Under the pieces are notes generated by a model that was not told the origin of the DNA, ran no database searches, and saw only the letters and a list, made by a program, of their open reading frames with translations. Below are positions 1 to 64,000 of a DNA stretch of 64,000 bases, piece after piece. Origin of the DNA: Agrobacterium tumefaciens (GTDB lineage Bacteria > Pseudomonadota > Alphaproteobacteria > Rhizobiales > Rhizobiaceae); NCBI RefSeq assembly GCF_005221325.1, contig NZ_CP039888.1, positions 124,001-188,000 of the forward strand. The letters run 5' to 3'. Position 1 is the stretch's first letter. Each line of letters starts with the position of its first letter. Made by a program: the position numbers and the translations under genes.

Positions 1-275
1 CGCTGAAAAACAGAGCCGACTGATACGAATGTGTGAACGTAGCACGCCGGGAGAGGATAGGAATCGATCGTTTAGCGAAGGCTCGCTTGGAAATTCTCGC
101 CCGTCGGCATGGTGGAAGGCGATTTTCGCAGGTGCAAACGGATGTGGAAAGTCAAGACGTGCCACGCGCTGGTCATGTTCGCACTGACCGCTGCGATCGC
201 GCGCTCTTTTCTAACGGCAACGCATCCCGGCGGTGCCGCGTGAGGTGAGGCTGTCCGGCCATCCGGCCATCCGGC
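1..275. other. Left-edge stretch without a confident gene
   Basis: I see no gene I can support here. A 71-codon open frame at 33-248 (+) has low-complexity Arg-rich content, no clear ribosome-binding site and no recognisable domain. A short tandem repeat of ggccatcc lies at about 253-272, just past the stop of the leftward gene that follows. Confidence 0.4.
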
Positions 276-614
276 CTATACTTTGCCGGCCGCCACATTG
301 AGACCGTTGACCGGCGATGGAAAGCTGACTTCTCCAGGTCTCCGCCGCAATGGAATATCCACCTGATAGGGCACAGCGACCATCACCTGGAGCGAGGTGC
401 GCAACCGGTTGGGCACAGCGGCGTCGGTCAAGGTCAGATGCGTTGTTTCAGCCAAGTGTTCCGCTTCCTGCGTTGGAATTACATCGCTCTCCAGCAGCTT
501 TGCGGCCGCCAAGGCCAGATGGCGGCTGGGGTAAACAGCCCTCATGACCTCAAAGACGACAACGGCCCACCCGTTTTCATGCGCGATGATCTGGTATTCG
601 ATGTTCTTTTCCAT
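276..614 (-). CDS. Small DUF2188-like protein, probable general-stress gene
   Basis: A 112-residue soluble protein of unknown role. The N-terminal half (EYQIIAHENGWAVVVFE, then a segment for indexing into AAAKLLES) resembles the DUF2188 pattern of a short beta hairpin followed by a helix. The C-terminal half is unrecognised. I chose the ATG at 614 because a GGGAGG ribosome-binding site sits about 10 bases upstream; a TTG at 623 is the alternative but lies too close to it. A sigma-EcfG-like promoter (646-670, minus) directly precedes it, which suggests general stress response control. Function is not known. Confidence 0.7.
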   Translation of the reverse strand: MEKNIEYQIIAHENGWAVVVFEVMRAVYPSRHLALAAAKLLESDVIPTQEAEHLAETTHLTLTDAAVPNRLRTSLQVMVAVPYQVDIPLRRRPGEVSFPSPVNGLNVAAGKV

Positions 615-645
615 GGTGTTCAAGCCTCCCTGTTCGGTCGCACCT

Positions 646-670
646 AACCACGATGGGAAAAGCTTGTTCC
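646..670 (-). promoter_or_regulatory. Putative sigma-EcfG promoter
   Basis: On the minus strand the sequence reads GGAAC, a 16-base spacer, then GGTT. This matches the alphaproteobacterial EcfG consensus (GGAAC-N16/17-cGTT) in all but one base. It lies about 30 bases upstream of the start of the 276-614 gene. Confidence 0.55.
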
Positions 671-704
671 TGATAGTGGGGCCGATTGCGACAGGCCGGT
701 TGCG

Positions 705-1361
705 CTAGGTCGTCTCGCCAAGGATTTCGCTTATTTTGTGCAGGTCGGAGACAAAGGCGCGCTGCTGTCGATCCGCCTCCGACCGGTCGCGAAGACGCAG
801 CAGATAAGACGGATGGATGGTGACGAGAAGGCGTGTGCCGCCCGGCGTCAAAAGAACATGTCCGCGTTCCTTCGTCACACCGCTTGTGCGTCCGGTCAGC
901 GTATAAAAGGCCGTGGCGCCCATCGCCACGATAAGGTCCGGATCGACAAGGCGCAGTTCTGCTCCCAGCCACCAGGCGCAGCTTTGCACTTCCCCGCTGT
1001 TTGGGCGCGCATGCAACCGTCGCTTGCCGCGCTGCTCGAATTTGAAATGTTTGACGGCATTGGTCACATAACATTGCGAACGATCTATACCGGCCTGCTT
1101 CAGGCATTCGTCGAGCAGACGGCCAGCCGGGCCGACGAAAGGCCGGCCTCTCAGATCTTCTTCATTGCCGGGCTGTTCGCCGACGAGGACAACACGCGCC
1201 CTTGTGTCGCCCTCGCCAAACACCAGTTGCGTGGCGTGTCTGTAAAGGTCGCATCTTTGACAGCTTTCCGCTTCGCTGTTCAAGGCGCGCAGAGAGGACG
1301 CACCAGCGCTTTCCGGCTGGAAGGCGGGTGGCGGACGGCTTTTTCCTGCGCGTGATGCCAT
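705..1361 (-). CDS. udgX: UdgX-type uracil-DNA glycosylase
   Basis: Family 4/5-like uracil-DNA glycosylase of the UdgX subgroup, 218 residues. Visible motifs are a Cys pair (C34, C37) of the iron-sulfur cluster, GEQPG at 61-65 followed by RGRPFVGPAG, KRRLH at 113-117, and the HPSYLLR motif near the C-terminus. The KRRIH-type loop is the signature of UdgX. In the characterised mycobacterial enzyme its histidine forms a covalent bond to the abasic sugar after uracil release, and that His is kept here (H117). The ATG at 1361 has a GGGAGA upstream; an in-frame longer start at 1427 is less likely. It acts alone here, with no obvious repair operon partner. Family assignment is secure, the suicide-type chemistry is inferred from family. 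Confidence 0.9.
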   Translation of the reverse strand: MASRAGKSRPPPAFQPESAGASSLRALNSEAESCQRCDLYRHATQLVFGEGDTRARVVLVGEQPGNEEDLRGRPFVGPAGRLLDECLKQAGIDRSQCYVTNAVKHFKFEQRGKRRLHARPNSGEVQSCAWWLGAELRLVDPDLIVAMGATAFYTLTGRTSGVTKERGHVLLTPGGTRLLVTIHPSYLLRLRDRSEADRQQRAFVSDLHKISEILGETT

Positions 1362-1523
1362 GGTGTTTTCTCCCGCTGGCGTGGCCACAGGCCCCGATTC
1401 CTTGGCGGTGCGGGGCGACATACCCAATGGCCGGGTTTCGGTTTATGATGCTGTCTCGAAAATGGGCCGAAATTTGGAATTTCGTCCGTTCTGCGAGGCA
1501 GAGACGTCTGCGTCCGCGAATTT

Positions 1524-1537
1524 GTACGGTAACGTAC
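1524..1537. promoter_or_regulatory. Short inverted repeat upstream of the Crp/Fnr gene
   Basis: GTACG-GTAA-CGTAC is a perfect 5-bp inverted repeat in the udgX-crp intergenic region. A TAATAT box at about 1566-1571 could be the -10 of the rightward promoter. It may be an operator; no regulator is assigned. Confidence 0.3.
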
Positions 1538-1622
1538 TCACTGTTTTCATTCGATTTTCCCCTGCTAATATGACCTCTGCAGGTTGATGTTTCGAGCAGA
1601 GGGGCGAACCGGGCGAACCGCT

Positions 1623-2369
1623 ATGCTTGGATCAAATTTTGTTGTTTATAACCGATTGTTGAAAACCCTCGGCACGGAAGGGCTTTTGCAGCTCATGTCG
1701 AGAATGGAGCCCGTGGAACTGCGTGCCGGACATCAGCTGGTGGCGGCTGGCGCTCCCATTTCGCATCTCTGTTTCATCGAAACCGGTCTCGCATCGACGG
1801 TCGTTCATGACGATGGCGGCAAACGTATTGAAACCGTGCTCGTCGGGCGCGAGGGTATCACCGGCTGGCCGGTTCTTCTGGGTGCGGAAACCACACCGGA
1901 CGAAACGGTCATGAGGGTGGGTGGTCGTGGCTTTCTCATTCCGGCTTTGGATGTACAGAGGCAATTGGAAAAGGACGCGCGCCTGCGTGAGCTTTTGCTG
2001 GGCTACATCAATATCTGCATGCTTCAGGTGGGCCAGCTTGTGCTGGCAAACGGGCAATACAGTCTGCGGGAGAGGCTCGCGCGCTGGTTGCTGATGTGTC
2101 ATGACCGGCTCGACACCGATGATCTGCCCATCACCCATGAGTTTCTCTCCACTGTTCTTGGGGTGCGGCGGCCGGGCATTACCAACGAGCTGCATGTTCT
2201 CGAAGGCATCCACGCCATCCGTGCCAGCCGCGGAAACGTCCGGATCATCAATCGCGCCATATTGGAAGACGTCGCAGGCATGACCTATGGCGTCCCGGAA
2301 AAAGAATATGAAAGACTGATGACGCGTATGCAGACGGATGTTGCCAGGCCATCACTCTTTTCTGTCTAG
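1623..2369 (+). CDS. Crp/Fnr-family transcriptional regulator
   Basis: 248-residue regulator with an N-terminal cyclic-nucleotide-binding-like beta roll (about 10-130) and a C-terminal winged helix-turn-helix (about 150-225; RERLARWLLMCHDRL, then the recognition stretch FLSTVLGVRRPGITNEL). The sensor domain lacks the N-terminal cysteines of FNR, so it is not an obvious iron-sulfur oxygen sensor. The layout with HEFLSTVLGVRRPGIT is common in rhizobial Crp-like proteins of unknown ligand. I chose the ATG at 1623 because the alignable domain starts right after it; an in-frame ATG at 1584 would add 13 residues of low-value sequence. The gene is monocistronic and its end overlaps the convergent DUF6894 gene by 18 bases. 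Confidence 0.85.
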   Translation: MLGSNFVVYNRLLKTLGTEGLLQLMSRMEPVELRAGHQLVAAGAPISHLCFIETGLASTVVHDDGGKRIETVLVGREGITGWPVLLGAETTPDETVMRVGGRGFLIPALDVQRQLEKDARLRELLLGYINICMLQVGQLVLANGQYSLRERLARWLLMCHDRLDTDDLPITHEFLSTVLGVRRPGITNELHVLEGIHAIRASRGNVRIINRAILEDVAGMTYGVPEKEYERLMTRMQTDVARPSLFSV

Positions 2370-2591
2370 CGCGTCGGCGAAGCGGACGACTTTCAGCACT
2401 TCCTGCTGCCTGTCGCGGATAATGATGCACCCCTCGGAAATGTCACGCCCTTGCAGGATCGCTTCGCTCATCAAGGCGCGCGCGTCCTTGAAGGCCTCTT
2501 CAATCGCCCGGTCCAGCGAGGGCAGGTCGCTCCCCTCGAGGTCATCAAGGGCGTTTTTGCCGCTGATCACGGTGAAGAAAAATCTCGGCAT
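2352..2591 (-). CDS. DUF6894 family small protein
   Basis: 79 residues. It begins MPRFFFTVISG and has the D..G.DL.S.D.A..EA..DAR pattern followed by a short acidic IIIRD beta strand, which is the DUF6894 layout common in rhizobia. No catalytic residues are evident. It lies tail to tail with the Crp gene and overlaps it. Function unknown; neighbours suggest a stress-associated role. Confidence 0.75.
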   Translation of the reverse strand: MPRFFFTVISGKNALDDLEGSDLPSLDRAIEEAFKDARALMSEAILQGRDISEGCIIIRDRQQEVLKVVRFADALDRKE

Positions 2592-2644
2592 GGCAGTATT
2601 CCCAGGAATGACATGGTCGCCGCTGACACATGACGCGGCTTGTC

Positions 2645-2833
2645 CTAGCCAAACTGCCGCAGATATTGGGCCTGTTTCTCAAGCCGCGTGGCAAGTTCGG
2701 AAATGCTCATATTCGTCGCGCATAAATTGATCGCGCATTCCAGGAATTGCAGCGACGAGCGCCTGAGAAAATCCTGTTGCTGCTCATATGCAATTCTGGA
2801 GATGCGATCGGATTTTCCGGATTTGTCGGTCAT
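2645..2833 (-). CDS. Small hypothetical protein
   Basis: 62 residues, helical and Gln/Arg-rich (RISRIAYEQQQDFLRRSS, later ISELATRLEKQAQYLRQFG). No domain recognised. It lies on the same strand as the DUF6894 gene and 53 bases before it, so the two may be cotranscribed. The coding call rests on composition and position only. Confidence 0.55.
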   Translation of the reverse strand: MTDKSGKSDRISRIAYEQQQDFLRRSSLQFLECAINLCATNMSISELATRLEKQAQYLRQFG

Positions 2834-2925
2834 CGTCTGCTCCCTCGGATCGGATGTCTGGCTCGCCTAACCGGGAGAGAGCACATTTGTTTCGAAAAAA
2901 TCCCCTGCTGGCCTGCGATCTTTGC

Positions 2926-2950
2926 GGAACATTGCCGCAGCAAAGTGGTT
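2926..2950 (+). promoter_or_regulatory. Putative sigma-EcfG promoter
   Basis: GGAAC at 2926-2930, a 16-base spacer, then GGTT ending at 2950. The arrangement is the same as the minus-strand site at 646-670. It lies about 30 bases upstream of the small gene at 2982 and would drive the run of small genes 2982-3728. Confidence 0.55.
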
Positions 2951-2981
2951 GGGAAGCGTCAAAATCCTATCGGAGGCAATG

Positions 2982-3185
2982 ATGACCAATAATTCTCCAC
3001 GAGATGGCGCTCCTGGCACCACCGAACAATCACCGCGCTGGGAGGGGCCCGAGGAAAGCCGACCCAGAGGTTACATGAAACCCAAGGACGATCCCGAGCA
3101 CGATCGGGACGCCGTTGGTGAAAACCTCAAAGACCCGCGGAAGAAGCGTGTTTCCGATGCGATGAAAACCCGCGACGACCAATAG
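2982..3185 (+). CDS. Small hydrophilic protein, probable stress gene
   Basis: 67 residues, strongly charged and Pro/Gly-rich, likely disordered (for example RPRGYMKPKDDPEHDRDA). There is a CGGAGG ribosome-binding site at 2971-2976 and a double ATG at 2979/2982; spacing favours 2982. It is first in a run of three small rightward genes behind a putative sigma-EcfG promoter. No family recognised. Confidence 0.6.
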   Translation: MTNNSPRDGAPGTTEQSPRWEGPEESRPRGYMKPKDDPEHDRDAVGENLKDPRKKRVSDAMKTRDDQ

Positions 3186-3227
3186 GTGCGGCGGCTCATC
3201 CGCTGCACCCAACGACAGGAGGAATAG

Positions 3228-3416
3228 ATGTCCACCTCGACGAAAACACCGGCAAGCATCCGGCAGGGCGGGCCGGGGTCCTCTCATGAAAACGCAAAGG
3301 CGCCTTTGAAAATCAAGAAACCTGCGGCGGACAACGACAAGCGTTCGAAAAGCAAGGTCTCCGGGGGAGGAGGTGAGCGTGACAGTCACCACACCCATGA
3401 CCCCGAACGAAAATAA
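3228..3416 (+). CDS. Small basic hydrophilic protein
   Basis: 62 residues rich in Lys, Ser and Gly, likely disordered, with no domain recognised. A strong AGGAGG ribosome-binding site sits 6-7 bases before the ATG, which is the main reason for calling it. It lies between two other small stress-type genes. Confidence 0.55.
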   Translation: MSTSTKTPASIRQGGPGSSHENAKAPLKIKKPAADNDKRSKSKVSGGGGERDSHHTHDPERK

Positions 3417-3437
3417 TGATCCTTCGGGAGAAGAACG

Positions 3438-3728
3438 ATGAAAAAGGCAAAAAAGAAAAAGAAATGGTCGCAGAAGGTGACCAAGGAAAGCGATGCGCTT
3501 GATCTTGAGAAAGACGTGTTCACTCAAAACGATCCCTCGCAGATCGCCCATTCCCTGAAAGCCTCGGCGGAACAATCCACCAGACGCAAGACCAATCCTT
3601 TCCGGTCTGCGATGTCGATGCTGGTGTTTTACATCAACCGGGCTGGCCGGACGTTGCCCGAAAAACGCAAGGAAGTGCTGGAAGACGCGAAGGATGAGCT
3701 TCGCAAGGAATTCGGCAAGTCGCGATAG
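3438..3728 (+). CDS. DUF3175 family protein
   Basis: 96-residue basic protein. A KWSQKVTKESDALDLEKDVF start, a SLKASAEQSTRRK centre and FRSAMSMLVFYINRAGR near the end are the DUF3175 pattern, at the usual length. Function unknown; the family is frequent among small general-stress genes of rhizobia. It has a good ribosome-binding site (GGGAGAA) and lies 21 bases after the preceding small gene, so the three are probably an operon. Confidence 0.8.
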   Translation: MKKAKKKKKWSQKVTKESDALDLEKDVFTQNDPSQIAHSLKASAEQSTRRKTNPFRSAMSMLVFYINRAGRTLPEKRKEVLEDAKDELRKEFGKSR

Positions 3729-3851
3729 GGGCGTGCTCGCGTGCTGTTCACCCTTCGAACCGTTCGGCAGGGGATAATATGCAATTTGTCTTGACTACGA
3801 TTAAATTGCACGTAAGAGTTGATGCAGTCGTAACATGAATGGGGAAGTGTT

Positions 3852-4577
3852 ATGAGTCGCAAGTTTCTCTCGGAATTTTTGGGTACTTTTTGGCTCGTGT
3901 TCGGAGGTTGCGGCAGTGCGGTTTTTGCCGCCGCTTTTCCTGAACTCGGCATTGGCTTCCTTGGTGTGGCTTTCGCTTTTGGCTTGACGGTTCTGACCAT
4001 GGCCTATGCGGTTGGCGGCATTTCCGGCGGTCACTTCAATCCGGCGGTTTCCGTCGGCCTCACCGTTGCCGGCAAATTCCCGGCGGCGAACCTCGTGCCT
4101 TATATTGTGGCGCAGGTTCTGGGGGCGGTCGTCGCGGCCGCGGCGCTTTATGTCATTCTCACCGGCAAGGCGGGTGCCGAAATCGGCGGTTTTGCCGCCA
4201 ATGGCTATGGTGAGCATTCGCCGGGCGGATATTCTCTCCTGTCGGCGCTGCTGATCGAGATCATCCTGACGGCATTTTTCCTGATCGTCATTCTGGGGTC
4301 GACGCATGGCAGGGTTCCGGTCGGTTTCGCGCCTGTCGCCATCGGTCTTGCACTCACCCTTATTCATCTGATTTCCATTCCGGTCACAAACACATCCGTC
4401 AATCCGGCCCGTTCGACCGGACAGGCCCTGTTTGTTGGCGGATGGGCGCTGCAACAGCTCTGGCTGTTCTGGCTCGCCCCAATTCTTGGCGCTGCCATTG
4501 GCGCCGTGGTCTGGAAAATTTTCGGCGAGGAAGAAAAGGCCGGCCACGCCGGCTCGGTTCAGCCCGCGCAGACGTGA
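3852..4577 (+). CDS. aqpZ: Aquaporin Z
   Basis: 241-residue inner-membrane water channel of the MIP family. The two NPA loops are intact (HFNPAVSVG with N63-A65; SVNPARSTG with N184-A186, followed by the selectivity-filter Arg187). Six hydrophobic helices are visible with the two half-helices. Length and the [18 protein letters not shown] start match AqpZ closely rather than glycerol facilitators. The ATG at 3852 follows GGGAAGTG. It is probably cotranscribed with the Gly-rich gene at 4630. Confidence 0.93.
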
Positions 4578-4629
4578 ATAAGAGGCTTTGTTCTCCCGAA
4601 TGGTCGGGGGAGCGACTGAGGAGGATGGC

Positions 4630-4923
4630 ATGGATCTTACTTCGATATTGGCCCAGATCGTCGGCGGTGCGGTGGGCGGCACGGCCGGTGGAAAAATAGT
4701 GAAAGATTCCGATCTTGGCTCGCTCGGTAATCTGATTGCCGGCGCCATTGGCGGGATCGGCGGCGGAACCGTACTCGGATCGCTGCTCGGCGCCGCGGGC
4801 AATGCGGCCGCCGGCGGCGTGGATATCGGCGCGCTTGCCGGCCAGCTCGTTGGCGGTGGTGTCGGCGGTCTGATCGTGCAGATCATCGTCGGCCTGATCA
4901 AGAACAAGCTCGTGGCCAAATAG
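4630..4923 (+). CDS. Glycine-rich hydrophobic protein (glycine-zipper-like)
   Basis: 97 residues with repeated small-residue motifs such as GGAVGGTAGGK, IAGAIGGIGGGT and VGGGVGGLIVQIIVGLIK. This suggests one or two membrane-inserting glycine-zipper helices. GAGGA precedes the ATG at 4630 with good spacing; an upstream in-frame ATG at 4588 lacks this. It follows aqpZ by 52 bases. Similar proteins are common in Rhizobiaceae, function unknown. Confidence 0.7.
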   Translation: MDLTSILAQIVGGAVGGTAGGKIVKDSDLGSLGNLIAGAIGGIGGGTVLGSLLGAAGNAAAGGVDIGALAGQLVGGGVGGLIVQIIVGLIKNKLVAK

Positions 4924-4955
4924 GCGATTCAGCCGCCGTCAGAGAAAAATGAGGA

Positions 4956-4987
4956 CCTTGCCGGAGGAAGAGCTTCGTCCGGCAAGG
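4956..4987. terminator. Hairpin after the aqpZ region
   Basis: A perfect 10-bp stem (CCTTGCCGGA / TCCGGCAAGG) with a 12-base loop lies 32 bases past the Gly-rich gene. No clear T-run follows on either strand, so it may be a structural RNA end or a weak terminator. Confidence 0.45.
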
Positions 4988-5121
4988 TAGGTCGATATTA
5001 CACGCATTGATGGCGGCAGCGGCGCGAAGTGAATGGGCTTCGTAATCGGCTGAAACGGCGGGATGCCTTTTGCTGACCGAAAGAAACGTCGACGTTTGGC
5101 TCCCTTCGTGAATGCCGGGTG

Positions 5122-7059
5122 TCAGGTCTCGTCTTTGGCGACCGGTGCATGCGGCGTCTTGTTCCAGACGAAAGGTCGGGTTTTAAGCTCCACCACGGCC
5201 CGCCAGGCTGCGACTGATAGCATCAGCCAATATAAGGGCATCGCCAGCCATCGCCTTCCGACCTGCCGCTTCTCATAGGCTATCATTCTGGTTCGGCCCA
5301 TCAGCACGAAGATCGTGTAACTTCCGACGATATTCAGCGCATCGATAAAAAACAGGACGCCCTGCCATGTGAAGAGCAGATGGAAGCCGTTTTCCCGGAT
5401 GGCCATAGCCATGAATGCCAGGGAAATGAAGAGCAAGGGATGCGCGAGCGACGATAGAATCATGCCGCCGATCAGTAGCTGAAAGGTCATGTAGGCAAAC
5501 CATCCCATGGCATGCGCGGTTGCAAAGGGTGTACGGGTCATTACCAGCCAGCTTTGCAGCCAGCCCTTGAACCAGCGCGTTCGCTGGCTCAGCCACACGG
5601 GCAGCGATGTCGGCGCATCCTCCAGCGTCTGCCGCCGGATGACGCCGCAGCGATAGCCGAGCCGATGCAGCCTGAGGCCAAGATCGGCATCCTCAGTGAC
5701 ATTGTAGGGATCCCAGGCGCCAGCGCGCCGCAACGCGCCAGTCCGGAAATGATTGGAGGTGCCGCCAAGCGGCAGCGGCAGGCCGTGGGCAGCGAGAGCA
5801 GGCAGCATGCAGCGGAACAGCCCGGAATATTCCAGTGCGAAACAGGCGCTCAGCCAGGAGGAGGAGGCGTTGCTGATGATAAGTGGCGCCTGCAGGCAGG
5901 CGATATCCTCCGGCTGGTCGCGGAACGCGGCATAGGCTTCGCGCAATTGCTGCGGATGGGGCCGGTCCTCGGCATCATAAACGACAACGAATGCACCGCG
6001 CGCGCCGGAAAGTGCGTAGGTGAGGGCTTTGGGTTTGGTGCGCGGCTGGGAAGGCGGCACCCTCACGATTTCCATATGTGGGCCGGGATTTATCCGCCGG
6101 ATCGCCTCGATCGTCGCGCCGTCGTCGGCCTCGCAGACAAGCTTGATATCGAGCCGGGAACGGGGCCAATCCAGACGCTCCAATGCACTGACGAGCTGCG
6201 CGACGACAGCCTCTTCGCGGTAAAGCGCCACCAGAATTGTGTAAACCGGCAGTTCGTTTTCGTGCCGAAGAGACAAGGCTGTTTCTGCCTTGGTTTCGCG
6301 GGGGGTATGAACGAGGGCAAAAAGCCGGAACAACAGGGTGTTGAGGTAGAGCATCGACAGGGTGGCGTGAAGCCAGATCAGGGCCATTTCAGTATAAGTC
6401 AGCAGCGAAAGGACGAGCAGGGTGGCGACAACGCCGCCATAAAAACCCTGCTGGCCATGCAGCGTGATCCTGGCGGAATGCTGGGGCGCGGCGTTGAAAA
6501 GCCGCTGCCGGGTTTCCGCGAGACGACGGGCCTCACCAGCTTTCCAGATCGCGTCGCGCATGGCCTGCGGCGTGGTCACGGCCAGTTCGTCGAAAAGATG
6601 CGGACGCTCATCCAACAGGTTTTTCAGCAAATCCATCCGCGCCAGCTCCGGCACGATCAGCAGCACCGTTTTACCGCCCTGCGGCATCAATCGCAGAAAC
6701 CTTGGTTCTGCGAGTTGAAGATCGAGATTATCTAAATCCGCCACCCGTTCCGACAGGATTTCCGGGAGAAACGGCAATCGCAGATATCCGGCGAAGGCGC
6801 TGAAATATACGTCTGCCGTGACGAGGCCGCTTGCCAGCAATTCGTCGTCCAGTGTCGAGCCGTTTTCCAGTGCTCGCTGTTCGAATGCCGCGATATGCGA
6901 CTCGTCCAATCCCAGCGAATGGAGAAAACGGACCTGTCCCGTCTGGCCCTGTTCGACAGAGGTCCGAAGCGGGTTCCCATCGTCATGGGAAAATGTAATT
7001 TTTCCTTCTGCCGGCGTCGTGCAAAACGAATCTCGTGTATATTGCCTGAAATAATCCAT
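5122..7059 (-). CDS. Membrane glycosyltransferase family 2 with N-terminal GspE/MshEN-like domain
   Basis: 645-residue inner-membrane processive-type glycosyltransferase. Residues about 45-175 resemble the MshEN/GspE N-terminal domain. Two membrane helices follow (about 215-260), then the GT2 catalytic region with DAED (metal/UDP-sugar binding), TEDADLGLRL and QRTRWFKGW (the QxxRW acceptor motif), then several C-terminal membrane helices. This is the cellulose-synthase/hyaluronan-synthase-like layout, so it likely polymerises or transfers a sugar on the cytoplasmic face for an exported polysaccharide. It is divergent from the solute-binding gene at 7112 (52-base gap). The sugar is unknown. 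Confidence 0.85.
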   Translation of the reverse strand: MDYFRQYTRDSFCTTPAEGKITFSHDDGNPLRTSVEQGQTGQVRFLHSLGLDESHIAAFEQRALENGSTLDDELLASGLVTADVYFSAFAGYLRLPFLPEILSERVADLDNLDLQLAEPRFLRLMPQGGKTVLLIVPELARMDLLKNLLDERPHLFDELAVTTPQAMRDAIWKAGEARRLAETRQRLFNAAPQHSARITLHGQQGFYGGVVATLLVLSLLTYTEMALIWLHATLSMLYLNTLLFRLFALVHTPRETKAETALSLRHENELPVYTILVALYREEAVVAQLVSALERLDWPRSRLDIKLVCEADDGATIEAIRRINPGPHMEIVRVPPSQPRTKPKALTYALSGARGAFVVVYDAEDRPHPQQLREAYAAFRDQPEDIACLQAPLIISNASSSWLSACFALEYSGLFRCMLPALAAHGLPLPLGGTSNHFRTGALRRAGAWDPYNVTEDADLGLRLHRLGYRCGVIRRQTLEDAPTSLPVWLSQRTRWFKGWLQSWLVMTRTPFATAHAMGWFAYMTFQLLIGGMILSSLAHPLLFISLAFMAMAIRENGFHLLFTWQGVLFFIDALNIVGSYTIFVLMGRTRMIAYEKRQVGRRWLAMPLYWLMLSVAAWRAVVELKTRPFVWNKTPHAPVAKDET

Positions 7060-7111
7060 GCATCGCCGCCGCCGTCATGGTAACGCCCATTTCCTGTCAC
7101 GGATAGTATAG

Positions 7112-7990
7112 ATGAGAATAACTGATGTAACGCGGAATATAAGTCTATCTTTTATTTTAGCTTTCGCTTTACAATTTGTTGGTTACTTTAGTGAGTCTTA
7201 TGCCGAAGGTCTGTCGGATGGAAACCGCATGCCGGTGCTGTTCGACGCGCAGGAGCGGTTTCCGGGTGGTGATCTTTCCTCCGTTCCCCGCATCAGGTTT
7301 CTGATGTCGGTGGATTTCCCGCCCTTCAATTTCACGGATCAGGAGGGCCGGCTTGCAGGCTTCCATGTCGATCTGGTGCGGGAAATCTGCGCCCAGCTGA
7401 AGGTGGAAAGCAAATGCCAGGTGCAGGCGCTGCCCTTCGACGAGCTGGAAGCCGCACTCGAAATGGGTGAGGGCGAAGCGGTGATTTCCGGTCTCGCCAC
7501 CACGGCCGATCTGCGCAAGAGCTTCACCTTCTCGCGGCCCTATCTGCTGCTGCCCGCCCGGCTGGCGGTGAACAAGGCGGCAAAATTCACCGGTTCCGGC
7601 GCGGAAGCGCTTTCGGGAAAAAAGGTGGGTGTGGTTGGCAATTCGCGGCACGAACAGATGCTGAAAGCGTTTTTTCCAAAAGCTAAGGTCGAAGGTTTCG
7701 ATGGCTATGAGCCCATGTATGAGGCGTTGAAGACTGGCAAGGTGGACGCCATCTTCGCCGATGGTCTCCGCCTGCCTTTCTGGATTTCGGGAAGTGCTTC
7801 CGAAAGTTGCTGCGCGCTCTTCGGCGGTCCTTATATGTCCGACCGGTTTCTCGGCGAAGGCCTGTCCATCATGACGGTCGATCCGGATAATGTGCTGGTG
7901 CCGGCTTTCGATCAGGCGCTGGCCGCTCTTTCCCGAAACGGCCGGCTGGAAGAAATCTACCGGCGTTATTTCCCCTACGGCCTCTATTAG
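7112..7990 (+). CDS. Periplasmic solute-binding protein, family 3
   Basis: 292 residues. The N-terminus is a signal peptide (hydrophobic stretch about 10-27, probable cut near SYA-EG). The body has the family 3 pattern: RFLMSVDFPPFNFTDQEGRLAGFHVDLVREI, then SGLATTADLRKSFTFSRPYL, then KKVGVVGNS and a C-terminal ALSRNGRLEEIYRRYFP. Such proteins bind amino acids or similar small ligands for ABC uptake. No permease or ATPase lies beside it, so it may be an orphan receptor or sensor of the polysaccharide cluster. It ends 36 bases from the convergent flippase gene. Confidence 0.85.
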   Translation: MRITDVTRNISLSFILAFALQFVGYFSESYAEGLSDGNRMPVLFDAQERFPGGDLSSVPRIRFLMSVDFPPFNFTDQEGRLAGFHVDLVREICAQLKVESKCQVQALPFDELEAALEMGEGEAVISGLATTADLRKSFTFSRPYLLLPARLAVNKAAKFTGSGAEALSGKKVGVVGNSRHEQMLKAFFPKAKVEGFDGYEPMYEALKTGKVDAIFADGLRLPFWISGSASESCCALFGGPYMSDRFLGEGLSIMTVDPDNVLVPAFDQALAALSRNGRLEEIYRRYFPYGLY

Positions 7991-8026
7991 AGAAATAGCT
8001 CACCCAATCGAGTCTGACGACAGCCT

Positions 8027-9331
8027 TTATTTGGCTGGCGCGAAAACCTCTTCATTTCGCCGCAGGCGCAGAAGCGCGATCCACACGGCGGCGGCGATGG
8101 CTGTCTCCACCAGGAAATAGCTGCCGATCGTTCCCGAAATGCTGAAGGACCAGGTGAAGAAGGCGACGGCGACGGAACCGATGAGATTGCCGCTGTTCCA
8201 TATCTTCGCGCGAATATCCTGGCGCCCGGAGGCGCCGAGCGCCTCGAGCGCGGTGGCGGCAACGGCCATCGGCAGAACCACCCAGCAAAGCACGCGGGTG
8301 ATGATGGGCAGAGAGACATATTCGTCGCCGAACAGCAGCGGCAGGAAGGGGGCGATGATGAAGATCACCAGCGCACTGCCGGTTGCGATGACAAGCGCTG
8401 CCTTCAGCACATTATAGGCGCGCTCTATGGTCTTGGTGATGCCCTGCAGGGCGGCGGAGGCCGAGCCCGGATAGATCAGCCGGTTGAGGGCCTCGACGGA
8501 AAGATAGGAACTGTCGAGAATGCGCCGGGCGATGGAATAGCTGCCCAGCACCTCGGCGCTGGCAATGGCGCCGAGAACGAGAATATCGGCATTTCCGCGC
8601 ACGGCCTTGAACAGGAACTGGGTGGAAAACAGGATGCCGATGCGGATTTCTTCGCGCACGATCCGGAAAACCGGCCGGCCGAGCCTGCTGATCGCCTTGA
8701 CGGAAATCACGGCCGCAACGGTGTGTGCGGCGAGGTTCCACAGCGCCCAGGCCTCAACCGTTTCCACCTTGAAGATGAGGCAGGCCACCACCGCGGCAAT
8801 GGTGCGGGCGACGGCGAACATCACTTCCAGCTTGTTGGCCGAGGCGAAGTTGGAATGGGCAATGAAACTCTGCGTGGAAAGCGAGATGACCTTCAGGAGG
8901 ACGAGGTTGGTGAACAGGATCAGGAAGGTAGTGATCAGCGTGTGCAGCAATGTTTCCGAGGTCGGGAAAAACACCGGGATCGTCACCATGCCGATGATTG
9001 TCAGCACCACGCCGGTCGCCGCACTCAGGAGATAGCTGTGGCCGAGCATGACGGGAAAAATGCTGCGATCCTGCGCGACGCGACGGATCAGCGATTCCTG
9101 CGAGCCGATGCCGCAGATCTGTACGCCAAGATTGGTGACGGCCGTGATCGAGGCATAAAGCGCGAATTGTTCGACGCCGAGATGGCGGGCAAGCAGCGCG
9201 AAGGTCAGGAGTTGGGCGGCGCTGGACATGAGAAGCGCTCCGCCGGACGCCATATAGGTCAATCCCAGTCTGACTAGATGGCCGAGCCGCGGCGTGTTGA
9301 ACGACACCTCATTCTCCATGTTTTCCGGCAT
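8027..9331 (-). CDS. Polysaccharide flippase (Wzx/MATE-like)
   Basis: 434 residues with about twelve hydrophobic segments and the N-terminal pattern of oligosaccharide flippases (LVRLGLTYMASGGALLMSS, GIGSQESLIRRVAQD). It would move lipid-linked repeat units across the inner membrane. It is divergent from the O-antigen ligase/polymerase at 9608, and together with the glycosyltransferase and deacetylase it outlines a polysaccharide assembly locus. Start taken as 9331; MENEV four codons later is an alternative. Confidence 0.85.
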   Translation of the reverse strand: MPENMENEVSFNTPRLGHLVRLGLTYMASGGALLMSSAAQLLTFALLARHLGVEQFALYASITAVTNLGVQICGIGSQESLIRRVAQDRSIFPVMLGHSYLLSAATGVVLTIIGMVTIPVFFPTSETLLHTLITTFLILFTNLVLLKVISLSTQSFIAHSNFASANKLEVMFAVARTIAAVVACLIFKVETVEAWALWNLAAHTVAAVISVKAISRLGRPVFRIVREEIRIGILFSTQFLFKAVRGNADILVLGAIASAEVLGSYSIARRILDSSYLSVEALNRLIYPGSASAALQGITKTIERAYNVLKAALVIATGSALVIFIIAPFLPLLFGDEYVSLPIITRVLCWVVLPMAVAATALEALGASGRQDIRAKIWNSGNLIGSVAVAFFTWSFSISGTIGSYFLVETAIAAAVWIALLRLRRNEEVFAPAK

Positions 9332-9607
9332 TGCCGGGCAAATCCAACAATGACTGCGCTTCTTTTCTAAAAATCCGCGAACTGAAAAAGCCGCAACCGG
9401 CCAATAATATGAAAGCCCGCAACCCGAATGGATTGCAGTTTATCCTGTCTTATCCTTCTTGAGGTAAGAGAGGGTTAAAGCAATTGCATAATAATGACGA
9501 TAATGACTGTTTATGGTTATTTGGACATGGCCCTGTTTCCAAAGGGTTTCGTTGTTCGTCACAAGGCAGGCCCATGATCCGATTGTCCAGTTCCGGTGCA
9601 CGCGACC

Positions 9608-10900
9608 ATGCCGCGTTTGGCTGATACGCAGCCCATCGCTGCGCAAGGCAGCGCCATATCTCTAGCCGGCGGCCGGCGCGACGCGTTTTTTTTCGTCGCC
9701 ACCATGCTTTATATCTGGATTTCGGTGGCGCCCTTCGAAAATCTCGCAGCGCCGCCTGTGCCGCACGCTGCCGCAAACCAGCTGACCGGCCTCGTGATTG
9801 CGCTGATCCTGGCCGTTTTCGCGCTGCGCCACCGGCTGACAGGGCTTTTGCTGAGGCCGCGCCTGCCCATCCTGCTATTGTTTTTCTGGCTGGCGCTTTG
9901 CTCGATGCTGGGCGCCGAACCCGGCACCTCGCTGCAGCGCCTGGTCTTCACCACCCTTTTATGTGTCATCACCAGCGTTCTCGTCGTCATGCCACGAGAC
10001 CGGCGGCAGTTCGACCGGATGATGGCCATCTTCGCCATCATTTTGCTGGCGCTCTGTTATCTGGGAGTGATCTTCCTGCGGTCGCGTTCGGTTCATCAAC
10101 CATTTGACCTTGATGAAAAGGCGCTAGCGGGTGACTGGCGCGGTATCTTCAATCACAAGAACGCCGCCGCCCCGGCGATGATCATTCTTTTCATGGTCGG
10201 GCTATACCTGCGCAACGCCTGGTCGGTGCTGGGCGGCATCGCGATTACGCTGCTGGCCGGGTTCTTTCTTTGGAAGACCAATGGAAAAACGGCGGCCATG
10301 CTTTTGCCCGTCACCGTGGCGCTGGTCTGGATCATGGAAAGGCATGCCCACCGCACCTTGCTGATGATCGGTGGTCTTCTAGCCTTCCTCAACATCGTCG
10401 CGGTCGGCTCCACCTATTTCCCGAGCATACAGAATTTTGTCGAAAGCCTGGGGATCGATTCCACGTTCACCGGCCGGACGGACATATGGCGCCTGTCCTT
10501 CGACACCTTCGCGCAATCGCCGATCTTTGGGCAGGGGTTCCAGGCATTCTGGACGAGCGACCGTCTCTTGTCGCAGGCCGATATTGCCGGCACCTGGGCG
10601 GTCACGGCCTTTCATGCCCATAATGGCTATGTCGAAAGTCTGCTGAATGGCGGATTGCCGGCCTTCATTCTCACCGTCATATGGCTGGTCATCATACCCG
10701 CAAATGATTTCCATACGGCGGTGGACAAGGGCACGGACCCGGGACTGACCCGACTTTTTGCACGAATTTGGGTGTATGCGCTGCTTTCTTCGTGTCTTGA
10801 GAGCAATTTCTTTACCGGAACCGGGCCTATTTGGTCTTCTCTGCTGATCGCGGTCTATTGTTTGAGGCATCAGGCTCACGACATACTTGAACAGGGGTAG
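9608..10900 (+). CDS. O-antigen ligase / Wzy-type polymerase family membrane protein
   Basis: About 430 residues with ten or more membrane helices. The large loop in the C-terminal half carries GRTDIWRLSFDTFAQSPIFGQGFQAFW and later FHAHNGYVESLLNGG, the conserved Wzy_C/WaaL block with its catalytic-type Arg and the HAHN histidines. It either ligates polymer to a carrier or polymerises repeat units. The start is uncertain (9596 or 9608). The 264-base region before it (9332-9607) is A+T-rich and holds the divergent promoters with the flippase gene. Confidence 0.85.
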   Translation: MPRLADTQPIAAQGSAISLAGGRRDAFFFVATMLYIWISVAPFENLAAPPVPHAAANQLTGLVIALILAVFALRHRLTGLLLRPRLPILLLFFWLALCSMLGAEPGTSLQRLVFTTLLCVITSVLVVMPRDRRQFDRMMAIFAIILLALCYLGVIFLRSRSVHQPFDLDEKALAGDWRGIFNHKNAAAPAMIILFMVGLYLRNAWSVLGGIAITLLAGFFLWKTNGKTAAMLLPVTVALVWIMERHAHRTLLMIGGLLAFLNIVAVGSTYFPSIQNFVESLGIDSTFTGRTDIWRLSFDTFAQSPIFGQGFQAFWTSDRLLSQADIAGTWAVTAFHAHNGYVESLLNGGLPAFILTVIWLVIIPANDFHTAVDKGTDPGLTRLFARIWVYALLSSCLESNFFTGTGPIWSSLLIAVYCLRHQAHDILEQG

Positions 10901-10929
10901 TAATTTGCAGACAGGCCGGGGGGCTTTGT

Positions 10930-11682
10930 ATGACGCAAAAAATCGGGACTTTTGCTGACCGGATCAATAACCGGCTGGTGCGGTATTTTCCGGGACCGGC
11001 GGTGCGGATCGAAACGTCCGAACCGATCGTATCCTTCACATTCGACGATGTGCCGGCCACCGCCTGGACGAAGGGTGCGCGCATCCTGGAAAACGAGGGC
11101 GTTTGCGGAACGTTTTACATCGCCGGCACCTTTGTCGACAGGCACGACGGAGAGCAGGAGATGATCTCCACCAAAGGCTGTTCGGAACTGGCAGCGGCCG
11201 GCCATGAGCTTGCCTGCCACACCTTTTCCCATCGCAAACTCTCGAGCTTTTCACGGCGGGGGCTCGAAGCAGATCTCGAGCGCAATGACAGCGTCTTGAG
11301 CGCATTCGATGAAAACCGGCACAGCCGAAATTTCTCCGTTCCCTTCGGCATGGCCTCACCGGTCATGCAGCCGCTCTTGCGGCGCCGGTTCAGAACTGCA
11401 CGCGGTATCATGCCCGGCATCAACCGGGGCAGCATCGACCCGTATAATCTTGCCGCCGTCGAGTTGCGTGCGGATCAAAACTACCTCGACGCCGCCGACC
11501 ACTGGCTTGAGGATGTTTTGCAAAAGGGCGGCTGGCTCATCATCTTCACCCATGACGTTTCGCAGACACCAAGCTTCTACGGTTGCCCGGAAGACAGATT
11601 TCACAGCCTCGTCCGCAGGGCGGCGTCCGGCGGTGCGAAGATCATGACGGTCGATGCTGCGGCAAGGACACTCGGCCTGTAA
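10930..11682 (+). CDS. Polysaccharide deacetylase (NodB/CE4 family)
   Basis: 250 residues of the NodB-like carbohydrate esterase 4 fold. Visible are the motif 1 VSFTFDDVPATAW (catalytic Asp pair), motif 2 HTFSHRKLSS (metal-binding His pair) and a late IIFTHDVS with the catalytic His. It probably removes N- or O-acetyl groups from the polysaccharide made by the neighbouring genes. No signal peptide is evident, so it may act in the cytoplasm or be exported another way. It starts 29 bases after the ligase/polymerase gene on the same strand, hence likely an operon. Confidence 0.85.
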   Translation: MTQKIGTFADRINNRLVRYFPGPAVRIETSEPIVSFTFDDVPATAWTKGARILENEGVCGTFYIAGTFVDRHDGEQEMISTKGCSELAAAGHELACHTFSHRKLSSFSRRGLEADLERNDSVLSAFDENRHSRNFSVPFGMASPVMQPLLRRRFRTARGIMPGINRGSIDPYNLAAVELRADQNYLDAADHWLEDVLQKGGWLIIFTHDVSQTPSFYGCPEDRFHSLVRRAASGGAKIMTVDAAARTLGL

Positions 11683-11723
11683 AGGAATATTCTCAGCGCG
11701 CGCAACGGGGCGGTATTGCGAAC

Positions 11724-12374
11724 CTATTGGCTGGCCCAGATGATGCGGGCGATCCACTCCACATCCGCCATGTCGAAGCTGCGATTGGGATGTTCTGGAT
11801 TGAGCGAAAGAAGCTCGATGTTTTTGGGGCTTTGCCGCGCCAGCACCTTGGCCATCACTTCGCCATCGCGGCTTTTCAGCACCACGCGATCGCCGCGCCG
11901 CACCTGCGCGCCCGGCTCCACGATGAGGATATCGCCATCGCGGTAAAGCGGCATCATGCTCTCGCCCTGCACTTCCAGGGCGTAGACGCCCTGCTTGCGC
12001 TCGGGAGAAGAGGGAAACTCCACGACATCCCAGCCCTGACCCGCCGGAAAACCGCCATCATCGAAAAAGCCGCCGGAACCGGCCTGCGCAAAACCGAGCA
12101 GGGGAATGGCGTTGTCGGCACCGGAAGGCTGCATGGTCTGCGCCCTGCCGAAAGCATAACCGAAAAACTGGTCGACACTTGCGCCCGTCGCCTCCAGCAC
12201 CTTGGAGACGGATTCCGTCGAGGGCCAGCGTTTGCGGCCATCCGGTCCGAAGCGTTTCGATTTATTGAACGAGGTGGGATCGAGGCCGGCGCGCTTCGCC
12301 AATGCCGAAGGCGTCAGCTGATGGCGTTCGGCAAGCGTATCGATGGCGCTCCAGATCGTCTCGTGTGACAGCAT
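11724..12374 (-). CDS. HTH regulator with S24 (LexA-like) peptidase domain
   Basis: 216 residues. The N-terminal helix-turn-helix (about 10-75; LTPSALAKRAGLDPTSFNKSKRF) is followed by a LexA-like autoprotease. The domain shows the Ala-Gly cleavage site (GFAQAGSGG), the catalytic Ser in LEVQGESMMPLYRDGD and the catalytic Lys in EVMAKVLARQ. All key residues are present, so self-cleavage is expected. This chromosomal form is widespread in rhizobia and is distinct from LexA itself. It is convergent with the deacetylase gene. The target regulon is unknown. Confidence 0.85.
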   Translation of the reverse strand: MLSHETIWSAIDTLAERHQLTPSALAKRAGLDPTSFNKSKRFGPDGRKRWPSTESVSKVLEATGASVDQFFGYAFGRAQTMQPSGADNAIPLLGFAQAGSGGFFDDGGFPAGQGWDVVEFPSSPERKQGVYALEVQGESMMPLYRDGDILIVEPGAQVRRGDRVVLKSRDGEVMAKVLARQSPKNIELLSLNPEHPNRSFDMADVEWIARIIWASQ

Positions 12375-12485
12375 GATAGAAAGCCCGAAGTGGAGCCGAT
12401 AGCGGAAAGCTCCTGTCGTTTACTGACCGGAATCTAGACCAAATCCGGTCAGGAGTAAAGAAAAGAAAGGAATAAAATCCTTGCC

Positions 12486-13136
12486 CTACGCCACCATTGC
12501 CGATGTATTTATCTTGGCGAACTGGATGACCGCCTGCGTGCGGCTGTCGACCTTGAGCTTCAGCAGAATAGCCGAAACATGTGCCTTGATGGTGGCTTCG
12601 GAAACATTGAGCTCATAGGCGATCTGCTTGTTCAGCAGCCCTTCGGCCAGCATGCCCAGTACCCGGCTTTGCTGTGGCGTCAGCGTTCTGAGCCGGCCGA
12701 TCAGATCGGCCACGTCAGGATCCTGTTCCTTTTCGCCATGGTGGCCCGAAGGTATCCAGACATCGCCTTCCAGAACCGCGCGGATGCCGTCCCTGATATC
12801 GTCAATGCCGGAGGATTTGGAAATGAAACCGGAAGCGCCGAGTTCGATCGACCGGCGAACGGTGGTCGCATCATCCGTTGCCGAAACGATGACGATCGGC
12901 AGGCTGGAGAATTCCGCTCTCAGCGCCATCAGGCCTGAAAATCCGCTGACCCCCGGCATGGCGAGATCCAGAAGCATGAGATCGGCGTCGTTGCGCGCAG
13001 CGGCTGCACGTCGGACAGCCTCGAAATCCCCGGCCTCAATGATGGTCTGTTGCCCGTCAAGACCGGCTACGGCCTGTTTCAGGGCGCCGCGAAAAAGCGG
13101 GTGGTCATCTGCAATGATAATAACAAGTTCCGACAT
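12486..13136 (-). CDS. LuxR/NarL-family response regulator
   Basis: 216 residues. Receiver domain about 1-120 with the acidic pair ADDH near residue 10, phosphoacceptor Asp in LMLLDLAMPG, and Ser/Thr and Lys switch residues (IVSATDD, GFISKSS). The C-terminal LuxR helix-turn-helix is about 148-210 (LTPQQSRVLGMLAEGLLNKQIAYELNVSEATIKAHVS). No sensor kinase is adjacent, so the cognate partner is unknown. The 252 bases upstream (13137-13388) separate it from the divergent DUF952 gene and contain no recognisable gene. Confidence 0.9.
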   Translation of the reverse strand: MSELVIIIADDHPLFRGALKQAVAGLDGQQTIIEAGDFEAVRRAAAARNDADLMLLDLAMPGVSGFSGLMALRAEFSSLPIVIVSATDDATTVRRSIELGASGFISKSSGIDDIRDGIRAVLEGDVWIPSGHHGEKEQDPDVADLIGRLRTLTPQQSRVLGMLAEGLLNKQIAYELNVSEATIKAHVSAILLKLKVDSRTQAVIQFAKINTSAMVA

Positions 13137-13388
13137 TCTGGCCCCCTCCCAAGGGCGTTATGCGGTTCTTTCGCAGCTATTGGCTTACTCCCTTTGCCGG
13201 TGGTCGAAACACGTCCGGCTCCTCCGCCAAAGGTTGCGCCAATCACTCCGGCATTACAAGGAAAAGCTTGTGGACAGGCGGCCTTTCAGGGCTTCCGTAA
13301 TAAAAATACCGTGGAAACTGTGGACAATCTTCATGCTTTGCGGCAAACCGCCCAGACAGGAAAGCGCTGGAAAGCCTTGGAGAGCCCC

Positions 13389-13742
13389 ATGCAGGAAACG
13401 CCCGCGATCATCTATAAAATCGTGCCGGAGACGTTGTGGAATGCGGCGAGGGCAAAGGGCGTGTTCGAGGGAGCGGCCATCGACCTCACCGACGGCTTCA
13501 TTCATTTTTCGACGGCAAAGCAGGTGGCAGAGACCGCCGCGCGGCATTTTTCCGGCCAGGTGGATTTGCTTCTGATTGCGGTCGACGGTGCAGCGCTTGG
13601 CGACAAGCTGGTCTATGAACCGTCCAGGGGCGGTGATCTTTTCCCGCATCTCTACGCCCCGCTTCCCCTAAGCGCCGTCCTTTGGGAAACGCCTCTCTCG
13701 CTTGATCATGATGGCCAGCACCAGTTTCCGGAGATTTTGTGA
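13389..13742 (+). CDS. DUF952 domain protein
   Basis: 117 residues. IYKIVPETLWNAARAKGVF, DGFIHFSTAKQVAETA and LVYEPSRGGDLFPHLYAPL are the DUF952 signature; the family has an ADP-ribosyltransferase-like fold of unknown activity. I chose the ATG at 13389 because the family starts there; a longer frame upstream has no similarity. Its stop overlaps the pyrD start (TGATG), so the two are translationally coupled. Confidence 0.85.
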   Translation: MQETPAIIYKIVPETLWNAARAKGVFEGAAIDLTDGFIHFSTAKQVAETAARHFSGQVDLLLIAVDGAALGDKLVYEPSRGGDLFPHLYAPLPLSAVLWETPLSLDHDGQHQFPEIL

Positions 13743-14833
13743 TGAGCGGATTATTTTCCTCTGTCGGCCGCAAGGGCCTGTTTCTCATCGATCCGGAAAA
13801 GGCGCACGGGCTCTCCGTTGCGGCGCTGAAAAGCGGCTTCCTGCCCACCTGCATGGTGCCGCATGATCCGCGCCTGCAGCAGACGGTCGCGGGCCTTGTT
13901 TTCCCCAATCCGCTCGGCATGGCGGCTGGCTACGACAAGAATGCGGAAGTGCCGGGCCCGCTTCTGAGGCTCGGTTTCGGCTTCACCGAAATCGGCACCG
14001 TCACGCCGCGGGCGCAATCCGGCAATCCCAAGCCGCGCATATTCCGCCTGGTCGAGGATGAGGGCGTCATCAACCGCCTCGGTTTCAACAATGAAGGTCA
14101 TGCCGCGGCGCTGGAGCGCCTGAAACAGGCGCGTCTGCGCGGCATCGTCGGCGTCAATATCGGCGCCAACAAGGACAGCGAAGACCGCATCGCCGATTAT
14201 GTGCAGGGCATCGAGGCGTTTTATTCGGTCGCGTCCTATTTCACCGTCAATATTTCCTCGCCCAACACGCCGGGTCTGCGCGACCTGCAGGCACGTGAAA
14301 GTCTTGCCGCACTCCTCACGGCCGTGCTGGAACGCCGCAAGGCGGAAGCGGAGCGCCTCGGCAAACGCATCCCGATCTTCCTCAAGATCGCGCCCGATCT
14401 GACGGAAGAAGGGCTGGACGATGTTGCCGAAGAGGCGCTCGCCCATGATCTCGATGGCCTGATCGTCTCCAACACCACGCTCTCTCGCGAAGGCCTGCGT
14501 CCCGGCCCCAACAAGGGTGAGGCTGGCGGGTTGTCGGGCAAGCCGCTCTTTGAACTTTCCACCACGGTTCTTGCCAAGATGCGCCGTCGCGTCGGCGCCA
14601 ATCTGCCGATCATCGGCGTTGGTGGCGTTTCATCTGCCGAGACGGCTTTGGAAAAAGTGAGGGCAGGGGCCGATCTCGTGCAGCTCTATTCCTGCATGGT
14701 CTATGAAGGTCCGGGCCTGCCCTCGGCCATCGTCAAGGGCCTGTCGAAGCTCGTCGCCCGAGAGGGCGTAGAGACCATCCGCGACCTGCGCGACAGCGCG
14801 GTGGACCGCTGGGCTGACCGTAAGCTCGGCTGA
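13742..14833 (+). CDS. pyrD: Dihydroorotate dehydrogenase (quinone), class 2
   Basis: 363 residues. Oxidises dihydroorotate to orotate in pyrimidine synthesis, passing electrons to quinone at the inner membrane. The N-terminal amphipathic segment (LFLIDPEKAHGLSVAALK) and the class 2 markers are present: GMAAGYDKNAEVPGPLLRLGFGFTEIGTVTPR, NRLGFNNEG, NISSPNTPGLRDLQ, IFLKIAPDL, GVGGVSSAETALEKVRAGADLVQLYS. Class 2 enzymes use a Ser base. ATG 13742 is preceded by GGAG; a GTG one codon upstream is possible. Coupled to the DUF952 gene, a common arrangement in rhizobia. Confidence 0.96.
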   Translation: MSGLFSSVGRKGLFLIDPEKAHGLSVAALKSGFLPTCMVPHDPRLQQTVAGLVFPNPLGMAAGYDKNAEVPGPLLRLGFGFTEIGTVTPRAQSGNPKPRIFRLVEDEGVINRLGFNNEGHAAALERLKQARLRGIVGVNIGANKDSEDRIADYVQGIEAFYSVASYFTVNISSPNTPGLRDLQARESLAALLTAVLERRKAEAERLGKRIPIFLKIAPDLTEEGLDDVAEEALAHDLDGLIVSNTTLSREGLRPGPNKGEAGGLSGKPLFELSTTVLAKMRRRVGANLPIIGVGGVSSAETALEKVRAGADLVQLYSCMVYEGPGLPSAIVKGLSKLVAREGVETIRDLRDSAVDRWADRKLG

Positions 14834-14868
14834 AGAGCAAAGGAGCGGGGTGATCTCCGCCCCTGAAT

Positions 14869-15366
14869 TCAGGCGCAGAGCACCATCGCCCAATAGGGCC
14901 GGTTGCGGCTGGCGGCATCATAGGCGACCGCGACGCCAAGCCCATTATAAGGCCCGAGCATGTTTTCGAGATGGTGCTGTGAGCCGATCCAGGCCTTCAC
15001 CACGCGTTCCACGCTGTCCTGTCCGGCTGCCACGTTTTCCGCTGCCGGAAGCGGCACCTTGCCGTCCTTCATGCGGATGAGGAAACTGTCGGTCAGGCCG
15101 ATCAGATGCGCCATCTTCTGCGCCTTGACCATGCGGCCGGCCTGATAGGCGGCGGCACCGCTTGCCGCACCATTGATGGCGAGTGGCGAAAGCCCCTTCG
15201 AGCGGCGCAGATCATTGACCATCGGAAGCGCCGACGCCGTCTCATCACGGGTGCCTGACGGCATTCCCTTATTGGTGGGCATTGAGACGCAGGCGGAAAG
15301 AACGGAACCGGCGGAAAGCAGCACGAAGCCGCGCCGTGAAAGCGTCTGAAGTGATGTATCTGTCAT
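14869..15366 (-). CDS. CAP (SCP/PR-1) domain exported protein
   Basis: 165 residues. The N-terminus has a Tat-like SRRGFVLLSAG signal followed by SAC, which could also be a lipobox. The remainder is a compact CAP domain with the conserved LPAAENVAAGQ, AWIGSQHHLENML and a C-terminal GVAVAYDA.....YWAMVLCA. Family members act outside the cytoplasm, often on envelope components, but bacterial roles are mostly unknown. It follows the DUF6460 gene on the same strand with a 1-base gap. Confidence 0.85.
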   Translation of the reverse strand: MTDTSLQTLSRRGFVLLSAGSVLSACVSMPTNKGMPSGTRDETASALPMVNDLRRSKGLSPLAINGAASGAAAYQAGRMVKAQKMAHLIGLTDSFLIRMKDGKVPLPAAENVAAGQDSVERVVKAWIGSQHHLENMLGPYNGLGVAVAYDAASRNRPYWAMVLCA

Positions 15367-15367
15367 G

Positions 15368-15634
15368 TCAGCGGCGATAGCTCAGGAGGCGAAGAATGAT
15401 GAAAATGGGTATGACGATCGTAGCACCAAGGATCAGATAGTCGCCGATCGCGCCCAGCGCATGGAAACCGCTACGCCAAAGATCGACCACGAAATCGCGC
15501 GCGCCATAGATGATGTTCCAGGGCGTCAGTCCAAAGATCGCCATCAGAAAACCGACGAGCAATGAAACGACGAGCAGCTTCACCACGGTGCGGGCCACCG
15601 TATCACCCAACATTTTGTTGACCTCACCGGCCAT
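15368..15634 (-). CDS. DUF6460 small membrane protein
   Basis: 88 residues with two membrane helices (LLVVSLLVGFLMAIFGLTP and LILGATIVIPIFIILRLL). The family marker is the stretch NKMLGDTVARTVVKL before the first helix. The ATG at 15634 has AGGAGA in front; the frame extends further upstream without support. Likely cotranscribed with the CAP gene. Function unknown. Confidence 0.75.
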   Translation of the reverse strand: MAGEVNKMLGDTVARTVVKLLVVSLLVGFLMAIFGLTPWNIIYGARDFVVDLWRSGFHALGAIGDYLILGATIVIPIFIILRLLSYRR

Positions 15635-15803
15635 CAGCAAGTCTCCTGTTTTATCCTGACATATGGGGCGCACCGCTTCGATGCAAGTTTTCGCGCACTA
15701 TATCGCGCCATATCAGCCAATTCCACGCGGGTGCCATGAAATAGGACTTGAGTTTTTTTATGGCTTGATAAATGACAGCCCGCATCTTCTCAGGAAATCA
15801 TTG

Positions 15804-16745
15804 ATGGCCCCAACCCAGTTTTCTTCCGGTGACGTCATTGCCGACCGCCGGGCGGACTATGCCCGCATGTTGGCGGAAGGCGGTGACTATCCCGCCGCCG
15901 CCGAACTTATGGAACAGGCGCTTGAACTTGCGCCACGGTGGACGGCGGGCTGGTTTCGCTTCGGGGAATATCATGAAAAGGCGGGGGAGACCGCAAAGGC
16001 GGTGGCGGCTTACGAGAAAGTCGCCGAGCTGGATAGGGAAGGGCTGTTTGCGGCCGAACTGAAGCTCGCGGTTCTCGGCGCCGCGGAAACACCTGAACAG
16101 CCGCCGAGCCGTTACGTGGAAGGGCTGTTCGACGATTACGCCGACCGTTTTGAAACCTCGCTTGTCGAGAAGCTGGACTACAGCGTGCCGGAAAAACTGG
16201 CGGAGCTGATCGGCAAGGCAGCGACAGGCGGCGCCTTCGACACCATCGTCGATATTGGTTGCGGCACCGGTCTCCTTGGCATCGAAATCCGCGCCCTGGC
16301 AAAAAGGCTCGAGGGTTTTGATATCTCCCAGAACATGCTGGCCAAGGCCGGGGAAAAGGGTCTTTACGACCATCTCGCCCAGGCCGATCTTTCGCTGGAC
16401 GCGGAGGCATCGGGGCTCTTTACCCCGGTACTCACGCAGCACCGTGCCGATCTCGTCGCCGCTGCCGATGTGATGATGTATCTCGGCAGCCTTGAAACCG
16501 TCATGCCGCTTGTTTCCGCCCTGCTCGCGCCATCGGGCTTCTTTGCCTTCTCGGTTGAGGATGCGGGGGATGAGGAAGGTTTCGTATTGCGGGAATCCCT
16601 TCGTTACGCGCACTCCAAAAGCTACGTGACCGATCTTCTCGAGCGCTGGGGCTTTTCCCCCGTCGAAACCCGCAAAACCACCATTCGCAAGGATGCCGGA
16701 AAACCCCTTTCCGGCATTCTTTTTCTTGCCCGCGCCAAAGCCTGA
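15804..16745 (+). CDS. TPR-containing class I SAM methyltransferase
   Basis: 313 residues. Residues about 15-90 form one or two tetratricopeptide repeats (AAAELMEQALELAPRWTAGWFRFGEYHEKAG). The methyltransferase domain then starts with DTIVDIGCGTGLLGIEIR (motif I binding S-adenosylmethionine), followed by LEGFDISQNMLAKAGEKG. The acceptor is unknown; the combination resembles predicted TPR-methyltransferases with contactin/NDUFAF-like assignments, which I do not rely on. ATG 15804 is preceded by CAGGAAA. Confidence 0.8.
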   Translation: MAPTQFSSGDVIADRRADYARMLAEGGDYPAAAELMEQALELAPRWTAGWFRFGEYHEKAGETAKAVAAYEKVAELDREGLFAAELKLAVLGAAETPEQPPSRYVEGLFDDYADRFETSLVEKLDYSVPEKLAELIGKAATGGAFDTIVDIGCGTGLLGIEIRALAKRLEGFDISQNMLAKAGEKGLYDHLAQADLSLDAEASGLFTPVLTQHRADLVAAADVMMYLGSLETVMPLVSALLAPSGFFAFSVEDAGDEEGFVLRESLRYAHSKSYVTDLLERWGFSPVETRKTTIRKDAGKPLSGILFLARAKA

Positions 16746-16852
16746 ACATTCCGTTTCTTGCCTTTTTCGCGATAGGTCAGGCTTGCTTACGTATCCATCT
16801 TGATCTGATGTTTTTTGCAGTGCAAAATATGCAGGAAACTTGAGGGAAAAGC

Positions 16853-17491
16853 GTGAGCACAACGAGAAGCGTTTACGGCATGTGGAGTTCCGATCCGGCC
16901 AAACATGCGCCGGTGGAGGACGTACAGGGCATCGTCACCGGCGCCATCGTCTCTGCGCTCGGCTTCTATCTCTTGGCCAAGGTCGGTCTTTTGACCGGCG
17001 GCACCGCCGGTGTTGCCTTTCTCCTTCATTATGCCTTCGGCATCAGCTTTGGCCTGCTGTTCTTCCTCGTCAATCTGCCCTTCTATTACCTGTCCTTCCG
17101 TCGCCTTGGTCTCGCCTTTTCGTTCAAGACCTTCATCGCTATCGGCCTTGTTTCGGTGCTGACGGAAGTGGAAGCGCGCTGGATGGTCATCGACAGCATC
17201 AATCCGCTCTGGGCGGCGTTGCTCGGCGGCCTGCTTCTCGGTTACGGATTGCTGGCGCTTTATCGCCACCGCGCCAGCCTCGGCGGCATCGGCATTCTCG
17301 CCATCTATATTCAGGATCGCTTCGGCATCCGCGCCGGCCTCATCCAGCTGGCCTTTGATGCCTGCGTCATGCTGTGCGCCTTCCTCGTCATCGATCCCGC
17401 AACCGTTGCCTATTCGATTGTCGGCGCTTTCGTTCTCAACATATTCCTCGCCATCAACCACCGCTCGGACAGATACATCGTCGTGCGCTAA
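16853..17491 (+). CDS. YitT family membrane protein (first of two tandem copies)
   Basis: 212 residues, GTG start, five to six hydrophobic helices. Marker stretches are GIVTGAIVSALGFYLLAKVGLLTGGTAGVAFLLHYAFG and NLPFYYLSFRRLGLAFSFKTF, typical of the YitT/DUF161 membrane family. No transport substrate is established. The next gene is a clear paralogue with the same order of motifs, so this is a tandem duplication. Confidence 0.85.
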   Translation: MSTTRSVYGMWSSDPAKHAPVEDVQGIVTGAIVSALGFYLLAKVGLLTGGTAGVAFLLHYAFGISFGLLFFLVNLPFYYLSFRRLGLAFSFKTFIAIGLVSVLTEVEARWMVIDSINPLWAALLGGLLLGYGLLALYRHRASLGGIGILAIYIQDRFGIRAGLIQLAFDACVMLCAFLVIDPATVAYSIVGAFVLNIFLAINHRSDRYIVVR

Positions 17492-17573
17492 GTTTGAGCG
17501 CTTGAAATTTGTCGGGCTTGGGCGCAATAGCTGGGCAAGGTCGGGCCAGATCGGGCAAATCAGGGGAAAATGC

Positions 17574-18215
17574 ATGGACGATACCAGCGCGCGCAGGCGT
17601 TTGAACCTTTGGACCTCCGCGCCAGATCGTCATTCGCTGTTGGAAGATGCGCAGGCCATTCTGGCTGGCAGCATGCTGATTTCACTCGGCGTCACGCTGT
17701 TTTCGGCAGCGGGTCTTCTCACCGGCGGTGTGGTCGGGCTCGCATTTCTGGCGCATTACGCCAGTGGCTTTAGCTTCGGCGCGGTGTTTTTCCTCGCCAA
17801 CCTACCATTTTATTATCTCGCCTTCCGCCGCCTCGGCCTCGCCTTCACGGTCAAGACCTTCTGCGCCATCGCCATGACGGCACTACTGTCGGAATATATG
17901 CCGGGCTTTTTCGCCTTTGAGAGCATCAATCCGATTGCAGCCGCACTTTTCGGCGGGCTGACGGTCGCCGCCGGCATGCTGGCGCTGTTTCGCCATCGCA
18001 CTAGCCTCGGCGGTTTCGGCATATTGGCGCTTTATCTTCAGGATCGTTTCGGCTGGCGCGCCGGCCTCGTCCAGCTCGCCTTTGATGGCATGGTGCTGGC
18101 GTGCTCCTTCTTCGTCGCCACACCTTTCGTTATCCTCTGCTCCATCCTGGGCGCGCTGGTCATGAACCTCACGCTTGCCGTCAATCATAGAAACGACCGC
18201 TACATCGCCATGTAG
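17574..18215 (+). CDS. YitT family membrane protein (second tandem copy)
   Basis: 213 residues. The sequence tracks the upstream copy motif by motif (LLTGGVVGLAFLAHYASGFSFG, FYYLAFRRLGLAFTVKTF, FRHRTSLGGFGILALYLQDRFG). ATG 17574 is preceded by CAGGGGAAA; a longer frame starting at 17355 runs antiparallel to nothing useful and overlaps the first copy. The stop codon lies inside a strong hairpin at 18194-18221. Function unknown. Confidence 0.85.
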   Translation: MDDTSARRRLNLWTSAPDRHSLLEDAQAILAGSMLISLGVTLFSAAGLLTGGVVGLAFLAHYASGFSFGAVFFLANLPFYYLAFRRLGLAFTVKTFCAIAMTALLSEYMPGFFAFESINPIAAALFGGLTVAAGMLALFRHRTSLGGFGILALYLQDRFGWRAGLVQLAFDGMVLACSFFVATPFVILCSILGALVMNLTLAVNHRNDRYIAM

Positions 18216-18221
18216 CGGTCG
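18194..18221. terminator. Hairpin overlapping the end of the second YitT gene
   Basis: A perfect 12-bp stem (CGACCGCTACAT / ATGTAGCGGTCG) with the loop CGCC. It includes the TAG stop of the YitT gene at 18213-18215 and separates it from the convergent gene at 18242. It probably acts as a bidirectional transcription end; there is no long T-run. Confidence 0.55.
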
Positions 18222-18241
18222 CTCGATGCGGTCAAGGTGGT

Positions 18242-18703
18242 TCAGGCTGCCTTTGCTGCAGCTTCGACCGGATGTTGCGAACGAAAACCGACCGCGATCC
18301 GGTTCCAGGTGTTGATCGCGCCGATCGCAACCGTGATCTTCACGATCTCCTCGTCGGAAAAATGCGTCTTCAGGGTCTCGAAAGCATCATCCGGAGCACC
18401 GGTTTCGGCAATCTTCGTCACCGCATCCACCCAGCCGAGCAGCGCCCGTTCCTGCTCGGTGTAAACAGGGGATTCCCGCCACACGCTCATCAGGTTGATC
18501 CACTGTTCGGAAAGCCCATCATGGCGGCTTTCCTTCACATGCATGTCCACGCAGAAAGCGCAGCCATTGATGATCGAGGCGCGCAGCTTGATGAGGTGGA
18601 TGAAGCGTCGCTCAAGGCCGCTGCCCTGAACATAGTTTTCCAGGGCTATGAGGGCCTTGAAGGCTTCGGGGGATGCCTTGGCATAGTTGAGACGGGTTTT
18701 CAT
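18242..18703 (-). CDS. Carboxymuconolactone decarboxylase family (AhpD-like) protein
   Basis: 153 residues. The family core is visible: LERRFIHLIKLRASIINGCAFCVDMHVKESRHDGLSE. The CAFC pair plus a downstream His is the redox-active centre of AhpD-like alkylhydroperoxidase proteins. The rest (VYTEQERALLGWVDAVTK, FSDEEIVKITVAIGAINTWNRIAVGF) matches the usual length. Predicted peroxidase-type role in oxidative defence. It lies 111 bases downstream of the Rrf2 regulator on the same strand. Confidence 0.85.
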   Translation of the reverse strand: MKTRLNYAKASPEAFKALIALENYVQGSGLERRFIHLIKLRASIINGCAFCVDMHVKESRHDGLSEQWINLMSVWRESPVYTEQERALLGWVDAVTKIAETGAPDDAFETLKTHFSDEEIVKITVAIGAINTWNRIAVGFRSQHPVEAAAKAA

Positions 18704-18814
18704 GGGTTTCTCCTTTGATCAGGTCTGTTTCAAGTCACGGGTGGTCACTCCGGAAAGCTGTGTCGCTCTCCGGTATTTCGATTGGTCGTTCTGTGGTGGT
18801 CCGCTCTGCGGTCT

Positions 18815-19318
18815 TTAGCGCGCCGTCGTCTTGCGCTCGTTCATGTCAAGAAAGGCGCAGCCGCGCGCGGCAATTCCGCCATCATCATTGGCGGCAAGAT
18901 CACCCAGAATGTCGGCCATGCTGGTTTTGGCAAGTTCCGCCCGGTAGACCTTCTCCGCCTTCAGCATCGCGGCATTGATGCCGCAGGGCTTGGTGAAATA
19001 TCGTCCGGGCAAGGGGTTCGGCCCGCGCTGGCGGATTTCCGCGCAGCGAAAGGCCGGCTGCGGCCCTTCGACAGCAAGCACAATGTCGAGCAGCGTGATC
19101 TTGTCGGTCGTCCGGGCCAGGCGATAACCGCCCTTCGGCCCCGGCACGGTGGCGACTATGCCGGCGTTGGACAGCGACTGCAGGTGTTTCAGCAGATAGC
19201 TCGTGGAGACGCCGTGGAATTCCGCGAGCGCCGCTGCCGACAGCACGCCGCCTTCGGAAAGTCCCGCCAGCATGCCCACGCTGTGAATGGCCTGTTCAAC
19301 GCCGTCTCCGAGTTTCAT
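18815..19318 (-). CDS. Rrf2-family transcriptional regulator
   Basis: 167 residues. N-terminal winged helix-turn-helix of Rrf2 type (VLSAAALAEFHGVSTSYLLKHLQSLSNAGIVATVPGPKGGYRLAR). The segment FRCAEIRQRGPNPLPGRYFTKPCGINAAM carries two cysteines but lacks the three-Cys cluster spacing of IscR or NsrR, so a thiol-based switch is possible. A 10-bp palindrome (19348-19372) lies 30 bases upstream of its start and is the likely operator for itself and perhaps the divergent helicase. With the AhpD-like gene downstream this looks like a small redox-response unit. Confidence 0.85.
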   Translation of the reverse strand: MKLGDGVEQAIHSVGMLAGLSEGGVLSAAALAEFHGVSTSYLLKHLQSLSNAGIVATVPGPKGGYRLARTTDKITLLDIVLAVEGPQPAFRCAEIRQRGPNPLPGRYFTKPCGINAAMLKAEKVYRAELAKTSMADILGDLAANDDGGIAARGCAFLDMNERKTTAR

Positions 19319-19347
19319 CGGTCTTTTCCATGTCCCGTTGCTTCAGT

Positions 19348-19372
19348 ATCGTGGATATTATTTATCCACGAT
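19348..19372. promoter_or_regulatory. Palindromic operator between rrf2-type gene and helicase
   Basis: ATCGTGGATA - TTATT - TATCCACGAT is a perfect 10-bp inverted repeat in the divergent intergenic region. The A+T-rich centre and size fit the binding sites of Rrf2-family dimers. Its position suggests autoregulation of the adjacent Rrf2 gene. Confidence 0.6.
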
Positions 19373-19469
19373 TTTGTTTTCCTGTCAAGCGGAGGCATTG
19401 CGCTCTTCTTTTTCCCAGCTTTTTCACTACCTTGAAGCAGTGAACCATACCGAGCCCCCCACTTCCGGC

Positions 19470-21959
19470 ATGCATGTCGGCACCTTACCCCTTCCATTCC
19501 AGAAATGGTTTGCAGAAAAGGGATGGTCTCCGCGCGCCCATCAGCTGGAGCTGATGGCACGGGCGCGCGGCGGTGAAAACATGCTGCTGATTGCGCCAAC
19601 GGGGGCCGGCAAGACGCTGGGCGGCTTCATGGCCTCGCTCACCGATCTGGCGGAGCGCGGCAAGATGCCGCCGGGTTCCGGCTTTGTGGGTGTGCACACG
19701 CTCTATATCTCGCCGCTCAAGGCGCTTGCGGTGGATATTGAACGCAACCTCACCAGACCCGTTTCCGAAATGGGTCTGCCGATTGTGATCGAAACCCGCA
19801 CCGGTGATACGCCGCAGGCCAAACGCCAGCGCCAGAAGATGAAACCACCCGATATTCTGCTGACGACACCTGAACAGGTGTCGCTGCTCTTGGCCAACAA
19901 GGAAGCCGAGCGGTTTTTCCGCGATCTGAAATATGTTGTGCTGGATGAGCTGCACTCTCTCGTCACGTCCAAGCGCGGCCACCTGCTGTCGCTGGCGCTC
20001 GCGCGGGTGCGTCGGCACGCTCCTGACGTGCGCTTCATTGGCCTCTCGGCCACGGTGGCCGAACCGATGGATTTGCGTCGTTATCTTGCGCCGCAGGGGC
20101 GAGGCGAACCGCCGGCCGGCCTCATCACGGTGGAGGGCGGCGCAAAACCGGATATCTCCATTTTGCAGACGGAAGAACGCATTCCGTGGTCCGGCCACTC
20201 CGCGCGTTATGCCGGCAAGGACTTATACGAGGCGTTGAAGCAGCATCAGACGACGCTGGTCTTCGTAAACACGCGCTCACAGGCGGAAAGGGTCTTTCAG
20301 GAACTCTGGACCATCAACGACGACAATCTGCCGATTGCGCTGCATCACGGCTCGCTGGATGCCAGCCAGCGCCGCAGGGTGGAAGCGGCCATGGCGGAAA
20401 ACAAGTTGCGCGCCGTCGTCGCCACCTCGACGCTCGATCTCGGGATAGACTGGGGCGATGTCGACCTCGTCGTACATGTCGGTGCGCCTAAAGGGGCGAG
20501 CCGCCTTGCCCAGCGCATCGGCCGTTCCAATCACCGCATGGATGAGCCGTCAAAGGCGATCCTCGTTCCCGCCAACCGTTTCGAGGTGATGGAGTGCCGG
20601 GCAGCGCTGGATGCCAATTACATCGGCGCGCAGGATACCCCGCCGATTGCTGAAGGCGCGCTCGATGTTCTCGCCCAGCATGTACTCGGCATGGCCTGCG
20701 CTGAACCTTTCGATGCCGACGAGCTCTATCGTGAAGTAACAAGCGCTTCGCCCTATGCCGACCTGCCGCGCGCCACCTTTGACCGGGTTGTGGATTTTAC
20801 CGCCACTGGCGGTTATGCGCTGCGCACCTATGAGCGTTACGCCCGCATCCGCCAGATGAAGGATGGCCGCTGGCGTGTCTCCAATCCGGCGGTCGCACAG
20901 CAATATCGCCTGAACCTCGGCACCATCGTCGAGGCGGCGGAACTCAATGTCCGCATGGTCAAGCGTAATGCCAAGGGCACGGTCGGGCGCGGCGGCATGT
21001 CGCTCGGCAAGGTCGAGGAATATTTCCTCGAGCAGCTGGTGCAGGGCGATACGTTCCTCTTTGCCGGCAAGGTCCTGCGGTTCGAAGGTATCAGGGAAAA
21101 CGAATGCCTGGTCTCCCAGGCCTTCTCCATGGACCCCAAAATACCCTCCTATGCCGGCGGCAAGTTTCCGCTTTCCACGTACCTCGCGGATCAGGTGCGT
21201 TCCATGCTCTCGGACCCGACGCGCTGGCACGCTTTACCGGATCAGGTGCGGGACTGGCTGGCGATCCAGAAGGAAAAATCGATCATTCCCAAGCGCGACG
21301 AGCTGCTGGTCGAGACCTTTCCGTTCCGCAAGCGCTTTTTCATGGTCATGTATCCCTTTGAGGGACGGCTGGCGCATCAGACGCTGGGTATGCTTCTGAC
21401 GCGGCGGCTGGAACGAGCGGGCGCAAAACCCATGGGGTTCGTCGCCACAGATTATTCGCTCGCTATCTGGGCTATGGAGGATATCGGCATGCGGCTGAAA
21501 TCCCGCCGCCTGTCGCTGGCGGACCTTCTCGATGAGGACATGCTGGGCGACGATCTGGAGGCATGGCTGGACGAATCCTTCATGCTGAAGCGGACCTTCC
21601 GCAACTGCGCCGTCATTTCCGGTCTCATTGAACGTCGCCATCCGGGCAAGGAAAAGACCGGCCGGCAGGTCACGGTTTCCGCCGATCTTATTTATGACGT
21701 TCTTCGCAGCCATGAGCCGGATCATATCCTGCTTGAAGCCACGCGACGGGATGCGGCGGCGGGACTTTTGGACATTGGTCGTCTTGGCGATATGCTGAAG
21801 CGAATCAAGGGCCACACCACCCACTGTGCGCTTGAGCATGTCTCGCCGCTTGCCGTTCCGGTGATGCTGGAAATCGGCCGGGAGACGGTGGCAGGCGAGG
21901 CGATGGACGATGTGCTGGCGGAAGCCGCCGACGCGCTGATCGCCGAGGCCATGTCCTGA
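19470..21959 (+). CDS. Ligase-associated DNA damage response DEXH helicase (Lhr-like)
   Basis: 829 residues. A superfamily 2 helicase with Walker A LIAPTGAGKTLGGF, DEXH box VVLDELHSL, motif III GLSATVAEP, motif V/VI VVATSTLDLGIDWGDVDLVVHVG and QRIGRSNHR, followed by the long winged-helix and DUF4145-like Lhr C-terminal region. This is the helicase usually found with PdeM and an ATP-dependent ligase in bacterial repair clusters. PdeM follows 28 bases later; the ligase is not in the window. The start is uncertain: ATG 19470, or GTG 19440; the frame is open further upstream without support. Confidence 0.9.
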   Translation: MHVGTLPLPFQKWFAEKGWSPRAHQLELMARARGGENMLLIAPTGAGKTLGGFMASLTDLAERGKMPPGSGFVGVHTLYISPLKALAVDIERNLTRPVSEMGLPIVIETRTGDTPQAKRQRQKMKPPDILLTTPEQVSLLLANKEAERFFRDLKYVVLDELHSLVTSKRGHLLSLALARVRRHAPDVRFIGLSATVAEPMDLRRYLAPQGRGEPPAGLITVEGGAKPDISILQTEERIPWSGHSARYAGKDLYEALKQHQTTLVFVNTRSQAERVFQELWTINDDNLPIALHHGSLDASQRRRVEAAMAENKLRAVVATSTLDLGIDWGDVDLVVHVGAPKGASRLAQRIGRSNHRMDEPSKAILVPANRFEVMECRAALDANYIGAQDTPPIAEGALDVLAQHVLGMACAEPFDADELYREVTSASPYADLPRATFDRVVDFTATGGYALRTYERYARIRQMKDGRWRVSNPAVAQQYRLNLGTIVEAAELNVRMVKRNAKGTVGRGGMSLGKVEEYFLEQLVQGDTFLFAGKVLRFEGIRENECLVSQAFSMDPKIPSYAGGKFPLSTYLADQVRSMLSDPTRWHALPDQVRDWLAIQKEKSIIPKRDELLVETFPFRKRFFMVMYPFEGRLAHQTLGMLLTRRLERAGAKPMGFVATDYSLAIWAMEDIGMRLKSRRLSLADLLDEDMLGDDLEAWLDESFMLKRTFRNCAVISGLIERRHPGKEKTGRQVTVSADLIYDVLRSHEPDHILLEATRRDAAAGLLDIGRLGDMLKRIKGHTTHCALEHVSPLAVPVMLEIGRETVAGEAMDDVLAEAADALIAEAMS

Positions 21960-21987
21960 CATACGCAATGAAGGAACGACGATAAAA

Positions 21988-22716
21988 GTGCTGAGCCGGC
22001 TGACATTGAGCGACAGGTTTTCAAATGGCTTCGAATGCCTCGGCAGCGAAACCGCCATCAATGGCGTCGCCGCCTGGTGTGATCCTTTGGGTGGGCTCTA
22101 CGTGCCGGACCTGTCACTGCTCGTCGTCTCCGACCTGCATCTGGAAAAGGGCGCGGCCTTTGCCCGGCGCGGGCGCATGTTGCCGCCCTATGATACCATC
22201 GCCACCCTCAAGATCCTGTCCTCCCTCATCAGCCGTTATGACCCGAAGATCGTCGTCAGCCTCGGGGATAATTTTCACGATCGCGTCGGCTCGCAGCATC
22301 TGCCGCTGCCGCTGCGCGAACTCATCCGCGAGATGGCCCGTGGCCGCGAATGGATATGGATTAACGGCAACCATGATCCCGACGGGACGGTCGACCTGCC
22401 GGGCTCGTCGGTGGATGAGATGTTTTACGGCACTCTCGTCTTCCGCCACGAGCCGAAACCGGGCGATGCCGCCGGTGAAATCGCCGGGCACCTGCATCCC
22501 TCCGCCACCGTGCGTCGCCGCGAAAAGACGGTGCGGCGTCCCTGTTTCGCCACCGACGGTTCACGGCTTTTGATGCCGGCATTCGGGGTCATGAGCGGCG
22601 GGCTGGATTTGCGGCACAAGGCCATGCGTGGCCTGTTCGACCACACTGCTCTCGTCGCGCATCTGATGGGGAGGGACCGCATCTATTCGGTGCGGTTTTC
22701 AAATCTTCTCGGCTGA
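21988..22716 (+). CDS. pdeM: Ligase-associated DNA damage response endonuclease PdeM
   Basis: 242-residue calcineurin-like metallophosphoesterase. The metal-binding motifs are in order: VVSDLHLEKGAAFARRG, VVSLGDNFHDR, WINGNHDPDG and GHLHPSATVRRR. These match PdeM, the DNA-repair nuclease paired with the Lhr-like helicase. GTG start at 21988 with AAGGAACG upstream. Cotranscribed with the helicase gene. Confidence 0.9.
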   Translation: MLSRLTLSDRFSNGFECLGSETAINGVAAWCDPLGGLYVPDLSLLVVSDLHLEKGAAFARRGRMLPPYDTIATLKILSSLISRYDPKIVVSLGDNFHDRVGSQHLPLPLRELIREMARGREWIWINGNHDPDGTVDLPGSSVDEMFYGTLVFRHEPKPGDAAGEIAGHLHPSATVRRREKTVRRPCFATDGSRLLMPAFGVMSGGLDLRHKAMRGLFDHTALVAHLMGRDRIYSVRFSNLLG

Positions 22717-22765
22717 GCGTATTTTCCGGACGTAAAACCGCTTATGCAGCTTTACTGGAAACGAT

Positions 22766-23203
22766 CTATTGCCGGTAAACCAGCACCGGTATCTTCGAAT
22801 TCTTCAGTACCTTGGCCGTGACGCTGCCGAGCAGCATTTCCACGAAGCTCCGGCGCCGATGCGAAGCCATGGCGATGAGGTCGCAGCCGCTCCTGTTGGC
22901 GGCCTCGATAATCGCCTCGTCGGGCCTTCCCGCCCGCGCCAGCAGCGCTTCGCAATCCAGCCCCATGGACGTTGCCTGCGCCTGCGTATCGCGCAGCAGA
23001 TGCTCCGCCTCTTCGCAGCGGTGGAATTCCTCTTCGGCAATGGCGGCAATGTCCTCGACATCGCTGGCAATCACATGAAAGGGTTCCGATACCGTCACGA
23101 CGGTCACCTTTGCGCCTGCCTCCTTGGCGAGAGCGAACCCTTGGTCGATTGCGATCTGCGCCAGCGGCGAGCCATCGGTGGGAATGAGAATGTGCTTGAA
23201 CAT
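22766..23203 (-). CDS. Universal stress protein (UspA family)
   Basis: 145 residues. Starts MFKHILIPTDGSPLAQIAIDQGFALAKEAGAKVTVVTV and ends with the ATP-binding loop pattern DLIAMASHRRRSFVEMLLGSVTAKVLKNSKIPVLVYR, where G-2X-G-9X-G(S) is close to intact (here GSVTAKVL). I chose 23203 as start; a longer frame to 23248 has no similarity. Cytoplasmic stress protein of general role. Confidence 0.9.
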   Translation of the reverse strand: MFKHILIPTDGSPLAQIAIDQGFALAKEAGAKVTVVTVSEPFHVIASDVEDIAAIAEEEFHRCEEAEHLLRDTQAQATSMGLDCEALLARAGRPDEAIIEAANRSGCDLIAMASHRRRSFVEMLLGSVTAKVLKNSKIPVLVYRQ

Positions 23204-23361
23204 GACATTTCTCCTTTTCATCCCGGTCGCAACCGCGCTCATTGCCATGATCGGCGCGCGTGGTTGTAACGCCTTGAATTTTACCGCAAACCGATGACGG
23301 AAGCGAATGCTATCTTTGGCGGAAGGGGCGGTGTGCGCCCGATTTTGCGGGAGGAAACGGA

Positions 23362-24189
23362 TCAGTCCTTGCGGAAGATGATGCTGGCACCCCAGCCCGT
23401 CACGACGGCCAGGAGAACGCAGAGCGCGCCATAGGCAAGCGGCGTCTGATGTGCCGCATCGGTGATCGCCTGTTCCATACCGGTCTTGACGACACGCAGC
23501 TTCAATTCGCGCTGGGCGATGAATTTGCCGCTCTTGAAGAGATAGGCGCGCGCCGTGTGCACGCCATTCGGCACGTTGGCGGGCAGGCGAAGCGTCGCCC
23601 AGAACAGGCCGGTGCGTTCCAGCCGCACCCCGGTCGTGTCATTGCGATAGATACCGCTCGAAAGCTTGAGCCGACGATAGGCTTCCTGAAAATCGAAGAC
23701 ATTGTCGGGCACGCCGGAAAAGACAGCGCTCTTGAGCGACAGATGATCGACGCCGAGCCCCATGGCGCGCAGCGTTCCGGGCGAGGCGACGTCGCTGATA
23801 TTGCGCGTGCTGGCCATGGAGTAGGATTCCGGCAGCGGCGTGAAGGTGATGGCGCTGGTGTTGATCCAGATGCCCGCCACACGCTCCTTCTTGCGCACGG
23901 TCATATAGTCGCTCGGCCCTTCCAGCGTCACGACGATATCATATTGCCCGATGGCCAGCAGCAGCTGGTCGGTATTGTTAAGCGCGCCGAAGAGAGTGAA
24001 ATCCGCCCCGCGAAAATCGGACGCGATGGGAATTTCGGTCGTCGATGCGCCGATTTCGATGTTTTCCTGCAACGGCCGCTGTTGCGGGCCGGGCGGCAGG
24101 GCAAGCGGCGGCGTCTGCGCCGAGGCTGTTTCGCCAAAGGCAAGGAAGGGCAGTAGAAGAAGCGCGGCGAGCAGCGGACGGAAGGTCAA
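23362..24189 (-). CDS. TIGR02186 family membrane-anchored protein
   Basis: 275 residues. N-terminal signal peptide (LLAALLLLPFLAFGETASAQ), a beta-rich periplasmic body, and one C-terminal membrane helix (LAYGALCVLLAVVTGWGASIIF). The pattern GADFTLFGALNN and VWINTSAITF-like core fit TIGR02186, an alphaproteobacterial family that nearly always neighbours a TauE/SafE permease, as here (4-base overlap with it). Its molecular role is unknown, but it is presumably the partner of the exporter. Confidence 0.85.
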   Translation of the reverse strand: MTFRPLLAALLLLPFLAFGETASAQTPPLALPPGPQQRPLQENIEIGASTTEIPIASDFRGADFTLFGALNNTDQLLLAIGQYDIVVTLEGPSDYMTVRKKERVAGIWINTSAITFTPLPESYSMASTRNISDVASPGTLRAMGLGVDHLSLKSAVFSGVPDNVFDFQEAYRRLKLSSGIYRNDTTGVRLERTGLFWATLRLPANVPNGVHTARAYLFKSGKFIAQRELKLRVVKTGMEQAITDAAHQTPLAYGALCVLLAVVTGWGASIIFRKD

Positions 24190-25112
24190 TAGCCGAGCCC
24201 CCCCACGGCCACCGAAAACAGGTCTTCCGGCCGCACCACCAGCGAGACGGCAAGGCGAAGCGCGACGGCAAGGACGAGAAGGGCAAGCAGCGCGCGCAGC
24301 TGTTCGCCGCGCAGTTTCTGGCCGACGCGCACGCCATATTGCGCACCGATGACGCCAGCCACCATCAGGATGAAGGCAAGCACCACATCGACGGAATAGT
24401 TGGTCGCGGCCTGAACGATGGTCGTATAGGCGGTCACGAAGATGATCTGGAACAGCGAGGTGCCGACAACCACGCTGGTGGGGATGCGCAGCAAATAGAT
24501 CATCGCCGGCACCATGATGAAGCCGCCGCCGACACCCATGATCGAGGTGAGGATGCCGATGCCGAAGCCCAGCGCGACGATGGGAATAATGCTGAGATAG
24601 ATCTTCGATTTCTTGAACCGCATTTTCAGCGGCAGGCGATGAACCCAGTTGTGATGGCCCGGCCGGCGCAGCGTCACGGTTTCATTGCGGGCGGCGCGGC
24701 GCAGCGCCGAAATGCTTTCCTTCAGCATCAGCGTGCCGACGGTGCCGAGCAGGATGACATAGAGCAGCGAAACGATGAGGTCGAGCTGGCCGATGCTGCG
24801 CAGGAAGGAGAATATCCACACGCCCACCGTGGCCCCCGCGAGACCGCCCACGAGCAGCACGCCGCCGAGCTTGACGTCCAGCGTCCCGCGCCGGAAATGC
24901 GTGATCGAGCCTGAAACGGAGGAGGCAACCACCTGGTTCGCACCGGTCGCCACCGCGACTACGGGCGGAATATTGTAGAAGATCAGAAGCGGAGTGATTA
25001 GAAAGCCGCCGCCCACGCCGAACATGCCGGACAGAAAACCGACGGCCGCGCCCATGCCGAGAATGATGAAAATATTCACCGACAGTTCTGCGATCGGCAG
25101 ATAGACAGTCAC
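24186..25112 (-). CDS. TauE/SafE family sulfite/anion exporter
   Basis: 308-residue inner-membrane protein with eight or so helices. It has the two internal TauE repeats, each with a Gly-rich motif: GAAVGFLSGMFGVGGGFLITPLLI near the start and GFGIGILTSIMGVGGGFIMVPAMI near the middle. These families export sulfite, sulfoacetate or related anions. The GTG start at 25112 is preferred since the preceding frame back to 25256 is not family-like. Overlaps the TIGR02186 gene by 4 bases. Confidence 0.9.
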   Translation of the reverse strand: MTVYLPIAELSVNIFIILGMGAAVGFLSGMFGVGGGFLITPLLIFYNIPPVVAVATGANQVVASSVSGSITHFRRGTLDVKLGGVLLVGGLAGATVGVWIFSFLRSIGQLDLIVSLLYVILLGTVGTLMLKESISALRRAARNETVTLRRPGHHNWVHRLPLKMRFKKSKIYLSIIPIVALGFGIGILTSIMGVGGGFIMVPAMIYLLRIPTSVVVGTSLFQIIFVTAYTTIVQAATNYSVDVVLAFILMVAGVIGAQYGVRVGQKLRGEQLRALLALLVLAVALRLAVSLVVRPEDLFSVAVGGLGY

Positions 25113-25193
25113 GGCTCGGACCTCGGGCAAATGGTTCCGGGCGGCAGGGCCTGTCCGGGTGAGGGGGCCGCGCCGCGATTTACACTTTCTGTC

Positions 25194-25217
25194 TGAAAAG
25201 ACCGGGCATGCCCGGCC
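25194..25217 (-). terminator. Rho-independent terminator after podJ
   Basis: On the minus strand CCGGGCATGCCCGG forms a perfect palindrome (25202-25215) followed by TCTTTTC. It lies in the 264-base gap between the end of podJ (25377) and the exporter start (25112). The rest of that gap shows no gene. Confidence 0.55.
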
Positions 25218-25376
25218 TTCATCCGTCATGCCCGCGAGGGCCTGACCTGTCAACATTCAACGGTAAATGCGTTGATAATTTGGAAAGATAGCGGCCGTGT
25301 GTCGGCAACCGGCCACATTCCTGCGCCGGCTTGGGCGAAAGCGGCCAGGGGCCCCGCTTCACCGGTTCTTCAAGGC

Positions 25377-28300
25377 TTATTTGTTGCGGGCGAGCAGCGC
25401 GGTCACCAGCTCGTTGGTGATGCGCCCGTCCGGCGTCTGGCCCACGGATTTCTGGAAGTCCTTGATGGCCGTCACGGTGTTCTTGCCAAGCTTGCCATCC
25501 GGCTGGCCGGCATCGAAACCGCTCTTGTTGAGGATCGCCTGAATGTTGCGGATCGCCTTTTCCATATCCACGGAGGCAGTCTTCACGCCCTCCTTGCCGG
25601 CCCATTCCTCAGGCGGGGTGACGCTGTTGGCGTCGTCCGAAAGCGGCTTCACCTTCCAGGCATCCACCTTGGCCTTGGCGCTCTGAAGCTGCTGCGGGCT
25701 CATCGCTCCGGCAACCTCATCGCGCTTCTGGGCGGCATCAGCATCGCCATCTCTGGCGGCAATCGCGAACCACTTGTAGGATTCCTCGATATCCTGCTTC
25801 ACGCCGCTGCCGCGGGCGTAGAGAATGGCGAGGTTGAACTGGCTGTCGCGAACGCCGAGTTCGGATGCCTTGATGAACCATTGTGCGGCGGTGGCGAAAT
25901 CCGGCTGACCGGCCGCGTCAGAGGCGAGCAGGACCGCGAGATTGTGCATGGCGCCGGCATTACCCTGTTCGGCAGCCAGCGTGTAATAGCGCTTCGCTTC
26001 GACAAGATTGCGCTCGACGCCATTCGCCTTCTCGTAAAGATTGGCGAGACGATATTGCGCGGGGGCAAGGCCGCGATCGGCCGCCATCTTATACCACTTT
26101 GCTGCTTCCGCACGGTCTGCGGCAACGCCGCGGCCGTCGGTGTAGCGCACCGCAATCTCGAACAGCGCCTGTGTATCACCCTTGGCGGCCGCTTCGGCAA
26201 GCGATGCGGGCTCGATGCCGGCGGGAACCGCAATGGCGTCCTGGGCAGGAATAGTCGTGGTGGCGACCGCAGCCGGTTTCGGCAGTTCAGTCTGCGCGAC
26301 GGTGTCGGACTTTGCGGGGTCCACGGCGGGAACATCGGCAACCGGCGGCTCATCCGGCAGCGGCGCACCGCCGATGGTGCGGTTATCGATGGTGTTCTGC
26401 GCCGGTGCGGCGTTTTCGATACTGTCGGCCGATGCCGCCTGCTCGGGATCGAGGGCAAGACCGGAGGGAATGGTCACGGCCTTTTCACTGCTTTCGGGAA
26501 GGGCGGAAACCGGAGCATTATCCATCTTGTGTTCGAGAACGGGTGCGGGGGCTTCCGCGCCACCGATCAGCGTCTTGACGAGCGGCATGGCCATCATTGC
26601 CAGAAGAATGGCGCCGATGCCGAGCAGCAGCGGACGGCGATAGCGTGACAGCGCCGAAGCGTCGGCCTTGCGGCTCTTCTTGCCGGTGTCCAGCTTCTCC
26701 GGCGATGTTTCCATGGCGGCGGCCTGGGCGGCGCGGCGGGCGGCGGCGATGAAATCCGTCCGTCCTTCCGCATCCGCGGCCTTACCGGTGGCGGCTACCT
26801 GGCTGGCGCGCACACGTTCGAGGATTTTCTTGATATCGGGCGCGCCCGAGCCCGGCTCCAGAAGTTCGTTCTCTTGGCCAGCCGGCAGAACGTCGATCGG
26901 ATCGAGCGACGGGGCGGGCTCAACCTGCGTGCGTGCGGAGGAAGCCGATACCGGTTCTTCCTTGGTCTTTGCGGGCTTGGCCGTGCTTGTCTTGAAACGC
27001 TTCGTCAGGCCGGCGAGCAGGCTGTTTTTTTCCGCTTTTGCGGGCTTGGCGGCAGCCGGCGGCACGATCGCGGTCGCGCCGTTTTCGCTGACATCGTCGA
27101 GAATGGCCTGCTCTTCAGCGATATAGCCTTCTTCCGGGAAAACGGCGGCCGGCATGGCCACGTCTTCGCGGCTGGCGGCAACCATGTGCTGCGCGACGTT
27201 ACGGGGAGCGTCCTGGCGGTAGGCGGGCGCGCTGTCGAGATTGTCCAGACGGCCGGCGATCTGCACCAGCGTCTCATGCAGCGCCTCGAAGGTGCGGTGC
27301 GTGCGCTCTTCGGTGTTGCGGCTCAGGGCTTCGAGGCTGCGCAGATCGGTCGCAAGATCAGTCAGCATCGTCATGTCGGCGAGGTTTGCGCCGGCCGAGA
27401 GATTGTTGCGAGTATAGGCGTCGAGAACGGCCTCGGCCGTCTGCCGCGCCGCTTCGATGATATATTCGTCGTTCGACGCCATGTAGTCTTCGATCGCCGT
27501 CATACGGACGTCGAGTTCCGGTGACATGCCAGTTGCCTGCACCTGCACCGGCTGGCTGATCAGCGTCGACAGATGGGCGATCTGATTTTCGAGGCTTGCC
27601 AGCGCGCGGCTATCGGCAGGAGCGGCATGGGCGGTCTCGTCCAGGCGGGCGGCGATTGTGCCCAGCCGCTCTTCCAGACGGGAAAATGCGCTTTCGCTGA
27701 GGCCCGAAGCCGCTTGCGGCTGGCTGTAGCGATAATCGAGGTCCTCGATCCGCCGGGAGAGCAGGTCGAGCCGCTCGGCGAGGCCATCATTGACCGCGCC
27801 GTGATCCAGCGCATCGATCTTGCGGGAGATATCGCTGAGGAAAGACGTCAGTTCCGCCTGCTGGGTGGGGCGCTGTGACTTTTCCAGCAGCAGTGACAGC
27901 TGATCCAGCCGGTCATGCAGTTGCGCGGCGTCGCGCGCGGTGCTGAGCTCATCGATCTTGCCGGAGAGCGCCTCGAGGCGGGCGGTGAGGTCGGATGCCG
28001 GTTCCGGCTTGGCGACGGCCAGGCGGTTGATGTCGCCGAGCTGTTCGGCAAGGCCGTTCAGCCGGGTTTCCAACCGCTGTGCCAGCGCATTGTCCGTTGC
28101 CTGCGCATTGGCGCGTGTGCCGGTTGCCGCAATGGCGCGGCTGATTTCGTCCAGCCGCTGGTCGAGGCCGGAAAATTGTTCGGTAAAGGCGGCCTCGTTG
28201 GGCTGCATGTGCTTGCCGAGCTGCTCTACGGCGCTGGCAATGGTGATGAGCTTTTCCTCGAGCACGCGCACGGCGGGATTGTTGCTCATGCCGCCAAGTT

Positions 28301-29123
28301 GCGTCTTGATGTCATCGAGACGATAGGCGAGCGAGACGATCTCATCCTGTAGCGAGGCCGCATCGAAACCGCGCAGCGTGTCTTCCAAATTGTTCCAGCG
28401 GCTCTCGATCCGGTGCACGCTGTCTTCGCGCGCAAGCTGGTCGATGGTGAGGCGCAGGTCCTCGAATTCGTTGCGCAGCCCGTAGGCGTCCGGAGATGCC
28501 AGATTGCCGAGCTGGTCGATGCTGCCGGCAAGCCGCGCGATGTCGTCACGCAGATCGCCGATGAATTGCTGATCTTCCGCCACCGCGCGGATATTGCGGA
28601 TTTCGGCGCGCAGCCCCTGCGCTTCGCGGGCAACGCCCTCGGCAATATCATGCTTCAGCTCATGGCGAAGATTGACCAGTGCTTGCGCGATCTCCTGCAG
28701 GGCTGCGTCATTGCGCTGCTGTTCCTGATAGGGCGGAATGGCGCGGGCACGCGGCGCGGGAGCGGCCGTTTGCTGCGCGTCCCTTGAGCCATATTCCGGT
28801 GCGAGCGGCCGGGTAATCGTCCGTTCCGAGCGGGCGGCGGGCCCCTGCGGGCGCTGGAAGCTCGCTTCGAGAAGACGCTGGCGCTGGCGGATTTCGTTGA
28901 CGGGGTCGAGCTGCGGCGGCGTGATGGCGGCGCGGGGCTCACGCGGCGCGGCATAGGCCTCGTTTTTCGGTTCCGGCTGAGCGCTCGCGGCCCGCGGGTC
29001 GCGCGGAAACTTCTGGCTCATCAGCCCTTCAATACGGGCTTCAAGGCCTTCAATGGTGCGATTGAGCGCATCAAGAGACGATCTGTCGCTTGGCTGTTGG
29101 GTTTTCGATCGCAATCCGTTCAT
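25377..29123 (-). CDS. podJ: PodJ-like polarity protein
   Basis: 1248 residues. Order of parts: a very long predicted coiled-coil/helical cytoplasmic region (about 1-560, many LxxRLxxL heptad-like stretches such as LEERLGTIAARLDE), a linker rich in Pro/Ala, one membrane helix near 828-855 (RPLLLGIGAILLAMMAMPLV), a periplasmic part with SEL1/TPR-like repeats (about 985-1130, AAKWYKMAADRGLAPAQYRLANLYE) and a C-terminal peptidoglycan-binding domain (about 1185-1246, IQAILNKSGFDAGQPDGKLGKNT). This is the PodJ layout known from Caulobacter and Agrobacterium, where PodJ marks and matures the new pole during polar growth. Monocistronic, divergent from the beta-oxidation genes. Confidence 0.92.
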   Translation of the reverse strand: MNGLRSKTQQPSDRSSLDALNRTIEGLEARIEGLMSQKFPRDPRAASAQPEPKNEAYAAPREPRAAITPPQLDPVNEIRQRQRLLEASFQRPQGPAARSERTITRPLAPEYGSRDAQQTAAPAPRARAIPPYQEQQRNDAALQEIAQALVNLRHELKHDIAEGVAREAQGLRAEIRNIRAVAEDQQFIGDLRDDIARLAGSIDQLGNLASPDAYGLRNEFEDLRLTIDQLAREDSVHRIESRWNNLEDTLRGFDAASLQDEIVSLAYRLDDIKTQLGGMSNNPAVRVLEEKLITIASAVEQLGKHMQPNEAAFTEQFSGLDQRLDEISRAIAATGTRANAQATDNALAQRLETRLNGLAEQLGDINRLAVAKPEPASDLTARLEALSGKIDELSTARDAAQLHDRLDQLSLLLEKSQRPTQQAELTSFLSDISRKIDALDHGAVNDGLAERLDLLSRRIEDLDYRYSQPQAASGLSESAFSRLEERLGTIAARLDETAHAAPADSRALASLENQIAHLSTLISQPVQVQATGMSPELDVRMTAIEDYMASNDEYIIEAARQTAEAVLDAYTRNNLSAGANLADMTMLTDLATDLRSLEALSRNTEERTHRTFEALHETLVQIAGRLDNLDSAPAYRQDAPRNVAQHMVAASREDVAMPAAVFPEEGYIAEEQAILDDVSENGATAIVPPAAAKPAKAEKNSLLAGLTKRFKTSTAKPAKTKEEPVSASSARTQVEPAPSLDPIDVLPAGQENELLEPGSGAPDIKKILERVRASQVAATGKAADAEGRTDFIAAARRAAQAAAMETSPEKLDTGKKSRKADASALSRYRRPLLLGIGAILLAMMAMPLVKTLIGGAEAPAPVLEHKMDNAPVSALPESSEKAVTIPSGLALDPEQAASADSIENAAPAQNTIDNRTIGGAPLPDEPPVADVPAVDPAKSDTVAQTELPKPAAVATTTIPAQDAIAVPAGIEPASLAEAAAKGDTQALFEIAVRYTDGRGVAADRAEAAKWYKMAADRGLAPAQYRLANLYEKANGVERNLVEAKRYYTLAAEQGNAGAMHNLAVLLASDAAGQPDFATAAQWFIKASELGVRDSQFNLAILYARGSGVKQDIEESYKWFAIAARDGDADAAQKRDEVAGAMSPQQLQSAKAKVDAWKVKPLSDDANSVTPPEEWAGKEGVKTASVDMEKAIRNIQAILNKSGFDAGQPDGKLGKNTVTAIKDFQKSVGQTPDGRITNELVTALLARNK

Positions 29124-29500
29124 CTTTTCGCTCGCTTCGCTTCCGCCCGCCGTGCCCGGTTATCTGTCGCGACGTCGCCTGTCTCACCACGCCGTCGCCG
29201 CAACATGCAGCAATGCCAGAGCCGGTATTTGCCCCTTTGGAGGAAAATGCGCCGATGAACGAAGCAGTTACCTCTGTCGGGAGAATTCACGAAACGTGGT
29301 AAAGAAGTGGTTAACTATGGTTGGAATTTTTTAACTTTTATGGCGGGGGGCGAGCTTGCGCCGGGCCAGGTATCGGTTAGGCCCAAAAGGGAGGGCGATA
29401 TTCCGCGGAAATTTGTTTGACGTTTACGCGCACGTCAAATATTGTCATGGCATATCGGCCGGACTGGCTCCGGCGCCCACGATGCGGAGGAACATCGGTA
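29124..29500. other. Divergent intergenic region podJ / acyl-CoA dehydrogenase
   Basis: 377 bases without a gene I can support. It must hold the promoters of podJ (leftward) and of the beta-oxidation genes (rightward). It contains TTCCGCGGAA (29401-29410) and an 8-bp inverted repeat at 29416-29439, listed separately. Confidence 0.6.
29416..29439. promoter_or_regulatory. Palindromic operator upstream of beta-oxidation cluster
   Basis: TTTGACGT - TTACGCGC - ACGTCAAA is a perfect 8-bp inverted repeat, 62 bases upstream of the acyl-CoA dehydrogenase start. Palindromes of this form precede fatty-acid or branched-chain catabolic genes in many alphaproteobacteria, where MerR-family LiuR-type or TetR-family regulators bind. 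Which regulator acts here is not known. Confidence 0.45.
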
Positions 29501-31297
29501 ATGCCTGTTTACAAGGCCCCAGTCAAAGACACGCTTTTTATCCTGAACGACGTTCTTGGCCTCGAGCGGTATAACAACCTGCCCGGCTTCGAGGATGCAA
29601 CCCCTGACATGATCGAGGCGATCACCGGCGAGGCGGCCAAGGTCGCCGAAGAACGGCTTTTCCCGCTTAATCTTTCCGGCGACCAGCAGGGCTGCAAGCG
29701 CGCCGATGATGGTTCGGTTTCCGTGCCTGAGGGTTTCAAGGCGGCCTATGACGCCTATTGCGAGGGCGGCTGGATCGGTCTTGCCGTTCCCCAGGAATTT
29801 GGCGGGCAGGGCCTGCCCTATACGCTGCATGCGGCGATCGGCGAATATATGTCGTCCGCCAACCTGTCGCTGATGATGTATCCCGGCCTGACGCAGGGTG
29901 CGATCGCCGCAATCCTCGTGCATGGCACGCAGGAACAGAAGGACACCTATCTGCCGAAGATGGTGGGAGGCACCTGGTCGGGCACCATGAACCTCACCGA
30001 GCCGCATTGCGGCACTGACCTCGGCCTTCTGCGCACCAAAGCCGTGCCGCAGGGCGACGGCAGCTATAAAATATCCGGCCAGAAAATCTTCATCTCCGCC
30101 GGCGAACATTCCATGACGGACAATATCGTCCATCTGGTGATCGCCCGTATCGAAGGCGCGCCTGAAGGCACCAAGGGCATTTCGCTGTTCATCGTGCCGA
30201 AGTTCCTCGTGAAGGAAGACGGTACGCTCGGCGAGCGCAATGGCGTCACCTGCGGCGCCATCGAACACAAGATGGGCATCCACGGCAACGCCACCTGCGT
30301 CATGAACTACGATGAGGCGACGGGTTATCTCTTGGGTGCTGAGAACAAGGGCCTGTCGGCCATGTTCGTGATGATGAACGAGGCCCGCCTCGGCGTCGGC
30401 CTTCAGGGGCTGTCCGTTGGCGAGATCGCCTATCAGAATGCCGTCGAATATGCCCGTGAGCGTATTCAGGGCCGCTCGCTTTCCGGCGCCAAGTTCCCGG
30501 AAAAGAAGGCCGATCCGATCATCGTACACCCGGATATCCGCCGCACGCTGATGACCATCAAGGCCTATAACGAGGCCGGCCGCGCCTTCCTTCTGTGGAC
30601 CGCGCTGCAATCCGACATCGCCCATCGCGCCGCTGACGAGAAGCAGCGCCAGGCGGCGGATGACCTGCTCAGCCTCGTCACGCCAATCCTGAAAGGTGTC
30701 TTGACCGACAAGGGCTTCGACCATGCTGTCATGGCGCAGCAGGTCTTCGGCGGCCACGGCTACATCGAGGAACATGGCATGAGCCAATATGTCCGCGATG
30801 CGCGTATCACCATGATCTATGAAGGCGCCAACGGCATTCAGGCGCTCGATCTCGTCGGCCGCAAGCTCGGCATGAATGGCGGCCGCGCTGTCATGGCGCT
30901 GTTCAAGGAAATCGGCGATTTCTGCGAGGAAAACCGTGCCGATGAAAAGCTCAGCCTTTATACCAAGGGCCTGAAGAAGGGCTTGAACGACCTGCAGGCC
31001 GCAACCATGTGGTTCATGCAGAACGCTATGGCGAAGCCCGACAATGCCGGTGCCGGTTCGACCGACTACATGCATCTCTTCGGTATCGTGGTGCTGGGTT
31101 ACATGCAGGCGCGTATGGCGAAGGCCGCCAGCGAAGCGCTTGCGGCCGGCAGCGCTTCGGACGAGGATTACCTCAAGACCAAGCTTGTCACGGCGAAGTT
31201 TTACATGGAGCGCATCATGCCGGAAACGGCGCTGCGCAAGGCCCGCATCGAAACCGGCGCGGACACCATGATGGAACTGGCTGCGGAAGCATTCTGA
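29501..31297 (+). CDS. Acyl-CoA dehydrogenase (long, with C-terminal domain)
   Basis: 598 residues; flavoprotein that makes the trans-2-enoyl bond in the first step of beta-oxidation. The N-terminal part is [20 protein letters not shown], typical of the roughly 595-residue class. The core shows [26 protein letters not shown] (FAD/substrate region), [10 protein letters not shown] and the catalytic-Glu region in [42 protein letters not shown] 29501 has GGAGG upstream; a 28-codon-longer frame is not supported. First of three genes with the thiolase and FadB. Confidence 0.92.
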
Positions 31298-31334
31298 GAA
31301 GGTTGGCGGTAAACACGCCGCAGGGAGAGAGTTT

Positions 31335-32543
31335 ATGACCGACGTTTACATTTACGACCATGTCCGCACCCCGCGCGGGCGCGGCAAGAAGGATGGCAGC
31401 CTGCATGAGGTGCCTTCCGTTCGCCTTGCCGCCAAGACGCTGGAAGCCATCCGTGACCGCAACGGGCTCGACACCTCTGCTGTCGATGACATCATCATGG
31501 GCTGCGTCGATCCTGTCATGGATGCCGGCGCGGTGATCCCGAAGGCCGCCGCCTTCGAGGCCGGTTATTCCAACAAGGCACCGGGCATGCAGATCTCGCG
31601 TTTCTGCGCCTCGGGTCTCGATGCCATCAACTTCGCGGCCGGCAAGGTCAAGGCGGGCTCTGATGATATCGTCATCGCCGGCGGCGTCGAAAGCATGTCG
31701 CGCGTCGGCATGGGCATGTCCGGCGGCGCCTGGTACATGGACCCCTCAGTCAACTTCCCCGCTTTCTTCATGCCGCAGGGCGTGTCGGCCGATCTCATCG
31801 CCACCAAATACGGTTTCTCCCGTGACGACGTGGACGCCTATGCCGTCGAAAGCCAGAAGCGTGCGGCGCATGCCTGGGAAAAGGGCTATTTCAACAAGTC
31901 AGTCATTCCTGTGAAGGACTCCAACGGCCTGACGATCCTTGACCGTGACGAGCATATGCGCCCCGGCACGGACATGCAGGCGCTGGCCTCCCTCAATCCG
32001 TCCTTCCAGATGCCGGGCGAAATGGGCGGCTTCGAAGCCGTCGGCATCATGGCGCATCCGGAAGTGGAGCGGATCAACTACGTGCACCATGCGGGCAATT
32101 CGTCCGGCATCGTCGATGGCGCAGCCGCCGTGCTGGTCGGTTCGAAGGCGGGCGGCGAGGCGATGGACGTGAAACCGCGTGCCCGCATCAAGGCTTTCGC
32201 CAATATCGGTTCCGACCCGGCGCTGATGCTGACCGGCCCGGTGGATGTGACCGAGAAGCTGCTGAAAAAGACCGGAATGTCGCTTGCCGATATCGATCTT
32301 TTCGAACTCAACGAGGCTTTCGCCGCCGTGGTGCTGCGTTACATGCAGGCTTTCGATATCAGCCACGACCGGATGAACGTCAATGGCGGCGCCATCGCGA
32401 TGGGTCATCCGCTAGGCGCAACCGGCGCGATGATCCTCGGCACGGTGCTGGATGAGCTGGAGCGGCGCGACCTCAACACCGCGCTCGTCACGCTCTGCAT
32501 CGGTGCGGGCATGGGCACGGCGACCGTTATCGAGCGCGTTTGA
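31335..32543 (+). CDS. fadA: Acetyl-CoA C-acyltransferase (thiolase)
   Basis: 402 residues. Thiolase signatures are all present: nucleophilic Cys in [36 protein letters not shown] and the second active-site Cys in [17 protein letters not shown]. It performs the last step of beta-oxidation and belongs with the dehydrogenase just upstream (37-base gap) and FadB downstream. Length is normal. Confidence 0.93.
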
Positions 32544-32570
32544 TTTGCGTATGGCCGCCAACCTCTCCTC

Positions 32571-32683
32571 CGTCATCCCGGCCCTGAGCCGGGATCCAGC
32601 AGCGCGGCGTCTGCCGCGCGAAAGGGCTCTTTGACGCGACAGACGTCGCGTCACTGGATTCCGGCTCAAGGCCGGAATGACGG
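32571..32683. repeat. Rhizobiales-type palindromic intergenic repeat
   Basis: The ends are near-perfect complements: CGTCATCCCGGCCCTGAGCC at 32571-32590, and the partner ending in AAGGCCGGAATGACG at 32668-32682. Between them are two smaller hairpins (GCGCGGCGTCTGCCGCGC and GACGCGACAGACGTCGCGTC). This layout matches the RPE/mosaic palindromes scattered through rhizobial genomes. It sits in the thiolase-FadB intergenic gap and could act on mRNA stability. Confidence 0.8.
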
Positions 32684-32731
32684 CGAGGGATTGAAGATGG
32701 CAAAATGAAATTCAGGGAAGAGGAATCCCAA

Positions 32732-34948
32732 ATGAGCACTTACACCAATTTCACCATCGAGACGGACGCAGACGGCATTGCCCTCGTCACGTGGGACATG
32801 CCGGAAAAATCCATGAACGTCTTCACCTCTGAAGTGATGGACGAACTGAGCGCCATTCTTGACGCGACTGTTGCCGATAGCGCCGTCAAGGGCGTCGTCT
32901 TCACGTCAGGCAAGAGCACGTTTTCCGGCGGCGCCGATCTTTCGATGATCAAGTCGATGTTCTCCTTCTACAATGACGAGAAGGCGAAGAACCCGGATGA
33001 GGCGGCGGCAAAGCTGTTCGAACTGGTCGGCCGCATGACGGGCCTGTTCCGCAAGATCGAGACCAATGGCAAGCCCTGGGTCTCGGCCCTCAACGGCACC
33101 TGCATGGGCGGCGCGTTTGAGCTTTCGCTCGCCTGCCACGGTCGTGTGGCCTCCAGTGCCAAGAGCCTCAAGATCGCTCTGCCGGAAGTCAAGGTCGGCA
33201 TCTTCCCCGGCGCCGGCGGCACCCAGCGCGTCTCGCGTCTGACCGATGCTCAATCCGCCTTGCAGATGATGACCACCGGCCAGTCGCTGACCGGCGCACG
33301 CGCCAAGGCCATGGGACTGGTGCATCAGGTGGTCGAGCCGGATCAGCTGGTCGCAACCGCAAAGCAGATGATCAAGGACGGCCTGAAGCCCGTCGCACCC
33401 TGGGATGAAAAGGGCTTCAAGGCCCCCGGCGGCGGCATCTGGACGCCGGCGGCTGCCCAGCTCTGGCCCGCCGCACCGGCCATCCTGCGCCGCGAAAGCG
33501 CCGGCAACTATCCGGCCGCCCTCGCTATCCTCAAATGCGTTTATGAGGGCCTGCAATTGCCCTTCGATACGGCGCTGAAGGTGGAGCAGCGTTATTTCAC
33601 CGAAATCCTTCGCTCGAAGGAAGCCTTCGGCATGATCCGCTCGCTGTTCATTTCCATGCAGGAACTGGGCAAGGGCGCGCGCCGCCCGGCCGGCCAGCCG
33701 AAGACGGAGTTTAGAAAGGTCGGCGTCGTCGGCGCGGGCTTCATGGGCGCTGCCGTGGCTTATGTCACCGCCGCAGCCGGCATTCCCGTCACGCTGGTGG
33801 ATCGCGACCAAGAAGCGGCCGACAAGGGCAAGGGCCATTGCGAGGAAAGCGTCAAGGCCGCCATCGGCAAGGGCAGGTTGACGCAAGATGAAGGCAAGGC
33901 TCTGCTCGACCTCGTTACCCCGACATCCGATTACGCCGCGCTCGCCGATGCCGATCTCGTCATCGAGGCCGTCTTCGAAGACCGCGACGTGAAGAAGGCC
34001 GTTATCGAGGCCGTGGAAGCCGTGCTGCCCGAAGGGGCTATCTTCGCCTCCAACACCTCCACCTTGCCAATATCAGGGCTTGCGAAGAACTCGAAGCGCC
34101 CGAAGGATTTCATCGGCATTCACTTCTTCTCACCGGTCGAGAAGATGATGCTGACGGAAGTCATCCTCGGCAAGGAAACCGGCGACAGGGCGCTGGCCGT
34201 CGCACTGGACTATGTGGCCAAGATCAGGAAGACCCCGATTGTGGTCAACGATACGCGCGGCTTCTTCGTCAATCGCTGCGTGCTGCGCTACATGGCGGAA
34301 AGCTACGACATGCTGATCGAAGGCGTGCCCGCTGCCATGATCGAAAATGCCGCGAAATTCGCCGGCATGCCGGTCGGCCCGCTGGCGCTGAACGATGAGG
34401 TGGCCATCGATCTTTCCTACAAGATCCTCAAAGCCACCGTCGCTGATCTCGGCGACAAGGCCGTCGATCCGCGCCATATGGAGCTGGTAAAGAAGCTGGT
34501 GGAAGGCGAGGGCCGTTTCGGCCGCAAGAACGCCAAGGGCTTTTACGACTACCCGCCAAAGCCCGCCAAGAAATCCCTCTGGCCCGGCCTGAAGGACCTC
34601 TATCCTCAGCAGAAACCTGAAGACGTGGACATGGAGGTGCTGAAACAGCGCTTCCTCGTCACGGTGGCGCTGGAAGCCGCTCGCACGGTGGAAGAGGGCA
34701 TCGTCACCGATCCGCGCGAGGCGGATGTCGGCTCCATCCTCGGTTTCGGCTTTGCGCCCTATACCGGCGGGGCATTGTCTTACATTGACGGCATGGGCGT
34801 GAAGAATTTCGTCGCGCTGGCTGAGAAGCTCAGCGAAGCCTATGGCCCGCGCTTCAAGCCGACGCCGCTTCTGAAGGACATGGCTGCCAAGGGCGAGACC
34901 TTCTACGGTCGTTTCGACCCCTATGCCAGCGCCGCCAAGGCGGCATAA
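32732..34948 (+). CDS. fadB: Fatty-acid oxidation complex alpha subunit (enoyl-CoA hydratase / 3-hydroxyacyl-CoA dehydrogenase)
   Basis: 738 residues. N-terminal crotonase domain (about 1-190; SGGADLSMIK, NGTCMGGAFELSLACHGR, LPEVKVGIFPGAGGTQR) with the oxyanion Gly and catalytic Glu, then the NAD-binding 3-hydroxyacyl-CoA dehydrogenase domain (about 325-510; VGVVGAGFMGAAVAYVTAAAGIPVTLVDRD, FIGIHFFSPVEKM with the catalytic His, RGFFVNRC) and the C-terminal helical domains. ATG at 32732 is preceded by AGAGGAA. Forms a complex with the thiolase in the family. The mRNA ends in the terminator at 34969. Confidence 0.94.
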   Translation: MSTYTNFTIETDADGIALVTWDMPEKSMNVFTSEVMDELSAILDATVADSAVKGVVFTSGKSTFSGGADLSMIKSMFSFYNDEKAKNPDEAAAKLFELVGRMTGLFRKIETNGKPWVSALNGTCMGGAFELSLACHGRVASSAKSLKIALPEVKVGIFPGAGGTQRVSRLTDAQSALQMMTTGQSLTGARAKAMGLVHQVVEPDQLVATAKQMIKDGLKPVAPWDEKGFKAPGGGIWTPAAAQLWPAAPAILRRESAGNYPAALAILKCVYEGLQLPFDTALKVEQRYFTEILRSKEAFGMIRSLFISMQELGKGARRPAGQPKTEFRKVGVVGAGFMGAAVAYVTAAAGIPVTLVDRDQEAADKGKGHCEESVKAAIGKGRLTQDEGKALLDLVTPTSDYAALADADLVIEAVFEDRDVKKAVIEAVEAVLPEGAIFASNTSTLPISGLAKNSKRPKDFIGIHFFSPVEKMMLTEVILGKETGDRALAVALDYVAKIRKTPIVVNDTRGFFVNRCVLRYMAESYDMLIEGVPAAMIENAAKFAGMPVGPLALNDEVAIDLSYKILKATVADLGDKAVDPRHMELVKKLVEGEGRFGRKNAKGFYDYPPKPAKKSLWPGLKDLYPQQKPEDVDMEVLKQRFLVTVALEAARTVEEGIVTDPREADVGSILGFGFAPYTGGALSYIDGMGVKNFVALAEKLSEAYGPRFKPTPLLKDMAAKGETFYGRFDPYASAAKAA

Positions 34949-34968
34949 GGCACCAAGGCAGATTATCG

Positions 34969-34995
34969 AACAGGCCCTTCGGGGCCTGTTTTATT
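34969..34995 (+). terminator. Rho-independent terminator after fadB
   Basis: AACAGGCCC - TTCG - GGGCCTGTT followed by TTATT. A strong 9-bp GC-rich stem with a UUCG loop and a T-rich tail ends the beta-oxidation operon. Confidence 0.9.
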
Positions 34996-35104
34996 ATGCC
35001 TGTCTCCCTGCTTTCCGTGCATCCTTTGCCGGGCTGAGGCGTTGAAAAGGCTAACCGGGCAAAAGCGCCCGCGCCACACAATCAGCACGCCTCAGGAGAC
35101 AGCG

Positions 35105-35536
35105 ATGAAAGCACCACTGCGATCCCACGGTTTCGACAAGCCCTCGGACCTCGATGACCATCTGGCCGAACTGGACGAAGAGGCTGAGGCAAGGGCGGCG
35201 GATGCACAGGTGGAAAAACCCGCAGCAAAGAGAACGCGTGCTGCCGATGCCATCGATCCGAAGCTGCGTGCCGAACTGGATGAGCTTCGCAAAGAGGTCG
35301 AAAAGATTCGCCGCGACGTCAAACGGCTGGAGGCCGCCCAGCATTCCCGCCACAGGCCCGCACTGCCGCAGCATGAACGCGACCGTGAGAATTCCCGCCT
35401 GATGACCGTGGTGCGCTCCGTTGCCGTCACCTCGCTCGCCAGCCGCATCTTCGCGTCTTCGCCCGTCATGGCGGCGCTGGTGGCTGTGGTGCCACTCGCA
35501 CTTGGCCTTGCCGCACGGCGCGGCCAAGGGGCATAG
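35105..35536 (+). CDS. Hypothetical protein with C-terminal membrane segment
   Basis: 143 residues. An N-terminal charged region (LDDHLAELDEEAEARAADA) and a helical stretch (AELDELRKEVEKIRRDVKRLEA, coiled coil) precede a short hydrophobic end (SPVMAALVAVVPLALGLAARRG) that may be a membrane anchor. AGGAGA precedes the ATG. No family recognised with confidence. It is the last chromosomal gene before the tRNA-Phe integration site. Confidence 0.6.
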   Translation: MKAPLRSHGFDKPSDLDDHLAELDEEAEARAADAQVEKPAAKRTRAADAIDPKLRAELDELRKEVEKIRRDVKRLEAAQHSRHRPALPQHERDRENSRLMTVVRSVAVTSLASRIFASSPVMAALVAVVPLALGLAARRGQGA

Positions 35537-35723
35537 CCGCCGTCGAGGTACGGACCCCGTTTCGCTCGAATTGGTCCTGCCCCAACCCTGCGTTGGGGCG
35601 GACGCGTCACCTCCGGCGAATGCCTGAGAGAGGATTTCCCTTGCAATCCGGCTTTCATCCGGCACACATTTCAGCCATCCACAGGCGCTGTGAAAAAACT
35701 GTCAAAAAACTTCGCGATGGCGC

Positions 35724-35751
35724 TTGCCATGTCCGAACAAGATGTTATAAC
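35724..35751 (+). promoter_or_regulatory. Probable tRNA-Phe promoter
   Basis: TTGCCA (35724-35729), a 16-base spacer and TATAAC (35746-35751), roughly 68 bases upstream of the tRNA. Confidence 0.45.
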
Positions 35752-35819
35752 CCCGCTCACTTTCGGGGCACCAAACAGCCCCGCCCGCCAAAAGCGGAGG
35801 TTCTTCAAGGACCTGAAGT

Positions 35820-35895
35820 GCCCGGATAGCTCAGTTGGTAGAGCAGCGGATTGAAAATCCGCGTGTCGGTGGTTCAAATCCGCCTCCGGGCACCA
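35820..35895 (+). tRNA. tRNA-Phe (GAA)
   Basis: 76 bases with complete cloverleaf: acceptor GCCCGGA/TCCGGGC, anticodon GAA at 35853-35855 in the loop TTGAAAA, T-arm GGTTCAAATCC, discriminator A and encoded CCA. Its 3' part is the integration site of both mobile elements that follow. Confidence 0.97.
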
Positions 35896-35897
35896 TT
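35848..35897. repeat. Attachment-site repeat, left copy (attL of element 1)
   Basis: 50 bases starting in the anticodon stem and running through the tRNA 3' end plus TT. They are identical to 48397-48446. The flanking bases differ on both sides, so the repeat is exactly 50 bp. Confidence 0.93.
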
Positions 35898-35968
35898 CTA
35901 AGCCCTTGGTATGTCTATCTTTTTCCATTATTTAGCATCCGTTCATAAAACCGGGTTTGACACTTTTC

Positions 35969-37051
35969 TCAAGAAGGTTTGACAACTTTCGTTTTTCGTC
36001 TGTTCACTTCGGCTGCAAAATCCTTCACTGCGGCGACGGTGTTTTTCGACATGTCGGCACGGCGGGAATAGTGCTTTGCCATCGCCTCGGTACGCTGTCC
36101 GAGAACGTTCGCGATGGTTCCGTAGTCCATGTTCATCTCTCTCAGGATGGTCGCGACGGTGTGGCGTAGACCCTTCAGCGTGAGGCCAGGTTGGACGCTG
36201 CCAGCTTCTTCAAGTTTAAGGCGGATCGGTCGCCATGAAGCTCTGAACCCTGAAACCGTCCACGGCTTGCCGTGGGTGTTGGCGCACAAGGTGATTGCCG
36301 AGTGAGGTGGCGCAGCTGCGAGAGCTTCCTCAACAGGCTTCACCAGAGGCAGATAGACCGCTTCACCAGTCTTTCCCCGTCGCGTGTCGATCATGCCCGC
36401 CTGAACCGCTGTGCGGGGCAGGGAGAGCGCGTCTTGCGGATCGAGGCCGTAGAACATCATGAGGGTGACGGCAGGCAGCATATGCGGCGGCAGGGCGGCA
36501 AGAACCGCGTCCCGCTCCGCGTCCATCCACGGCCGGTTCGCTTGCGGCGCGTTCTTCGGGCGTTTGATAGCCTTGATGCCGGTCGCTGGATTGTCTTTCA
36601 CTTCGCCGCGCTCTTTGCCCCATGCGAACAGCAGGGAAAGGACGGTGCGCACGTAGGAGCCGAATTTCCGGCCCTTGCTCTCTCCGGCCTTGTCGCGGAT
36701 CTTGACGATCAGCGGCGGCGTGAAGCTGGTGAGCGGCGTGTCCTCAATGCTTTTCAGGTAATCGAAGCATTTCTGATAGTCGGAGCGCGTCCGGTCGGAA
36801 ATGTCATCCTGAAAAGCACCGCTGGCGCGATACTTCTTGATCAGCGCGCCGAGCGTGCCGGCGCGGGTGATTTCGCTTTTCTGATGAAGCTGGCTTATGC
36901 GGTAACATTCGCCGTAGAACTCCATCGTCCAGAGCGGGAATTTCTCCAGGTCAATGACGGAGCCTGTTTTCCGATGATAACACCGCCACCTGTGAGGCGG
37001 CTTCTTATCCTGAAAAATCTGAAAGCCCTTCGGGCGCTTCCTGTCTGCCAT
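35969..37051 (-). CDS. Tyrosine-type site-specific integrase (element 1)
   Basis: 360 residues. Core-binding domain about 65-165 (LIKKYRASGAFQDDISDRTRSDYQKCFDYL), catalytic domain from about 180. The box II LKGLRHTVATIL holds the conserved H-x-x-[RK] context, then VLGQRTEAMAKHYSR includes the nucleophilic Tyr. The first catalytic Arg region reads MFYGLDPQDALSL, with Asp where Arg is expected in the classic family. I recall similar integrases in rhizobia with this substitution, so it may be a lineage trait. Located 71 bases from the att repeat. Starts by a TAATG overlap with the excisionase-like gene. Confidence 0.85.
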   Translation of the reverse strand: MADRKRPKGFQIFQDKKPPHRWRCYHRKTGSVIDLEKFPLWTMEFYGECYRISQLHQKSEITRAGTLGALIKKYRASGAFQDDISDRTRSDYQKCFDYLKSIEDTPLTSFTPPLIVKIRDKAGESKGRKFGSYVRTVLSLLFAWGKERGEVKDNPATGIKAIKRPKNAPQANRPWMDAERDAVLAALPPHMLPAVTLMMFYGLDPQDALSLPRTAVQAGMIDTRRGKTGEAVYLPLVKPVEEALAAAPPHSAITLCANTHGKPWTVSGFRASWRPIRLKLEEAGSVQPGLTLKGLRHTVATILREMNMDYGTIANVLGQRTEAMAKHYSRRADMSKNTVAAVKDFAAEVNRRKTKVVKPS

Positions 37052-37287
37052 TAGCCGAGCTTCGCAATAATCGCGTCGTCGCCCGAGGCCTCGCCGCCCT
37101 TCAGGGCGTCAAGAAAGGCGTCGAGATCCTGCATATCGTAAACCTTCCCGCCGGACGGCATCGCCACCGGCTTCACATGGCAGTCGATAGGGAATTTACG
37201 GACAGAAAGGCCGCAGTAATCTGCGGCCTCCTTCAGCGTCAGCATGCGCCGGGGCGCAACTCTAATGTTGAGCGTTGCGCTTGCCAT
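37051..37287 (-). CDS. Excisionase-like AlpA/HTH_17 protein
   Basis: 78 residues with a MerR/AlpA-type helix-turn-helix (RMLTLKEAADYCGLSVRKFP). In phage islands such proteins act as recombination directionality factor and regulator of the adjacent integrase. Its stop overlaps the integrase start, and its start overlaps the upstream gene stop (TAATG on both sides), so the three are translationally coupled. Confidence 0.75.
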   Translation of the reverse strand: MASATLNIRVAPRRMLTLKEAADYCGLSVRKFPIDCHVKPVAMPSGGKVYDMQDLDAFLDALKGGEASGDDAIIAKLG

Positions 37288-37826
37288 TAGTTCTGTTCCT
37301 CGATGAATGGCGGAAATCCGTCTCTGATCTTCCGGATTATCTTAGGTGCATAGTTCCAGATTTCCTCGGCGGCTGCGCCATAAACGCAGAAGATCGACGA
37401 AAAATAGAAGCACCCGGCGATAGGCTCGCCGGTCCGGACGTTCACATGGTTGAAGCGCTCAAGCCAGCACTCGACAATTTCATTTAACCTGCCGCTCACC
37501 TGATAAAGACCAGGACCATCGTACTCGGCAAATTTGCGATAGCCTTGTATAGACATCCAGAAAGTGCCATCGCCCCGGCTCTCCAAGTGATGATTACATC
37601 CTGTTGTCTCAGGATGCATTTGCATCAGGATCGACCGCAGCTGCGCCACGCAATCATCCATTTGGCTTTCGAGGCTCTGGGGGACGCGGTCAGTTTTGGC
37701 AGCTGCTTCGGCCACGGCGACGGTCGGGACAGCAGCGGCCGCAGTCGCCGCAAGGAAGGATCGGCGCGACATCGCGCCAATGGCACTTGCGCCACCGGCC
37801 ATTTTCTGATTAATCTTCATACGCAT
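37287..37826 (-). CDS. Tat-exported protein of unknown function
   Basis: 179 residues. N-terminus MSRRSFLAATAAAAVPTVAVAEAAA is a twin-arginine signal peptide with SRRSFL, so it is probably exported to the periplasm. The mature part has no domain I recognise (WMSIQGYRKFAEYDGPGLYQVSG). ATG 37826 is preferred; a longer frame to 37904 is not supported. An exported protein encoded in an integrase operon is unusual. Confidence 0.65.
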   Translation of the reverse strand: MRMKINQKMAGGASAIGAMSRRSFLAATAAAAVPTVAVAEAAAKTDRVPQSLESQMDDCVAQLRSILMQMHPETTGCNHHLESRGDGTFWMSIQGYRKFAEYDGPGLYQVSGRLNEIVECWLERFNHVNVRTGEPIAGCFYFSSIFCVYGAAAEEIWNYAPKIIRKIRDGFPPFIEEQN

Positions 37827-37869
37827 TGAATGACCTTTCACGGGGTTAGGAAAAGCCGACGCTGGTTTA

Positions 37870-38052
37870 CTAGGCCTGAGCGTCGGCTTTTTTCGTTTCA
37901 ACATTGTCGGATATTGCCGTCTGCAACTGGAAGATAATTTCCGAGTTCATGGAACGGCAATTGCGCATCGCCATATCCTTCAACTGTTCGCGCATCCCTT
38001 TCGGGAACCGCAGATTAAATTGATCCACTACTGCTCTATCTGAAAGACTCAC
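37870..38052 (-). CDS. Arc-type ribbon-helix-helix regulator (small)
   Basis: 60 residues, GTG start with GGAGG in front. QFNLRFPKGMREQLKDMAMRNCRSMNSEIIFQL is the Arc/CopG ribbon-helix-helix pattern. It is divergent from a second Arc-type gene at 38156; the palindrome between them (38070-38102) is a likely operator. Together they probably form the element's lysis-lysogeny-like switch. Confidence 0.8.
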   Translation of the reverse strand: MSLSDRAVVDQFNLRFPKGMREQLKDMAMRNCRSMNSEIIFQLQTAISDNVETKKADAQA

Positions 38053-38069
38053 CTTGACGCCTCCTTACT

Positions 38070-38102
38070 GGTATGTCGAGCAGACCATATGCCTGACATA
38101 CC
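38070..38102. promoter_or_regulatory. Arc-type operator between divergent regulators
   Basis: GGTATGTC (38070-38077) and GACATACC (38095-38102) are perfect 8-bp arms of an inverted repeat, with 17 bases between. A further GACATA occurs at 38130-38135. The site lies in the 103-base gap between two Arc-type genes. Confidence 0.6.
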
Positions 38103-38155
38103 ATTGACGTCAAGCAGGATAGTATGCTGGACATATCAAAACAGGAGAATTTTAG

Positions 38156-38779
38156 TTGAAAGTTCCAAGTCGCGGCTCTGACCAGTTCAATTTGCGCCTG
38201 CCCGATGGGATGCGCGACCGCATCGCGCTCGAGGCCGACAAAGCCGGACGCTCGATGAACGCCGAAATTATCGCACGCCTGAGCTTCACTTTGGACAGCA
38301 ACTTGAGTGACAGAGAAACACTCAACAGGACTATCGATGATCAGCGCATGCAATTGCGCGAATACATAAATCAAACCGTCCGCGTCATAACCGAAAAAAA
38401 CAGTCTCGCCTTTGCGCTAAAAAAAGCGGAAGGCGCGAACCGGCAAAATGTCCTGTTTCTCGAAGCTCTTTGCAATCTCCTGGCTGATGACGTGAATATT
38501 CCAGAACACATTCGTTCGTTTGCTCACAAAACGCTGGAAGGTATATTTACTGGGGAAATTCTGCGCGAGAGCGGTCCTGAAGAGATCACCAGCGCAACAG
38601 AAGAGATGAATGAAATCGCGCGGGATGTGAAAGAAAACGCGCGGTCTCGTGCTGAGAGCGACCCATGGGCGCAGGCTTTCGGCAACAACGGCTATTTCAT
38701 CACGAACGATATTTCACAGCGCGACCCTACAAAGATTCCTGATGGGCCTGAGACAAACGGAGATAAGCGCAAAAAATAG
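38156..38779 (+). CDS. Arc-family DNA-binding protein with extended C-terminus
   Basis: 207 residues, TTG start with AGGAG upstream. The N-terminus is a ribbon-helix-helix domain (QFNLRLPDGMRDRIALEADKAGRSMNAEIIARL) like the small divergent protein. The remainder is helical and charged with no known domain. Divergent to the small Arc protein, hence likely the opposing regulator, similar to the Arc/Mnt organisation of phage P22 immunity. Confidence 0.8.
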   Translation: MKVPSRGSDQFNLRLPDGMRDRIALEADKAGRSMNAEIIARLSFTLDSNLSDRETLNRTIDDQRMQLREYINQTVRVITEKNSLAFALKKAEGANRQNVLFLEALCNLLADDVNIPEHIRSFAHKTLEGIFTGEILRESGPEEITSATEEMNEIARDVKENARSRAESDPWAQAFGNNGYFITNDISQRDPTKIPDGPETNGDKRKK

Positions 38780-38809
38780 CGACATTGGCATCCGCCGGCG
38801 GTGCGTCCT

Positions 38810-39301
38810 TTAGATTCGGTACTTCGAGACCATCGCAGGGATCTCACGTTGAAAAGCGAAAAACGCCTCTTTGTAAGGCATGTATGCGTCAGTGAAACCC
38901 TCGTGCATGTTTTTCAAGTCGCCATTAACTCTCCGCTGATTAGCATTTGCCATCCAACCCTCGTACTGAGTGGCCTTGACGTCAATGTCACGTAAAGCGA
39001 CCATAGTCTCTGGAAAATGCATAGACGCTATCGCTATAGCTTTCGAGAGCGGAGAAATTGGAAGCTCCTTAGCTTCGCCGTACACATGAGTACTTCTTTT
39101 AACCTCTAGCCAGTGATCGAATTCAAACAGGGCAGTAATCAGCGTTTCAAATAGTTTTTGGCGCTTCTCCCGCTTGGCTGCCTTCGATGTGAGAGTATGA
39201 GTGACAAGCGGGCCTATCGCCGTGCCAACAACGGCGATCACGCCGCCAACTATTACCGGGCCTAGAACGGCCCAGATCGATGCAGTTGCGCTTGCTTCCA
39301 T
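38810..39301 (-). CDS. Hypothetical protein with N-terminal membrane helix
   Basis: 163 residues. One N-terminal hydrophobic stretch (AVLGPVIVGGVIAVVGTAIGPLV) then a charged helical cytoplasmic part. No family recognised. It sits in the A+T-rich accessory zone of element 1, convergent to the Arc-family gene. Confidence 0.65.
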   Translation of the reverse strand: MEASATASIWAVLGPVIVGGVIAVVGTAIGPLVTHTLTSKAAKREKRQKLFETLITALFEFDHWLEVKRSTHVYGEAKELPISPLSKAIAIASMHFPETMVALRDIDVKATQYEGWMANANQRRVNGDLKNMHEGFTDAYMPYKEAFFAFQREIPAMVSKYRI

Positions 39302-39353
39302 TGCTCACCCTCAAAGAATACGATGAAAAAATCATATCCGGATCGGCATATAA

Positions 39354-39854
39354 CTATTGTAGTTCGCATGCCTTCAGGAACTGGCCGGCCGCTTTCGTCG
39401 AACCATCGGGCGAAATATCAACGGAATGCTTGCTGTCCAGACTTTCGACATGCAAGCCGGCCAGAATCTTCTTTTTTGCGCCGCCGATGGATTTCACGAT
39501 GGTGGCTTTCTGATCATCCTGAACGTCTGCTTTAAAGCCTCCGTATTTCTCATTGTGTTGGTAGGCCTCGCCATCAAGGCGCACTGCTTCACCACTATCG
39601 ACCTTGAGAACAATGACGCCTTTAAGCGAAGTGTCGATATCCTCCTTCATCGGGAAGATGAAAGAGACGGAGACGTTACGCTCGGCGTCACAGGTTATGT
39701 AGACGGATCCGGAAACAGCACTGCCAAGCATGACAGCCGTCTGCTTACCGCTGAATACGTCCTCTTCCGATTTCGTGAACCAGCCGTTGGCAAAAGACGC
39801 GCCAGCCGATGCAAGAAGGAACGCTGCACTAAGCCACGATTTTCGTATCGACAT
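39354..39854 (-). CDS. Exported protein of unknown function
   Basis: 166 residues with a clear signal peptide (SWLSAAFLLASAGASFA-NG). The mature part has beta-type repeats (VSGSVYITCDAERNVSVSFIFPMKED) and resembles small periplasmic accessory proteins, but no family is assigned. Same strand and adjacent to the membrane gene at 38810; start ATG 39854. Confidence 0.65.
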   Translation of the reverse strand: MSIRKSWLSAAFLLASAGASFANGWFTKSEEDVFSGKQTAVMLGSAVSGSVYITCDAERNVSVSFIFPMKEDIDTSLKGVIVLKVDSGEAVRLDGEAYQHNEKYGGFKADVQDDQKATIVKSIGGAKKKILAGLHVESLDSKHSVDISPDGSTKAAGQFLKACELQ

Positions 39855-39928
39855 TTAAACCCCCGAATTTCGATGCGATTATGGATTGAGTATAAGAATG
39901 AATGAACGTTATCAGGGAAAATTCAGAT

Positions 39929-39969
39929 CGCCAACTTGGCGACTTGAAAACTGGTGGGGAATTTCCCCA
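39929..39969. repeat. Two small palindromes in the divergent gap
   Basis: CGCCAACTTGGCG (39929-39941) and TGGGGAATTTCCCCA (39955-39969) are perfect palindromes in the 257-base gap before the lipoprotein gene. The first recurs at 41228-41240. Confidence 0.5.
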
Positions 39970-40111
39970 GCAATCAACCGGGGGGATCTTCTCCCAGTTG
40001 CCGTGTCCGCATCCGACACCCACAATGTATAAGTGTCTCTTGTTTCCCGCTTTGATTGAACGGATAATAATTTTCTGGCAGCTTGTGTTGTTCGATTTTC
40101 GGGGGAAAGAT

Positions 40112-40591
40112 ATGAAATTCAAGAAAGCAATAGTTGCACTGGCGACACTGATGTTGGCCAGCTGCGTACAGTCTGTCACGGTGAAAACGCCATTCAATAC
40201 AGCGGAGCATGAATTCGCCGCCAAGCCAGGTAAAGCGACGGTTAGCGCTCAAGCCTTCATGCGCAGAAATGACGGGATGGTGGTATACGCTGCCGGCAGC
40301 AATGCAATGCTGTTACCAGCCTCAAGCTATGTCCGCGAACTATATGACACCAGTCAAAAGGTCTACGGCGCGCCGCCAGTCACCAATCTTGATATCCGGT
40401 TGAAGGATTATACAAAAATCGCTCAAGCGAACGGAGAGGGAAGATTTTCGTTTCACGGCGTTCCAGATGGCGAGTATCTCGTGGTTACGAACGTCAACTG
40501 GCGGGCTGGTGACAGTACACAGGGCGGCGATCTGACGAAGTTCATCACTGTGAGCAATGGGCAAAACGTTGACGTTATCCTGACTCGCTAG
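40112..40591 (+). CDS. Lipoprotein of unknown function
   Basis: 159 residues. N-terminus KKAIVALATLMLASCVQ is a lipoprotein signal with a lipobox near LASC. The mature part ends with a short beta-rich domain (FSFHGVPDGEYLVVTNVNW) that resembles a carboxypeptidase-regulatory/SdrD-like fold. ATG 40112 follows GGGGGAAAG. Only 15 bases before the membrane protein at 40607, so probably an operon. Confidence 0.65.
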   Translation: MKFKKAIVALATLMLASCVQSVTVKTPFNTAEHEFAAKPGKATVSAQAFMRRNDGMVVYAAGSNAMLLPASSYVRELYDTSQKVYGAPPVTNLDIRLKDYTKIAQANGEGRFSFHGVPDGEYLVVTNVNWRAGDSTQGGDLTKFITVSNGQNVDVILTR

Positions 40592-40606
40592 AGCAGAGGC
40601 ATTATA

Positions 40607-41179
40607 GTGATTGAGCTTGTAAAATCCTTTGCTTCATCGGGTGTAGGTCAGGCGCTGATCATCGCAGCAATTACGGCGATTGTTGCGCGTATTTTCACGC
40701 CCAAAGGCAAGCTGATATGGGGCGTTTCTCACCAGCACCACTACCGCATGCCAAACCTTTCAAACGGTGAAACTTTTCCGGTCGTCACGCAACAGGTCTG
40801 GTTCCAAAACACTGGGCGATCTCCAATTCAGGAAATTGAAGTCGTATTCAATTGGAAACCGCAGCACTTCGAAATATGGGACCCCAGACATTGGGGAGCT
40901 GATTTTCTTCCAGACCGCCGTTTCGTGATCAAGATACCCTCTCTCAACAGCCGGGAGATATTCACGCTATCAATGATCGACACCGTAAATGAGCTTCCCG
41001 CTGTTCTGTCGGTTCGATGGCTAGGCGGCATTGGGAAACAGGTGGAAATGGTACCCCAGAGGCAGTTTTCCACCGTGTTCAATGTGACTGTTTTGGCCAT
41101 TCTTTTCGCAGGGACAATTTCAATATTGTATTTTCTGCTTCAGCTCGTGCTGTGGTTTGTTGGAACGCCTTCGGCGTGA
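40607..41179 (+). CDS. Membrane protein of unknown function
   Basis: 190 residues, GTG start. A hydrophobic N-terminal helix (GQALIIAAITAIVARIFT), a soluble beta-rich middle (FPVVTQQVWFQNTGRSPIQEIEVVFNW) and a C-terminal helix (VTVLAILFAGTISILYFLLQLVLWF). Looks like a two-pass protein with an exposed middle. No family recognised. Probably cotranscribed with the lipoprotein. Confidence 0.65.
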   Translation: MIELVKSFASSGVGQALIIAAITAIVARIFTPKGKLIWGVSHQHHYRMPNLSNGETFPVVTQQVWFQNTGRSPIQEIEVVFNWKPQHFEIWDPRHWGADFLPDRRFVIKIPSLNSREIFTLSMIDTVNELPAVLSVRWLGGIGKQVEMVPQRQFSTVFNVTVLAILFAGTISILYFLLQLVLWFVGTPSA

Positions 41180-41211
41180 GATGGTGTGCTCTCACCGAGC
41201 CAAAGCATGCA

Positions 41212-41256
41212 CCATCGCCAAAAGAGCCGCCAACTTGGCGACTCTTTTGGCGATGG
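41212..41256. repeat. 45-bp nested palindrome in intergenic gap
   Basis: Arms CCATCGCCAAAAGAG (41212-41226) and CTCTTTTGGCGATGG (41242-41256) are perfect complements. The loop itself contains CGCCAA-C-TTGGCG, so almost the whole 45 bases form one palindrome with a central C. The hexamer CGCCAA or its complement occurs four times. The 398-base gap 41180-41577 has no gene I can support; this structure is its main feature. It may be a terminator, protein site or RNA structure. Confidence 0.75.
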
Positions 41257-41577
41257 GATGACAACATTTCTCGTCTGGATTCGTGCGTTTCTCGCAAATC
41301 GCTTGTGGATAGTTATCCAAGCTGGTGACAAAGCCAGCGATTCCAGAGTCATAATGCGCGTGTGCCGGAGAGTAGATGCGCTTAGAATCGCAACAAAGAT
41401 CTACTCCCCGTGCACTGGCGACCCCCGGAAGAGGGAGGACGGCTGCAACCGATCCTCCCTCACCTGTCCGGATAACAACCATTCTTCAACAATCCGTCTG
41501 CCCTGCAAAGCCCCAAGCTGCTTTTTGCAAGCATTTTTGTTAGGAAACCGAACCCCGAATGTGGCGAAGGCATAAAA

Positions 41578-42093
41578 ATGGAAGATCCTGACGACTCTAC
41601 ACTGGTGGAACATTGGACCGACGAAAAACGCCGGGAGCGTTACCAGTACTATGCCCGCGAAAAATACGAATTCTATAAGGCAGCGAGAGAGGTCGCCTTT
41701 AAAGCTAACATTGAATATGGAAAGTGGCTTTTAGCCTCCGGACTAGTTGTTCATGGAGGAGCGATATACGCGATAAACGCTATCAAAGATGGATCGAAAC
41801 CAACACTCATGCATGGACTGCTAGTGGGAGCGCAGTGGAATGTTGCAGGGATCGTGTTCGTTCTAATTGCCGGATTATCGGCTTGGCTAAATTTTCAGTA
41901 CGCTGCGCATATCTACAACGACTGGGCTAACCCACTGATGGTCTACAAGACCGATCAGTTCCCCGAGGACAGTAATAAGGCCGATCCTGTTGGTGCAACA
42001 CGCCTGCTTTCGATATTCGCGGGTCTACTTGCACTATGGGCTTTTGTCGCCAGCGCTGCGAATGTGTTTTTCGCTTTGAAAAGCGCTTATTGA
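41578..42093 (+). CDS. Membrane protein of unknown function
   Basis: 171 residues with an acidic N-terminal part (DDSTLVEHWTDEKRRERYQYYAREK), then helices in about 57-75, 93-115 and 145-165. No recognisable family. It follows the structured gap and precedes the MazF-like gene. The surrounding small orphan genes look like cargo. Confidence 0.6.
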   Translation: MEDPDDSTLVEHWTDEKRRERYQYYAREKYEFYKAAREVAFKANIEYGKWLLASGLVVHGGAIYAINAIKDGSKPTLMHGLLVGAQWNVAGIVFVLIAGLSAWLNFQYAAHIYNDWANPLMVYKTDQFPEDSNKADPVGATRLLSIFAGLLALWAFVASAANVFFALKSAY

Positions 42094-42202
42094 TATCCTC
42101 TGTGAAGATCGCGGGCGCGCATGCGGTATGCGAATTGGAATTGACTATCGGCTTCCTGTTCACTGATATCCGCCATCGGTAAAATATCCAGGCAAGATTC
42201 GA

Positions 42203-42604
42203 TTGATTACTTTCACGCCTTCGCGCGGCAACATCCTCATGTGCGACTTTGACATGGCAACGGTACCGCCAGAGATGCGCAAGCGCCGCCGTGTTATTGT
42301 CCTTTCCCCCAAATCTTATAACAAGCGGCCAAGCATGGCCGTGCCGGGCAAATGCATCGTGGTGCCGCTGTCAGCGACCGAACCCCGCACGCCTCAACCT
42401 TCGCACGTTGCTATTCCTGATGATCGATACGCTAGCGTCACGAAGCCGGTATGGGCGATCTGCGAAATGGTGGCGCACGTCTCCCATGCCCGCCTTGATC
42501 GTGTAGCATCTGGCAAGAAATTCCTGTCTGAAAGCATCACGGCAGATGATCTACAGAGCATCGAAAATGCGCTCAAACATGCACTGGGTTTTCCAGCCGA
42601 ATGA
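42203..42604 (+). CDS. MazF/PemK-family endoribonuclease-like toxin
   Basis: 133 residues, TTG start. The fold pattern is FTPSRGNILMCDFDMATVPPEMRKRRRVIVLSP at the start, CIVVPLSATEP in the middle and WAICEMVAHVSHARLDRV near the end, which follow the MazF/PemK SH3-like layout with the catalytic Arg and Ser/Thr positions plausible. No antitoxin-like small gene lies immediately upstream, so it may be an orphan toxin or paired in trans. mRNA cleavage is inferred from the family. Confidence 0.75.
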   Translation: MITFTPSRGNILMCDFDMATVPPEMRKRRRVIVLSPKSYNKRPSMAVPGKCIVVPLSATEPRTPQPSHVAIPDDRYASVTKPVWAICEMVAHVSHARLDRVASGKKFLSESITADDLQSIENALKHALGFPAE

Positions 42605-42703
42605 AACATCATGCAACATGATGCAACAGCATGGCTTCACATTGGACTTGAATTTTCTGCGTTCACAGACTATATCAAGGTCACTTCCCGAAAGGGGCTT
42701 GCG

Positions 42704-42734
42704 GGCCTGTCCAGCGTGAAAGCGCTGGCAGGCC
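42704..42734. repeat. Hairpin after the MazF-like gene
   Basis: GGCCTG-T-CCAGCG-TGAAAG-CGCTGG-CAGGCC: a 12-bp stem with one bulged T in the 247-base gap between the MazF-like gene and the convergent tail-fibre gene. Possible bidirectional terminator. No gene supported in the gap. Confidence 0.5.
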
Positions 42735-42851
42735 TAAATCATTTCTGGCGACAAGCTTACCGGCCGCCGCCGCCACCTGGTTTGCTGATCTCCGGCGGAA
42801 AGGTGCAGCCCGTGTCGGCGTCTCTCATACCCTTGCCAGCTGCTCCATTCC

Positions 42852-43748
42852 TCAAATAATCATGATTGTTGCAGTACCGGTCATCGGCGGGGAACCGCCC
42901 GTGAGCGCGGCGTTCCGACATGCAATACCAAACTGCAAACGATCGTTTTTAGCTACCCTGAATACGCGGGTGTAGATGGTGCGCATTGTCCGATCCAATC
43001 CGGGGTTGCCGTTGGAAAGGGTACTGTCGACCAACGCTCCATTATTGAAGACCCCAAGGCCGACCGCAGAGGCAAGGGCGGCCTCCTGGTACGCCGAAAT
43101 CGACATGTGAGCGACTCCGTCATATGGTACGGTGAATATCCCGCCAGACAGCGAGCCTGAGTTGTCATAGTCCTCAACCAACGCCGAAGCGAGAAGTGTC
43201 AGATTGTCGATCGAGTTGGGAATTGCACCTGTCGCTAGATTGTAAGCCCCGCTAGCAAGTGCGCGAGTGGCGACGCTTTGAGGACTGGTCACAAGCATGC
43301 GCCAGTTGGTGCCGTCATATCCGAACTCGATGATAGAGTTCATCTTAAGATCGCCGGCCACGACATCGTCGCCAGAGGCCGTCTTTATCGGCCTTACTCC
43401 AAGGCCATTGAGGTTTATCGTCGCTGGACCGGTATTGACGTTCGAGATCTTGACCATGACGATCAGTCCGAGAAACAGGCTGGGTGGAGCTGGATTAAGA
43501 GTTGCGACAATCGCGTTGCCAGTCCCGGCAGTGGCAGCAAAGTTCACCTTGCCGGCCTGCACAGCCTGGGATAACTGCAGCCCATCAGCAGGTACGAGAC
43601 CGGACTTAACCAAGAGGTCCACAAGCTCGCGCTGCGGCTTTTCGATGGCCTTAGCGGGAACCGCGGAGCCGCGAACAGCACCAGGTATATCCTTGTCGAC
43701 GTAAGATGCATCAGGATCAGTCGATCCGTAGGGCGGGTAATATTTCAT
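42852..43748 (-). CDS. Phage tail-fibre/collar protein
   Basis: 298 residues. The N-terminus KYYPPYGSTDPDASYVDKDIPGAVRGSAVPAKAIEKPQRELVDLLVKSG is the segment typical of rhizobial phage tail-fibre proteins. The C-terminal part is beta-rich with a C1q-like shape (AHMSISAYQEAALASAVGLGVFNNG). Presumed receptor-binding or distal tail protein. It is translationally coupled (ATGA) to the small-terminase-like gene, with AAGGA in front of its ATG. Confidence 0.8.
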   Translation of the reverse strand: MKYYPPYGSTDPDASYVDKDIPGAVRGSAVPAKAIEKPQRELVDLLVKSGLVPADGLQLSQAVQAGKVNFAATAGTGNAIVATLNPAPPSLFLGLIVMVKISNVNTGPATINLNGLGVRPIKTASGDDVVAGDLKMNSIIEFGYDGTNWRMLVTSPQSVATRALASGAYNLATGAIPNSIDNLTLLASALVEDYDNSGSLSGGIFTVPYDGVAHMSISAYQEAALASAVGLGVFNNGALVDSTLSNGNPGLDRTMRTIYTRVFRVAKNDRLQFGIACRNAALTGGSPPMTGTATIMII

Positions 43749-44341
43749 TGAAGTATTTCCTTCGTTGCTTGGTCGATGAGAGGATCGTGTTCCGGAGCCT
43801 GGGAGGCCATGGCTTCCATCCGATCAGCAATGTCGTTGCAGAGGTCGTGAGCGATCTTGCGCAGCGCAACCCGAACGCCGTGCACGCCTTCCTTGGCGAC
43901 GATCGACGCCAGTTCATCGGCGCGGTTAGGCAGACGATCGACTATTAGGCTGATCTCGTGCTCAACCGAACGCACGGCTTCATTCAATTTGTCCTGACGA
44001 ACGAGGGATGACACTTCCTCGTCGAGCCGGATTTTATCGCGGCTGACACGCATCCATTCCGCCTGTCGCTTGGCTTCTTCAAAACTGTCACTCTGAAACG
44101 TTTTCTCGGCCGGCGGCGCTGCCATCTTGGCGGGGTTCATGAACCGCTCGCGGTGATGATCGTAATGGGCAAGAGATATCCGAAGCACCCGGCCGCGTCC
44201 GTCGCGATCAACCGGAACACCTTTCATCACGGCGAGGACGGCCTGTATCGTCTTCGAGACGGCCTGTTTCGTCACACTGTCACGGGCAGCGATTTGCTCT
44301 GCTGACCACATGAAAAGATTATCCGGGGTGTCATCGCTCAT
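43745..44341 (-). CDS. Nu1-like terminase small subunit (putative)
   Basis: 198 residues. N-terminal winged-helix of the Nu1/DNA-packaging type (MWSAEQIAARDSVTKQAVSKTIQAVL, then VDRDGRGRVLRISLAHYDHHRERF), followed by a helical middle (AKRQAEWMRVSRDKIRLDEEVSSLVRQDKLNEAVRSVEHE) as in small-terminase proteins. It would bind the packaging site. In a complete phage the large terminase follows, but here the next gene is the tail fibre, coupled by ATGA. Start ATG 44341. Confidence 0.65.
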   Translation of the reverse strand: MSDDTPDNLFMWSAEQIAARDSVTKQAVSKTIQAVLAVMKGVPVDRDGRGRVLRISLAHYDHHRERFMNPAKMAAPPAEKTFQSDSFEEAKRQAEWMRVSRDKIRLDEEVSSLVRQDKLNEAVRSVEHEISLIVDRLPNRADELASIVAKEGVHGVRVALRKIAHDLCNDIADRMEAMASQAPEHDPLIDQATKEILQ

Positions 44342-44678
44342 GGCGACCGCCTGAACTGGTACCAGACCGTAGACGATCCGAACCATGCGCAGATCCCGTC
44401 ATCGAGGGATAGTCCGGTACAGGAGAAGCGATAGAGAGTGGAGCGCCAAGGTCGTCCGCCCTTGGCGCTCCTACACCGGGACCTCTCATTGCCCCCTCAG
44501 GAGAAGGAGAAACCGAGGGAGCCGAGATCGACGGCGATGCTTTTTTTCCGTTGCTGGCGAACGGCGAGGTAAAGTCGGAAGCCAGCGCAGCGGGCGCGCT
44601 TGCCGATATCCGCCGCCGTTTCCACCTGTTTTCCTTTTGCGGCTTGCCGCCCTGATCGGCGCCAGCCATGATAGTCAA
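44331..44678 (-). CDS. Small hypothetical protein
   Basis: 115 residues, Ser/Pro/Gly-rich and likely disordered. It is called because its ends overlap its neighbours in the coupled gene chain (44675-44678 and 44331-44341). No domain recognised; could be a non-coding frame. Confidence 0.4.
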   Translation of the reverse strand: MTIMAGADQGGKPQKENRWKRRRISASAPAALASDFTSPFASNGKKASPSISAPSVSPSPEGAMRGPGVGAPRADDLGAPLSIASPVPDYPSMTGSAHGSDRLRSGTSSGGRHER

Positions 44679-44827
44679 CCCCGCCGAGAAACAGCCTTGC
44701 TGACGAGCGATGTCAGCTTGGCGGTTTTTTTCGGCTGCGTTTCATCGCTGCTTTTTTCCGTGTTGCGATGATGGTTGGCGACAATCTTGCGTAGCTTGTC
44801 GCGGCCTTTCTTTTCAGCTTCAGGCAT
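44675..44827 (-). CDS. Very small basic protein
   Basis: 50 residues, Lys/Arg-rich (EAEKKGRDKLRKIVANHHRN). Included since its start overlaps the end of the 44820-45209 gene and its stop overlaps the next start. No family recognised. Confidence 0.4.
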   Translation of the reverse strand: MPEAEKKGRDKLRKIVANHHRNTEKSSDETQPKKTAKLTSLVSKAVSRRG

Positions 44828-45209
44828 CCTGTTGATCCTTTGTGTTAGCGCCCATTTTTGAGAACAGAGACCGTGACGCCTCCGGCCCAAGTGTGGTTTG
44901 AAAGAGAATGTGGCGGAGGAACGGTACGCTTTCAGCGCCGAGACTGGCGGCCTCGAAAGCCTTCAAAATCCCTTCGCACCGAAACCGGAACCGCTCTAAC
45001 GCGACATCGACGGCAGACGACAGTTCGGCCGCTCCGGGGTGTCTGGCCGCCAGATCGACAACGCAGGCGCTGCGGTCCCGTCGCTGGTCACTCAGGACGG
45101 CGAGCAGGCGATCCAGTTCCGAACTCCGCTCTGCCGCCTCCTGTCGAACGCCACGAGCGCGGCATTCGTCGAGGTATGTCCGTCTCGGCGTGAAGGTGAT
45201 GACCGTCAT
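44820..45209 (-). CDS. Hypothetical phage-type protein
   Basis: 129 residues, helical (RTYLDECRARGVRQEAAERSSELDRLLAVLSDQRRDRSA). No family assigned. Coupled by a 4-base overlap to the gene upstream. Confidence 0.6.
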   Translation of the reverse strand: MTVITFTPRRTYLDECRARGVRQEAAERSSELDRLLAVLSDQRRDRSACVVDLAARHPGAAELSSAVDVALERFRFRCEGILKAFEAASLGAESVPFLRHILFQTTLGPEASRSLFSKMGANTKDQQDA

Positions 45210-45736
45210 GGCAGCGCGTCCTGATGGGCGAGAACTGCACGGGGGTCGGCGTCGGCGCGGCGATTGACCGTAATGCCGGATGTTTCCGCCTCGCGAATGA
45301 GTGCTTCTTCCGAAAGCTCGGCGTTCAACAAGGATTGATCCAGGTCGGCAAGCCGCTTGGCGCGCTCCGCGTCCGTCAGGCCTTTTTCGCTCTGATAGAT
45401 TTCCGATATTTCCTGCTTCATGGCGCTCGCCAGAACGTCACCCTGATAGGCAACCAGCGCGTCCGCCAACACGTCAAAACCGGGCAAGCGCCAGCGGCCG
45501 GGATCGGTTGCGAAGCGCGACGGGCTGGGGGCGCGCTCCATCGCATGGGTGACGGCGCTGGAAACCCACATTTCGGCGCGGCGATGCGCCGTCGCTTCAT
45601 CGACTGGCATGCGCTCAATCGCATCGCGCTCCGCCTTCAGGTCTTCGACCTGTGACCTGATGTTCTCGAGGCCTTGCGAGAACGCTGCGAAAACGGAGCG
45701 TACGCCAGCCAGTGCGTTTGCCGGTTTATCGGCCAT
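45206..45736 (-). CDS. Hypothetical phage-type protein
   Basis: 176 residues with coiled-coil-like segments (LENIRSQVEDLKAERDAIERM). Start ATG 45736; an earlier frame to 45814 is unsupported. Member of the coupled leftward chain of element 1. No family recognised. Confidence 0.6.
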   Translation of the reverse strand: MADKPANALAGVRSVFAAFSQGLENIRSQVEDLKAERDAIERMPVDEATAHRRAEMWVSSAVTHAMERAPSPSRFATDPGRWRLPGFDVLADALVAYQGDVLASAMKQEISEIYQSEKGLTDAERAKRLADLDQSLLNAELSEEALIREAETSGITVNRRADADPRAVLAHQDALP

Positions 45737-46085
45737 ATGGATCAACTCCCATGAAATTCGCGCAGTTGGTGAAAAGCTCTCCGATCGACTGGCGGCGCTC
45801 ACTGAGCGGCTCAAGCTCCGCTCTCATCTGGGTTATCTTCGCGTCGATCTGCCGTATTTGAGCCTCAAGCGCCTGCTTTTTCCGCGCCAACTCGTCGCCG
45901 TCGATCCGCAGGATGTTCTGGGAAGCATCGTGCAACATGCGGGCGATATCGGCTTGGAGGCGACCTTTCGCGGCGGCCATATCGCGGATTTTTTCCGAGA
46001 GATCGTTGCAACTCGAAAAAATGGCGTCGCGCTGCGCACGGATAACCTCAAGCCTGCCGGGGTCTATCGTGGGTGATGAAGTCAT
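45726..46085 (-). CDS. Hypothetical coiled-coil protein
   Basis: 119 residues, mostly helical and coiled-coil (ARKKQALEAQIRQIDAKITQMRAELEPL). AAAGGAG precedes the ATG at 46085 with good spacing. Overlaps the next gene by 11 bases. Function unknown. Confidence 0.6.
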   Translation of the reverse strand: MTSSPTIDPGRLEVIRAQRDAIFSSCNDLSEKIRDMAAAKGRLQADIARMLHDASQNILRIDGDELARKKQALEAQIRQIDAKITQMRAELEPLSERRQSIGELFTNCANFMGVDPYGR

Positions 46086-46131
46086 TCGTCGGTCTCCTTT
46101 GGTCGTCACGCTGTCACGCATGTTCGGAAAT

Positions 46132-46611
46132 TCAAAACGCACTTGAATTTCCGGAATGAAGAATTTGAGCCAGCCGCCGTTCGCCGGGGATGCAATCGCC
46201 GGAGCGGAGGATTTTCCACCAGGTGGCTGCAGGCTCGGCAGCAGGTGCGTCGAAAGATTTGCTTTCGCGGGGCCATCTGTCCGACTGGTAGCGCTTCGCA
46301 GATGCCGCCATCATTTTCGCGGCGGCTGGCGGCGGCAGCTTCGACCATTCCGGCACGGCGGCCCATAGGCCAAGCAAGCGGCGGTCGCGCCGGCCCAGTT
46401 CAAGCTTGCGAACCGGCGATGTCCCGCCCCATGTCTTGAGGCCAAGCTCGGCATACAGCGAGGTTTTGAAACCGCTGGCGATGCTGGCATTGAGCGCCTC
46501 CATCAGGAGGATACGGCTTCGCTCCGGGATGCGCCGGCCACCCATGAGGTGTTCCACGAGATCGAAGATAGCCTGCAAGGCGGGATCGGTTGAGCGCTTC
46601 TTGTCAGCCAT
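46132..46611 (-). CDS. Hypothetical phage-type protein
   Basis: 159 residues (DPALQAIFDLVEHLMGGRRIPERSRILLMEALNASI). Basic and helical, no domain recognised. Its promoter side (46612-46889) holds an iteron-like repeat array. Confidence 0.55.
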   Translation of the reverse strand: MADKKRSTDPALQAIFDLVEHLMGGRRIPERSRILLMEALNASIASGFKTSLYAELGLKTWGGTSPVRKLELGRRDRRLLGLWAAVPEWSKLPPPAAAKMMAASAKRYQSDRWPRESKSFDAPAAEPAATWWKILRSGDCIPGERRLAQILHSGNSSAF

Positions 46612-46727
46612 GGAAGACGCCCCCGAAACCGCGAAAGCGATTTGGAACAGGTGTTCCATTTTCAGGCCGCAGCGGCAATTCAGCTACCGAAACGCACCCG
46701 CCGTTTCCGGCTGCAACCAATGCGTTT

Positions 46728-46778
46728 GCGTTAACCGCAGGCGTTAACCAAGCGTCAACCCTGACAACCCTGACAACC
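46728..46778. repeat. Iteron-like direct repeat array
   Basis: GCGTTAACC at 46728-46736 and 46741-46749, GCGTCAACC at 46752-46760, then CTGACAACC at 46761-46769 and 46770-46778. The five units are 9 bases long at 9-13-base spacing. The array lies in the 278-base gap between two leftward genes, just beyond the replication-type HTH protein. It may be an origin or regulatory iteron. Confidence 0.55.
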
Positions 46779-46889
46779 CAATTTTTCGACCTGTTTGACT
46801 GGCGCTTTTCCGGGGTCGTCCCGCCCCGCAGAGGGTCAAATCCGGGTACGGTCCCTACACCCAGGGGGTTGGGTCGGTGGCCTTTTCGG

Positions 46890-47375
46890 TCACACTTCGC
46901 CATCGTCCTCACCCTCCTTTTCGAGGTGAAGATGACAGAGCGTGCGAAACCATTGCCATTGCTTATCGCTCAGGTGGAACTTGCCCTTCGAAGCCTTTGC
47001 TAACGCCAGAACGTTTTCGACAAAGTCTCGCTGCTTGTCCGTCAATCCGCCGCCTTCCAGCAACAGGCGTCGAGCATCGCCTATGACCTCATCACGCGTT
47101 GGATGCTGGCTTTCAGCAGGACACGGCTCTGGCTCTGGCGGGTCGCGATAGACGATCTTTTCCTGAACCACGACACGCTCGCGATACACGATGACCTCTA
47201 CCGTTGCAGGCGGCTTTGTCAGCGCGGCGGTGAGATCGTGCCATCCCAAACCAGCGCCGCAAAGGGTTCGCCCAATGGCCGAAACCGCCGCTACCACTTC
47301 GCCGGCATGGTTGCTGGATAGCATCGGCAACAGCTTCCCGAGCTTTTTCACTGTTTTCTGATCGATATCGCCCAT
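46890..47375 (-). CDS. Conserved-type hypothetical phage/island protein
   Basis: 161 residues. Starts MGDIDQKTVKKLGKLLPMLSSNHAGEVVAAVSAIGRTLCGAGLGWHDL, a pattern I know from rhizobial prophages and islands next to a replication HTH protein; the C-terminal part has TDKQRDFVENVLALAKASKGKFHLSDKQWQWF. Function unknown. Start ATG 47375. Confidence 0.65.
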   Translation of the reverse strand: MGDIDQKTVKKLGKLLPMLSSNHAGEVVAAVSAIGRTLCGAGLGWHDLTAALTKPPATVEVIVYRERVVVQEKIVYRDPPEPEPCPAESQHPTRDEVIGDARRLLLEGGGLTDKQRDFVENVLALAKASKGKFHLSDKQWQWFRTLCHLHLEKEGEDDGEV

Positions 47376-47395
47376 CGGTTCCCGGTATCCCGATT

Positions 47396-48136
47396 TCAGC
47401 CGTACGCCGCCGAGGCGGTTGAGCCTTTCCACCCCCATCCCCGAGTTGTGGGTTTGTCTCTCGGCTCATCAGGCTGGTCATTCCGGTTCGATGGGTGGCA
47501 AGGGTGGCCCTCATACTCCCTCTCAAAAGCCGTTTTTTCCGGTTTGTCGTTCTCAAAGAGAGAGGTTTTAACTTGAGTCCATGAAGTGCGTAATTTTTTG
47601 AACCCTATCTTCATGGCAAGCCACTTCATCCAGCTAAAGGAAATCACCTTGATGACGTTCGTCAGGCTCTTTCCAAACTGGCGGCGCCGCTCCTTCACGG
47701 AAATATGCCCGAGTTCCTTCGAGCCTCCCTTGCGAAGCGCGTTCTGAACGGTTGTACGGCTCACACCGGCTATGCTGGCGATTTCATCCAGGCACATTTC
47801 GCAGCGGTTGCCGTGCCGCTTACATTCTTCGGCAATGACGGCCAGCGCCGCGCCCTCGCCGGCGGAATAGTGTTCCCGGATCTCGGGCGGCATATTGGAC
47901 GGCCCGCTTATCCGGCGCTTTCTGGCGCGCCGCTCACGGCTCTTGTCGGTTGACATGCGCTGACGCCGAGCTTTCTTGACGACGCTCTCTGCCGCCCCGC
48001 TGGCCGTCTGCTTCTCGTAAGCCTTTGTTGCGGGTCTGGTGGCCTTACCGTTGGCGAAATAATCGTCATGGGATCGAGCGGAGCGGGAAACGATACGACT
48101 GCGAAGCAGCGCGGATGATGGCCTGTATTCCGTCAT
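47396..48136 (-). CDS. HTH protein, replication-initiator-like
   Basis: 246 residues. Basic N-terminal segment (RRARKRRISGPSNMPPEIREHYSAGEGAALAVIAEECKRHG) followed by a helix-turn-helix (CLDEIASIAGVSRTTVQNALRKGG) and EERRR-like KERRRQFGKSLTNVIKVISFSWMKWL. This resembles HTH proteins found in alphaproteobacterial islands near replication functions. Assignment as initiator is inference. Start overlaps the stop of the gene upstream. Confidence 0.55.
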   Translation of the reverse strand: MTEYRPSSALLRSRIVSRSARSHDDYFANGKATRPATKAYEKQTASGAAESVVKKARRQRMSTDKSRERRARKRRISGPSNMPPEIREHYSAGEGAALAVIAEECKRHGNRCEMCLDEIASIAGVSRTTVQNALRKGGSKELGHISVKERRRQFGKSLTNVIKVISFSWMKWLAMKIGFKKLRTSWTQVKTSLFENDKPEKTAFEREYEGHPCHPSNRNDQPDEPRDKPTTRGWGWKGSTASAAYG

Positions 48137-48426
48137 TCACTCGCTCCCGGCTTTGAGAGCGAATGAGCAAGCTTCGCCGCCTCGGCGGCTTCCATGACCG
48201 TCAGGGCGAAGCGTCGGCGGATTGTGACGACTGGATGAGAGACCAAAGGATTGCGGCAAAGCCACATGGCTGCCTCGCGAACGCGGGGCTCAATGGCTCG
48301 CAATGAGTTTGACAAGTCGCCGCTAAGTGATTGACTTTCAAACGCGGGTTTGACGGAAATTTTTTCGTAAGGCTTTGTTTTTGGCGCTTCACGCGGGGAT
48401 TGAAAATCCGCGTGTCGGTGGTTCAA
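48133..48426 (-). CDS. Hypothetical protein, start unclear
   Basis: Up to 97 residues. The first codons of the open frame read out of the att repeat (the reverse of tRNA sequence), so the true start is probably downstream, within the VREAAMWLCRNPLVSHPVVTIRRRF part. Coupled (4-base overlap) to the HTH gene. The C-terminal part resembles short DUF-type island proteins, not assigned. Confidence 0.4.
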   Translation of the reverse strand: MNHRHADFQSPREAPKTKPYEKISVKPAFESQSLSGDLSNSLRAIEPRVREAAMWLCRNPLVSHPVVTIRRRFALTVMEAAEAAKLAHSLSKPGASE

Positions 48427-48446
48427 ATCCGCCTCCGGGCACCATT
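48397..48446. repeat. Attachment-site repeat, right copy (element 1 / element 2 junction)
   Basis: 50 bases identical to 35848-35897, including the tRNA-Phe anticodon loop, T-arm and CCA. There is no D-arm or 5' acceptor, so it is not a functional tRNA. It ends element 1 and is the left att of element 2. A third copy is expected beyond the window. Confidence 0.93.
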
Positions 48447-48544
48447 ACAATTTTCCAGCATTGTTTTTATTGTGTTTTTCTCCTCTGTTTGACCAGAGTT
48501 TAAACATCACCCCGAAAAGCTGGACACTTTTGTTCCTGTTTCGA

Positions 48545-49633
48545 TCATTCTTCTTCAGGCTCGACCGTGTCCTGCATCAACTCCACGGCGCTCTTTGCAA
48601 GCACCTTCTGACGTGCTGCCCTAGTGTAACGCGTGACCTCCTTCGAGGTTGTATGTCCGGTTATGGACATGATCTGGTGTTCGCTCGCGCCGCGATCGGC
48701 GAGCCGCGCGGCCGCTGCCTTACGCAGGCCGTGGGCGCTGCAATGCGTCAAGTCTGCCTCGTTACACCGCTTCCTGAACCAGTTACCAAAGCCATTAGAC
48801 GTGAACGGCTTTTTGAATTCGGTAACCAGAAGCGTCATTTCCCCGCACGGTCCGGCGTCGATCGCCTTCTGCAAATGTGGATGGATGGGCATCTCCAGTT
48901 TCCGAGGCTTGCTATTCCTGCCCTTAAACTGGGTGAAGCGCAGCCAGCCCTTACTGATGTGCTGCTTTCCAAACAGAATAATATCGCTGCGGCGCTGGCT
49001 GGTGTATAGCATCAAGGTCAGCGCCAGATAGGCCTTTGTGCCGATCGGGTGACGCGCCTCGAACTGCTCGACCTCCTCCGGCGTCCATGAATGGAAACCC
49101 TCCGATCCCGTCTTGAAATAGGGTATGTCGCGGGCCGGGTTGGTGGCGCAGATCTCGACGGCTGGCATAATCGCCCAGTTAAAAACAGCGCGTAGCGCCT
49201 TCAGGCGTCCGTTGGCCGACTCCGGCACGTCTGCTTTCCTGTCCCTCAGAACGCGCACGGCCTTGGCGTTGAACGACGACAGAGGGACATCTTCGAAAAG
49301 CTTTGATGATTCTGGCTTGATCGGTTCGGCCCAGATGCTTTCAATGATCAGTTTGCGAACATATTGTGTTCGCTTGTCGAGCTGCTTGTATTCGGCGCTC
49401 TGGAAATATTGCTCGCACAGCCAGCGCAGCGTTCCTTTTACGGAGAGCTTGGGGCCGGTCCTGTCTTCCTTCATTTTCCCGTTCAGTGCGTCATAGTAGG
49501 CGGCATTGAACTCATCGCTGCCCGGTACGCCTGGCAGCCTTATTTTTTTCTGGCCCTTGCGGCGAAAGTAAAAACGAAGAACGCCGTCGGTGTTGTCCTC
49601 GACGACGTACTTTTTGCTGAATTTTTTCGGCAT
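48545..49633 (-). CDS. Tyrosine-type site-specific integrase (element 2)
   Basis: 362 residues. Core-binding domain followed by the catalytic domain with Arg I in LYTSQRRSDIILFGKQHI, box II CSAHGLRKAAAARL (HxxR) and MSITGHTTSKEVTRYTRAA, which contains the GH and the nucleophilic Tyr. It lies 98 bases from the att repeat, as expected. It is a different sequence from the element 1 integrase. Its start directly abuts the excisionase stop (TAAATG). Confidence 0.9.
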   Translation of the reverse strand: MPKKFSKKYVVEDNTDGVLRFYFRRKGQKKIRLPGVPGSDEFNAAYYDALNGKMKEDRTGPKLSVKGTLRWLCEQYFQSAEYKQLDKRTQYVRKLIIESIWAEPIKPESSKLFEDVPLSSFNAKAVRVLRDRKADVPESANGRLKALRAVFNWAIMPAVEICATNPARDIPYFKTGSEGFHSWTPEEVEQFEARHPIGTKAYLALTLMLYTSQRRSDIILFGKQHISKGWLRFTQFKGRNSKPRKLEMPIHPHLQKAIDAGPCGEMTLLVTEFKKPFTSNGFGNWFRKRCNEADLTHCSAHGLRKAAAARLADRGASEHQIMSITGHTTSKEVTRYTRAARQKVLAKSAVELMQDTVEPEEE

Positions 49634-49888
49634 TTACGCGAAATCCCACTCCTCGTTATCATCATCCTCGCCACCCGGAAGCCTCGCGAATGCTTTTTCC
49701 AGCGACCGCCGGTCCCAGATATTGCGGCTATTGGCTCGCTTGGGTTTCGGCATTCTGCCATCAGCCACCATTTCGTCAAATAGGGATACTGAGACGCCGA
49801 TATAGGCGGCGGCCTGTTCCCGGTTGAGGCCAAGGATTGATGGCAGTGGGCAGGCCGTAACCCGCTCCGTTCTTCCGGAGGTATTCAT
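49634..49888 (-). CDS. Excisionase/HTH protein (element 2)
   Basis: 84 residues. HTH of the MerR/excisionase type (LGLNREQAAAYIGVSVSLFDEMVADGRMPKPKRAN) with an acidic tail. It is upstream of and abuts the integrase, so it probably sets excision direction and operon control. Start overlaps the preceding gene by 4 bases. Confidence 0.75.
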   Translation of the reverse strand: MNTSGRTERVTACPLPSILGLNREQAAAYIGVSVSLFDEMVADGRMPKPKRANSRNIWDRRSLEKAFARLPGGEDDDNEEWDFA

Positions 49889-50568
49889 CTAGAAAGCCTC
49901 CGCTTTGGGTGCTGCGCCGCATACGCCATGAATGCGTTCGCATCGCCATTACAGCAGGTATAGCCCGCCTCGGGCGGCCCGATCTTATGGAGCTGATCCA
50001 TCCGAAAATGAGCCGGCCCGATCTTCATGCCGGGAAAATTGAAGGCAATGATAACCTGCCCTCGATGCCAACCCCCGTTCTCGCCCTCTGTGACATAGGC
50101 GTGATGTCCGCGAGACGCTTCCTTATCCTCGACGAATTCAACGTCCGGGAACCGGCCTGCGACGATGCGCTTGAAATCCTCGATCGCTGACAGCTCCTGG
50201 GCCTTTCGGCGCAAGTCGTGTCGCATCTTTTTCCATTTGCACCGGGGTGAGCAGTAGACAGCACCGCTGACCTTGCCGCAGATGCCGTTGACCGGCAGTC
50301 TGTGTTCATAGGGCAGGTCGGAATCGACGGTAATGCCACAACCAACGCATTCGAAGTGCCACCCATATTCTACGGCTACCTTGGCTGGAACGCCTGTTGC
50401 TGCATATTGGTCGGCCCATGGTGCACGCCGGCACTGCACGCCGCCGAGCTCGCCCTCGGCGTACTCATTCGCGCCCCACTTGGCAGCATAGATCGATTTT
50501 TCAGCGAAATAGATATCGCCGGTCATCTCGTATTTTTCGAGTACCGCGTACGCCTTCAAAATCGTCAT
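49885..50568 (-). CDS. Hypothetical protein with Cys-rich zinc-binding-like motif
   Basis: 227 residues. A CVGC...(about 30)...CSPRC arrangement (FECVGCGITVDSDLPYEHRLP, then VYCSPRCKWKKMRH) suggests a zinc-ribbon or MYM-like site. C-terminal part contains GHHAYVTEGENGGWHRGQVIIAFNFPGM. ATG 50568 is preceded by GGAG; a longer start at 50580 exists. Family not recognised. Confidence 0.6.
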   Translation of the reverse strand: MTILKAYAVLEKYEMTGDIYFAEKSIYAAKWGANEYAEGELGGVQCRRAPWADQYAATGVPAKVAVEYGWHFECVGCGITVDSDLPYEHRLPVNGICGKVSGAVYCSPRCKWKKMRHDLRRKAQELSAIEDFKRIVAGRFPDVEFVEDKEASRGHHAYVTEGENGGWHRGQVIIAFNFPGMKIGPAHFRMDQLHKIGPPEAGYTCCNGDANAFMAYAAQHPKRRLSR

Positions 50569-51074
50569 GGCGCACTCCAAGGAATTAGAGGCGTAGCGTA
50601 GGCCACCATCAACGGATGACGAGGTTGGCCGTCATTCGCTGTACCCCAGCACATCGGCTTCGCTCCAGCCTGATCCAGAACACCGACGACCGAGCGCCAT
50701 CTCGTGCGAAGAGCCTTTGGCAGCTTGGCCGCCGGACCCCATGCCACGATGTGAATATCCGCACCCTGTATCGCCCTCGCGATATGCGCGTCATTCTCTG
50801 GTCCAACCGGATCAGCGGCGCGGGCCAATGCCTTCACATCCTTGTTTACGAGCGCGCACAAATTCCAGACAATGACCTTGCTGACGCCGAGGCGAAACGC
50901 AAAGCCATCCACCTTCGTCATTGTGGAATCATTCTTCTCCTCGTCCGCATCAGATGGATTGACCATGCCAAGCGAAATGACGGGGCCGGATCGACCGTAG
51001 TCGTGTTCAAGCAGGTAGCGATAAAGACCGCAATCGGAGAAGATGGCGCGTCGCGTCGTCAATAGGTCGCTCAC
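50565..51074 (-). CDS. DUF1643 domain protein
   Basis: 169 residues, GTG start. RYLLEHDYGRSGPVISLGMVNPSDADEEKNDSTMTKVDGFAFRLG and HIVAWGPAAKLP are the DUF1643 signature. Common in phages and islands, function unknown. Coupled to the genes on both sides by 4-base overlaps. Confidence 0.8.
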   Translation of the reverse strand: MSDLLTTRRAIFSDCGLYRYLLEHDYGRSGPVISLGMVNPSDADEEKNDSTMTKVDGFAFRLGVSKVIVWNLCALVNKDVKALARAADPVGPENDAHIARAIQGADIHIVAWGPAAKLPKALRTRWRSVVGVLDQAGAKPMCWGTANDGQPRHPLMVAYATPLIPWSAP

Positions 51075-52015
51075 AGGCCACCCTCCTGCTTTGCGGGTGC
51101 TGCGGCGCGCATAACGCGGTCTAGTTCCGCAGCGATGAGCGCCCCAGCCTTCTCAAGATCGCGTTGACGGCTGGTTGGCTTCCAGAAATCGCGAGACCAA
51201 GGCCATGCGCCTGGTGCGTCATCTAGTTCGCCGCTATTATGAAGGGCGTAGCAAGCCGCAGCTTCCAGCAGTTCGCCGTTCGTATATTTGTCGTCATGCT
51301 CGGGAGACCAGCCTTCTTTTTCAATCTGGCGGGCGCGCTCGGCTGCGATGGCCTTTATCGCGGGGCTCCCAACCACGTCCTGCACTTGTGCGGAGAGGGC
51401 GAGGCGTAGCATTTCAGCGCATTCTTTGAATGCTTTATTTCGGGCGCTCCAATTCGGACCGAAGCCATTCCCTTCTTCGACGGCATCCTTTTGCTTGCTG
51501 TGCAGGATTGCCAAAACGCGCTCAAAGCCCCGCTTTTCATTTTCGCTTTGAGGCGTCAGAGCAGCCCAAGCCGTGCGGAACTGGTTGTAAAAGTGGTCTC
51601 GTTCTCTGGCCGTTTCGTTTAGTCTATCCCGCAGAGACGCAATCTCGTCACCTTCGTATAATTTTTCTGTGCAGCCAACTGCTCCCGCAGAGCCCGAGAA
51701 ACGCTTGTCCTGTGGATGAGGCATGAACTCAACAGGATCGACTGGGCTTTCGCCTTCCAGATCCCACCAGTATCCATTCTTGTCATCAGTCCAGACGGCC
51801 TCGTAAATCCGGCCATCTTCATCCCGCACCCAGTAGCGCTCGGAGAGCCTGAGCATCACGCCGACCTCTGAAAAATCCTGAACGTCGGTTATCGAGCGAT
51901 CGGCCTGGGAAATCGGAAGCCATCTAACCCCAAGCTCTTTTTGAGCCTGAAGTTTTCCTTCTTCAAAACCGGTTCGACGTGCGGCTTTCCTGCGATGCAA
52001 ATGAGATTTCGTCAC
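51071..52015 (-). CDS. Hypothetical phage protein with C-terminal AERxRQ domain
   Basis: 314 residues, GTG start. N-terminal part is unassigned (LPISQADRSITDVQDFSEVGVMLRL). Residues about 225-305 hold a domain frequent in phage proteins (AIAAERARQIEKEGWSPEHDDKYTNGELLEAAACYALHN ... WPWSRDFWKP). Function unknown. Coupled to the HD-domain gene. Confidence 0.65.
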   Translation of the reverse strand: MTKSHLHRRKAARRTGFEEGKLQAQKELGVRWLPISQADRSITDVQDFSEVGVMLRLSERYWVRDEDGRIYEAVWTDDKNGYWWDLEGESPVDPVEFMPHPQDKRFSGSAGAVGCTEKLYEGDEIASLRDRLNETARERDHFYNQFRTAWAALTPQSENEKRGFERVLAILHSKQKDAVEEGNGFGPNWSARNKAFKECAEMLRLALSAQVQDVVGSPAIKAIAAERARQIEKEGWSPEHDDKYTNGELLEAAACYALHNSGELDDAPGAWPWSRDFWKPTSRQRDLEKAGALIAAELDRVMRAAAPAKQEGGL

Positions 52016-52599
52016 TGGCCGCTCCTCCGCAAGTGATGATATGTTTCAAGGAAGGCCTCGGCAGCGCCGTGCGGATCTTCCCAAGGGAAGATTTCGGCCT
52101 CAAATGGTCTGCGGCCCTCGACCGTTCCCCACGTCTCACCATTGCTTGGCATCAGGTCACGCTGCTCTGTCGCCAGCATGCATAGATCCAGATGCTTGAT
52201 GTAATTATGGGAAGGTGTCTTAACCCTGAAGAGGGAAAGGCCAGCAGCCTCGCAGCGCTTCTCAACTGCCTTGTAGTCAGGGCATTTGGATTTCAGAGGC
52301 GAACTCATGTCGCCACAGGTCGCCTCGCCAACCTCGTGCATCAGCGCCGCCATCTTGCTTCCCGGCTCAGCGTAACCAGCCATGATGATGCAGTGCTGGG
52401 CAACGGAGTAATAAACCCGCTTGCCTGTGCGGCGACTGACACACTGGCCGGAGAAGCGCGACTGAAAGGCGAGACCATAGGCCACATCCTCAATCGTCAA
52501 CTCGGATCCTTCCGGGTTGTCGAAGTCGAAATAGGTGCCGGATCCGAGAAGAATGGTCGGGCCGATGATGCGATGGATAGGTGCAGACTGTTCTGTCAT
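52012..52599 (-). CDS. HD-domain (YfbR-like) phosphohydrolase
   Basis: 195 residues. Phage-type HD metal-dependent hydrolase: RVYYSVAQHCIIMAGY and AALMHEVGEATCGDM carry the metal ligands with HE in place of HD, and KHLDLCMLATEQRDLM is conserved. Probably a nucleotide phosphohydrolase, as in other phages. ATG 52599 overlaps the DnaN stop by one base (TGATG). Confidence 0.75.
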   Translation of the reverse strand: MTEQSAPIHRIIGPTILLGSGTYFDFDNPEGSELTIEDVAYGLAFQSRFSGQCVSRRTGKRVYYSVAQHCIIMAGYAEPGSKMAALMHEVGEATCGDMSSPLKSKCPDYKAVEKRCEAAGLSLFRVKTPSHNYIKHLDLCMLATEQRDLMPSNGETWGTVEGRRPFEAEIFPWEDPHGAAEAFLETYHHLRRSGQ

Positions 52600-53732
52600 C
52601 AGGAAACCCTCATAGGCATGACGATGTAATCTTCGTCGGCGTCGCCATCTGGCGTGAAATGTCCCGGCGCGCCGGGGTCCGTGCCGTGGAGACAAAAAGA
52701 TGTGGTGGAAATGCTGGACAGGGTTTCGTTGACGTATGTCGGATTGAAACCCCTCAGGTGGCTGTCGCCGTCGAATTCGATATCGACCGGCTCGGACGCG
52801 TTCTGGCCGTCCCGCGCCACCAGCTCGATCTGCATCAAGCCTTGCTGGATATCGAGGCGGACGGAAGACTTACTGATGTCGCCGGCAATGACGCTCACGC
52901 GGGTAATCGCCTTGCTGACAGTGGAGCGATCGGCGCGCAGGAAGACATTGCTGCGCGCGGGAATGATGCGGTGGTAATCCGGAAACTGGCCGTCAATCAG
53001 TTTTGAAACAAGGGTGATATCCTCGCACTCGACGACAATCTTCCGGTCATTGATGAAGAATGAGCAAGCGGCCTTGCTGTGGCCGAACAGCTTGCGGATT
53101 GCCTGAACCGTCTTGATCGGGATGATTGGCGGCTCGAATGCATTCAACTCGCTGGGCGAGATCCGCGATACGGCCATCTTCAAGCCATCAGTGGCGCATA
53201 TTGCAAGCTTGCCGCTCTCCAGCCCTTCGACGAAGGTTCCGGACAGATAGGGTCTATCCTTCATCGTCGTGTTCATTGCATAGGCGACGCGACCCAATGC
53301 ATCCGTCAGAACGCTGGCCTGCACCGCAAACGCCAATGGCGGCCGATCTGCTCCGATGGATGGAAAATCGGAAGCGGGCAGGGTATGCAGGTTGAAACGC
53401 GAACGTCCGCCACTCACTGTGACCTGACCGGGGAACTGTCCTGGCTTGACTGTGATCTCTGCCGACTCCGGCATGTTCTTTACGATCCGGTAGAACTCAT
53501 CGGCTGCTATGGTCAGGCCTTCGCCGGCCGCTGCCTCCAGCAGCTCGCAGCGCGTCCCGATTTCAAGATCAAGGTTGGTGCCGCGCAGCAGGAGGCGTTC
53601 GCCATCTGGCTGCAGCAGCACGTTTTCGAGGATCGGAATGTTGTCCTTGGCCGGAACGGCTTCGGTCACCGCCGACAAGGCCACCAGAAGCTCGGACCGA
53701 TGAGCGCGGAAATGGATAGGATCTTTACTCAT
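52599..53732 (-). CDS. dnaN: Phage-encoded DNA polymerase III beta sliding clamp
   Basis: 377 residues, close to the usual 366-373. Three domains of the clamp fold are present: HFRAHRSELLVALSAVTEAVPAKDNIPILENVLL, DFPSIGADRPPLAFAVQASVLTDALGRVAYAMNTTMKDRPYLSGTFVEGL and LIDGQFPDYHRIIPARSNVFLRADR, ending in DEDYIVMPMRVS. Would form a ring on DNA to tether polymerases. The C-terminal residues MPMRV match the clamp end. A second dnaN inside a prophage is unusual, and it follows the DGR reverse transcriptase in the same operon. Confidence 0.9.
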   Translation of the reverse strand: MSKDPIHFRAHRSELLVALSAVTEAVPAKDNIPILENVLLQPDGERLLLRGTNLDLEIGTRCELLEAAAGEGLTIAADEFYRIVKNMPESAEITVKPGQFPGQVTVSGGRSRFNLHTLPASDFPSIGADRPPLAFAVQASVLTDALGRVAYAMNTTMKDRPYLSGTFVEGLESGKLAICATDGLKMAVSRISPSELNAFEPPIIPIKTVQAIRKLFGHSKAACSFFINDRKIVVECEDITLVSKLIDGQFPDYHRIIPARSNVFLRADRSTVSKAITRVSVIAGDISKSSVRLDIQQGLMQIELVARDGQNASEPVDIEFDGDSHLRGFNPTYVNETLSSISTTSFCLHGTDPGAPGHFTPDGDADEDYIVMPMRVS

Positions 53733-53739
53733 GTCGCCC

Positions 53740-54090
53740 TCAGCTCCGTTTTCCGGTGAGGAGGTCGGCAATCCCACGTTCGTGGGAGGGGGGGGCAAGA
53801 TCAAAGTGACGCGACAGGATTTCCATCGCCTCATCAACGTTGCCTTCTGCCATACGCCGGTATGCCTCGCCGACATGATAAAGGTCGCTGTCGTCGAGCT
53901 TATGCAGCTGATCGTAGGCGTCGATGATGTCGTCTTCGTCCAGGTCGCCGATTTCGACCTGTACCTTCGCATTGAAAGTCAGATCAGAAACAATCGCAGG
54001 GTGAAGACAATGCTTCTTGAGCCATGCGGCGATACGCTCGTCATTGTGATCATCTGAAAAATTGATCGTGATTTCCTGATTTACCTGCAT
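53740..54090 (-). CDS. Hypothetical acidic protein
   Basis: 116 residues, acidic with many Asp (EIGDLDEDDIIDAYDQLHKLDDSDLY). No recognised domain. Sits 7 bases ahead of dnaN and overlaps the HTH gene by 10 bases, so it is in the operon. Confidence 0.6.
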   Translation of the reverse strand: MQVNQEITINFSDDHNDERIAAWLKKHCLHPAIVSDLTFNAKVQVEIGDLDEDDIIDAYDQLHKLDDSDLYHVGEAYRRMAEGNVDEAMEILSRHFDLAPPSHERGIADLLTGKRS

Positions 54091-54374
54091 TGGCGGCTCT
54101 CCAGAATTTTCGCGTACATGCTGGGGCAGGGCAGTGTGATGCTGCTGCCGAAGCGGCGGATGACGACGGTGGTGAAATCAAACCTTGCCTGTTGCCAGGT
54201 GTTGCCGTTGATCGGCGCGACCAGGCCAAGCTCCTTGCATCGCGTCGTGACGCGGCTGAAGCTAGCGCCGTAGTGGTCTGCGATCTGGTTCCGGCCCATG
54301 CCGCGCTGAACGCAGCGTGCCAGCATGACGGGTGACGGCAATTTGCTGCCGCCGCGCTTATCGGTGTGCCGCAT
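54081..54374 (-). CDS. Small HTH-like protein
   Basis: 97 residues. Residues about 20-50 (MLARCVQRGMGRNQIADHYGASFSRVTTRCKELGL) look like a helix-turn-helix. It begins 17 bases inside the end of the reverse transcriptase gene on the same strand. Function unknown; its position next to the DGR suggests operon membership. Confidence 0.6.
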   Translation of the reverse strand: MRHTDKRGGSKLPSPVMLARCVQRGMGRNQIADHYGASFSRVTTRCKELGLVAPINGNTWQQARFDFTTVVIRRFGSSITLPCPSMYAKILESRQCR

Positions 54375-55368
54375 GATGGACACTCCTTTCGTGGACATTG
54401 AGGGATTTGAGAAGATTGCGGCTGTCCGCCCACTTGGCGTGACCGACCCACGCGGCAAGGAATTTCTCCAGCCGCTGGTGCTCGCCGCCGGCACGATAGG
54501 CGCGGATTTTGCGCTTTGCCCGCGCAACACTGTCACGGCGCAGCAGCTTGTGGGTGGGCCAGATGCGGTAACCGACGAAGTTAGCGCCACGGCTGACGGG
54601 TTGGATGCTCCATTTGGAGAACCTGAGGCCCAGCCGCTCGCGTGACAGCTCCTCGATCGAGGCGCGGACCTTGCGCAGATGCTCCGACGATTGCCCGAGA
54701 ACCACGATATCGTCCATGTAGCGATACCAGTAGCGCTCGCCGAGTTCCTGTTGCAGGTGCCGGTCCACCACGCCGCCGTAAATGTTGGCGAAGATCTGCG
54801 ACAGTAGGTTGCCGATCGGCAGGCCGATGCCATCACGCGGCAGCATGGTCTCAATCAGGCGCAGCGTGGCGCGGCAAGAAATCTTCGCTTCTATCAACCG
54901 CCACAGCGCGCCGTGCTCGATGCTGGCGAAGTAGCGGGAAAAATCCGTCTTGAGGATATAGAGCGGTTCTGCGTCGTGCGTCAGCCGCCGCATATCGGCC
55001 TGCAATGCCGTTGCAGCTGCATGTGTTCCCTTGCCCGGACGGCAGGCAAAGGTGCGCGGCAACAGCGTCGCCTGAAATATCGGCTCGATGACGGCACACA
55101 ATGCATGCTGCGCCACGCGGTCCTCAAATGGCAGAGCCGATATCATCCGCTCCTTCGGATCGAAGATCTTGAAATTATGCGGCTGGCCGGGACGATATGT
55201 GCCGTCGCGCATGGCCTGCGACAGATCCTCCAGATTGAGGATCGAGAACTCATTGAACTCCAGAAAGCCCGTCGTCAGGCGCTTGCCAAGGGTGGTGCGC
55301 CTGAAGGCGTGACGCATGTTGGCGTCTGCCGTGATCTTTCCGATAAGGTTGCGGTATTTCTTTCCCAT
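54358..55368 (-). CDS. DGR reverse transcriptase
   Basis: 336 residues. The catalytic box YMDD is at about 217-220 (RYWYRYMDDIVVLG) and the motif IGNLLSQ at about 185-191 is the DGR-type [LIV]GxxxSQ signature. Also present are ILKTDFSRYFASIEH (motif with the first catalytic Asp) and SKWSIQPVSRGANFVGYRIW at the end. In this family the enzyme copies the template RNA with adenine infidelity. I chose ATG 55368. The open frame continues upstream to 55731 because it reads through the template repeat, so automatic calls would give a wrong 457-residue protein. Confidence 0.95.
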   Translation of the reverse strand: MGKKYRNLIGKITADANMRHAFRRTTLGKRLTTGFLEFNEFSILNLEDLSQAMRDGTYRPGQPHNFKIFDPKERMISALPFEDRVAQHALCAVIEPIFQATLLPRTFACRPGKGTHAAATALQADMRRLTHDAEPLYILKTDFSRYFASIEHGALWRLIEAKISCRATLRLIETMLPRDGIGLPIGNLLSQIFANIYGGVVDRHLQQELGERYWYRYMDDIVVLGQSSEHLRKVRASIEELSRERLGLRFSKWSIQPVSRGANFVGYRIWPTHKLLRRDSVARAKRKIRAYRAGGEHQRLEKFLAAWVGHAKWADSRNLLKSLNVHERSVHHAAHR

Positions 55369-55560
55369 GATAATCGCTCCGGATTGCCGGTCGCGGGTTT
55401 CGACGGCGTTGCCGCTACTCCCCGCTTTACCGGACCCTGTCATGTGTTCGCCGAAGCCGGACGATCGGGCCGACCACCCTGTCAGCTGGGCGTAAACCGC
55501 CGTGCCGACCGTGGAAGATGACCGGCGTGGCCGTGGCTCGCGCCGAGTCGTGAATGGATC

Positions 55561-55681
55561 GTCGCTCGCGCCGCGCGCCCCGATGTTCTCGTTCGAGTTC
55601 TCGGGCCAGTAGTCCAAGTTCGCGTACCGGGAGCCGGCGTTCTCGCCGTTGATCCAGGAGCCGCCAAAGATGGACGGACGC
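55561..55681 (-). repeat. DGR template repeat (TR)
   Basis: 121 bases between the Avd-like gene and the reverse transcriptase, homologous to the two VRs at 56129-56249 and 57115-57235. Homology ends sharply at both ends. In minus-strand reading the adenines are concentrated in AAC codons. The GC-rich 3' end (GGCGCGCGGCGCGAGCGAC) is identical in all three copies and is the likely initiation-of-mutagenic-homing sequence. It has no downstream hairpin like those of the VRs. Confidence 0.95.
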
Positions 55682-55688
55682 AACAGCA

Positions 55689-56066
55689 TCATGACCCCGA
55701 CCGCCCGTTGCCTTTTGCCGATCTGATCCACCCGCCGAGCATCGATCCCGTTTCAGCGATGTGGCGCAGTGCCACCTTGTGCTGGTGATGGGAAAGGAAT
55801 TTCAGTTTCGGATCGGAGGCAAAGCGCAACCAGAAGCGCAGCGTTGCCAGGTTGGCGTCTGCTGCGTAGAGCTTTGAGGCCTGTTTCGACTTCGCTGCCT
55901 GATAAAGAAAACCGACCTGGTCAAACAACAATCCGATCAGCCGGTCCCGCAGCACGCCATGGCTGCGAGGGCATTTCTGGAAGATCGGATAGAGGTAGGA
56001 TACGGCTTTCTCGAATTTCTCGACGATCGCCAGATCCTGCGGATTTACATATTCATCTCGTGTCAT
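55689..56066 (-). CDS. avd: Accessory variability determinant (Avd-like)
   Basis: 125 residues, all-helical, in the usual Avd size range. Sequence EKFEKAVSYLYPIFQKCPRSHGVLRDRLIGLLFDQVGFLYQAAK and KHQHKVALRHIAETGSMLGGW-like C-terminal helices fit the four-helix-bundle Avd proteins, which bind the reverse transcriptase and template RNA. Position between the target gene and the TR is canonical. Family call is by length, helical pattern and context. Confidence 0.85.
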   Translation of the reverse strand: MTRDEYVNPQDLAIVEKFEKAVSYLYPIFQKCPRSHGVLRDRLIGLLFDQVGFLYQAAKSKQASKLYAADANLATLRFWLRFASDPKLKFLSHHQHKVALRHIAETGSMLGGWIRSAKGNGRSGS

Positions 56067-56090
56067 GGCTGGCGATCATCCGTTTCAGGG

Positions 56091-56112
56091 GACCCGCGCT
56101 TCCGCGCGTGTC
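56091..56112 (-). promoter_or_regulatory. DGR target-recognition hairpin after VR1
   Basis: On the minus strand GAC-A-CGCGC-GGAA-GCGCG-G-GTC: a 5-bp GC stem, one mismatch, three more base pairs and the loop GGAA. It lies 16 bases beyond the VR1 3' end and overlaps the stop codon. Same layout as the VR2 hairpin. Such hairpins with GNRA-type loops mark the target site in characterised DGRs. Confidence 0.8.
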
Positions 56113-57049
56113 AGGCATGGTTCAGGTGGTCGCTCGCGCCGCGCGCCCCGAAGTCCTCGAACGAGAACTCGGGCCAGTAGCCCAAGTCCGCGTACCGGGA
56201 GCCGGCGTCCTCGCCGCTGAGCCAGGAGCCGCCAAAGATGGACGGACGCGGGTTATCCGGATCGCCGTCCGTGCCCCACTGCCACATGGTGCCGGTGATA
56301 TCGAACAGGCCCCACTTGCTGATGAAGTTGATGGCGTTCTCATCAAGCGCGCCCGTCACGGTCGGCTCGCTGTCACGGGAGGCGCGTTCCTTCACGCCAT
56401 AGGCGGCGGCGAAGAATTCTTCCGCGCCGAGAAGGCGCTTGCCGTGACCTGCGTAGATTTCCACCGCCGTCGCATAGTCGAGCTTCCTGTATCGGCTCTG
56501 GCCGCCCAACTTCATCGGCAAGTCGCGGCCGTCGGCGATGATCGCCCTGGCGCGGCTGGCGCCCTGTTCGTGGTGGTCGGCGTCCAGAAGATAGATATCC
56601 GCCCAGAACAGTTTTCCGCCCAAGGTCTCGACCAGCGCCATGCCGCGCGGATCTGCGCAGGCGGGGCGGAAGCCGATATCCCAGATGGAATAAGGGTTGA
56701 TTGCAGGCGTGCTGTCGCCACCGTCACGGGAACCCGCATTGCCGCCCGGTGCAAAATGAAAGCCGCCGAAAAACTTCTCTGCTGTGGGCTTGCTGTCCAG
56801 CAGTTCGGCGACCGGAAACCCGTCATCGTCGATGCCGACGCCATAATCACGGCCCGGCACAAGCTCGTCGAACAGGACGGGAGTATCTTTGTCGAAGAAA
56901 TGGGGGCGCTCACTGGTAGTGATCATGGTGCCCGCCTTGATGATAAGGTCGAGACGACCGGATTTTGCAAGCACCGGGGCAGATGCCACGGGTCCAACAC
57001 GCTGGATGGAAATGCCGCCAAGGGTATTTTCGGCTGTTGCTGTCATCAT
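56111..57049 (-). CDS. DGR target protein 1 (FGE-sulfatase/C-type-lectin fold)
   Basis: 312 residues. The C-terminal part has the phage receptor-binding/FGE-like layout: FHFAPGGNAGSRDGGDSTPAINPYSIWDIGFRPACADPRGMALV, GKRLLGAEEFFAAAYGVKERA and NFISKWGLFDITGTMWQWG, ending in the variable repeat GGSWLSGEDAGSRYADLGY... (about 267-307). The N-terminal third differs from target 2. The product probably displays a diversified binding surface on the virion or host surface. ATG 57049 with CAGGA upstream is preferred over the open frame to 57181. Confidence 0.93.
   Translation of the reverse strand: MMTATAENTLGGISIQRVGPVASAPVLAKSGRLDLIIKAGTMITTSERPHFFDKDTPVLFDELVPGRDYGVGIDDDGFPVAELLDSKPTAEKFFGGFHFAPGGNAGSRDGGDSTPAINPYSIWDIGFRPACADPRGMALVETLGGKLFWADIYLLDADHHEQGASRARAIIADGRDLPMKLGGQSRYRKLDYATAVEIYAGHGKRLLGAEEFFAAAYGVKERASRDSEPTVTGALDENAINFISKWGLFDITGTMWQWGTDGDPDNPRPSIFGGSWLSGEDAGSRYADLGYWPEFSFEDFGARGASDHLNHA
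56129..56249 (-). repeat. DGR variable repeat VR1
   Basis: 121 bases at the 3' end of target 1, aligned gap-free to the TR at 55561-55681. Eleven substitutions, all where the TR has A on the coding strand. The GC-rich homing end is unchanged. Confidence 0.95.
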
Positions 57050-57076
57050 AAGAATCCTGATTGAGAGGAGGAAAGA

Positions 57077-57098
57077 GACCCGCGCTTTCGCGCGCGTC
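57077..57098 (-). promoter_or_regulatory. DGR target-recognition hairpin after VR2
   Basis: Coding-strand GAC-G-CGCGC-GAAA-GCGCG-G-GTC, with the classic GAAA tetraloop. It lies 16 bases beyond the VR2 end, exactly the same distance as for VR1. Confidence 0.8.
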
Positions 57099-57972
57099 AG
57101 GCAGGCGTCAGGTGGTCGCTCGCGCCGCGCGCCCCGATGCTCCCGACCGAGAGCCCGGGCCCGTAGCCCAAGTTCGCGCACCGGGAGCCGGCGTCCCCGC
57201 CGCTGAACCAGGAGCCGCCAAAGAGGGACGGACGCGGATCGTCGATGTCGCCGTCTGTTCCCCAGACCCAGAGATTGCCGGTCGCCTGCATGAGGCCGTA
57301 TAGGCTGGTGCGGGCGGCATCGAGGCCGGTTGTACGTGGGCGATTGTCGGCGCTGGAGCGTTCAGTCACGCCGTGGGCGGCGGTGCGGAACTCGTCATAG
57401 GTCAGCAGGCGCTTGCCGTGACCTTCAAGGATGGATTTCGCGGTCTTGTAATCGAGCAAGTCCAGTGTGCTGCCGGTGGCTGGCGTCACACCAAGGCGGC
57501 TGGTGCCGTGCACGGCGTGATCGACGCCGAGAAGATAGATATCGACCCAGACGATGTTTCCGGCAATGACGCGCACCATGCCGCGAGGATCGGGGCAGGC
57601 GGGGCGATACTCGATATCCCAGAGCGAATGCGGGTTGATGGCGGGATTGCTGTCGCCGCCCTTGCGTTCAGTCGCATTGCCGCCGGGAGCGAAGTGGAAA
57701 CCGGCAAAGAAATCCGCTTTCAGGGGGTTGTCGTTGGCGACGGTGGCAAACAGATCGCCCATGGCATTGATGCCGACAGCATAATCGCGACCGGGAACCA
57801 GCTCATCGAGCGCAATCGCCGTTTCGCGGTCATAGGAATACGTGCGGTCACCGATCTCGACCAGCGAACCGGCCTTGATGGAGATCGAGGTCGGGCCGGT
57901 AGCGATCAGGATCGGCGCGCTGGGGCTTGGATTGTGAATGCTGATTGTCTGTGGTTCGGCAGTCGTTGTCAT
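57097..57972 (-). CDS. DGR target protein 2 (FGE-sulfatase/C-type-lectin fold)
   Basis: 291 residues. Close paralogue of target 1: FHFAPGGNATERKGGDSNPAINPHSLWDIEYRPACPDPRGMVRV, GKRLLTYDEFRTAAHGVTERS and TGNLWVWGTDGDIDDPRPSLFGGSW, with the variable repeat at about 246-286. The segment before target 1 differs most in the first 60 residues. ATG 57972 is preceded by AAAGGACC. It is transcribed before target 1. In VR2 the codon for the TR Trp (TGG) is GGG, the only non-adenine change. Confidence 0.93.
   Translation of the reverse strand: MTTTAEPQTISIHNPSPSAPILIATGPTSISIKAGSLVEIGDRTYSYDRETAIALDELVPGRDYAVGINAMGDLFATVANDNPLKADFFAGFHFAPGGNATERKGGDSNPAINPHSLWDIEYRPACPDPRGMVRVIAGNIVWVDIYLLGVDHAVHGTSRLGVTPATGSTLDLLDYKTAKSILEGHGKRLLTYDEFRTAAHGVTERSSADNRPRTTGLDAARTSLYGLMQATGNLWVWGTDGDIDDPRPSLFGGSWFSGGDAGSRCANLGYGPGLSVGSIGARGASDHLTPA
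57115..57235 (-). repeat. DGR variable repeat VR2
   Basis: 121 bases, gap-free against the TR, 15 substitutions of which 14 are at TR adenines. The exception corresponds to TR position 55608 (VR2 57162), T to G on the coding strand. Confidence 0.95.
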
Positions 57973-58005
57973 GGGTTGGTCCTTTTTGGTTTGGGCTGGA
58001 CGTGG

Positions 58006-58218
58006 TCAGACGCGTGCCGCAGCGGCGTGCATGCGTTCGATTTCGGAGAGACGGGTGGCGCAGAGAGCCACGCCGCCAAGGCAACCGAGCAGAAGCACGG
58101 CTGTGACGCAGGCGAGGAAAAAGCGGCCATAGGGAACGGCGGCTTCTTTGCGGAAGGTGCCGAGGTCATGGCGGGTCTGCGGGATCATTGGGGAAATATG
58201 GATCAAAGCTGCCTCCAT
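58006..58218 (-). CDS. Small membrane protein
   Basis: About 70 residues with one strong membrane helix (FFLACVTAVLLLGCLGGVALCA). It has a basic, polar N-terminus and a short tail (RLSEIERMHAAAARV). Function unknown; could be a small phage envelope or lysis-related protein. Lies between the small ORF at 58274 and target 2. Start uncertain (58218 or 58188). Confidence 0.5.
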   Translation of the reverse strand: MEAALIHISPMIPQTRHDLGTFRKEAAVPYGRFFLACVTAVLLLGCLGGVALCATRLSEIERMHAAAARV

Positions 58219-58273
58219 CCGTTTCGGATGCCGCCTCGCGGGGGAGAGACGGACACCGAAACCGGACGTGGCG

Positions 58274-58456
58274 TCAGGCGGCTTCAAGAAGCGCGTCGTC
58301 GTTCGCCTTCATGCGTGCCTTCTCTTGGAGGCGGTCGATATCTGCGTTGGGGAAGTAAAGGTTCAGCTGTTCACGGGTGCAGCCTTCGCCAAAGCGGCGC
58401 ATCGCGGCGGCCATGGCATCGATCTTTTCATTGTCGTTCATCGCACTGACGTTCAT
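58274..58456 (-). CDS. Small hypothetical protein, first gene of the leftward operon
   Basis: 60 residues (DNEKIDAMAAAMRRFGEGCTREQLNLYFPNADIDRLQEKAR), helical. GGAGACC precedes the ATG at 58456; the frame extends further without support. It lies nearest the repressor operators, so it should be the first gene of the DGR-containing transcript. No family recognised. Confidence 0.55.
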   Translation of the reverse strand: MNVSAMNDNEKIDAMAAAMRRFGEGCTREQLNLYFPNADIDRLQEKARMKANDDALLEAA

Positions 58457-58560
58457 GTCGGTCTCCGTCCGTTGAAAGGGAGACCGGACGGCATCGAGGC
58501 GAGGGGGTAGGGTGCCGTCCGGTCTTTTCCAAGCCATGTGGTTTGCTCGGATGGACGGAA

Positions 58561-58611
58561 TTTCGCGATAATCGCAAAATAAGTCAAGAAGTATTTTCGC
58601 GATTATCGCGA
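58561..58611. promoter_or_regulatory. Repressor operators upstream of the leftward DGR operon
   Basis: Two sites: TCGCGATAATCGCAA (58563-58577) and the perfect palindrome TCGCGATTATCGCGA (58597-58611). The same element occurs between the repressor and Cro-like genes (59756-59804). This links the promoter before the DGR operon with the lysogeny switch. The 281-base gap 58457-58737 contains no gene. Confidence 0.7.
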
Positions 58612-58737
58612 TTATTGTTGCGATGGGCCGCGACAGCGGTGCGCAGATCGCAAAACCGAATCAGCAAAAACCGACTCGACTCTTTTGTGCGAAGATGCTT
58701 TTTTAGCGTGAACGAAACAAGAACAAGGGGCGAGGAA

Positions 58738-59004
58738 ATGAAGCGGCCGCCAATCGATCACCCGGATGCGATGCGATTAATTGTGGAGCTTTCCAACCTC
58801 TATGTGGCCTGCGACGACTGCGGCCATTCTCGGATTCTTGGTCTGGATAACCTGCGAAAAGCGAGCGAGCTTGGGGTGCATAACTACACGCAATTATGCC
58901 GGAAGATCAGGTGCAGCGAGTGCCCAAAAACAATTCCGGCATTTAGGAATTTGACGATCCGGCCGACGTGGCGCGCCGAATACTCTATTCACAGCAGCGC
59001 GTGA
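58738..59004 (+). CDS. Small protein with two Cys pairs
   Basis: 88 residues. CDDCGHSR and RKIRCSECPK are two CxxC pairs that could bind zinc. GAGGAA precedes the ATG. It is divergent from the leftward operon and its 3' end overlaps the convergent repressor gene by 16 bases. No family recognised. Confidence 0.55.
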   Translation: MKRPPIDHPDAMRLIVELSNLYVACDDCGHSRILGLDNLRKASELGVHNYTQLCRKIRCSECPKTIPAFRNLTIRPTWRAEYSIHSSA

Positions 59005-59720
59005 AATACGACCTTGTGAATGCTGAAGACTTTGTCTGTCGGGAATTCCAATTCGTGTGTTTCACCAGATCCTGGATTGTACTGATAAAGACGCAAAACG
59101 TCGCCGCTTTGGCTCTCGAACCGCTTAATGTAGCTCGACACTTCGTCATCTTCGAAATCACCAAGGATCTGAACGATTACGTCGTCGCCTTTGCGGTAGC
59201 GGGCATGGGGATTAGCCCACGCTGTCTCGCCATGATAGAAACGCGGCTCGCCTGAAGTTCCTTGTATTTGAACCGCGTAAGCCCCTTCGACGCCTTCCAA
59301 GCCAGGCGGACAAAAAACCCGCGCAATGTCTTGGCCGTTCATGATGAAGCGCCCGTTCGGACCCGCAGAAATCTGGCCCCTTAGAGGAATGGAGACGTCG
59401 CCAGGAAAGGCTTGCCAGCGAGGGGGGAAGCTTGCGTTTGGTTTCGGTCGTGGCGCTGAAGGCTGCGTTGGAAGATCGTTCGATGGGTTGAGCCAGCTGG
59501 CCATTTCCTCATAGCCGGGTGGAAGCTCCTGAAAGAACCTGGCGATACCTTCTATCTCTTGGAGGCTGATTTTCCGCGGCTCTTTAGTGTTTGGCTTCAT
59601 CCTGCTCAGCATCGTCGAGGAGACGCCGATCGTCTCTGCCAATTCGCTGGCCGTTCCGCGCGGAGAATTCTTGAGCTTCTGGTCGAGCCAGTTCTTAATT
59701 TCGTACTGAGGATCTTGCAT
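58989..59720 (-). CDS. CI-type phage repressor with S24 peptidase domain
   Basis: 243 residues. N-terminal helix-turn-helix (NSPRGTASELAETIGVSSTMLSRMKPNTKEPRKISLQEI), then an S24 LexA-like domain: the probable Ala-Gly cleavage site at SIPLRGQISAGPNG, the Ser in QIQGTSGEPRFYHG (usual GDSMEP here GTSGEP) and the Lys in SSYIKRFESQSGDVL. Self-cleavage after DNA damage is expected from the family. ATG 59720; upstream frame not supported. Divergent to the Cro-like gene across operators. Confidence 0.9.
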   Translation of the reverse strand: MQDPQYEIKNWLDQKLKNSPRGTASELAETIGVSSTMLSRMKPNTKEPRKISLQEIEGIARFFQELPPGYEEMASWLNPSNDLPTQPSAPRPKPNASFPPRWQAFPGDVSIPLRGQISAGPNGRFIMNGQDIARVFCPPGLEGVEGAYAVQIQGTSGEPRFYHGETAWANPHARYRKGDDVIVQILGDFEDDEVSSYIKRFESQSGDVLRLYQYNPGSGETHELEFPTDKVFSIHKVVFHALL

Positions 59721-59755
59721 AGGGCAGACTTTCGCGTATTTCGCAAAAAAATCTA

Positions 59756-59814
59756 TCGCGATAATCGCAACAAATAGATTGACATTAAATCGCGATAATC
59801 GCAAAGATCGCGAT
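59756..59814. promoter_or_regulatory. CI/Cro operators of the prophage switch
   Basis: TCGCGATAATCGCAA at 59756-59770 and again at 59790-59804, plus ATCGCGAT at 59807-59814 just before the Cro-like ATG. TTGACA at 59779-59784 is the probable -35 of the rightward promoter. Further TTCGCG half sites precede at about 59731. Confidence 0.75.
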
Positions 59815-60060
59815 ATGAGCGAAAACCATCTAGAGCCAGCGAAGTCTGTGATCGCCAAAATTGGCATCGAGAAAGTGTCTGCCGTAACCGGCAAGCACAT
59901 ATCTCGGGTCTATCGTTGGATGTATCCAAAGGAGCGCGGCGGTACTGGCGGCATCATCCCGCAGGCCGATGCTTTCGTTTTGCTTGCCCACGCACGGTCG
60001 CAGGGTATCGAGCTTTCGCCCGATGATTTCTTTCGAATTTCTCAGGAGGCCGCAGAATGA
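59815..60060 (+). CDS. Cro-like regulator
   Basis: 81 residues. AKSVIAKIGIEKVSAVTGKHISRVYRWMYPKERGGTGGIIPQADAFVLL is the HTH pattern of Cro-like proteins, including the G-G-x-IP loop. It is divergent from the CI-type repressor with three operator elements between. ATG 59815 lies directly after an operator and lacks a clear ribosome-binding site, so translation may be leaderless; an in-frame TTG at 59779 coincides with a -35 box and is less likely. Confidence 0.8.
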   Translation: MSENHLEPAKSVIAKIGIEKVSAVTGKHISRVYRWMYPKERGGTGGIIPQADAFVLLAHARSQGIELSPDDFFRISQEAAE

Positions 60061-60077
60061 TGGCGCTCCATTTTTTC

Positions 60078-60153
60078 CGCAGCGTAGGGAAGCGGTCATC
60101 CCGCGTGGTTCATACCCACGATGTCGCAGGTTCGAATCCTGCCGCTGCAACCA
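60078..60153 (+). tRNA. Phage tRNA-Met, initiator-like (CAT)
   Basis: 76 bases: acceptor CGCAGCG / CGCTGCA with a C1:A72 mismatch, D-arm GGGA/TCCC, anticodon stem CGTGG/CCACG with loop TTCATAC (anticodon CAT, 60111-60113), T-arm GCAGG/CCTGC and encoded CCA. The C1:A72 mismatch is the hallmark of bacterial initiator tRNA; the three G:C pairs at 29-31/39-41 are only partly kept (TGG/CCA). It lies 17 bases after the Cro-like gene. Confidence 0.85.
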
Positions 60154-60477
60154 ATCCCGGCGTTTTCCTGGCAGAGCGCGCACGGGATGCCGGACGGAAG
60201 AGGTTTTCCATACCTGCGGACCCTTCCGTCCGGATCGCCTTTCCTGTTGCGCGAGGGTTACTCCTTTCCCCTCTGCGCACCCGCCGTGATACCTCTCCTC
60301 CCGGCTCCGGCGGCCTTTTTCTTTCGTTGTCGTCATCGTTGTCTCTCCAGCTTCTGCCGCCGCTCATGTGGCGGGGCTGCGGTTGATCTGATGGGCAACG
60401 AATAGGCCGCGCCTGCGCGGGCTTCACCGAATCCTTTTCCGTTTTTCTTTCCTTGACGCGTTTTCAGGGGTGTTTTC
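60154..60477. other. Untranslated stretch after the phage tRNA, with an inverted repeat
   Basis: 324 bases without a supported gene. CCGGACGGAAG (60190-60200) and CTTCCGTCCGG (60223-60233) form a perfect 11-bp stem. The reverse-strand open frames here are antisense to the tRNA. TTGACG at about 60453 may belong to the promoter of the next gene. Confidence 0.6.
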
Positions 60478-60945
60478 GTGCGCACTATTTCCGAAGAAGA
60501 AATCCGCAGCCTGAAAGGCGCGACAGACGCCAGCTACAAGCTGGGCGGCGGCGTAACCGATTTTCCGCTGCTGACACGCGTCAACGTCTCGACGCTCTCC
60601 AAGTACGCCAGCTTCAATGATGAGAATGGTGAAGCGCTGATCCCGATCGATGTCGCCATCGAGTCGGATCGCCGCGCGAAAAGCCCCGTCATCGTCGGCG
60701 CCATGGCACGAGCCCTCGGCTTCAAGCTGACCATTGATGATGACCACCCCCACGATGCCCGCCCCGTTACCGAGACGGATGCGATCGATCTCATGAGCGA
60801 GGTCATGGATGTCGTGCGCGAACTTCAGGCCGCCCAGGCTGCCGGAACAATCGGTACGGCTGCCGCCAAAAAGCGGATCGGCAAGGAAATCCACGAAGCA
60901 ATCCGCGAGCTCAAAGAGATGCTCGTAAATATAAAGAAAGGCTGA
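60478..60945 (+). CDS. Phage hypothetical protein
   Basis: 155 residues, GTG start with CAGGGG upstream. Sequence EEEIRSLKGATDASYKLGGGVTDFPLLTRVNVSTLSKYA at the start, helical C-terminus with LQAAQAAGTIGTAAAKKRIGKEIHEAIRELKEML. No domain recognised. First gene of the early rightward block after the tRNA; followed 5 bases later by the ParB-like gene. Confidence 0.65.
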   Translation: MRTISEEEIRSLKGATDASYKLGGGVTDFPLLTRVNVSTLSKYASFNDENGEALIPIDVAIESDRRAKSPVIVGAMARALGFKLTIDDDHPHDARPVTETDAIDLMSEVMDVVRELQAAQAAGTIGTAAAKKRIGKEIHEAIRELKEMLVNIKKG

Positions 60946-60950
60946 CTGGC

Positions 60951-61874
60951 ATGGTATTGCGAAAGGTAGAATTCTCGAAAATTGACCGGCCTGCCGAAGT
61001 TTCCGCCGGTTCAGCTCCAATCCTTCAATGGATTGATATCGATCAGCTGGTGATCGATGAAGATTACCAGCGTGACCTGAAGCTTCAGAACTGGAAGGCG
61101 ATCCGCCGTATCGCGGCGAATTTTCGTTGGTCGATGTTCTCTCCCGTGTTCGTCTCCCCGGTGGAGGGGGGGGCGTACGCAATAATCGACGGTCAGCACC
61201 GCACCCACGCTGCAGCGATATGCGGTTTTTCGCAGGTTCCTTGTCAGATCGTCCAGATGAACAAGACGGAACAGGCCGCTGCATTCGCCGCGGTGAATGG
61301 CGTCGTAACGGCAGTCACCGTGTGGCAGCTCCTGAAGGCCGCACTTGCGGCTGGCGAGCAGTGGGCGGTGAACGCCCAGCGGATCGCAGCGGATGGTGGT
61401 TGCCGGCTGATGACGTCCAACGGCTCGACCCTTTCGAAGCTGCCCGGCGATATCTACGGCGTGAAGGGCTTCCTTTCCGTCATCGAGACACGACCACGCG
61501 AGACTATTGTGACCGCGCTGAAGGTCTTGATGAAGGCCGAAGGTTACAACGACAATCGCGAGGTCTGGGATTCGGCATTGTTGATGCCGTTGCTGCTGGC
61601 ATTGGCAGAGCGACCGCCAGCGCTGGCGAATCCGGGTTTTGTCGGTGCCCTGGAAAAGTTCGATATCTGGGACCTCGTAGACCGAGATGCTGCCGAACGC
61701 CGCGCCGCGCTTCGACTTGGCCGCAAGCATCCTCCGAAATCAGAAACCCTTCGGGCCGGCATCCTCACGTGGATCGACGAGACGTTTCCTGCACGCATCG
61801 CATTGCCTCCATCCGAGAAACTATCGCGTCAGGAAGCGATGGTGCGCATTGGCGCCATCGGAGGTAGCCAGTGA
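60951..61874 (+). CDS. ParB/Srx-like nuclease-domain protein
   Basis: 307 residues. N-terminal ParB/Srx-like domain with IDIDQLVIDEDYQR and AIIDGQHRTHAAAICGFSQVPCQIV (DGQHR motif). Helical C-terminus. In phages such proteins are often associated with nucleotide or DNA metabolism; the substrate is not known. Early-region gene, coupled with the next small ORFs. Confidence 0.75.
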   Translation: MVLRKVEFSKIDRPAEVSAGSAPILQWIDIDQLVIDEDYQRDLKLQNWKAIRRIAANFRWSMFSPVFVSPVEGGAYAIIDGQHRTHAAAICGFSQVPCQIVQMNKTEQAAAFAAVNGVVTAVTVWQLLKAALAAGEQWAVNAQRIAADGGCRLMTSNGSTLSKLPGDIYGVKGFLSVIETRPRETIVTALKVLMKAEGYNDNREVWDSALLMPLLLALAERPPALANPGFVGALEKFDIWDLVDRDAAERRAALRLGRKHPPKSETLRAGILTWIDETFPARIALPPSEKLSRQEAMVRIGAIGGSQ

Positions 61875-61882
61875 CCCTCTGC

Positions 61883-62038
61883 ATGGCCGAAACCAGCCGC
61901 CCCAAACTCGTCAAGGAAGCCCGCGCCGCGCGGGTTCTGGCGCTTTGGCGGATTGGCCGTTCCACCCATGAAATTTCCACAACGCTCGGCCTTGCTGAAT
62001 GCGAGGTCTGCCGCATTATCGAGGAGGCAGAACAATGA
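61883..62038 (+). CDS. Small HTH-like protein
   Basis: 51 residues with a helix-turn-helix-like segment (RAARVLALWRIGRSTHEISTTLGLAECEVCRIIEEAEQ). ATG 61883 assumed, with GTG 61871 as alternative. Stop overlaps the next start (ATGA). Function unknown. Confidence 0.55.
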   Translation: MAETSRPKLVKEARAARVLALWRIGRSTHEISTTLGLAECEVCRIIEEAEQ

Positions 62039-62262
62039 GTGCAGCCGCTTCTCTCTTTGCAGTTCCACTTGCGGATCGTGATCGCGGTTTTCTGCGGCAC
62101 GTCTCTCAGGCTGACGGCTGGCGCGAGATCCGCCACGGCGAAATGCCATCCGCCGTTCAGTGCATGCGCGCCGGTTACGTTCGCCTGTCGAATGACAAGC
62201 GGCAGGCAATCATCACCAGCAGCGGGCAGACTTACCTCCGCCAGTTGAGAGGGGTGCACTGA
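62035..62262 (+). CDS. Small phage protein
   Basis: 75 residues (ADRDRGFLRHVSQADGWREIRHGEMPSAVQCMRAGYVRL). No family recognised. Coupled on both sides by ATGA-type overlaps. Confidence 0.55.
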   Translation: MSAAASLFAVPLADRDRGFLRHVSQADGWREIRHGEMPSAVQCMRAGYVRLSNDKRQAIITSSGQTYLRQLRGVH

Positions 62263-62438
62263 TGGAACTGTTCGATGCACTTCCAGCCCCGCTCCGCACG
62301 GCGATAAATGACGCCGGGTTCGAGTTTGTACCGCGCTTCGCTGCTCGTCTTCTGGCGCGCGGCGTATCGGTAGATCGCGCCGCCGAGATCATCCGCGAAA
62401 CCGACCTGCGCCTGATGCGCAAAGGCTGTGCGGCATGA
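62262..62438 (+). CDS. Small phage protein
   Basis: 58 residues (LPAPLRTAINDAGFEFVPRFAARLLARGVSVDRAAEIIRETD). Start overlaps the preceding stop (TGATG), stop overlaps the methyltransferase start by 4 bases. No family recognised. Confidence 0.5.
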   Translation: MELFDALPAPLRTAINDAGFEFVPRFAARLLARGVSVDRAAEIIRETDLRLMRKGCAA

Positions 62439-63877
62439 CGGTGCAATCTCTCCAGATGCCGAAGAATGCCGGCCTGAACATCATTACATCCGCGCTGCGC
62501 GATGGCGAATACCGCTGCCAGACCTCGCAGGAGGTGCGCACGGCCTGCGCGGCAATGGCCCACCGCTATCTCACGCGTGACCCGAAGGACGGCAATCTGT
62601 TCCGTCCGGGTGATCGCGCAGCAGCCGTCATCGAGCGCGCGAAAAATGAAGGCAAATTGCCGGAAGAAAACATAAGCCGGATCGTAGTGACGGGGCCGTA
62701 CCAGCTTCTGCCGCCGCTCTCGGATGATGATTTCAAGGCGCTTTATGATGACATTGCCGCTCACGGCGTAAAGGTGCCGGTTGAATATGACGAGGCTGGC
62801 GAAATTCTCGACGGCCACCACCGTGTCGCCATCTGCAAGATGCTCGACATCACCGATTGGCCCCGGTTCATCCGCAAGCAGCTGACGGAAGAAGGTAAAC
62901 GGTCTTTTGCAAGGTCGCTGAATTTTGCCCGGCGCCATCTTTCCGGCGCGCAGCGGCAGGCAGTTATTCAGGAGCACCTGAAGGATGCGCCGACCGTATC
63001 CAACCGCGCCATTGCCGCGCAGCTCGGTGTTGATCACAAGACCGTATCGGCGGCGCGCAAACGCATGGTCGATGGTGGGGAAATTCCCCACCATGCGACA
63101 ATCGTGGGCCGTGACGGCGTTTCCCAACCGGCGGTAAAGCCGATCCGCACCATGTTCCTGCCGGAGCCGGCGAATTTCAAGGAGCTGACGAAGGTCGCCA
63201 AGATCAAGCGGGCCGAGGATCAGAAGATCCGGCACGCCGTCCGCACCGATCTCGCCGTCCAGATCGCAGCCCGCCAGAACGTGGCGCCATGGTGGAAGGG
63301 CGTCGGGCAGGATGAGGGCAGGGCGTTCCCGATCATCTACGTTGATCCGCCGTGGCGTTTCAAAACCTATTCGGAAGTGACCGGCGGCGAAAAGAGCGCC
63401 GAGAACCACTATCCGACAATGTCTCTTGAAGAGATAATGGATCTCGGTTGCCCTGGCGCTCACAACTCGGCGGTGCTCATGTGGGTGACGGATCTTTCGA
63501 ATGGCGTGAAAACGCTGGAGCGATGGGGCTACACCTACAAAAGCTTCTGGGGCTGGAAGAAGATTTACCCCGGCGACCAGACCGGAACCGGCTACTGGAG
63601 CTTCGATAATCTCGAACTTCTGCTGATCGGCACGCGCGGCGACTTCCCGGCGCCAATACCGGGAACGCAGCCGATCAAGTGCACCGACCACGCAGTCGGT
63701 CGCCACAGCGAAAAGCCGGTCTGGTTCGCCGAACAGATCGACCGGCTTTATCCGACCATGCCCAAACTCGAAATGTTCCAGCGCCGCGAAAGCCTCGCGG
63801 ATGGCGACGTGCGCCTGAATGGAAAGTGGGAGTTTTGGGGAAATCAGGCAGGCACACCGGAAGGCGGTGCGGAATGA
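62435..63877 (+). CDS. ParB domain fused to MT-A70 adenine methyltransferase
   Basis: 480 residues. N-terminal ParB-like domain (about 75-130; GDGHHRVAICKMLD-type EILDGHHRVAICKML), an HTH (RAIAAQLGVDHKTVSAARKRMV) and a C-terminal MT-A70 methyltransferase: IIYVDPPWRFKTYSE with DPPW at 304-307 and ENHYPTMSLEEIMDLG. Likely methylates adenine in DNA at a recognition site. A 23-bp perfect palindrome (63072-63094) falls in the linker. Coupled to the next gene by a 4-base overlap. Confidence 0.9.
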   Translation: MTVQSLQMPKNAGLNIITSALRDGEYRCQTSQEVRTACAAMAHRYLTRDPKDGNLFRPGDRAAAVIERAKNEGKLPEENISRIVVTGPYQLLPPLSDDDFKALYDDIAAHGVKVPVEYDEAGEILDGHHRVAICKMLDITDWPRFIRKQLTEEGKRSFARSLNFARRHLSGAQRQAVIQEHLKDAPTVSNRAIAAQLGVDHKTVSAARKRMVDGGEIPHHATIVGRDGVSQPAVKPIRTMFLPEPANFKELTKVAKIKRAEDQKIRHAVRTDLAVQIAARQNVAPWWKGVGQDEGRAFPIIYVDPPWRFKTYSEVTGGEKSAENHYPTMSLEEIMDLGCPGAHNSAVLMWVTDLSNGVKTLERWGYTYKSFWGWKKIYPGDQTGTGYWSFDNLELLLIGTRGDFPAPIPGTQPIKCTDHAVGRHSEKPVWFAEQIDRLYPTMPKLEMFQRRESLADGDVRLNGKWEFWGNQAGTPEGGAE

Positions 63878-64000
63878 TGATTACTCGCTCACCTGAAATA
63901 GACGCCCTTATCGCCGATGACGCGCCGGTCGCGATTGGTGTTTCGGGCGGCAAAGACAGCCAAGCCGCCGCACTGGCAACATTCGCTTATCTCGATTCTG
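63874..64000 (+). CDS. PAPS-reductase-like PP-loop protein (partial, runs off window)
   Basis: First 42 residues: MMITRSPEIDALIADDAPVAIGVSGGKDSQAAALATFAYL. SGGKDS is the PP-loop of the PAPS reductase/ATP pyrophosphatase family, which is frequent in phages as a DNA or sulfur-modification-type gene. Cut by the window end, so the length and function cannot be judged. Coupled to the methyltransferase. Confidence 0.8.
   Translation, partial: MMITRSPEIDALIADDAPVAIGVSGGKDSQAAALATFAYLDS

Follow-up and report, generated by a model that had tools for sequence, protein, structure and literature searches.

The stretch of Agrobacterium tumefaciens DNA analysed here (the window; 64,000 nucleotides, positions 124,001 to 188,000 of contig NZ_CP039888.1) carries a complete diversity-generating retroelement (DGR) of the BPP-1 type. 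Its two tandem Mtd-like targets are probably expressed early, under control of the prophage repressor, rather than together with the tail. A preliminary description had reported a prophage-borne DGR with two targets and all of its parts, and the sequence evidence confirms this observation: every part that it named was located on the minus strand, from position 57972 to 54358, in the canonical order target 1, target 2, avd, template repeat (TR) and reverse transcriptase (RT), and the open reading frames are intact in all of the cassette genes. The parts, including the variable repeats (VRs) of the targets, are as follows.

57972-57097, minus strand: target 1, Mtd-like variable protein of 291 aa without the beta-prism
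57235-57115, minus strand: VR1
57077-57098, minus strand: hairpin 3' of VR1, GAAA loop, 8/9 pairs
57049-56111, minus strand: target 2, Mtd-like variable protein of 312 aa, the second paralogue, in the target-2 clade
56249-56129, minus strand: VR2
56091-56112, minus strand: hairpin 3' of VR2, GGAA loop, 8/9 pairs
56066-55689, minus strand: avd (accessory variability determinant), 125 aa, matching PF22296 bAvd (E 4e-28) and phrog_3206 ('Avd protein of DGR')
55681-55561, minus strand: TR, 121 bp with 23 adenines and 6 AAC codons
55368 (ATG) to 54358, minus strand: DGR RT, 336 aa, carrying IGNLLSQ and YMDD

Changes at the TR adenines cannot yield a stop in the frame of the VRs. Upstream of the ATG, the RT frame contains no stop as far as a GTG at 55731, a stretch that takes in the TR (457 aa from this start); a translated TR is reported for ACA phages in PMC10612066.

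The RT matches the general Pfam model RVT_1 (PF00078), which does not separate RT classes and would also accommodate a group II intron or retron enzyme adjoining repeats that only resemble a TR/VR set. Its nearest matches, however, are the DGR family phrog_1423 (E 1.7e-114), in agreement with the class proposed in the preliminary description, and the Brt protein of BPP-1, to which it is 52.8% identical and which is its nearest relative among the phages searched. Avd is encoded beside it, and the mismatches between TR and VRs are biased towards adenines. We therefore regard an intron or retron origin as exceedingly improbable; this candidate and that of chance repeats were ruled out by the adenine-placed mismatches, the phrog_1423 match and the identity to Brt.

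Diversification by the DGR is well supported by where the repeats differ. Over 121 bp, VR2 departs from the TR at 11 positions, all of which (11/11) fall at the 23 TR adenines, and VR1 departs at 15, with 14 at adenines and the remaining one a T>G change; the hypergeometric chance of such adenine placement is 1e-9 for VR2 and 1.5e-11 for VR1. The comparison with sibling genomes suggested in the preliminary description, in which the TR was expected to be constant and the VRs to vary at its adenines, bore out this expectation. The TR hardly varies among five siblings (0-2 differences from that of the window), whereas VR1 and VR2 each depart from those of the window at 12-18 sites, most of them TR adenines. 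Two other cassettes, L054 and L057, are 94% identical over 3.5 kb, and their VRs show 28 differences, all at TR adenines, with none in the TR. Across a wider set of 81 VR copies, 946/1864 adenines were changed compared with 44/7863 other sites, the latter count being biased low as the TR/VR finder penalises non-adenine mismatches. The TRs of six genomes differ at three non-adenine sites, and at these sites the VR base is that of its own TR in 36/36 cells, compared with 88/180 for the TR of another genome. VRs that bear the non-adenine polymorphisms of their own TR are a natural sign of copying.

Homing in BPP-1 is described as depending on a GC-rich, GRNA-looped hairpin that lies downstream of the VR (Guo 2011, PMC3240598). 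Both VRs of the window are followed by a GC-rich hairpin of the GNNA-loop type, each with one mismatched pair of nine. A GNNA loop together with at least 7/9 pairs was found at 68/79 VRs, 3/53 TRs and in 20/1580 shuffles, and among 51 distinct hairpin sequences there were 82 cells with two-sided changes against 23.6 in shuffles. Outside Bordetella, the covarying hairpins and the natural transfer of TR markers lend the homing model of BPP-1 independent support.

These observations also bear on whether the element might be decaying, its parts remaining and its variation inherited from an ancestor, with no present activity. The single non-adenine change in VR1 and the mismatched pair in each hairpin would fit such decay, as would L016, which is identical to the window and so shows no variation, although it is probably the same strain. 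We consider decay improbable, given that the reading frames are open throughout, that the VRs of the five siblings differ so much more than their TRs, and that VRs were overwritten from their own TRs after those TRs diverged.

The best-studied member of the Mtd family, Mtd itself, binds the host receptor as part of the virion, and DGRs of phages are commonly interpreted as devices for switching tail tips. The targets had initially been assigned an FGE/C-type-lectin scaffold; the likeness stands at the level of the fold, but the significant Pfam match is to the second domain of Mtd (PF21916), alongside matches to phrog_11262 and in the PDB. As in the Mtd family, the targets have a beta-sandwich and a C-type-lectin domain with a C-terminal VR, and target 1 matches Mtd over nearly all of its own length. 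Both begin at about Mtd residue 50-62 and thus are without the N-terminal beta-prism, through which Mtd is presumed to dock on the fibre (PMC10743442). Relocation of the prism to a separate gene seems unlikely: a tblastn search with Mtd residues 1-62 at E 1e-4 gave, apart from BPP-1, only one weak match, inside RIVRA_20 of Agrobacterium phage Rivra. The two targets descend from two old paralogues, and target 2 of the window groups with that of the siphovirus-tailed L020 (100/97) and not with those of L017 and G026, which have the tail type of the window.

The cassette sits between repressor and integrase, and its strand is opposite to that of the late genes. It is separated from the terminase by 12.7 kb and from the sheath and fibre genes by 20-30 kb. 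A tail-module DGR was ruled out, since the structural genes of this Mu-like myovirus begin with the terminase at 70.7 kb and extend to ~89 kb (window-extended coordinates). The surrounding features are given below.

59756-59804, no strand assigned: operator-like pair upstream of the repressor gene, two matching sites 34 bp apart with TTGACA between them; putative function
58989-59720, minus strand: CI/LexA-like repressor, phrog_4 (E 7e-16); PF00717 S24 peptidase E 1e-4, just below cut-off
58563-58611, no strand assigned: operator-like pair at the head of the leftward operon, two palindromic sites 34 bp apart with a minus-strand TTGACT between them; putative function
58009-58456, minus strand: pair of small early genes preceding target 1, homologous to RIVRA_50 (39%) and RIVRA_51 (97%)
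54084-54374, minus strand: early gene downstream of the RT, homologue of RIVRA_46 (84%), overlapping the RT 3' end by 17 bp
52602-53732, minus strand: phage sliding clamp (phrog_947), the third early gene after the DGR, 95% identical to RIVRA_44
48545-49633, minus strand: prophage integrase, on the same strand as the DGR and near the left attachment site

Because the cassette lies beside the repressor and far from the tail genes, the targets are likely to be made early in infection and not as ordinary tail parts. By homology to BPP-1, the RT, acting with Avd, would copy TR RNA into cDNA and make errors at adenines; this cDNA would then take the place of VR1 or VR2, at the 3' end marked by the hairpin. 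In the lysogen the operon would be kept silent by CI bound to the operator-like pair, and induction or infection would turn it on. Read-through from cI in the lysogen seems less likely, as the end of cI faces a converging plus-strand ORF (58738-59004). The operator-like pairs are kept in L020; the same scan found no matching pair in siblings L013 and L019 and one weak pair in L017 (control 0-1). A consensus promoter scan of 54000-60500 gave a single promoter-like site, which lies away from the operators; shuffled sequences gave more.

Most mappable relatives show a similar placement of the cassette outside the tail region. Of the 18 virus records with an integrase match (PF00589), 14 have the integrase on the DGR strand, 0.7-5.8 kb downstream, three of these 14 matches being under the Pfam cut-off; the other 4/18 have none at this position. 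Baseplate_J is at least 17.7 kb from the DGR in 7/7 virus records with a match, and the tape measure at least 17.7 kb away in 9/9, three of them under cut-off; these distances cover virus records, the bacterial genomes L074 and L075 being set aside for Baseplate_J and integrase. Tallies of PHROG neighbours comprise the 25 commonest of 74 and 111 families, so that tail families present at just one or two loci could have been missed, and the neighbour scan covers sense-strand ORFs (115/160 upstream, 110/139 downstream). The Mu-like contractile tail is common to the window and L017, and G026 has the same sheath and tape measure. L020 has a siphovirus-like tail and a target 1 that is 84% identical to that of the window; sequence comparison of the two tails gave no convincing common protein, although a structurally conserved fibre tip could escape it. 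Closely related cassettes thus occur beside unrelated contractile and siphovirus-like tails. Related cassettes are also present in named isolates, for example L073 (Rhizobium sp. BK602) and L081 (Shinella pollutisoli).

The role of the targets is the least certain part of our interpretation. With roughly an even chance of being correct, we slightly favour soluble hypervariable binders that are not tied to one tail over virion receptor-binders. That the DGR works and its targets are ordinary receptor-binders of the virion, encoded early and later assembled onto tail fibres to switch tropism as in BPP-1, is somewhat less probable but has real weight, and it is favoured by the Mtd homology along nearly the whole of target 1. 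It is harder to reconcile with the location of the cassette, which lies on the early side near the repressor and runs opposite to the late genes, and with the absence of the presumed attachment domain, the pairing of closely related cassettes with unrelated tails and the grouping of target 2 across tail types. More tentatively still, the favoured reading of soluble binders may extend to a lineage of temperate phages of rhizobia and their kin: there the DGR may have been freed from the tail, and the prism-less pair of Mtd paralogues may move between contractile and siphovirus-like phages in company with immunity and early genes. The pair may provide hypervariable intracellular binders made within minutes of infection, whose task might be, for example, to capture variable host defence proteins or to keep out rival phages. 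If so, these binders would evolve through the retrohoming that serves tail tips in other phages. Since the targets travel with repressor and early genes, without the presumed docking domain and with unrelated tails, the virion requirement for DGR targets becomes directly testable.

Among the listed titles of papers on DGRs in Rhizobium, Agrobacterium, prophages and early operons, mostly from outside the subscription journals, neither this cassette nor an early-operon DGR is reported. BPP-1 (AY029185 / NC_005357) has the same order (mtd-avd-TR-brt), an Avd, an Mtd-like target with C-terminal VR, an RT 53% identical to that of the window and a GC-rich GRNA-loop hairpin downstream of the VR. However, it has a single target, with beta-prism, on the late structural strand adjoining a tail fibre gene, whereas the window has two, without prism, on the early side behind the repressor. 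Chromohalobacter phage YPCBV-1 (OP380511) likewise encodes an Mtd-like target of comparable length (349 aa), avd and RT in the same order, but one target is listed and the genes lie a few genes behind those of the baseplate. Faecalibacterium phage Lagaffe_CP is described as having two targets, both similar to BPP-1 Mtd, but belongs to another host group (PMC11792537). Agrobacterium phage Rivra (PV764937) shares the early genes listed above and a CI 46% identical to that of the window; in contrast, it has long-tail genes with no sheath annotated and no DGR, RIVRA_47-49 filling the slot, and it provides a natural DGR-free comparison.

Comparison of the two variable repeats (VR) of the cassette with its template repeat (TR) shows that all 11 mismatches of VR2, and 14 of the 15 in VR1, fall at TR adenines. 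The TR has 23 adenines and six AAC codons. Seventeen codons are made variable by its adenines, 11 of which lie in alignment columns of the 13 variable codons of Mtd, the target of Bordetella phage BPP-1, and no stop codon can be reached by adenine change in the VR frame or in one of the two remaining frames. The same cassette is present in one of 38 other same-genus genomes searched (G026) and in four virus records (L017-L020). L016 shows no difference from the window and is uninformative. The TRs of the six genomes (the window, G026 and L017-L020) differ at three sites, none of them an adenine, and at these sites VR1 and VR2 match the TR of their own genome in 36 of 36 cells, against 88 of 180 when the TR of another genome is used. 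Across 81 VR copies (eight duplicate loci and two loci lacking a separable TR having been removed) 946 of 1864 adenines were changed and 44 of 7863 non-adenine sites, a contrast somewhat inflated because the repeat finder penalises non-adenine mismatches. The element is a two-target diversity-generating retroelement (DGR) of the BPP-1 type, and its sequence gives strong evidence that copying has been recent.

According to Guo et al. (PMC3240598), BPP-1 homing requires an inverted repeat 3′ of the VR, and phage DGRs have in common GC-rich stems of 7-10 bp with GRNA loops, 4-34 bp from the VR. A hairpin, defined as a GNNA loop with four closing pairs, was found 3′ of 69 of the 79 VRs tested. Those of the window are:

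57098-57077, minus strand: hairpin after VR1, one mismatched pair in nine
56112-56091, minus strand: hairpin after VR2, one mismatched pair in nine

When at least seven of nine pairs were also required, hairpins followed 68 of 79 VRs, and the corresponding counts were 3 for the 53 TRs and 20 for the 1580 shuffled sequences. Stem covariation among 51 distinct sequences gave 82 two-sided changes versus 23.6 in shuffles; the outer five pairs are independent evidence, because the four inner pairs were demanded when hairpins were picked. No GNNA hairpin was found 3′ of the VR in L065 and L067, whose targets are related to Mtd more distantly and have open frames of up to 589 and 734 aa.

The targets represent two old paralogues. 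A tree was built from 73 of the 79 targets, with the VR removed and four partial rows and both L054 targets excluded; in it 23 target-2 sequences form one clade (support 100/100) and first-position targets fall outside it. Of the 23 loci concerned, 21 have a second target, the exceptions being two bacterial genomes (L074, L075). In L040 / L041 (3683-9447) two targets lie 3.5 kb apart and match the same TR, with a clamp-like gene between them, and L079 (6530-9850) carries a three-target version.

Copies of a sequence of 18-19 bp from the 3′ end of tRNA-Phe, at 48429 and 99166, delimit the prophage, which extends 35 kb beyond the window's end. From left to right it comprises integrase, leftward early genes, sliding clamp, DGR, two small genes, repressor, rightward genes and a Mu-like contractile structural module starting at the terminase (70.7 kb). 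The terminase is 12.7 kb from the DGR, the sheath 20.6 kb and the likely fibre gene 30.5 kb. The 3′ end of the reverse transcriptase (RT) gene and the following early gene share 17 bp. The DGR-free Agrobacterium phage Rivra (PV764937) has the same early genes, and RIVRA_47-49 fill the slot that the DGR takes up here. The BPP-1 DGR is encoded on the late structural strand, and that of Chromohalobacter phage YPCBV-1 (OP380511) comes after the baseplate genes, whereas here it is on the early, repressor side.

Two TTGCGATTATCGCGA-type palindromes lie 34 bp apart upstream of the DGR operon, and a matching pair, also 34 bp apart, lies upstream of cI (58989-59720, minus strand); each pair has a TTGAC box between its palindromes. 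We infer a putative pL/pR-like pair under CI, from which the DGR operon would be expressed early and under CI control. The arrangement is retained in L020, with one copy weaker; the same scan gave one weak pair in L017 and no such pair in L013 or L019.

The window, L017 and G026 have a common contractile tail type with 90-91% sheath identity, the G026 tail comparison covering the stretch up to the tape measure. L020 is 84% identical to the window in target 1 and 88% in the repressor; its terminase is of the Rivra type, its distal-tail and major-tail proteins belong to long-tail families, and it gave no Baseplate_J match. What it has in common with the late region of the window is a small gene at the beginning and one protein encoded between the portal and capsid genes; four more matches (E 0.0007-0.009), in short or antisense frames, look spurious. 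Window target 2 clusters (100/97) with L019 and L020 and apart from L017 and G026. It follows that the cassette goes with the immunity side of the genome and not with the tail.

Among sense-strand neighbours at 32 loci, the commonest upstream were repressors (phrog_4, 10 of 115), an unnamed family (7) and clamps (6), and the commonest downstream were integrases (phrog_1, 15 of 110). No tail family was among the 25 commonest neighbour families on either side, a tally outside which 49 upstream and 86 downstream rarer families fall. An integrase lies 0.7-5.8 kb downstream of the RT on the same strand in 14 of the 18 virus records with an integrase match (three of the 14 under the Pfam cut-off; exceptions L045, L049, L058 and L071). 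Matches to Baseplate_J (in 7 of 26 virus records) and to the tape measure (in 9 of 27, three of them below cut-off) are all at least 17.7 kb from the DGR, many of the records being fragments.

We lean slightly towards the target products being binders not tied to a tail; that they are virion proteins is nearly as likely. The target pair itself is not new, since Mtd-like pairs are already known elsewhere (PMC11792537); for the early, tail-independent arrangement no report was found among the literature matches listed.

A tRNA-Met gene (60078-60153) adjoins the repressor within the prophage, the corresponding position in Rivra holding a tRNA-Leu. A second integrated element of ~12.5 kb (35880-48429), with the same att core as boundary and its own integrase (35969-37051), separates the prophage from the tRNA-Phe gene; Pfam matches above cut-off among the ten proteins scanned were the integrase and an Arc-like regulator. 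Past the window, a short distance after the likely tail fibre gene, an acyltransferase-3/SGNH protein is encoded (L089:5964-7868), possibly by a receptor-modifying (serotype conversion) gene.
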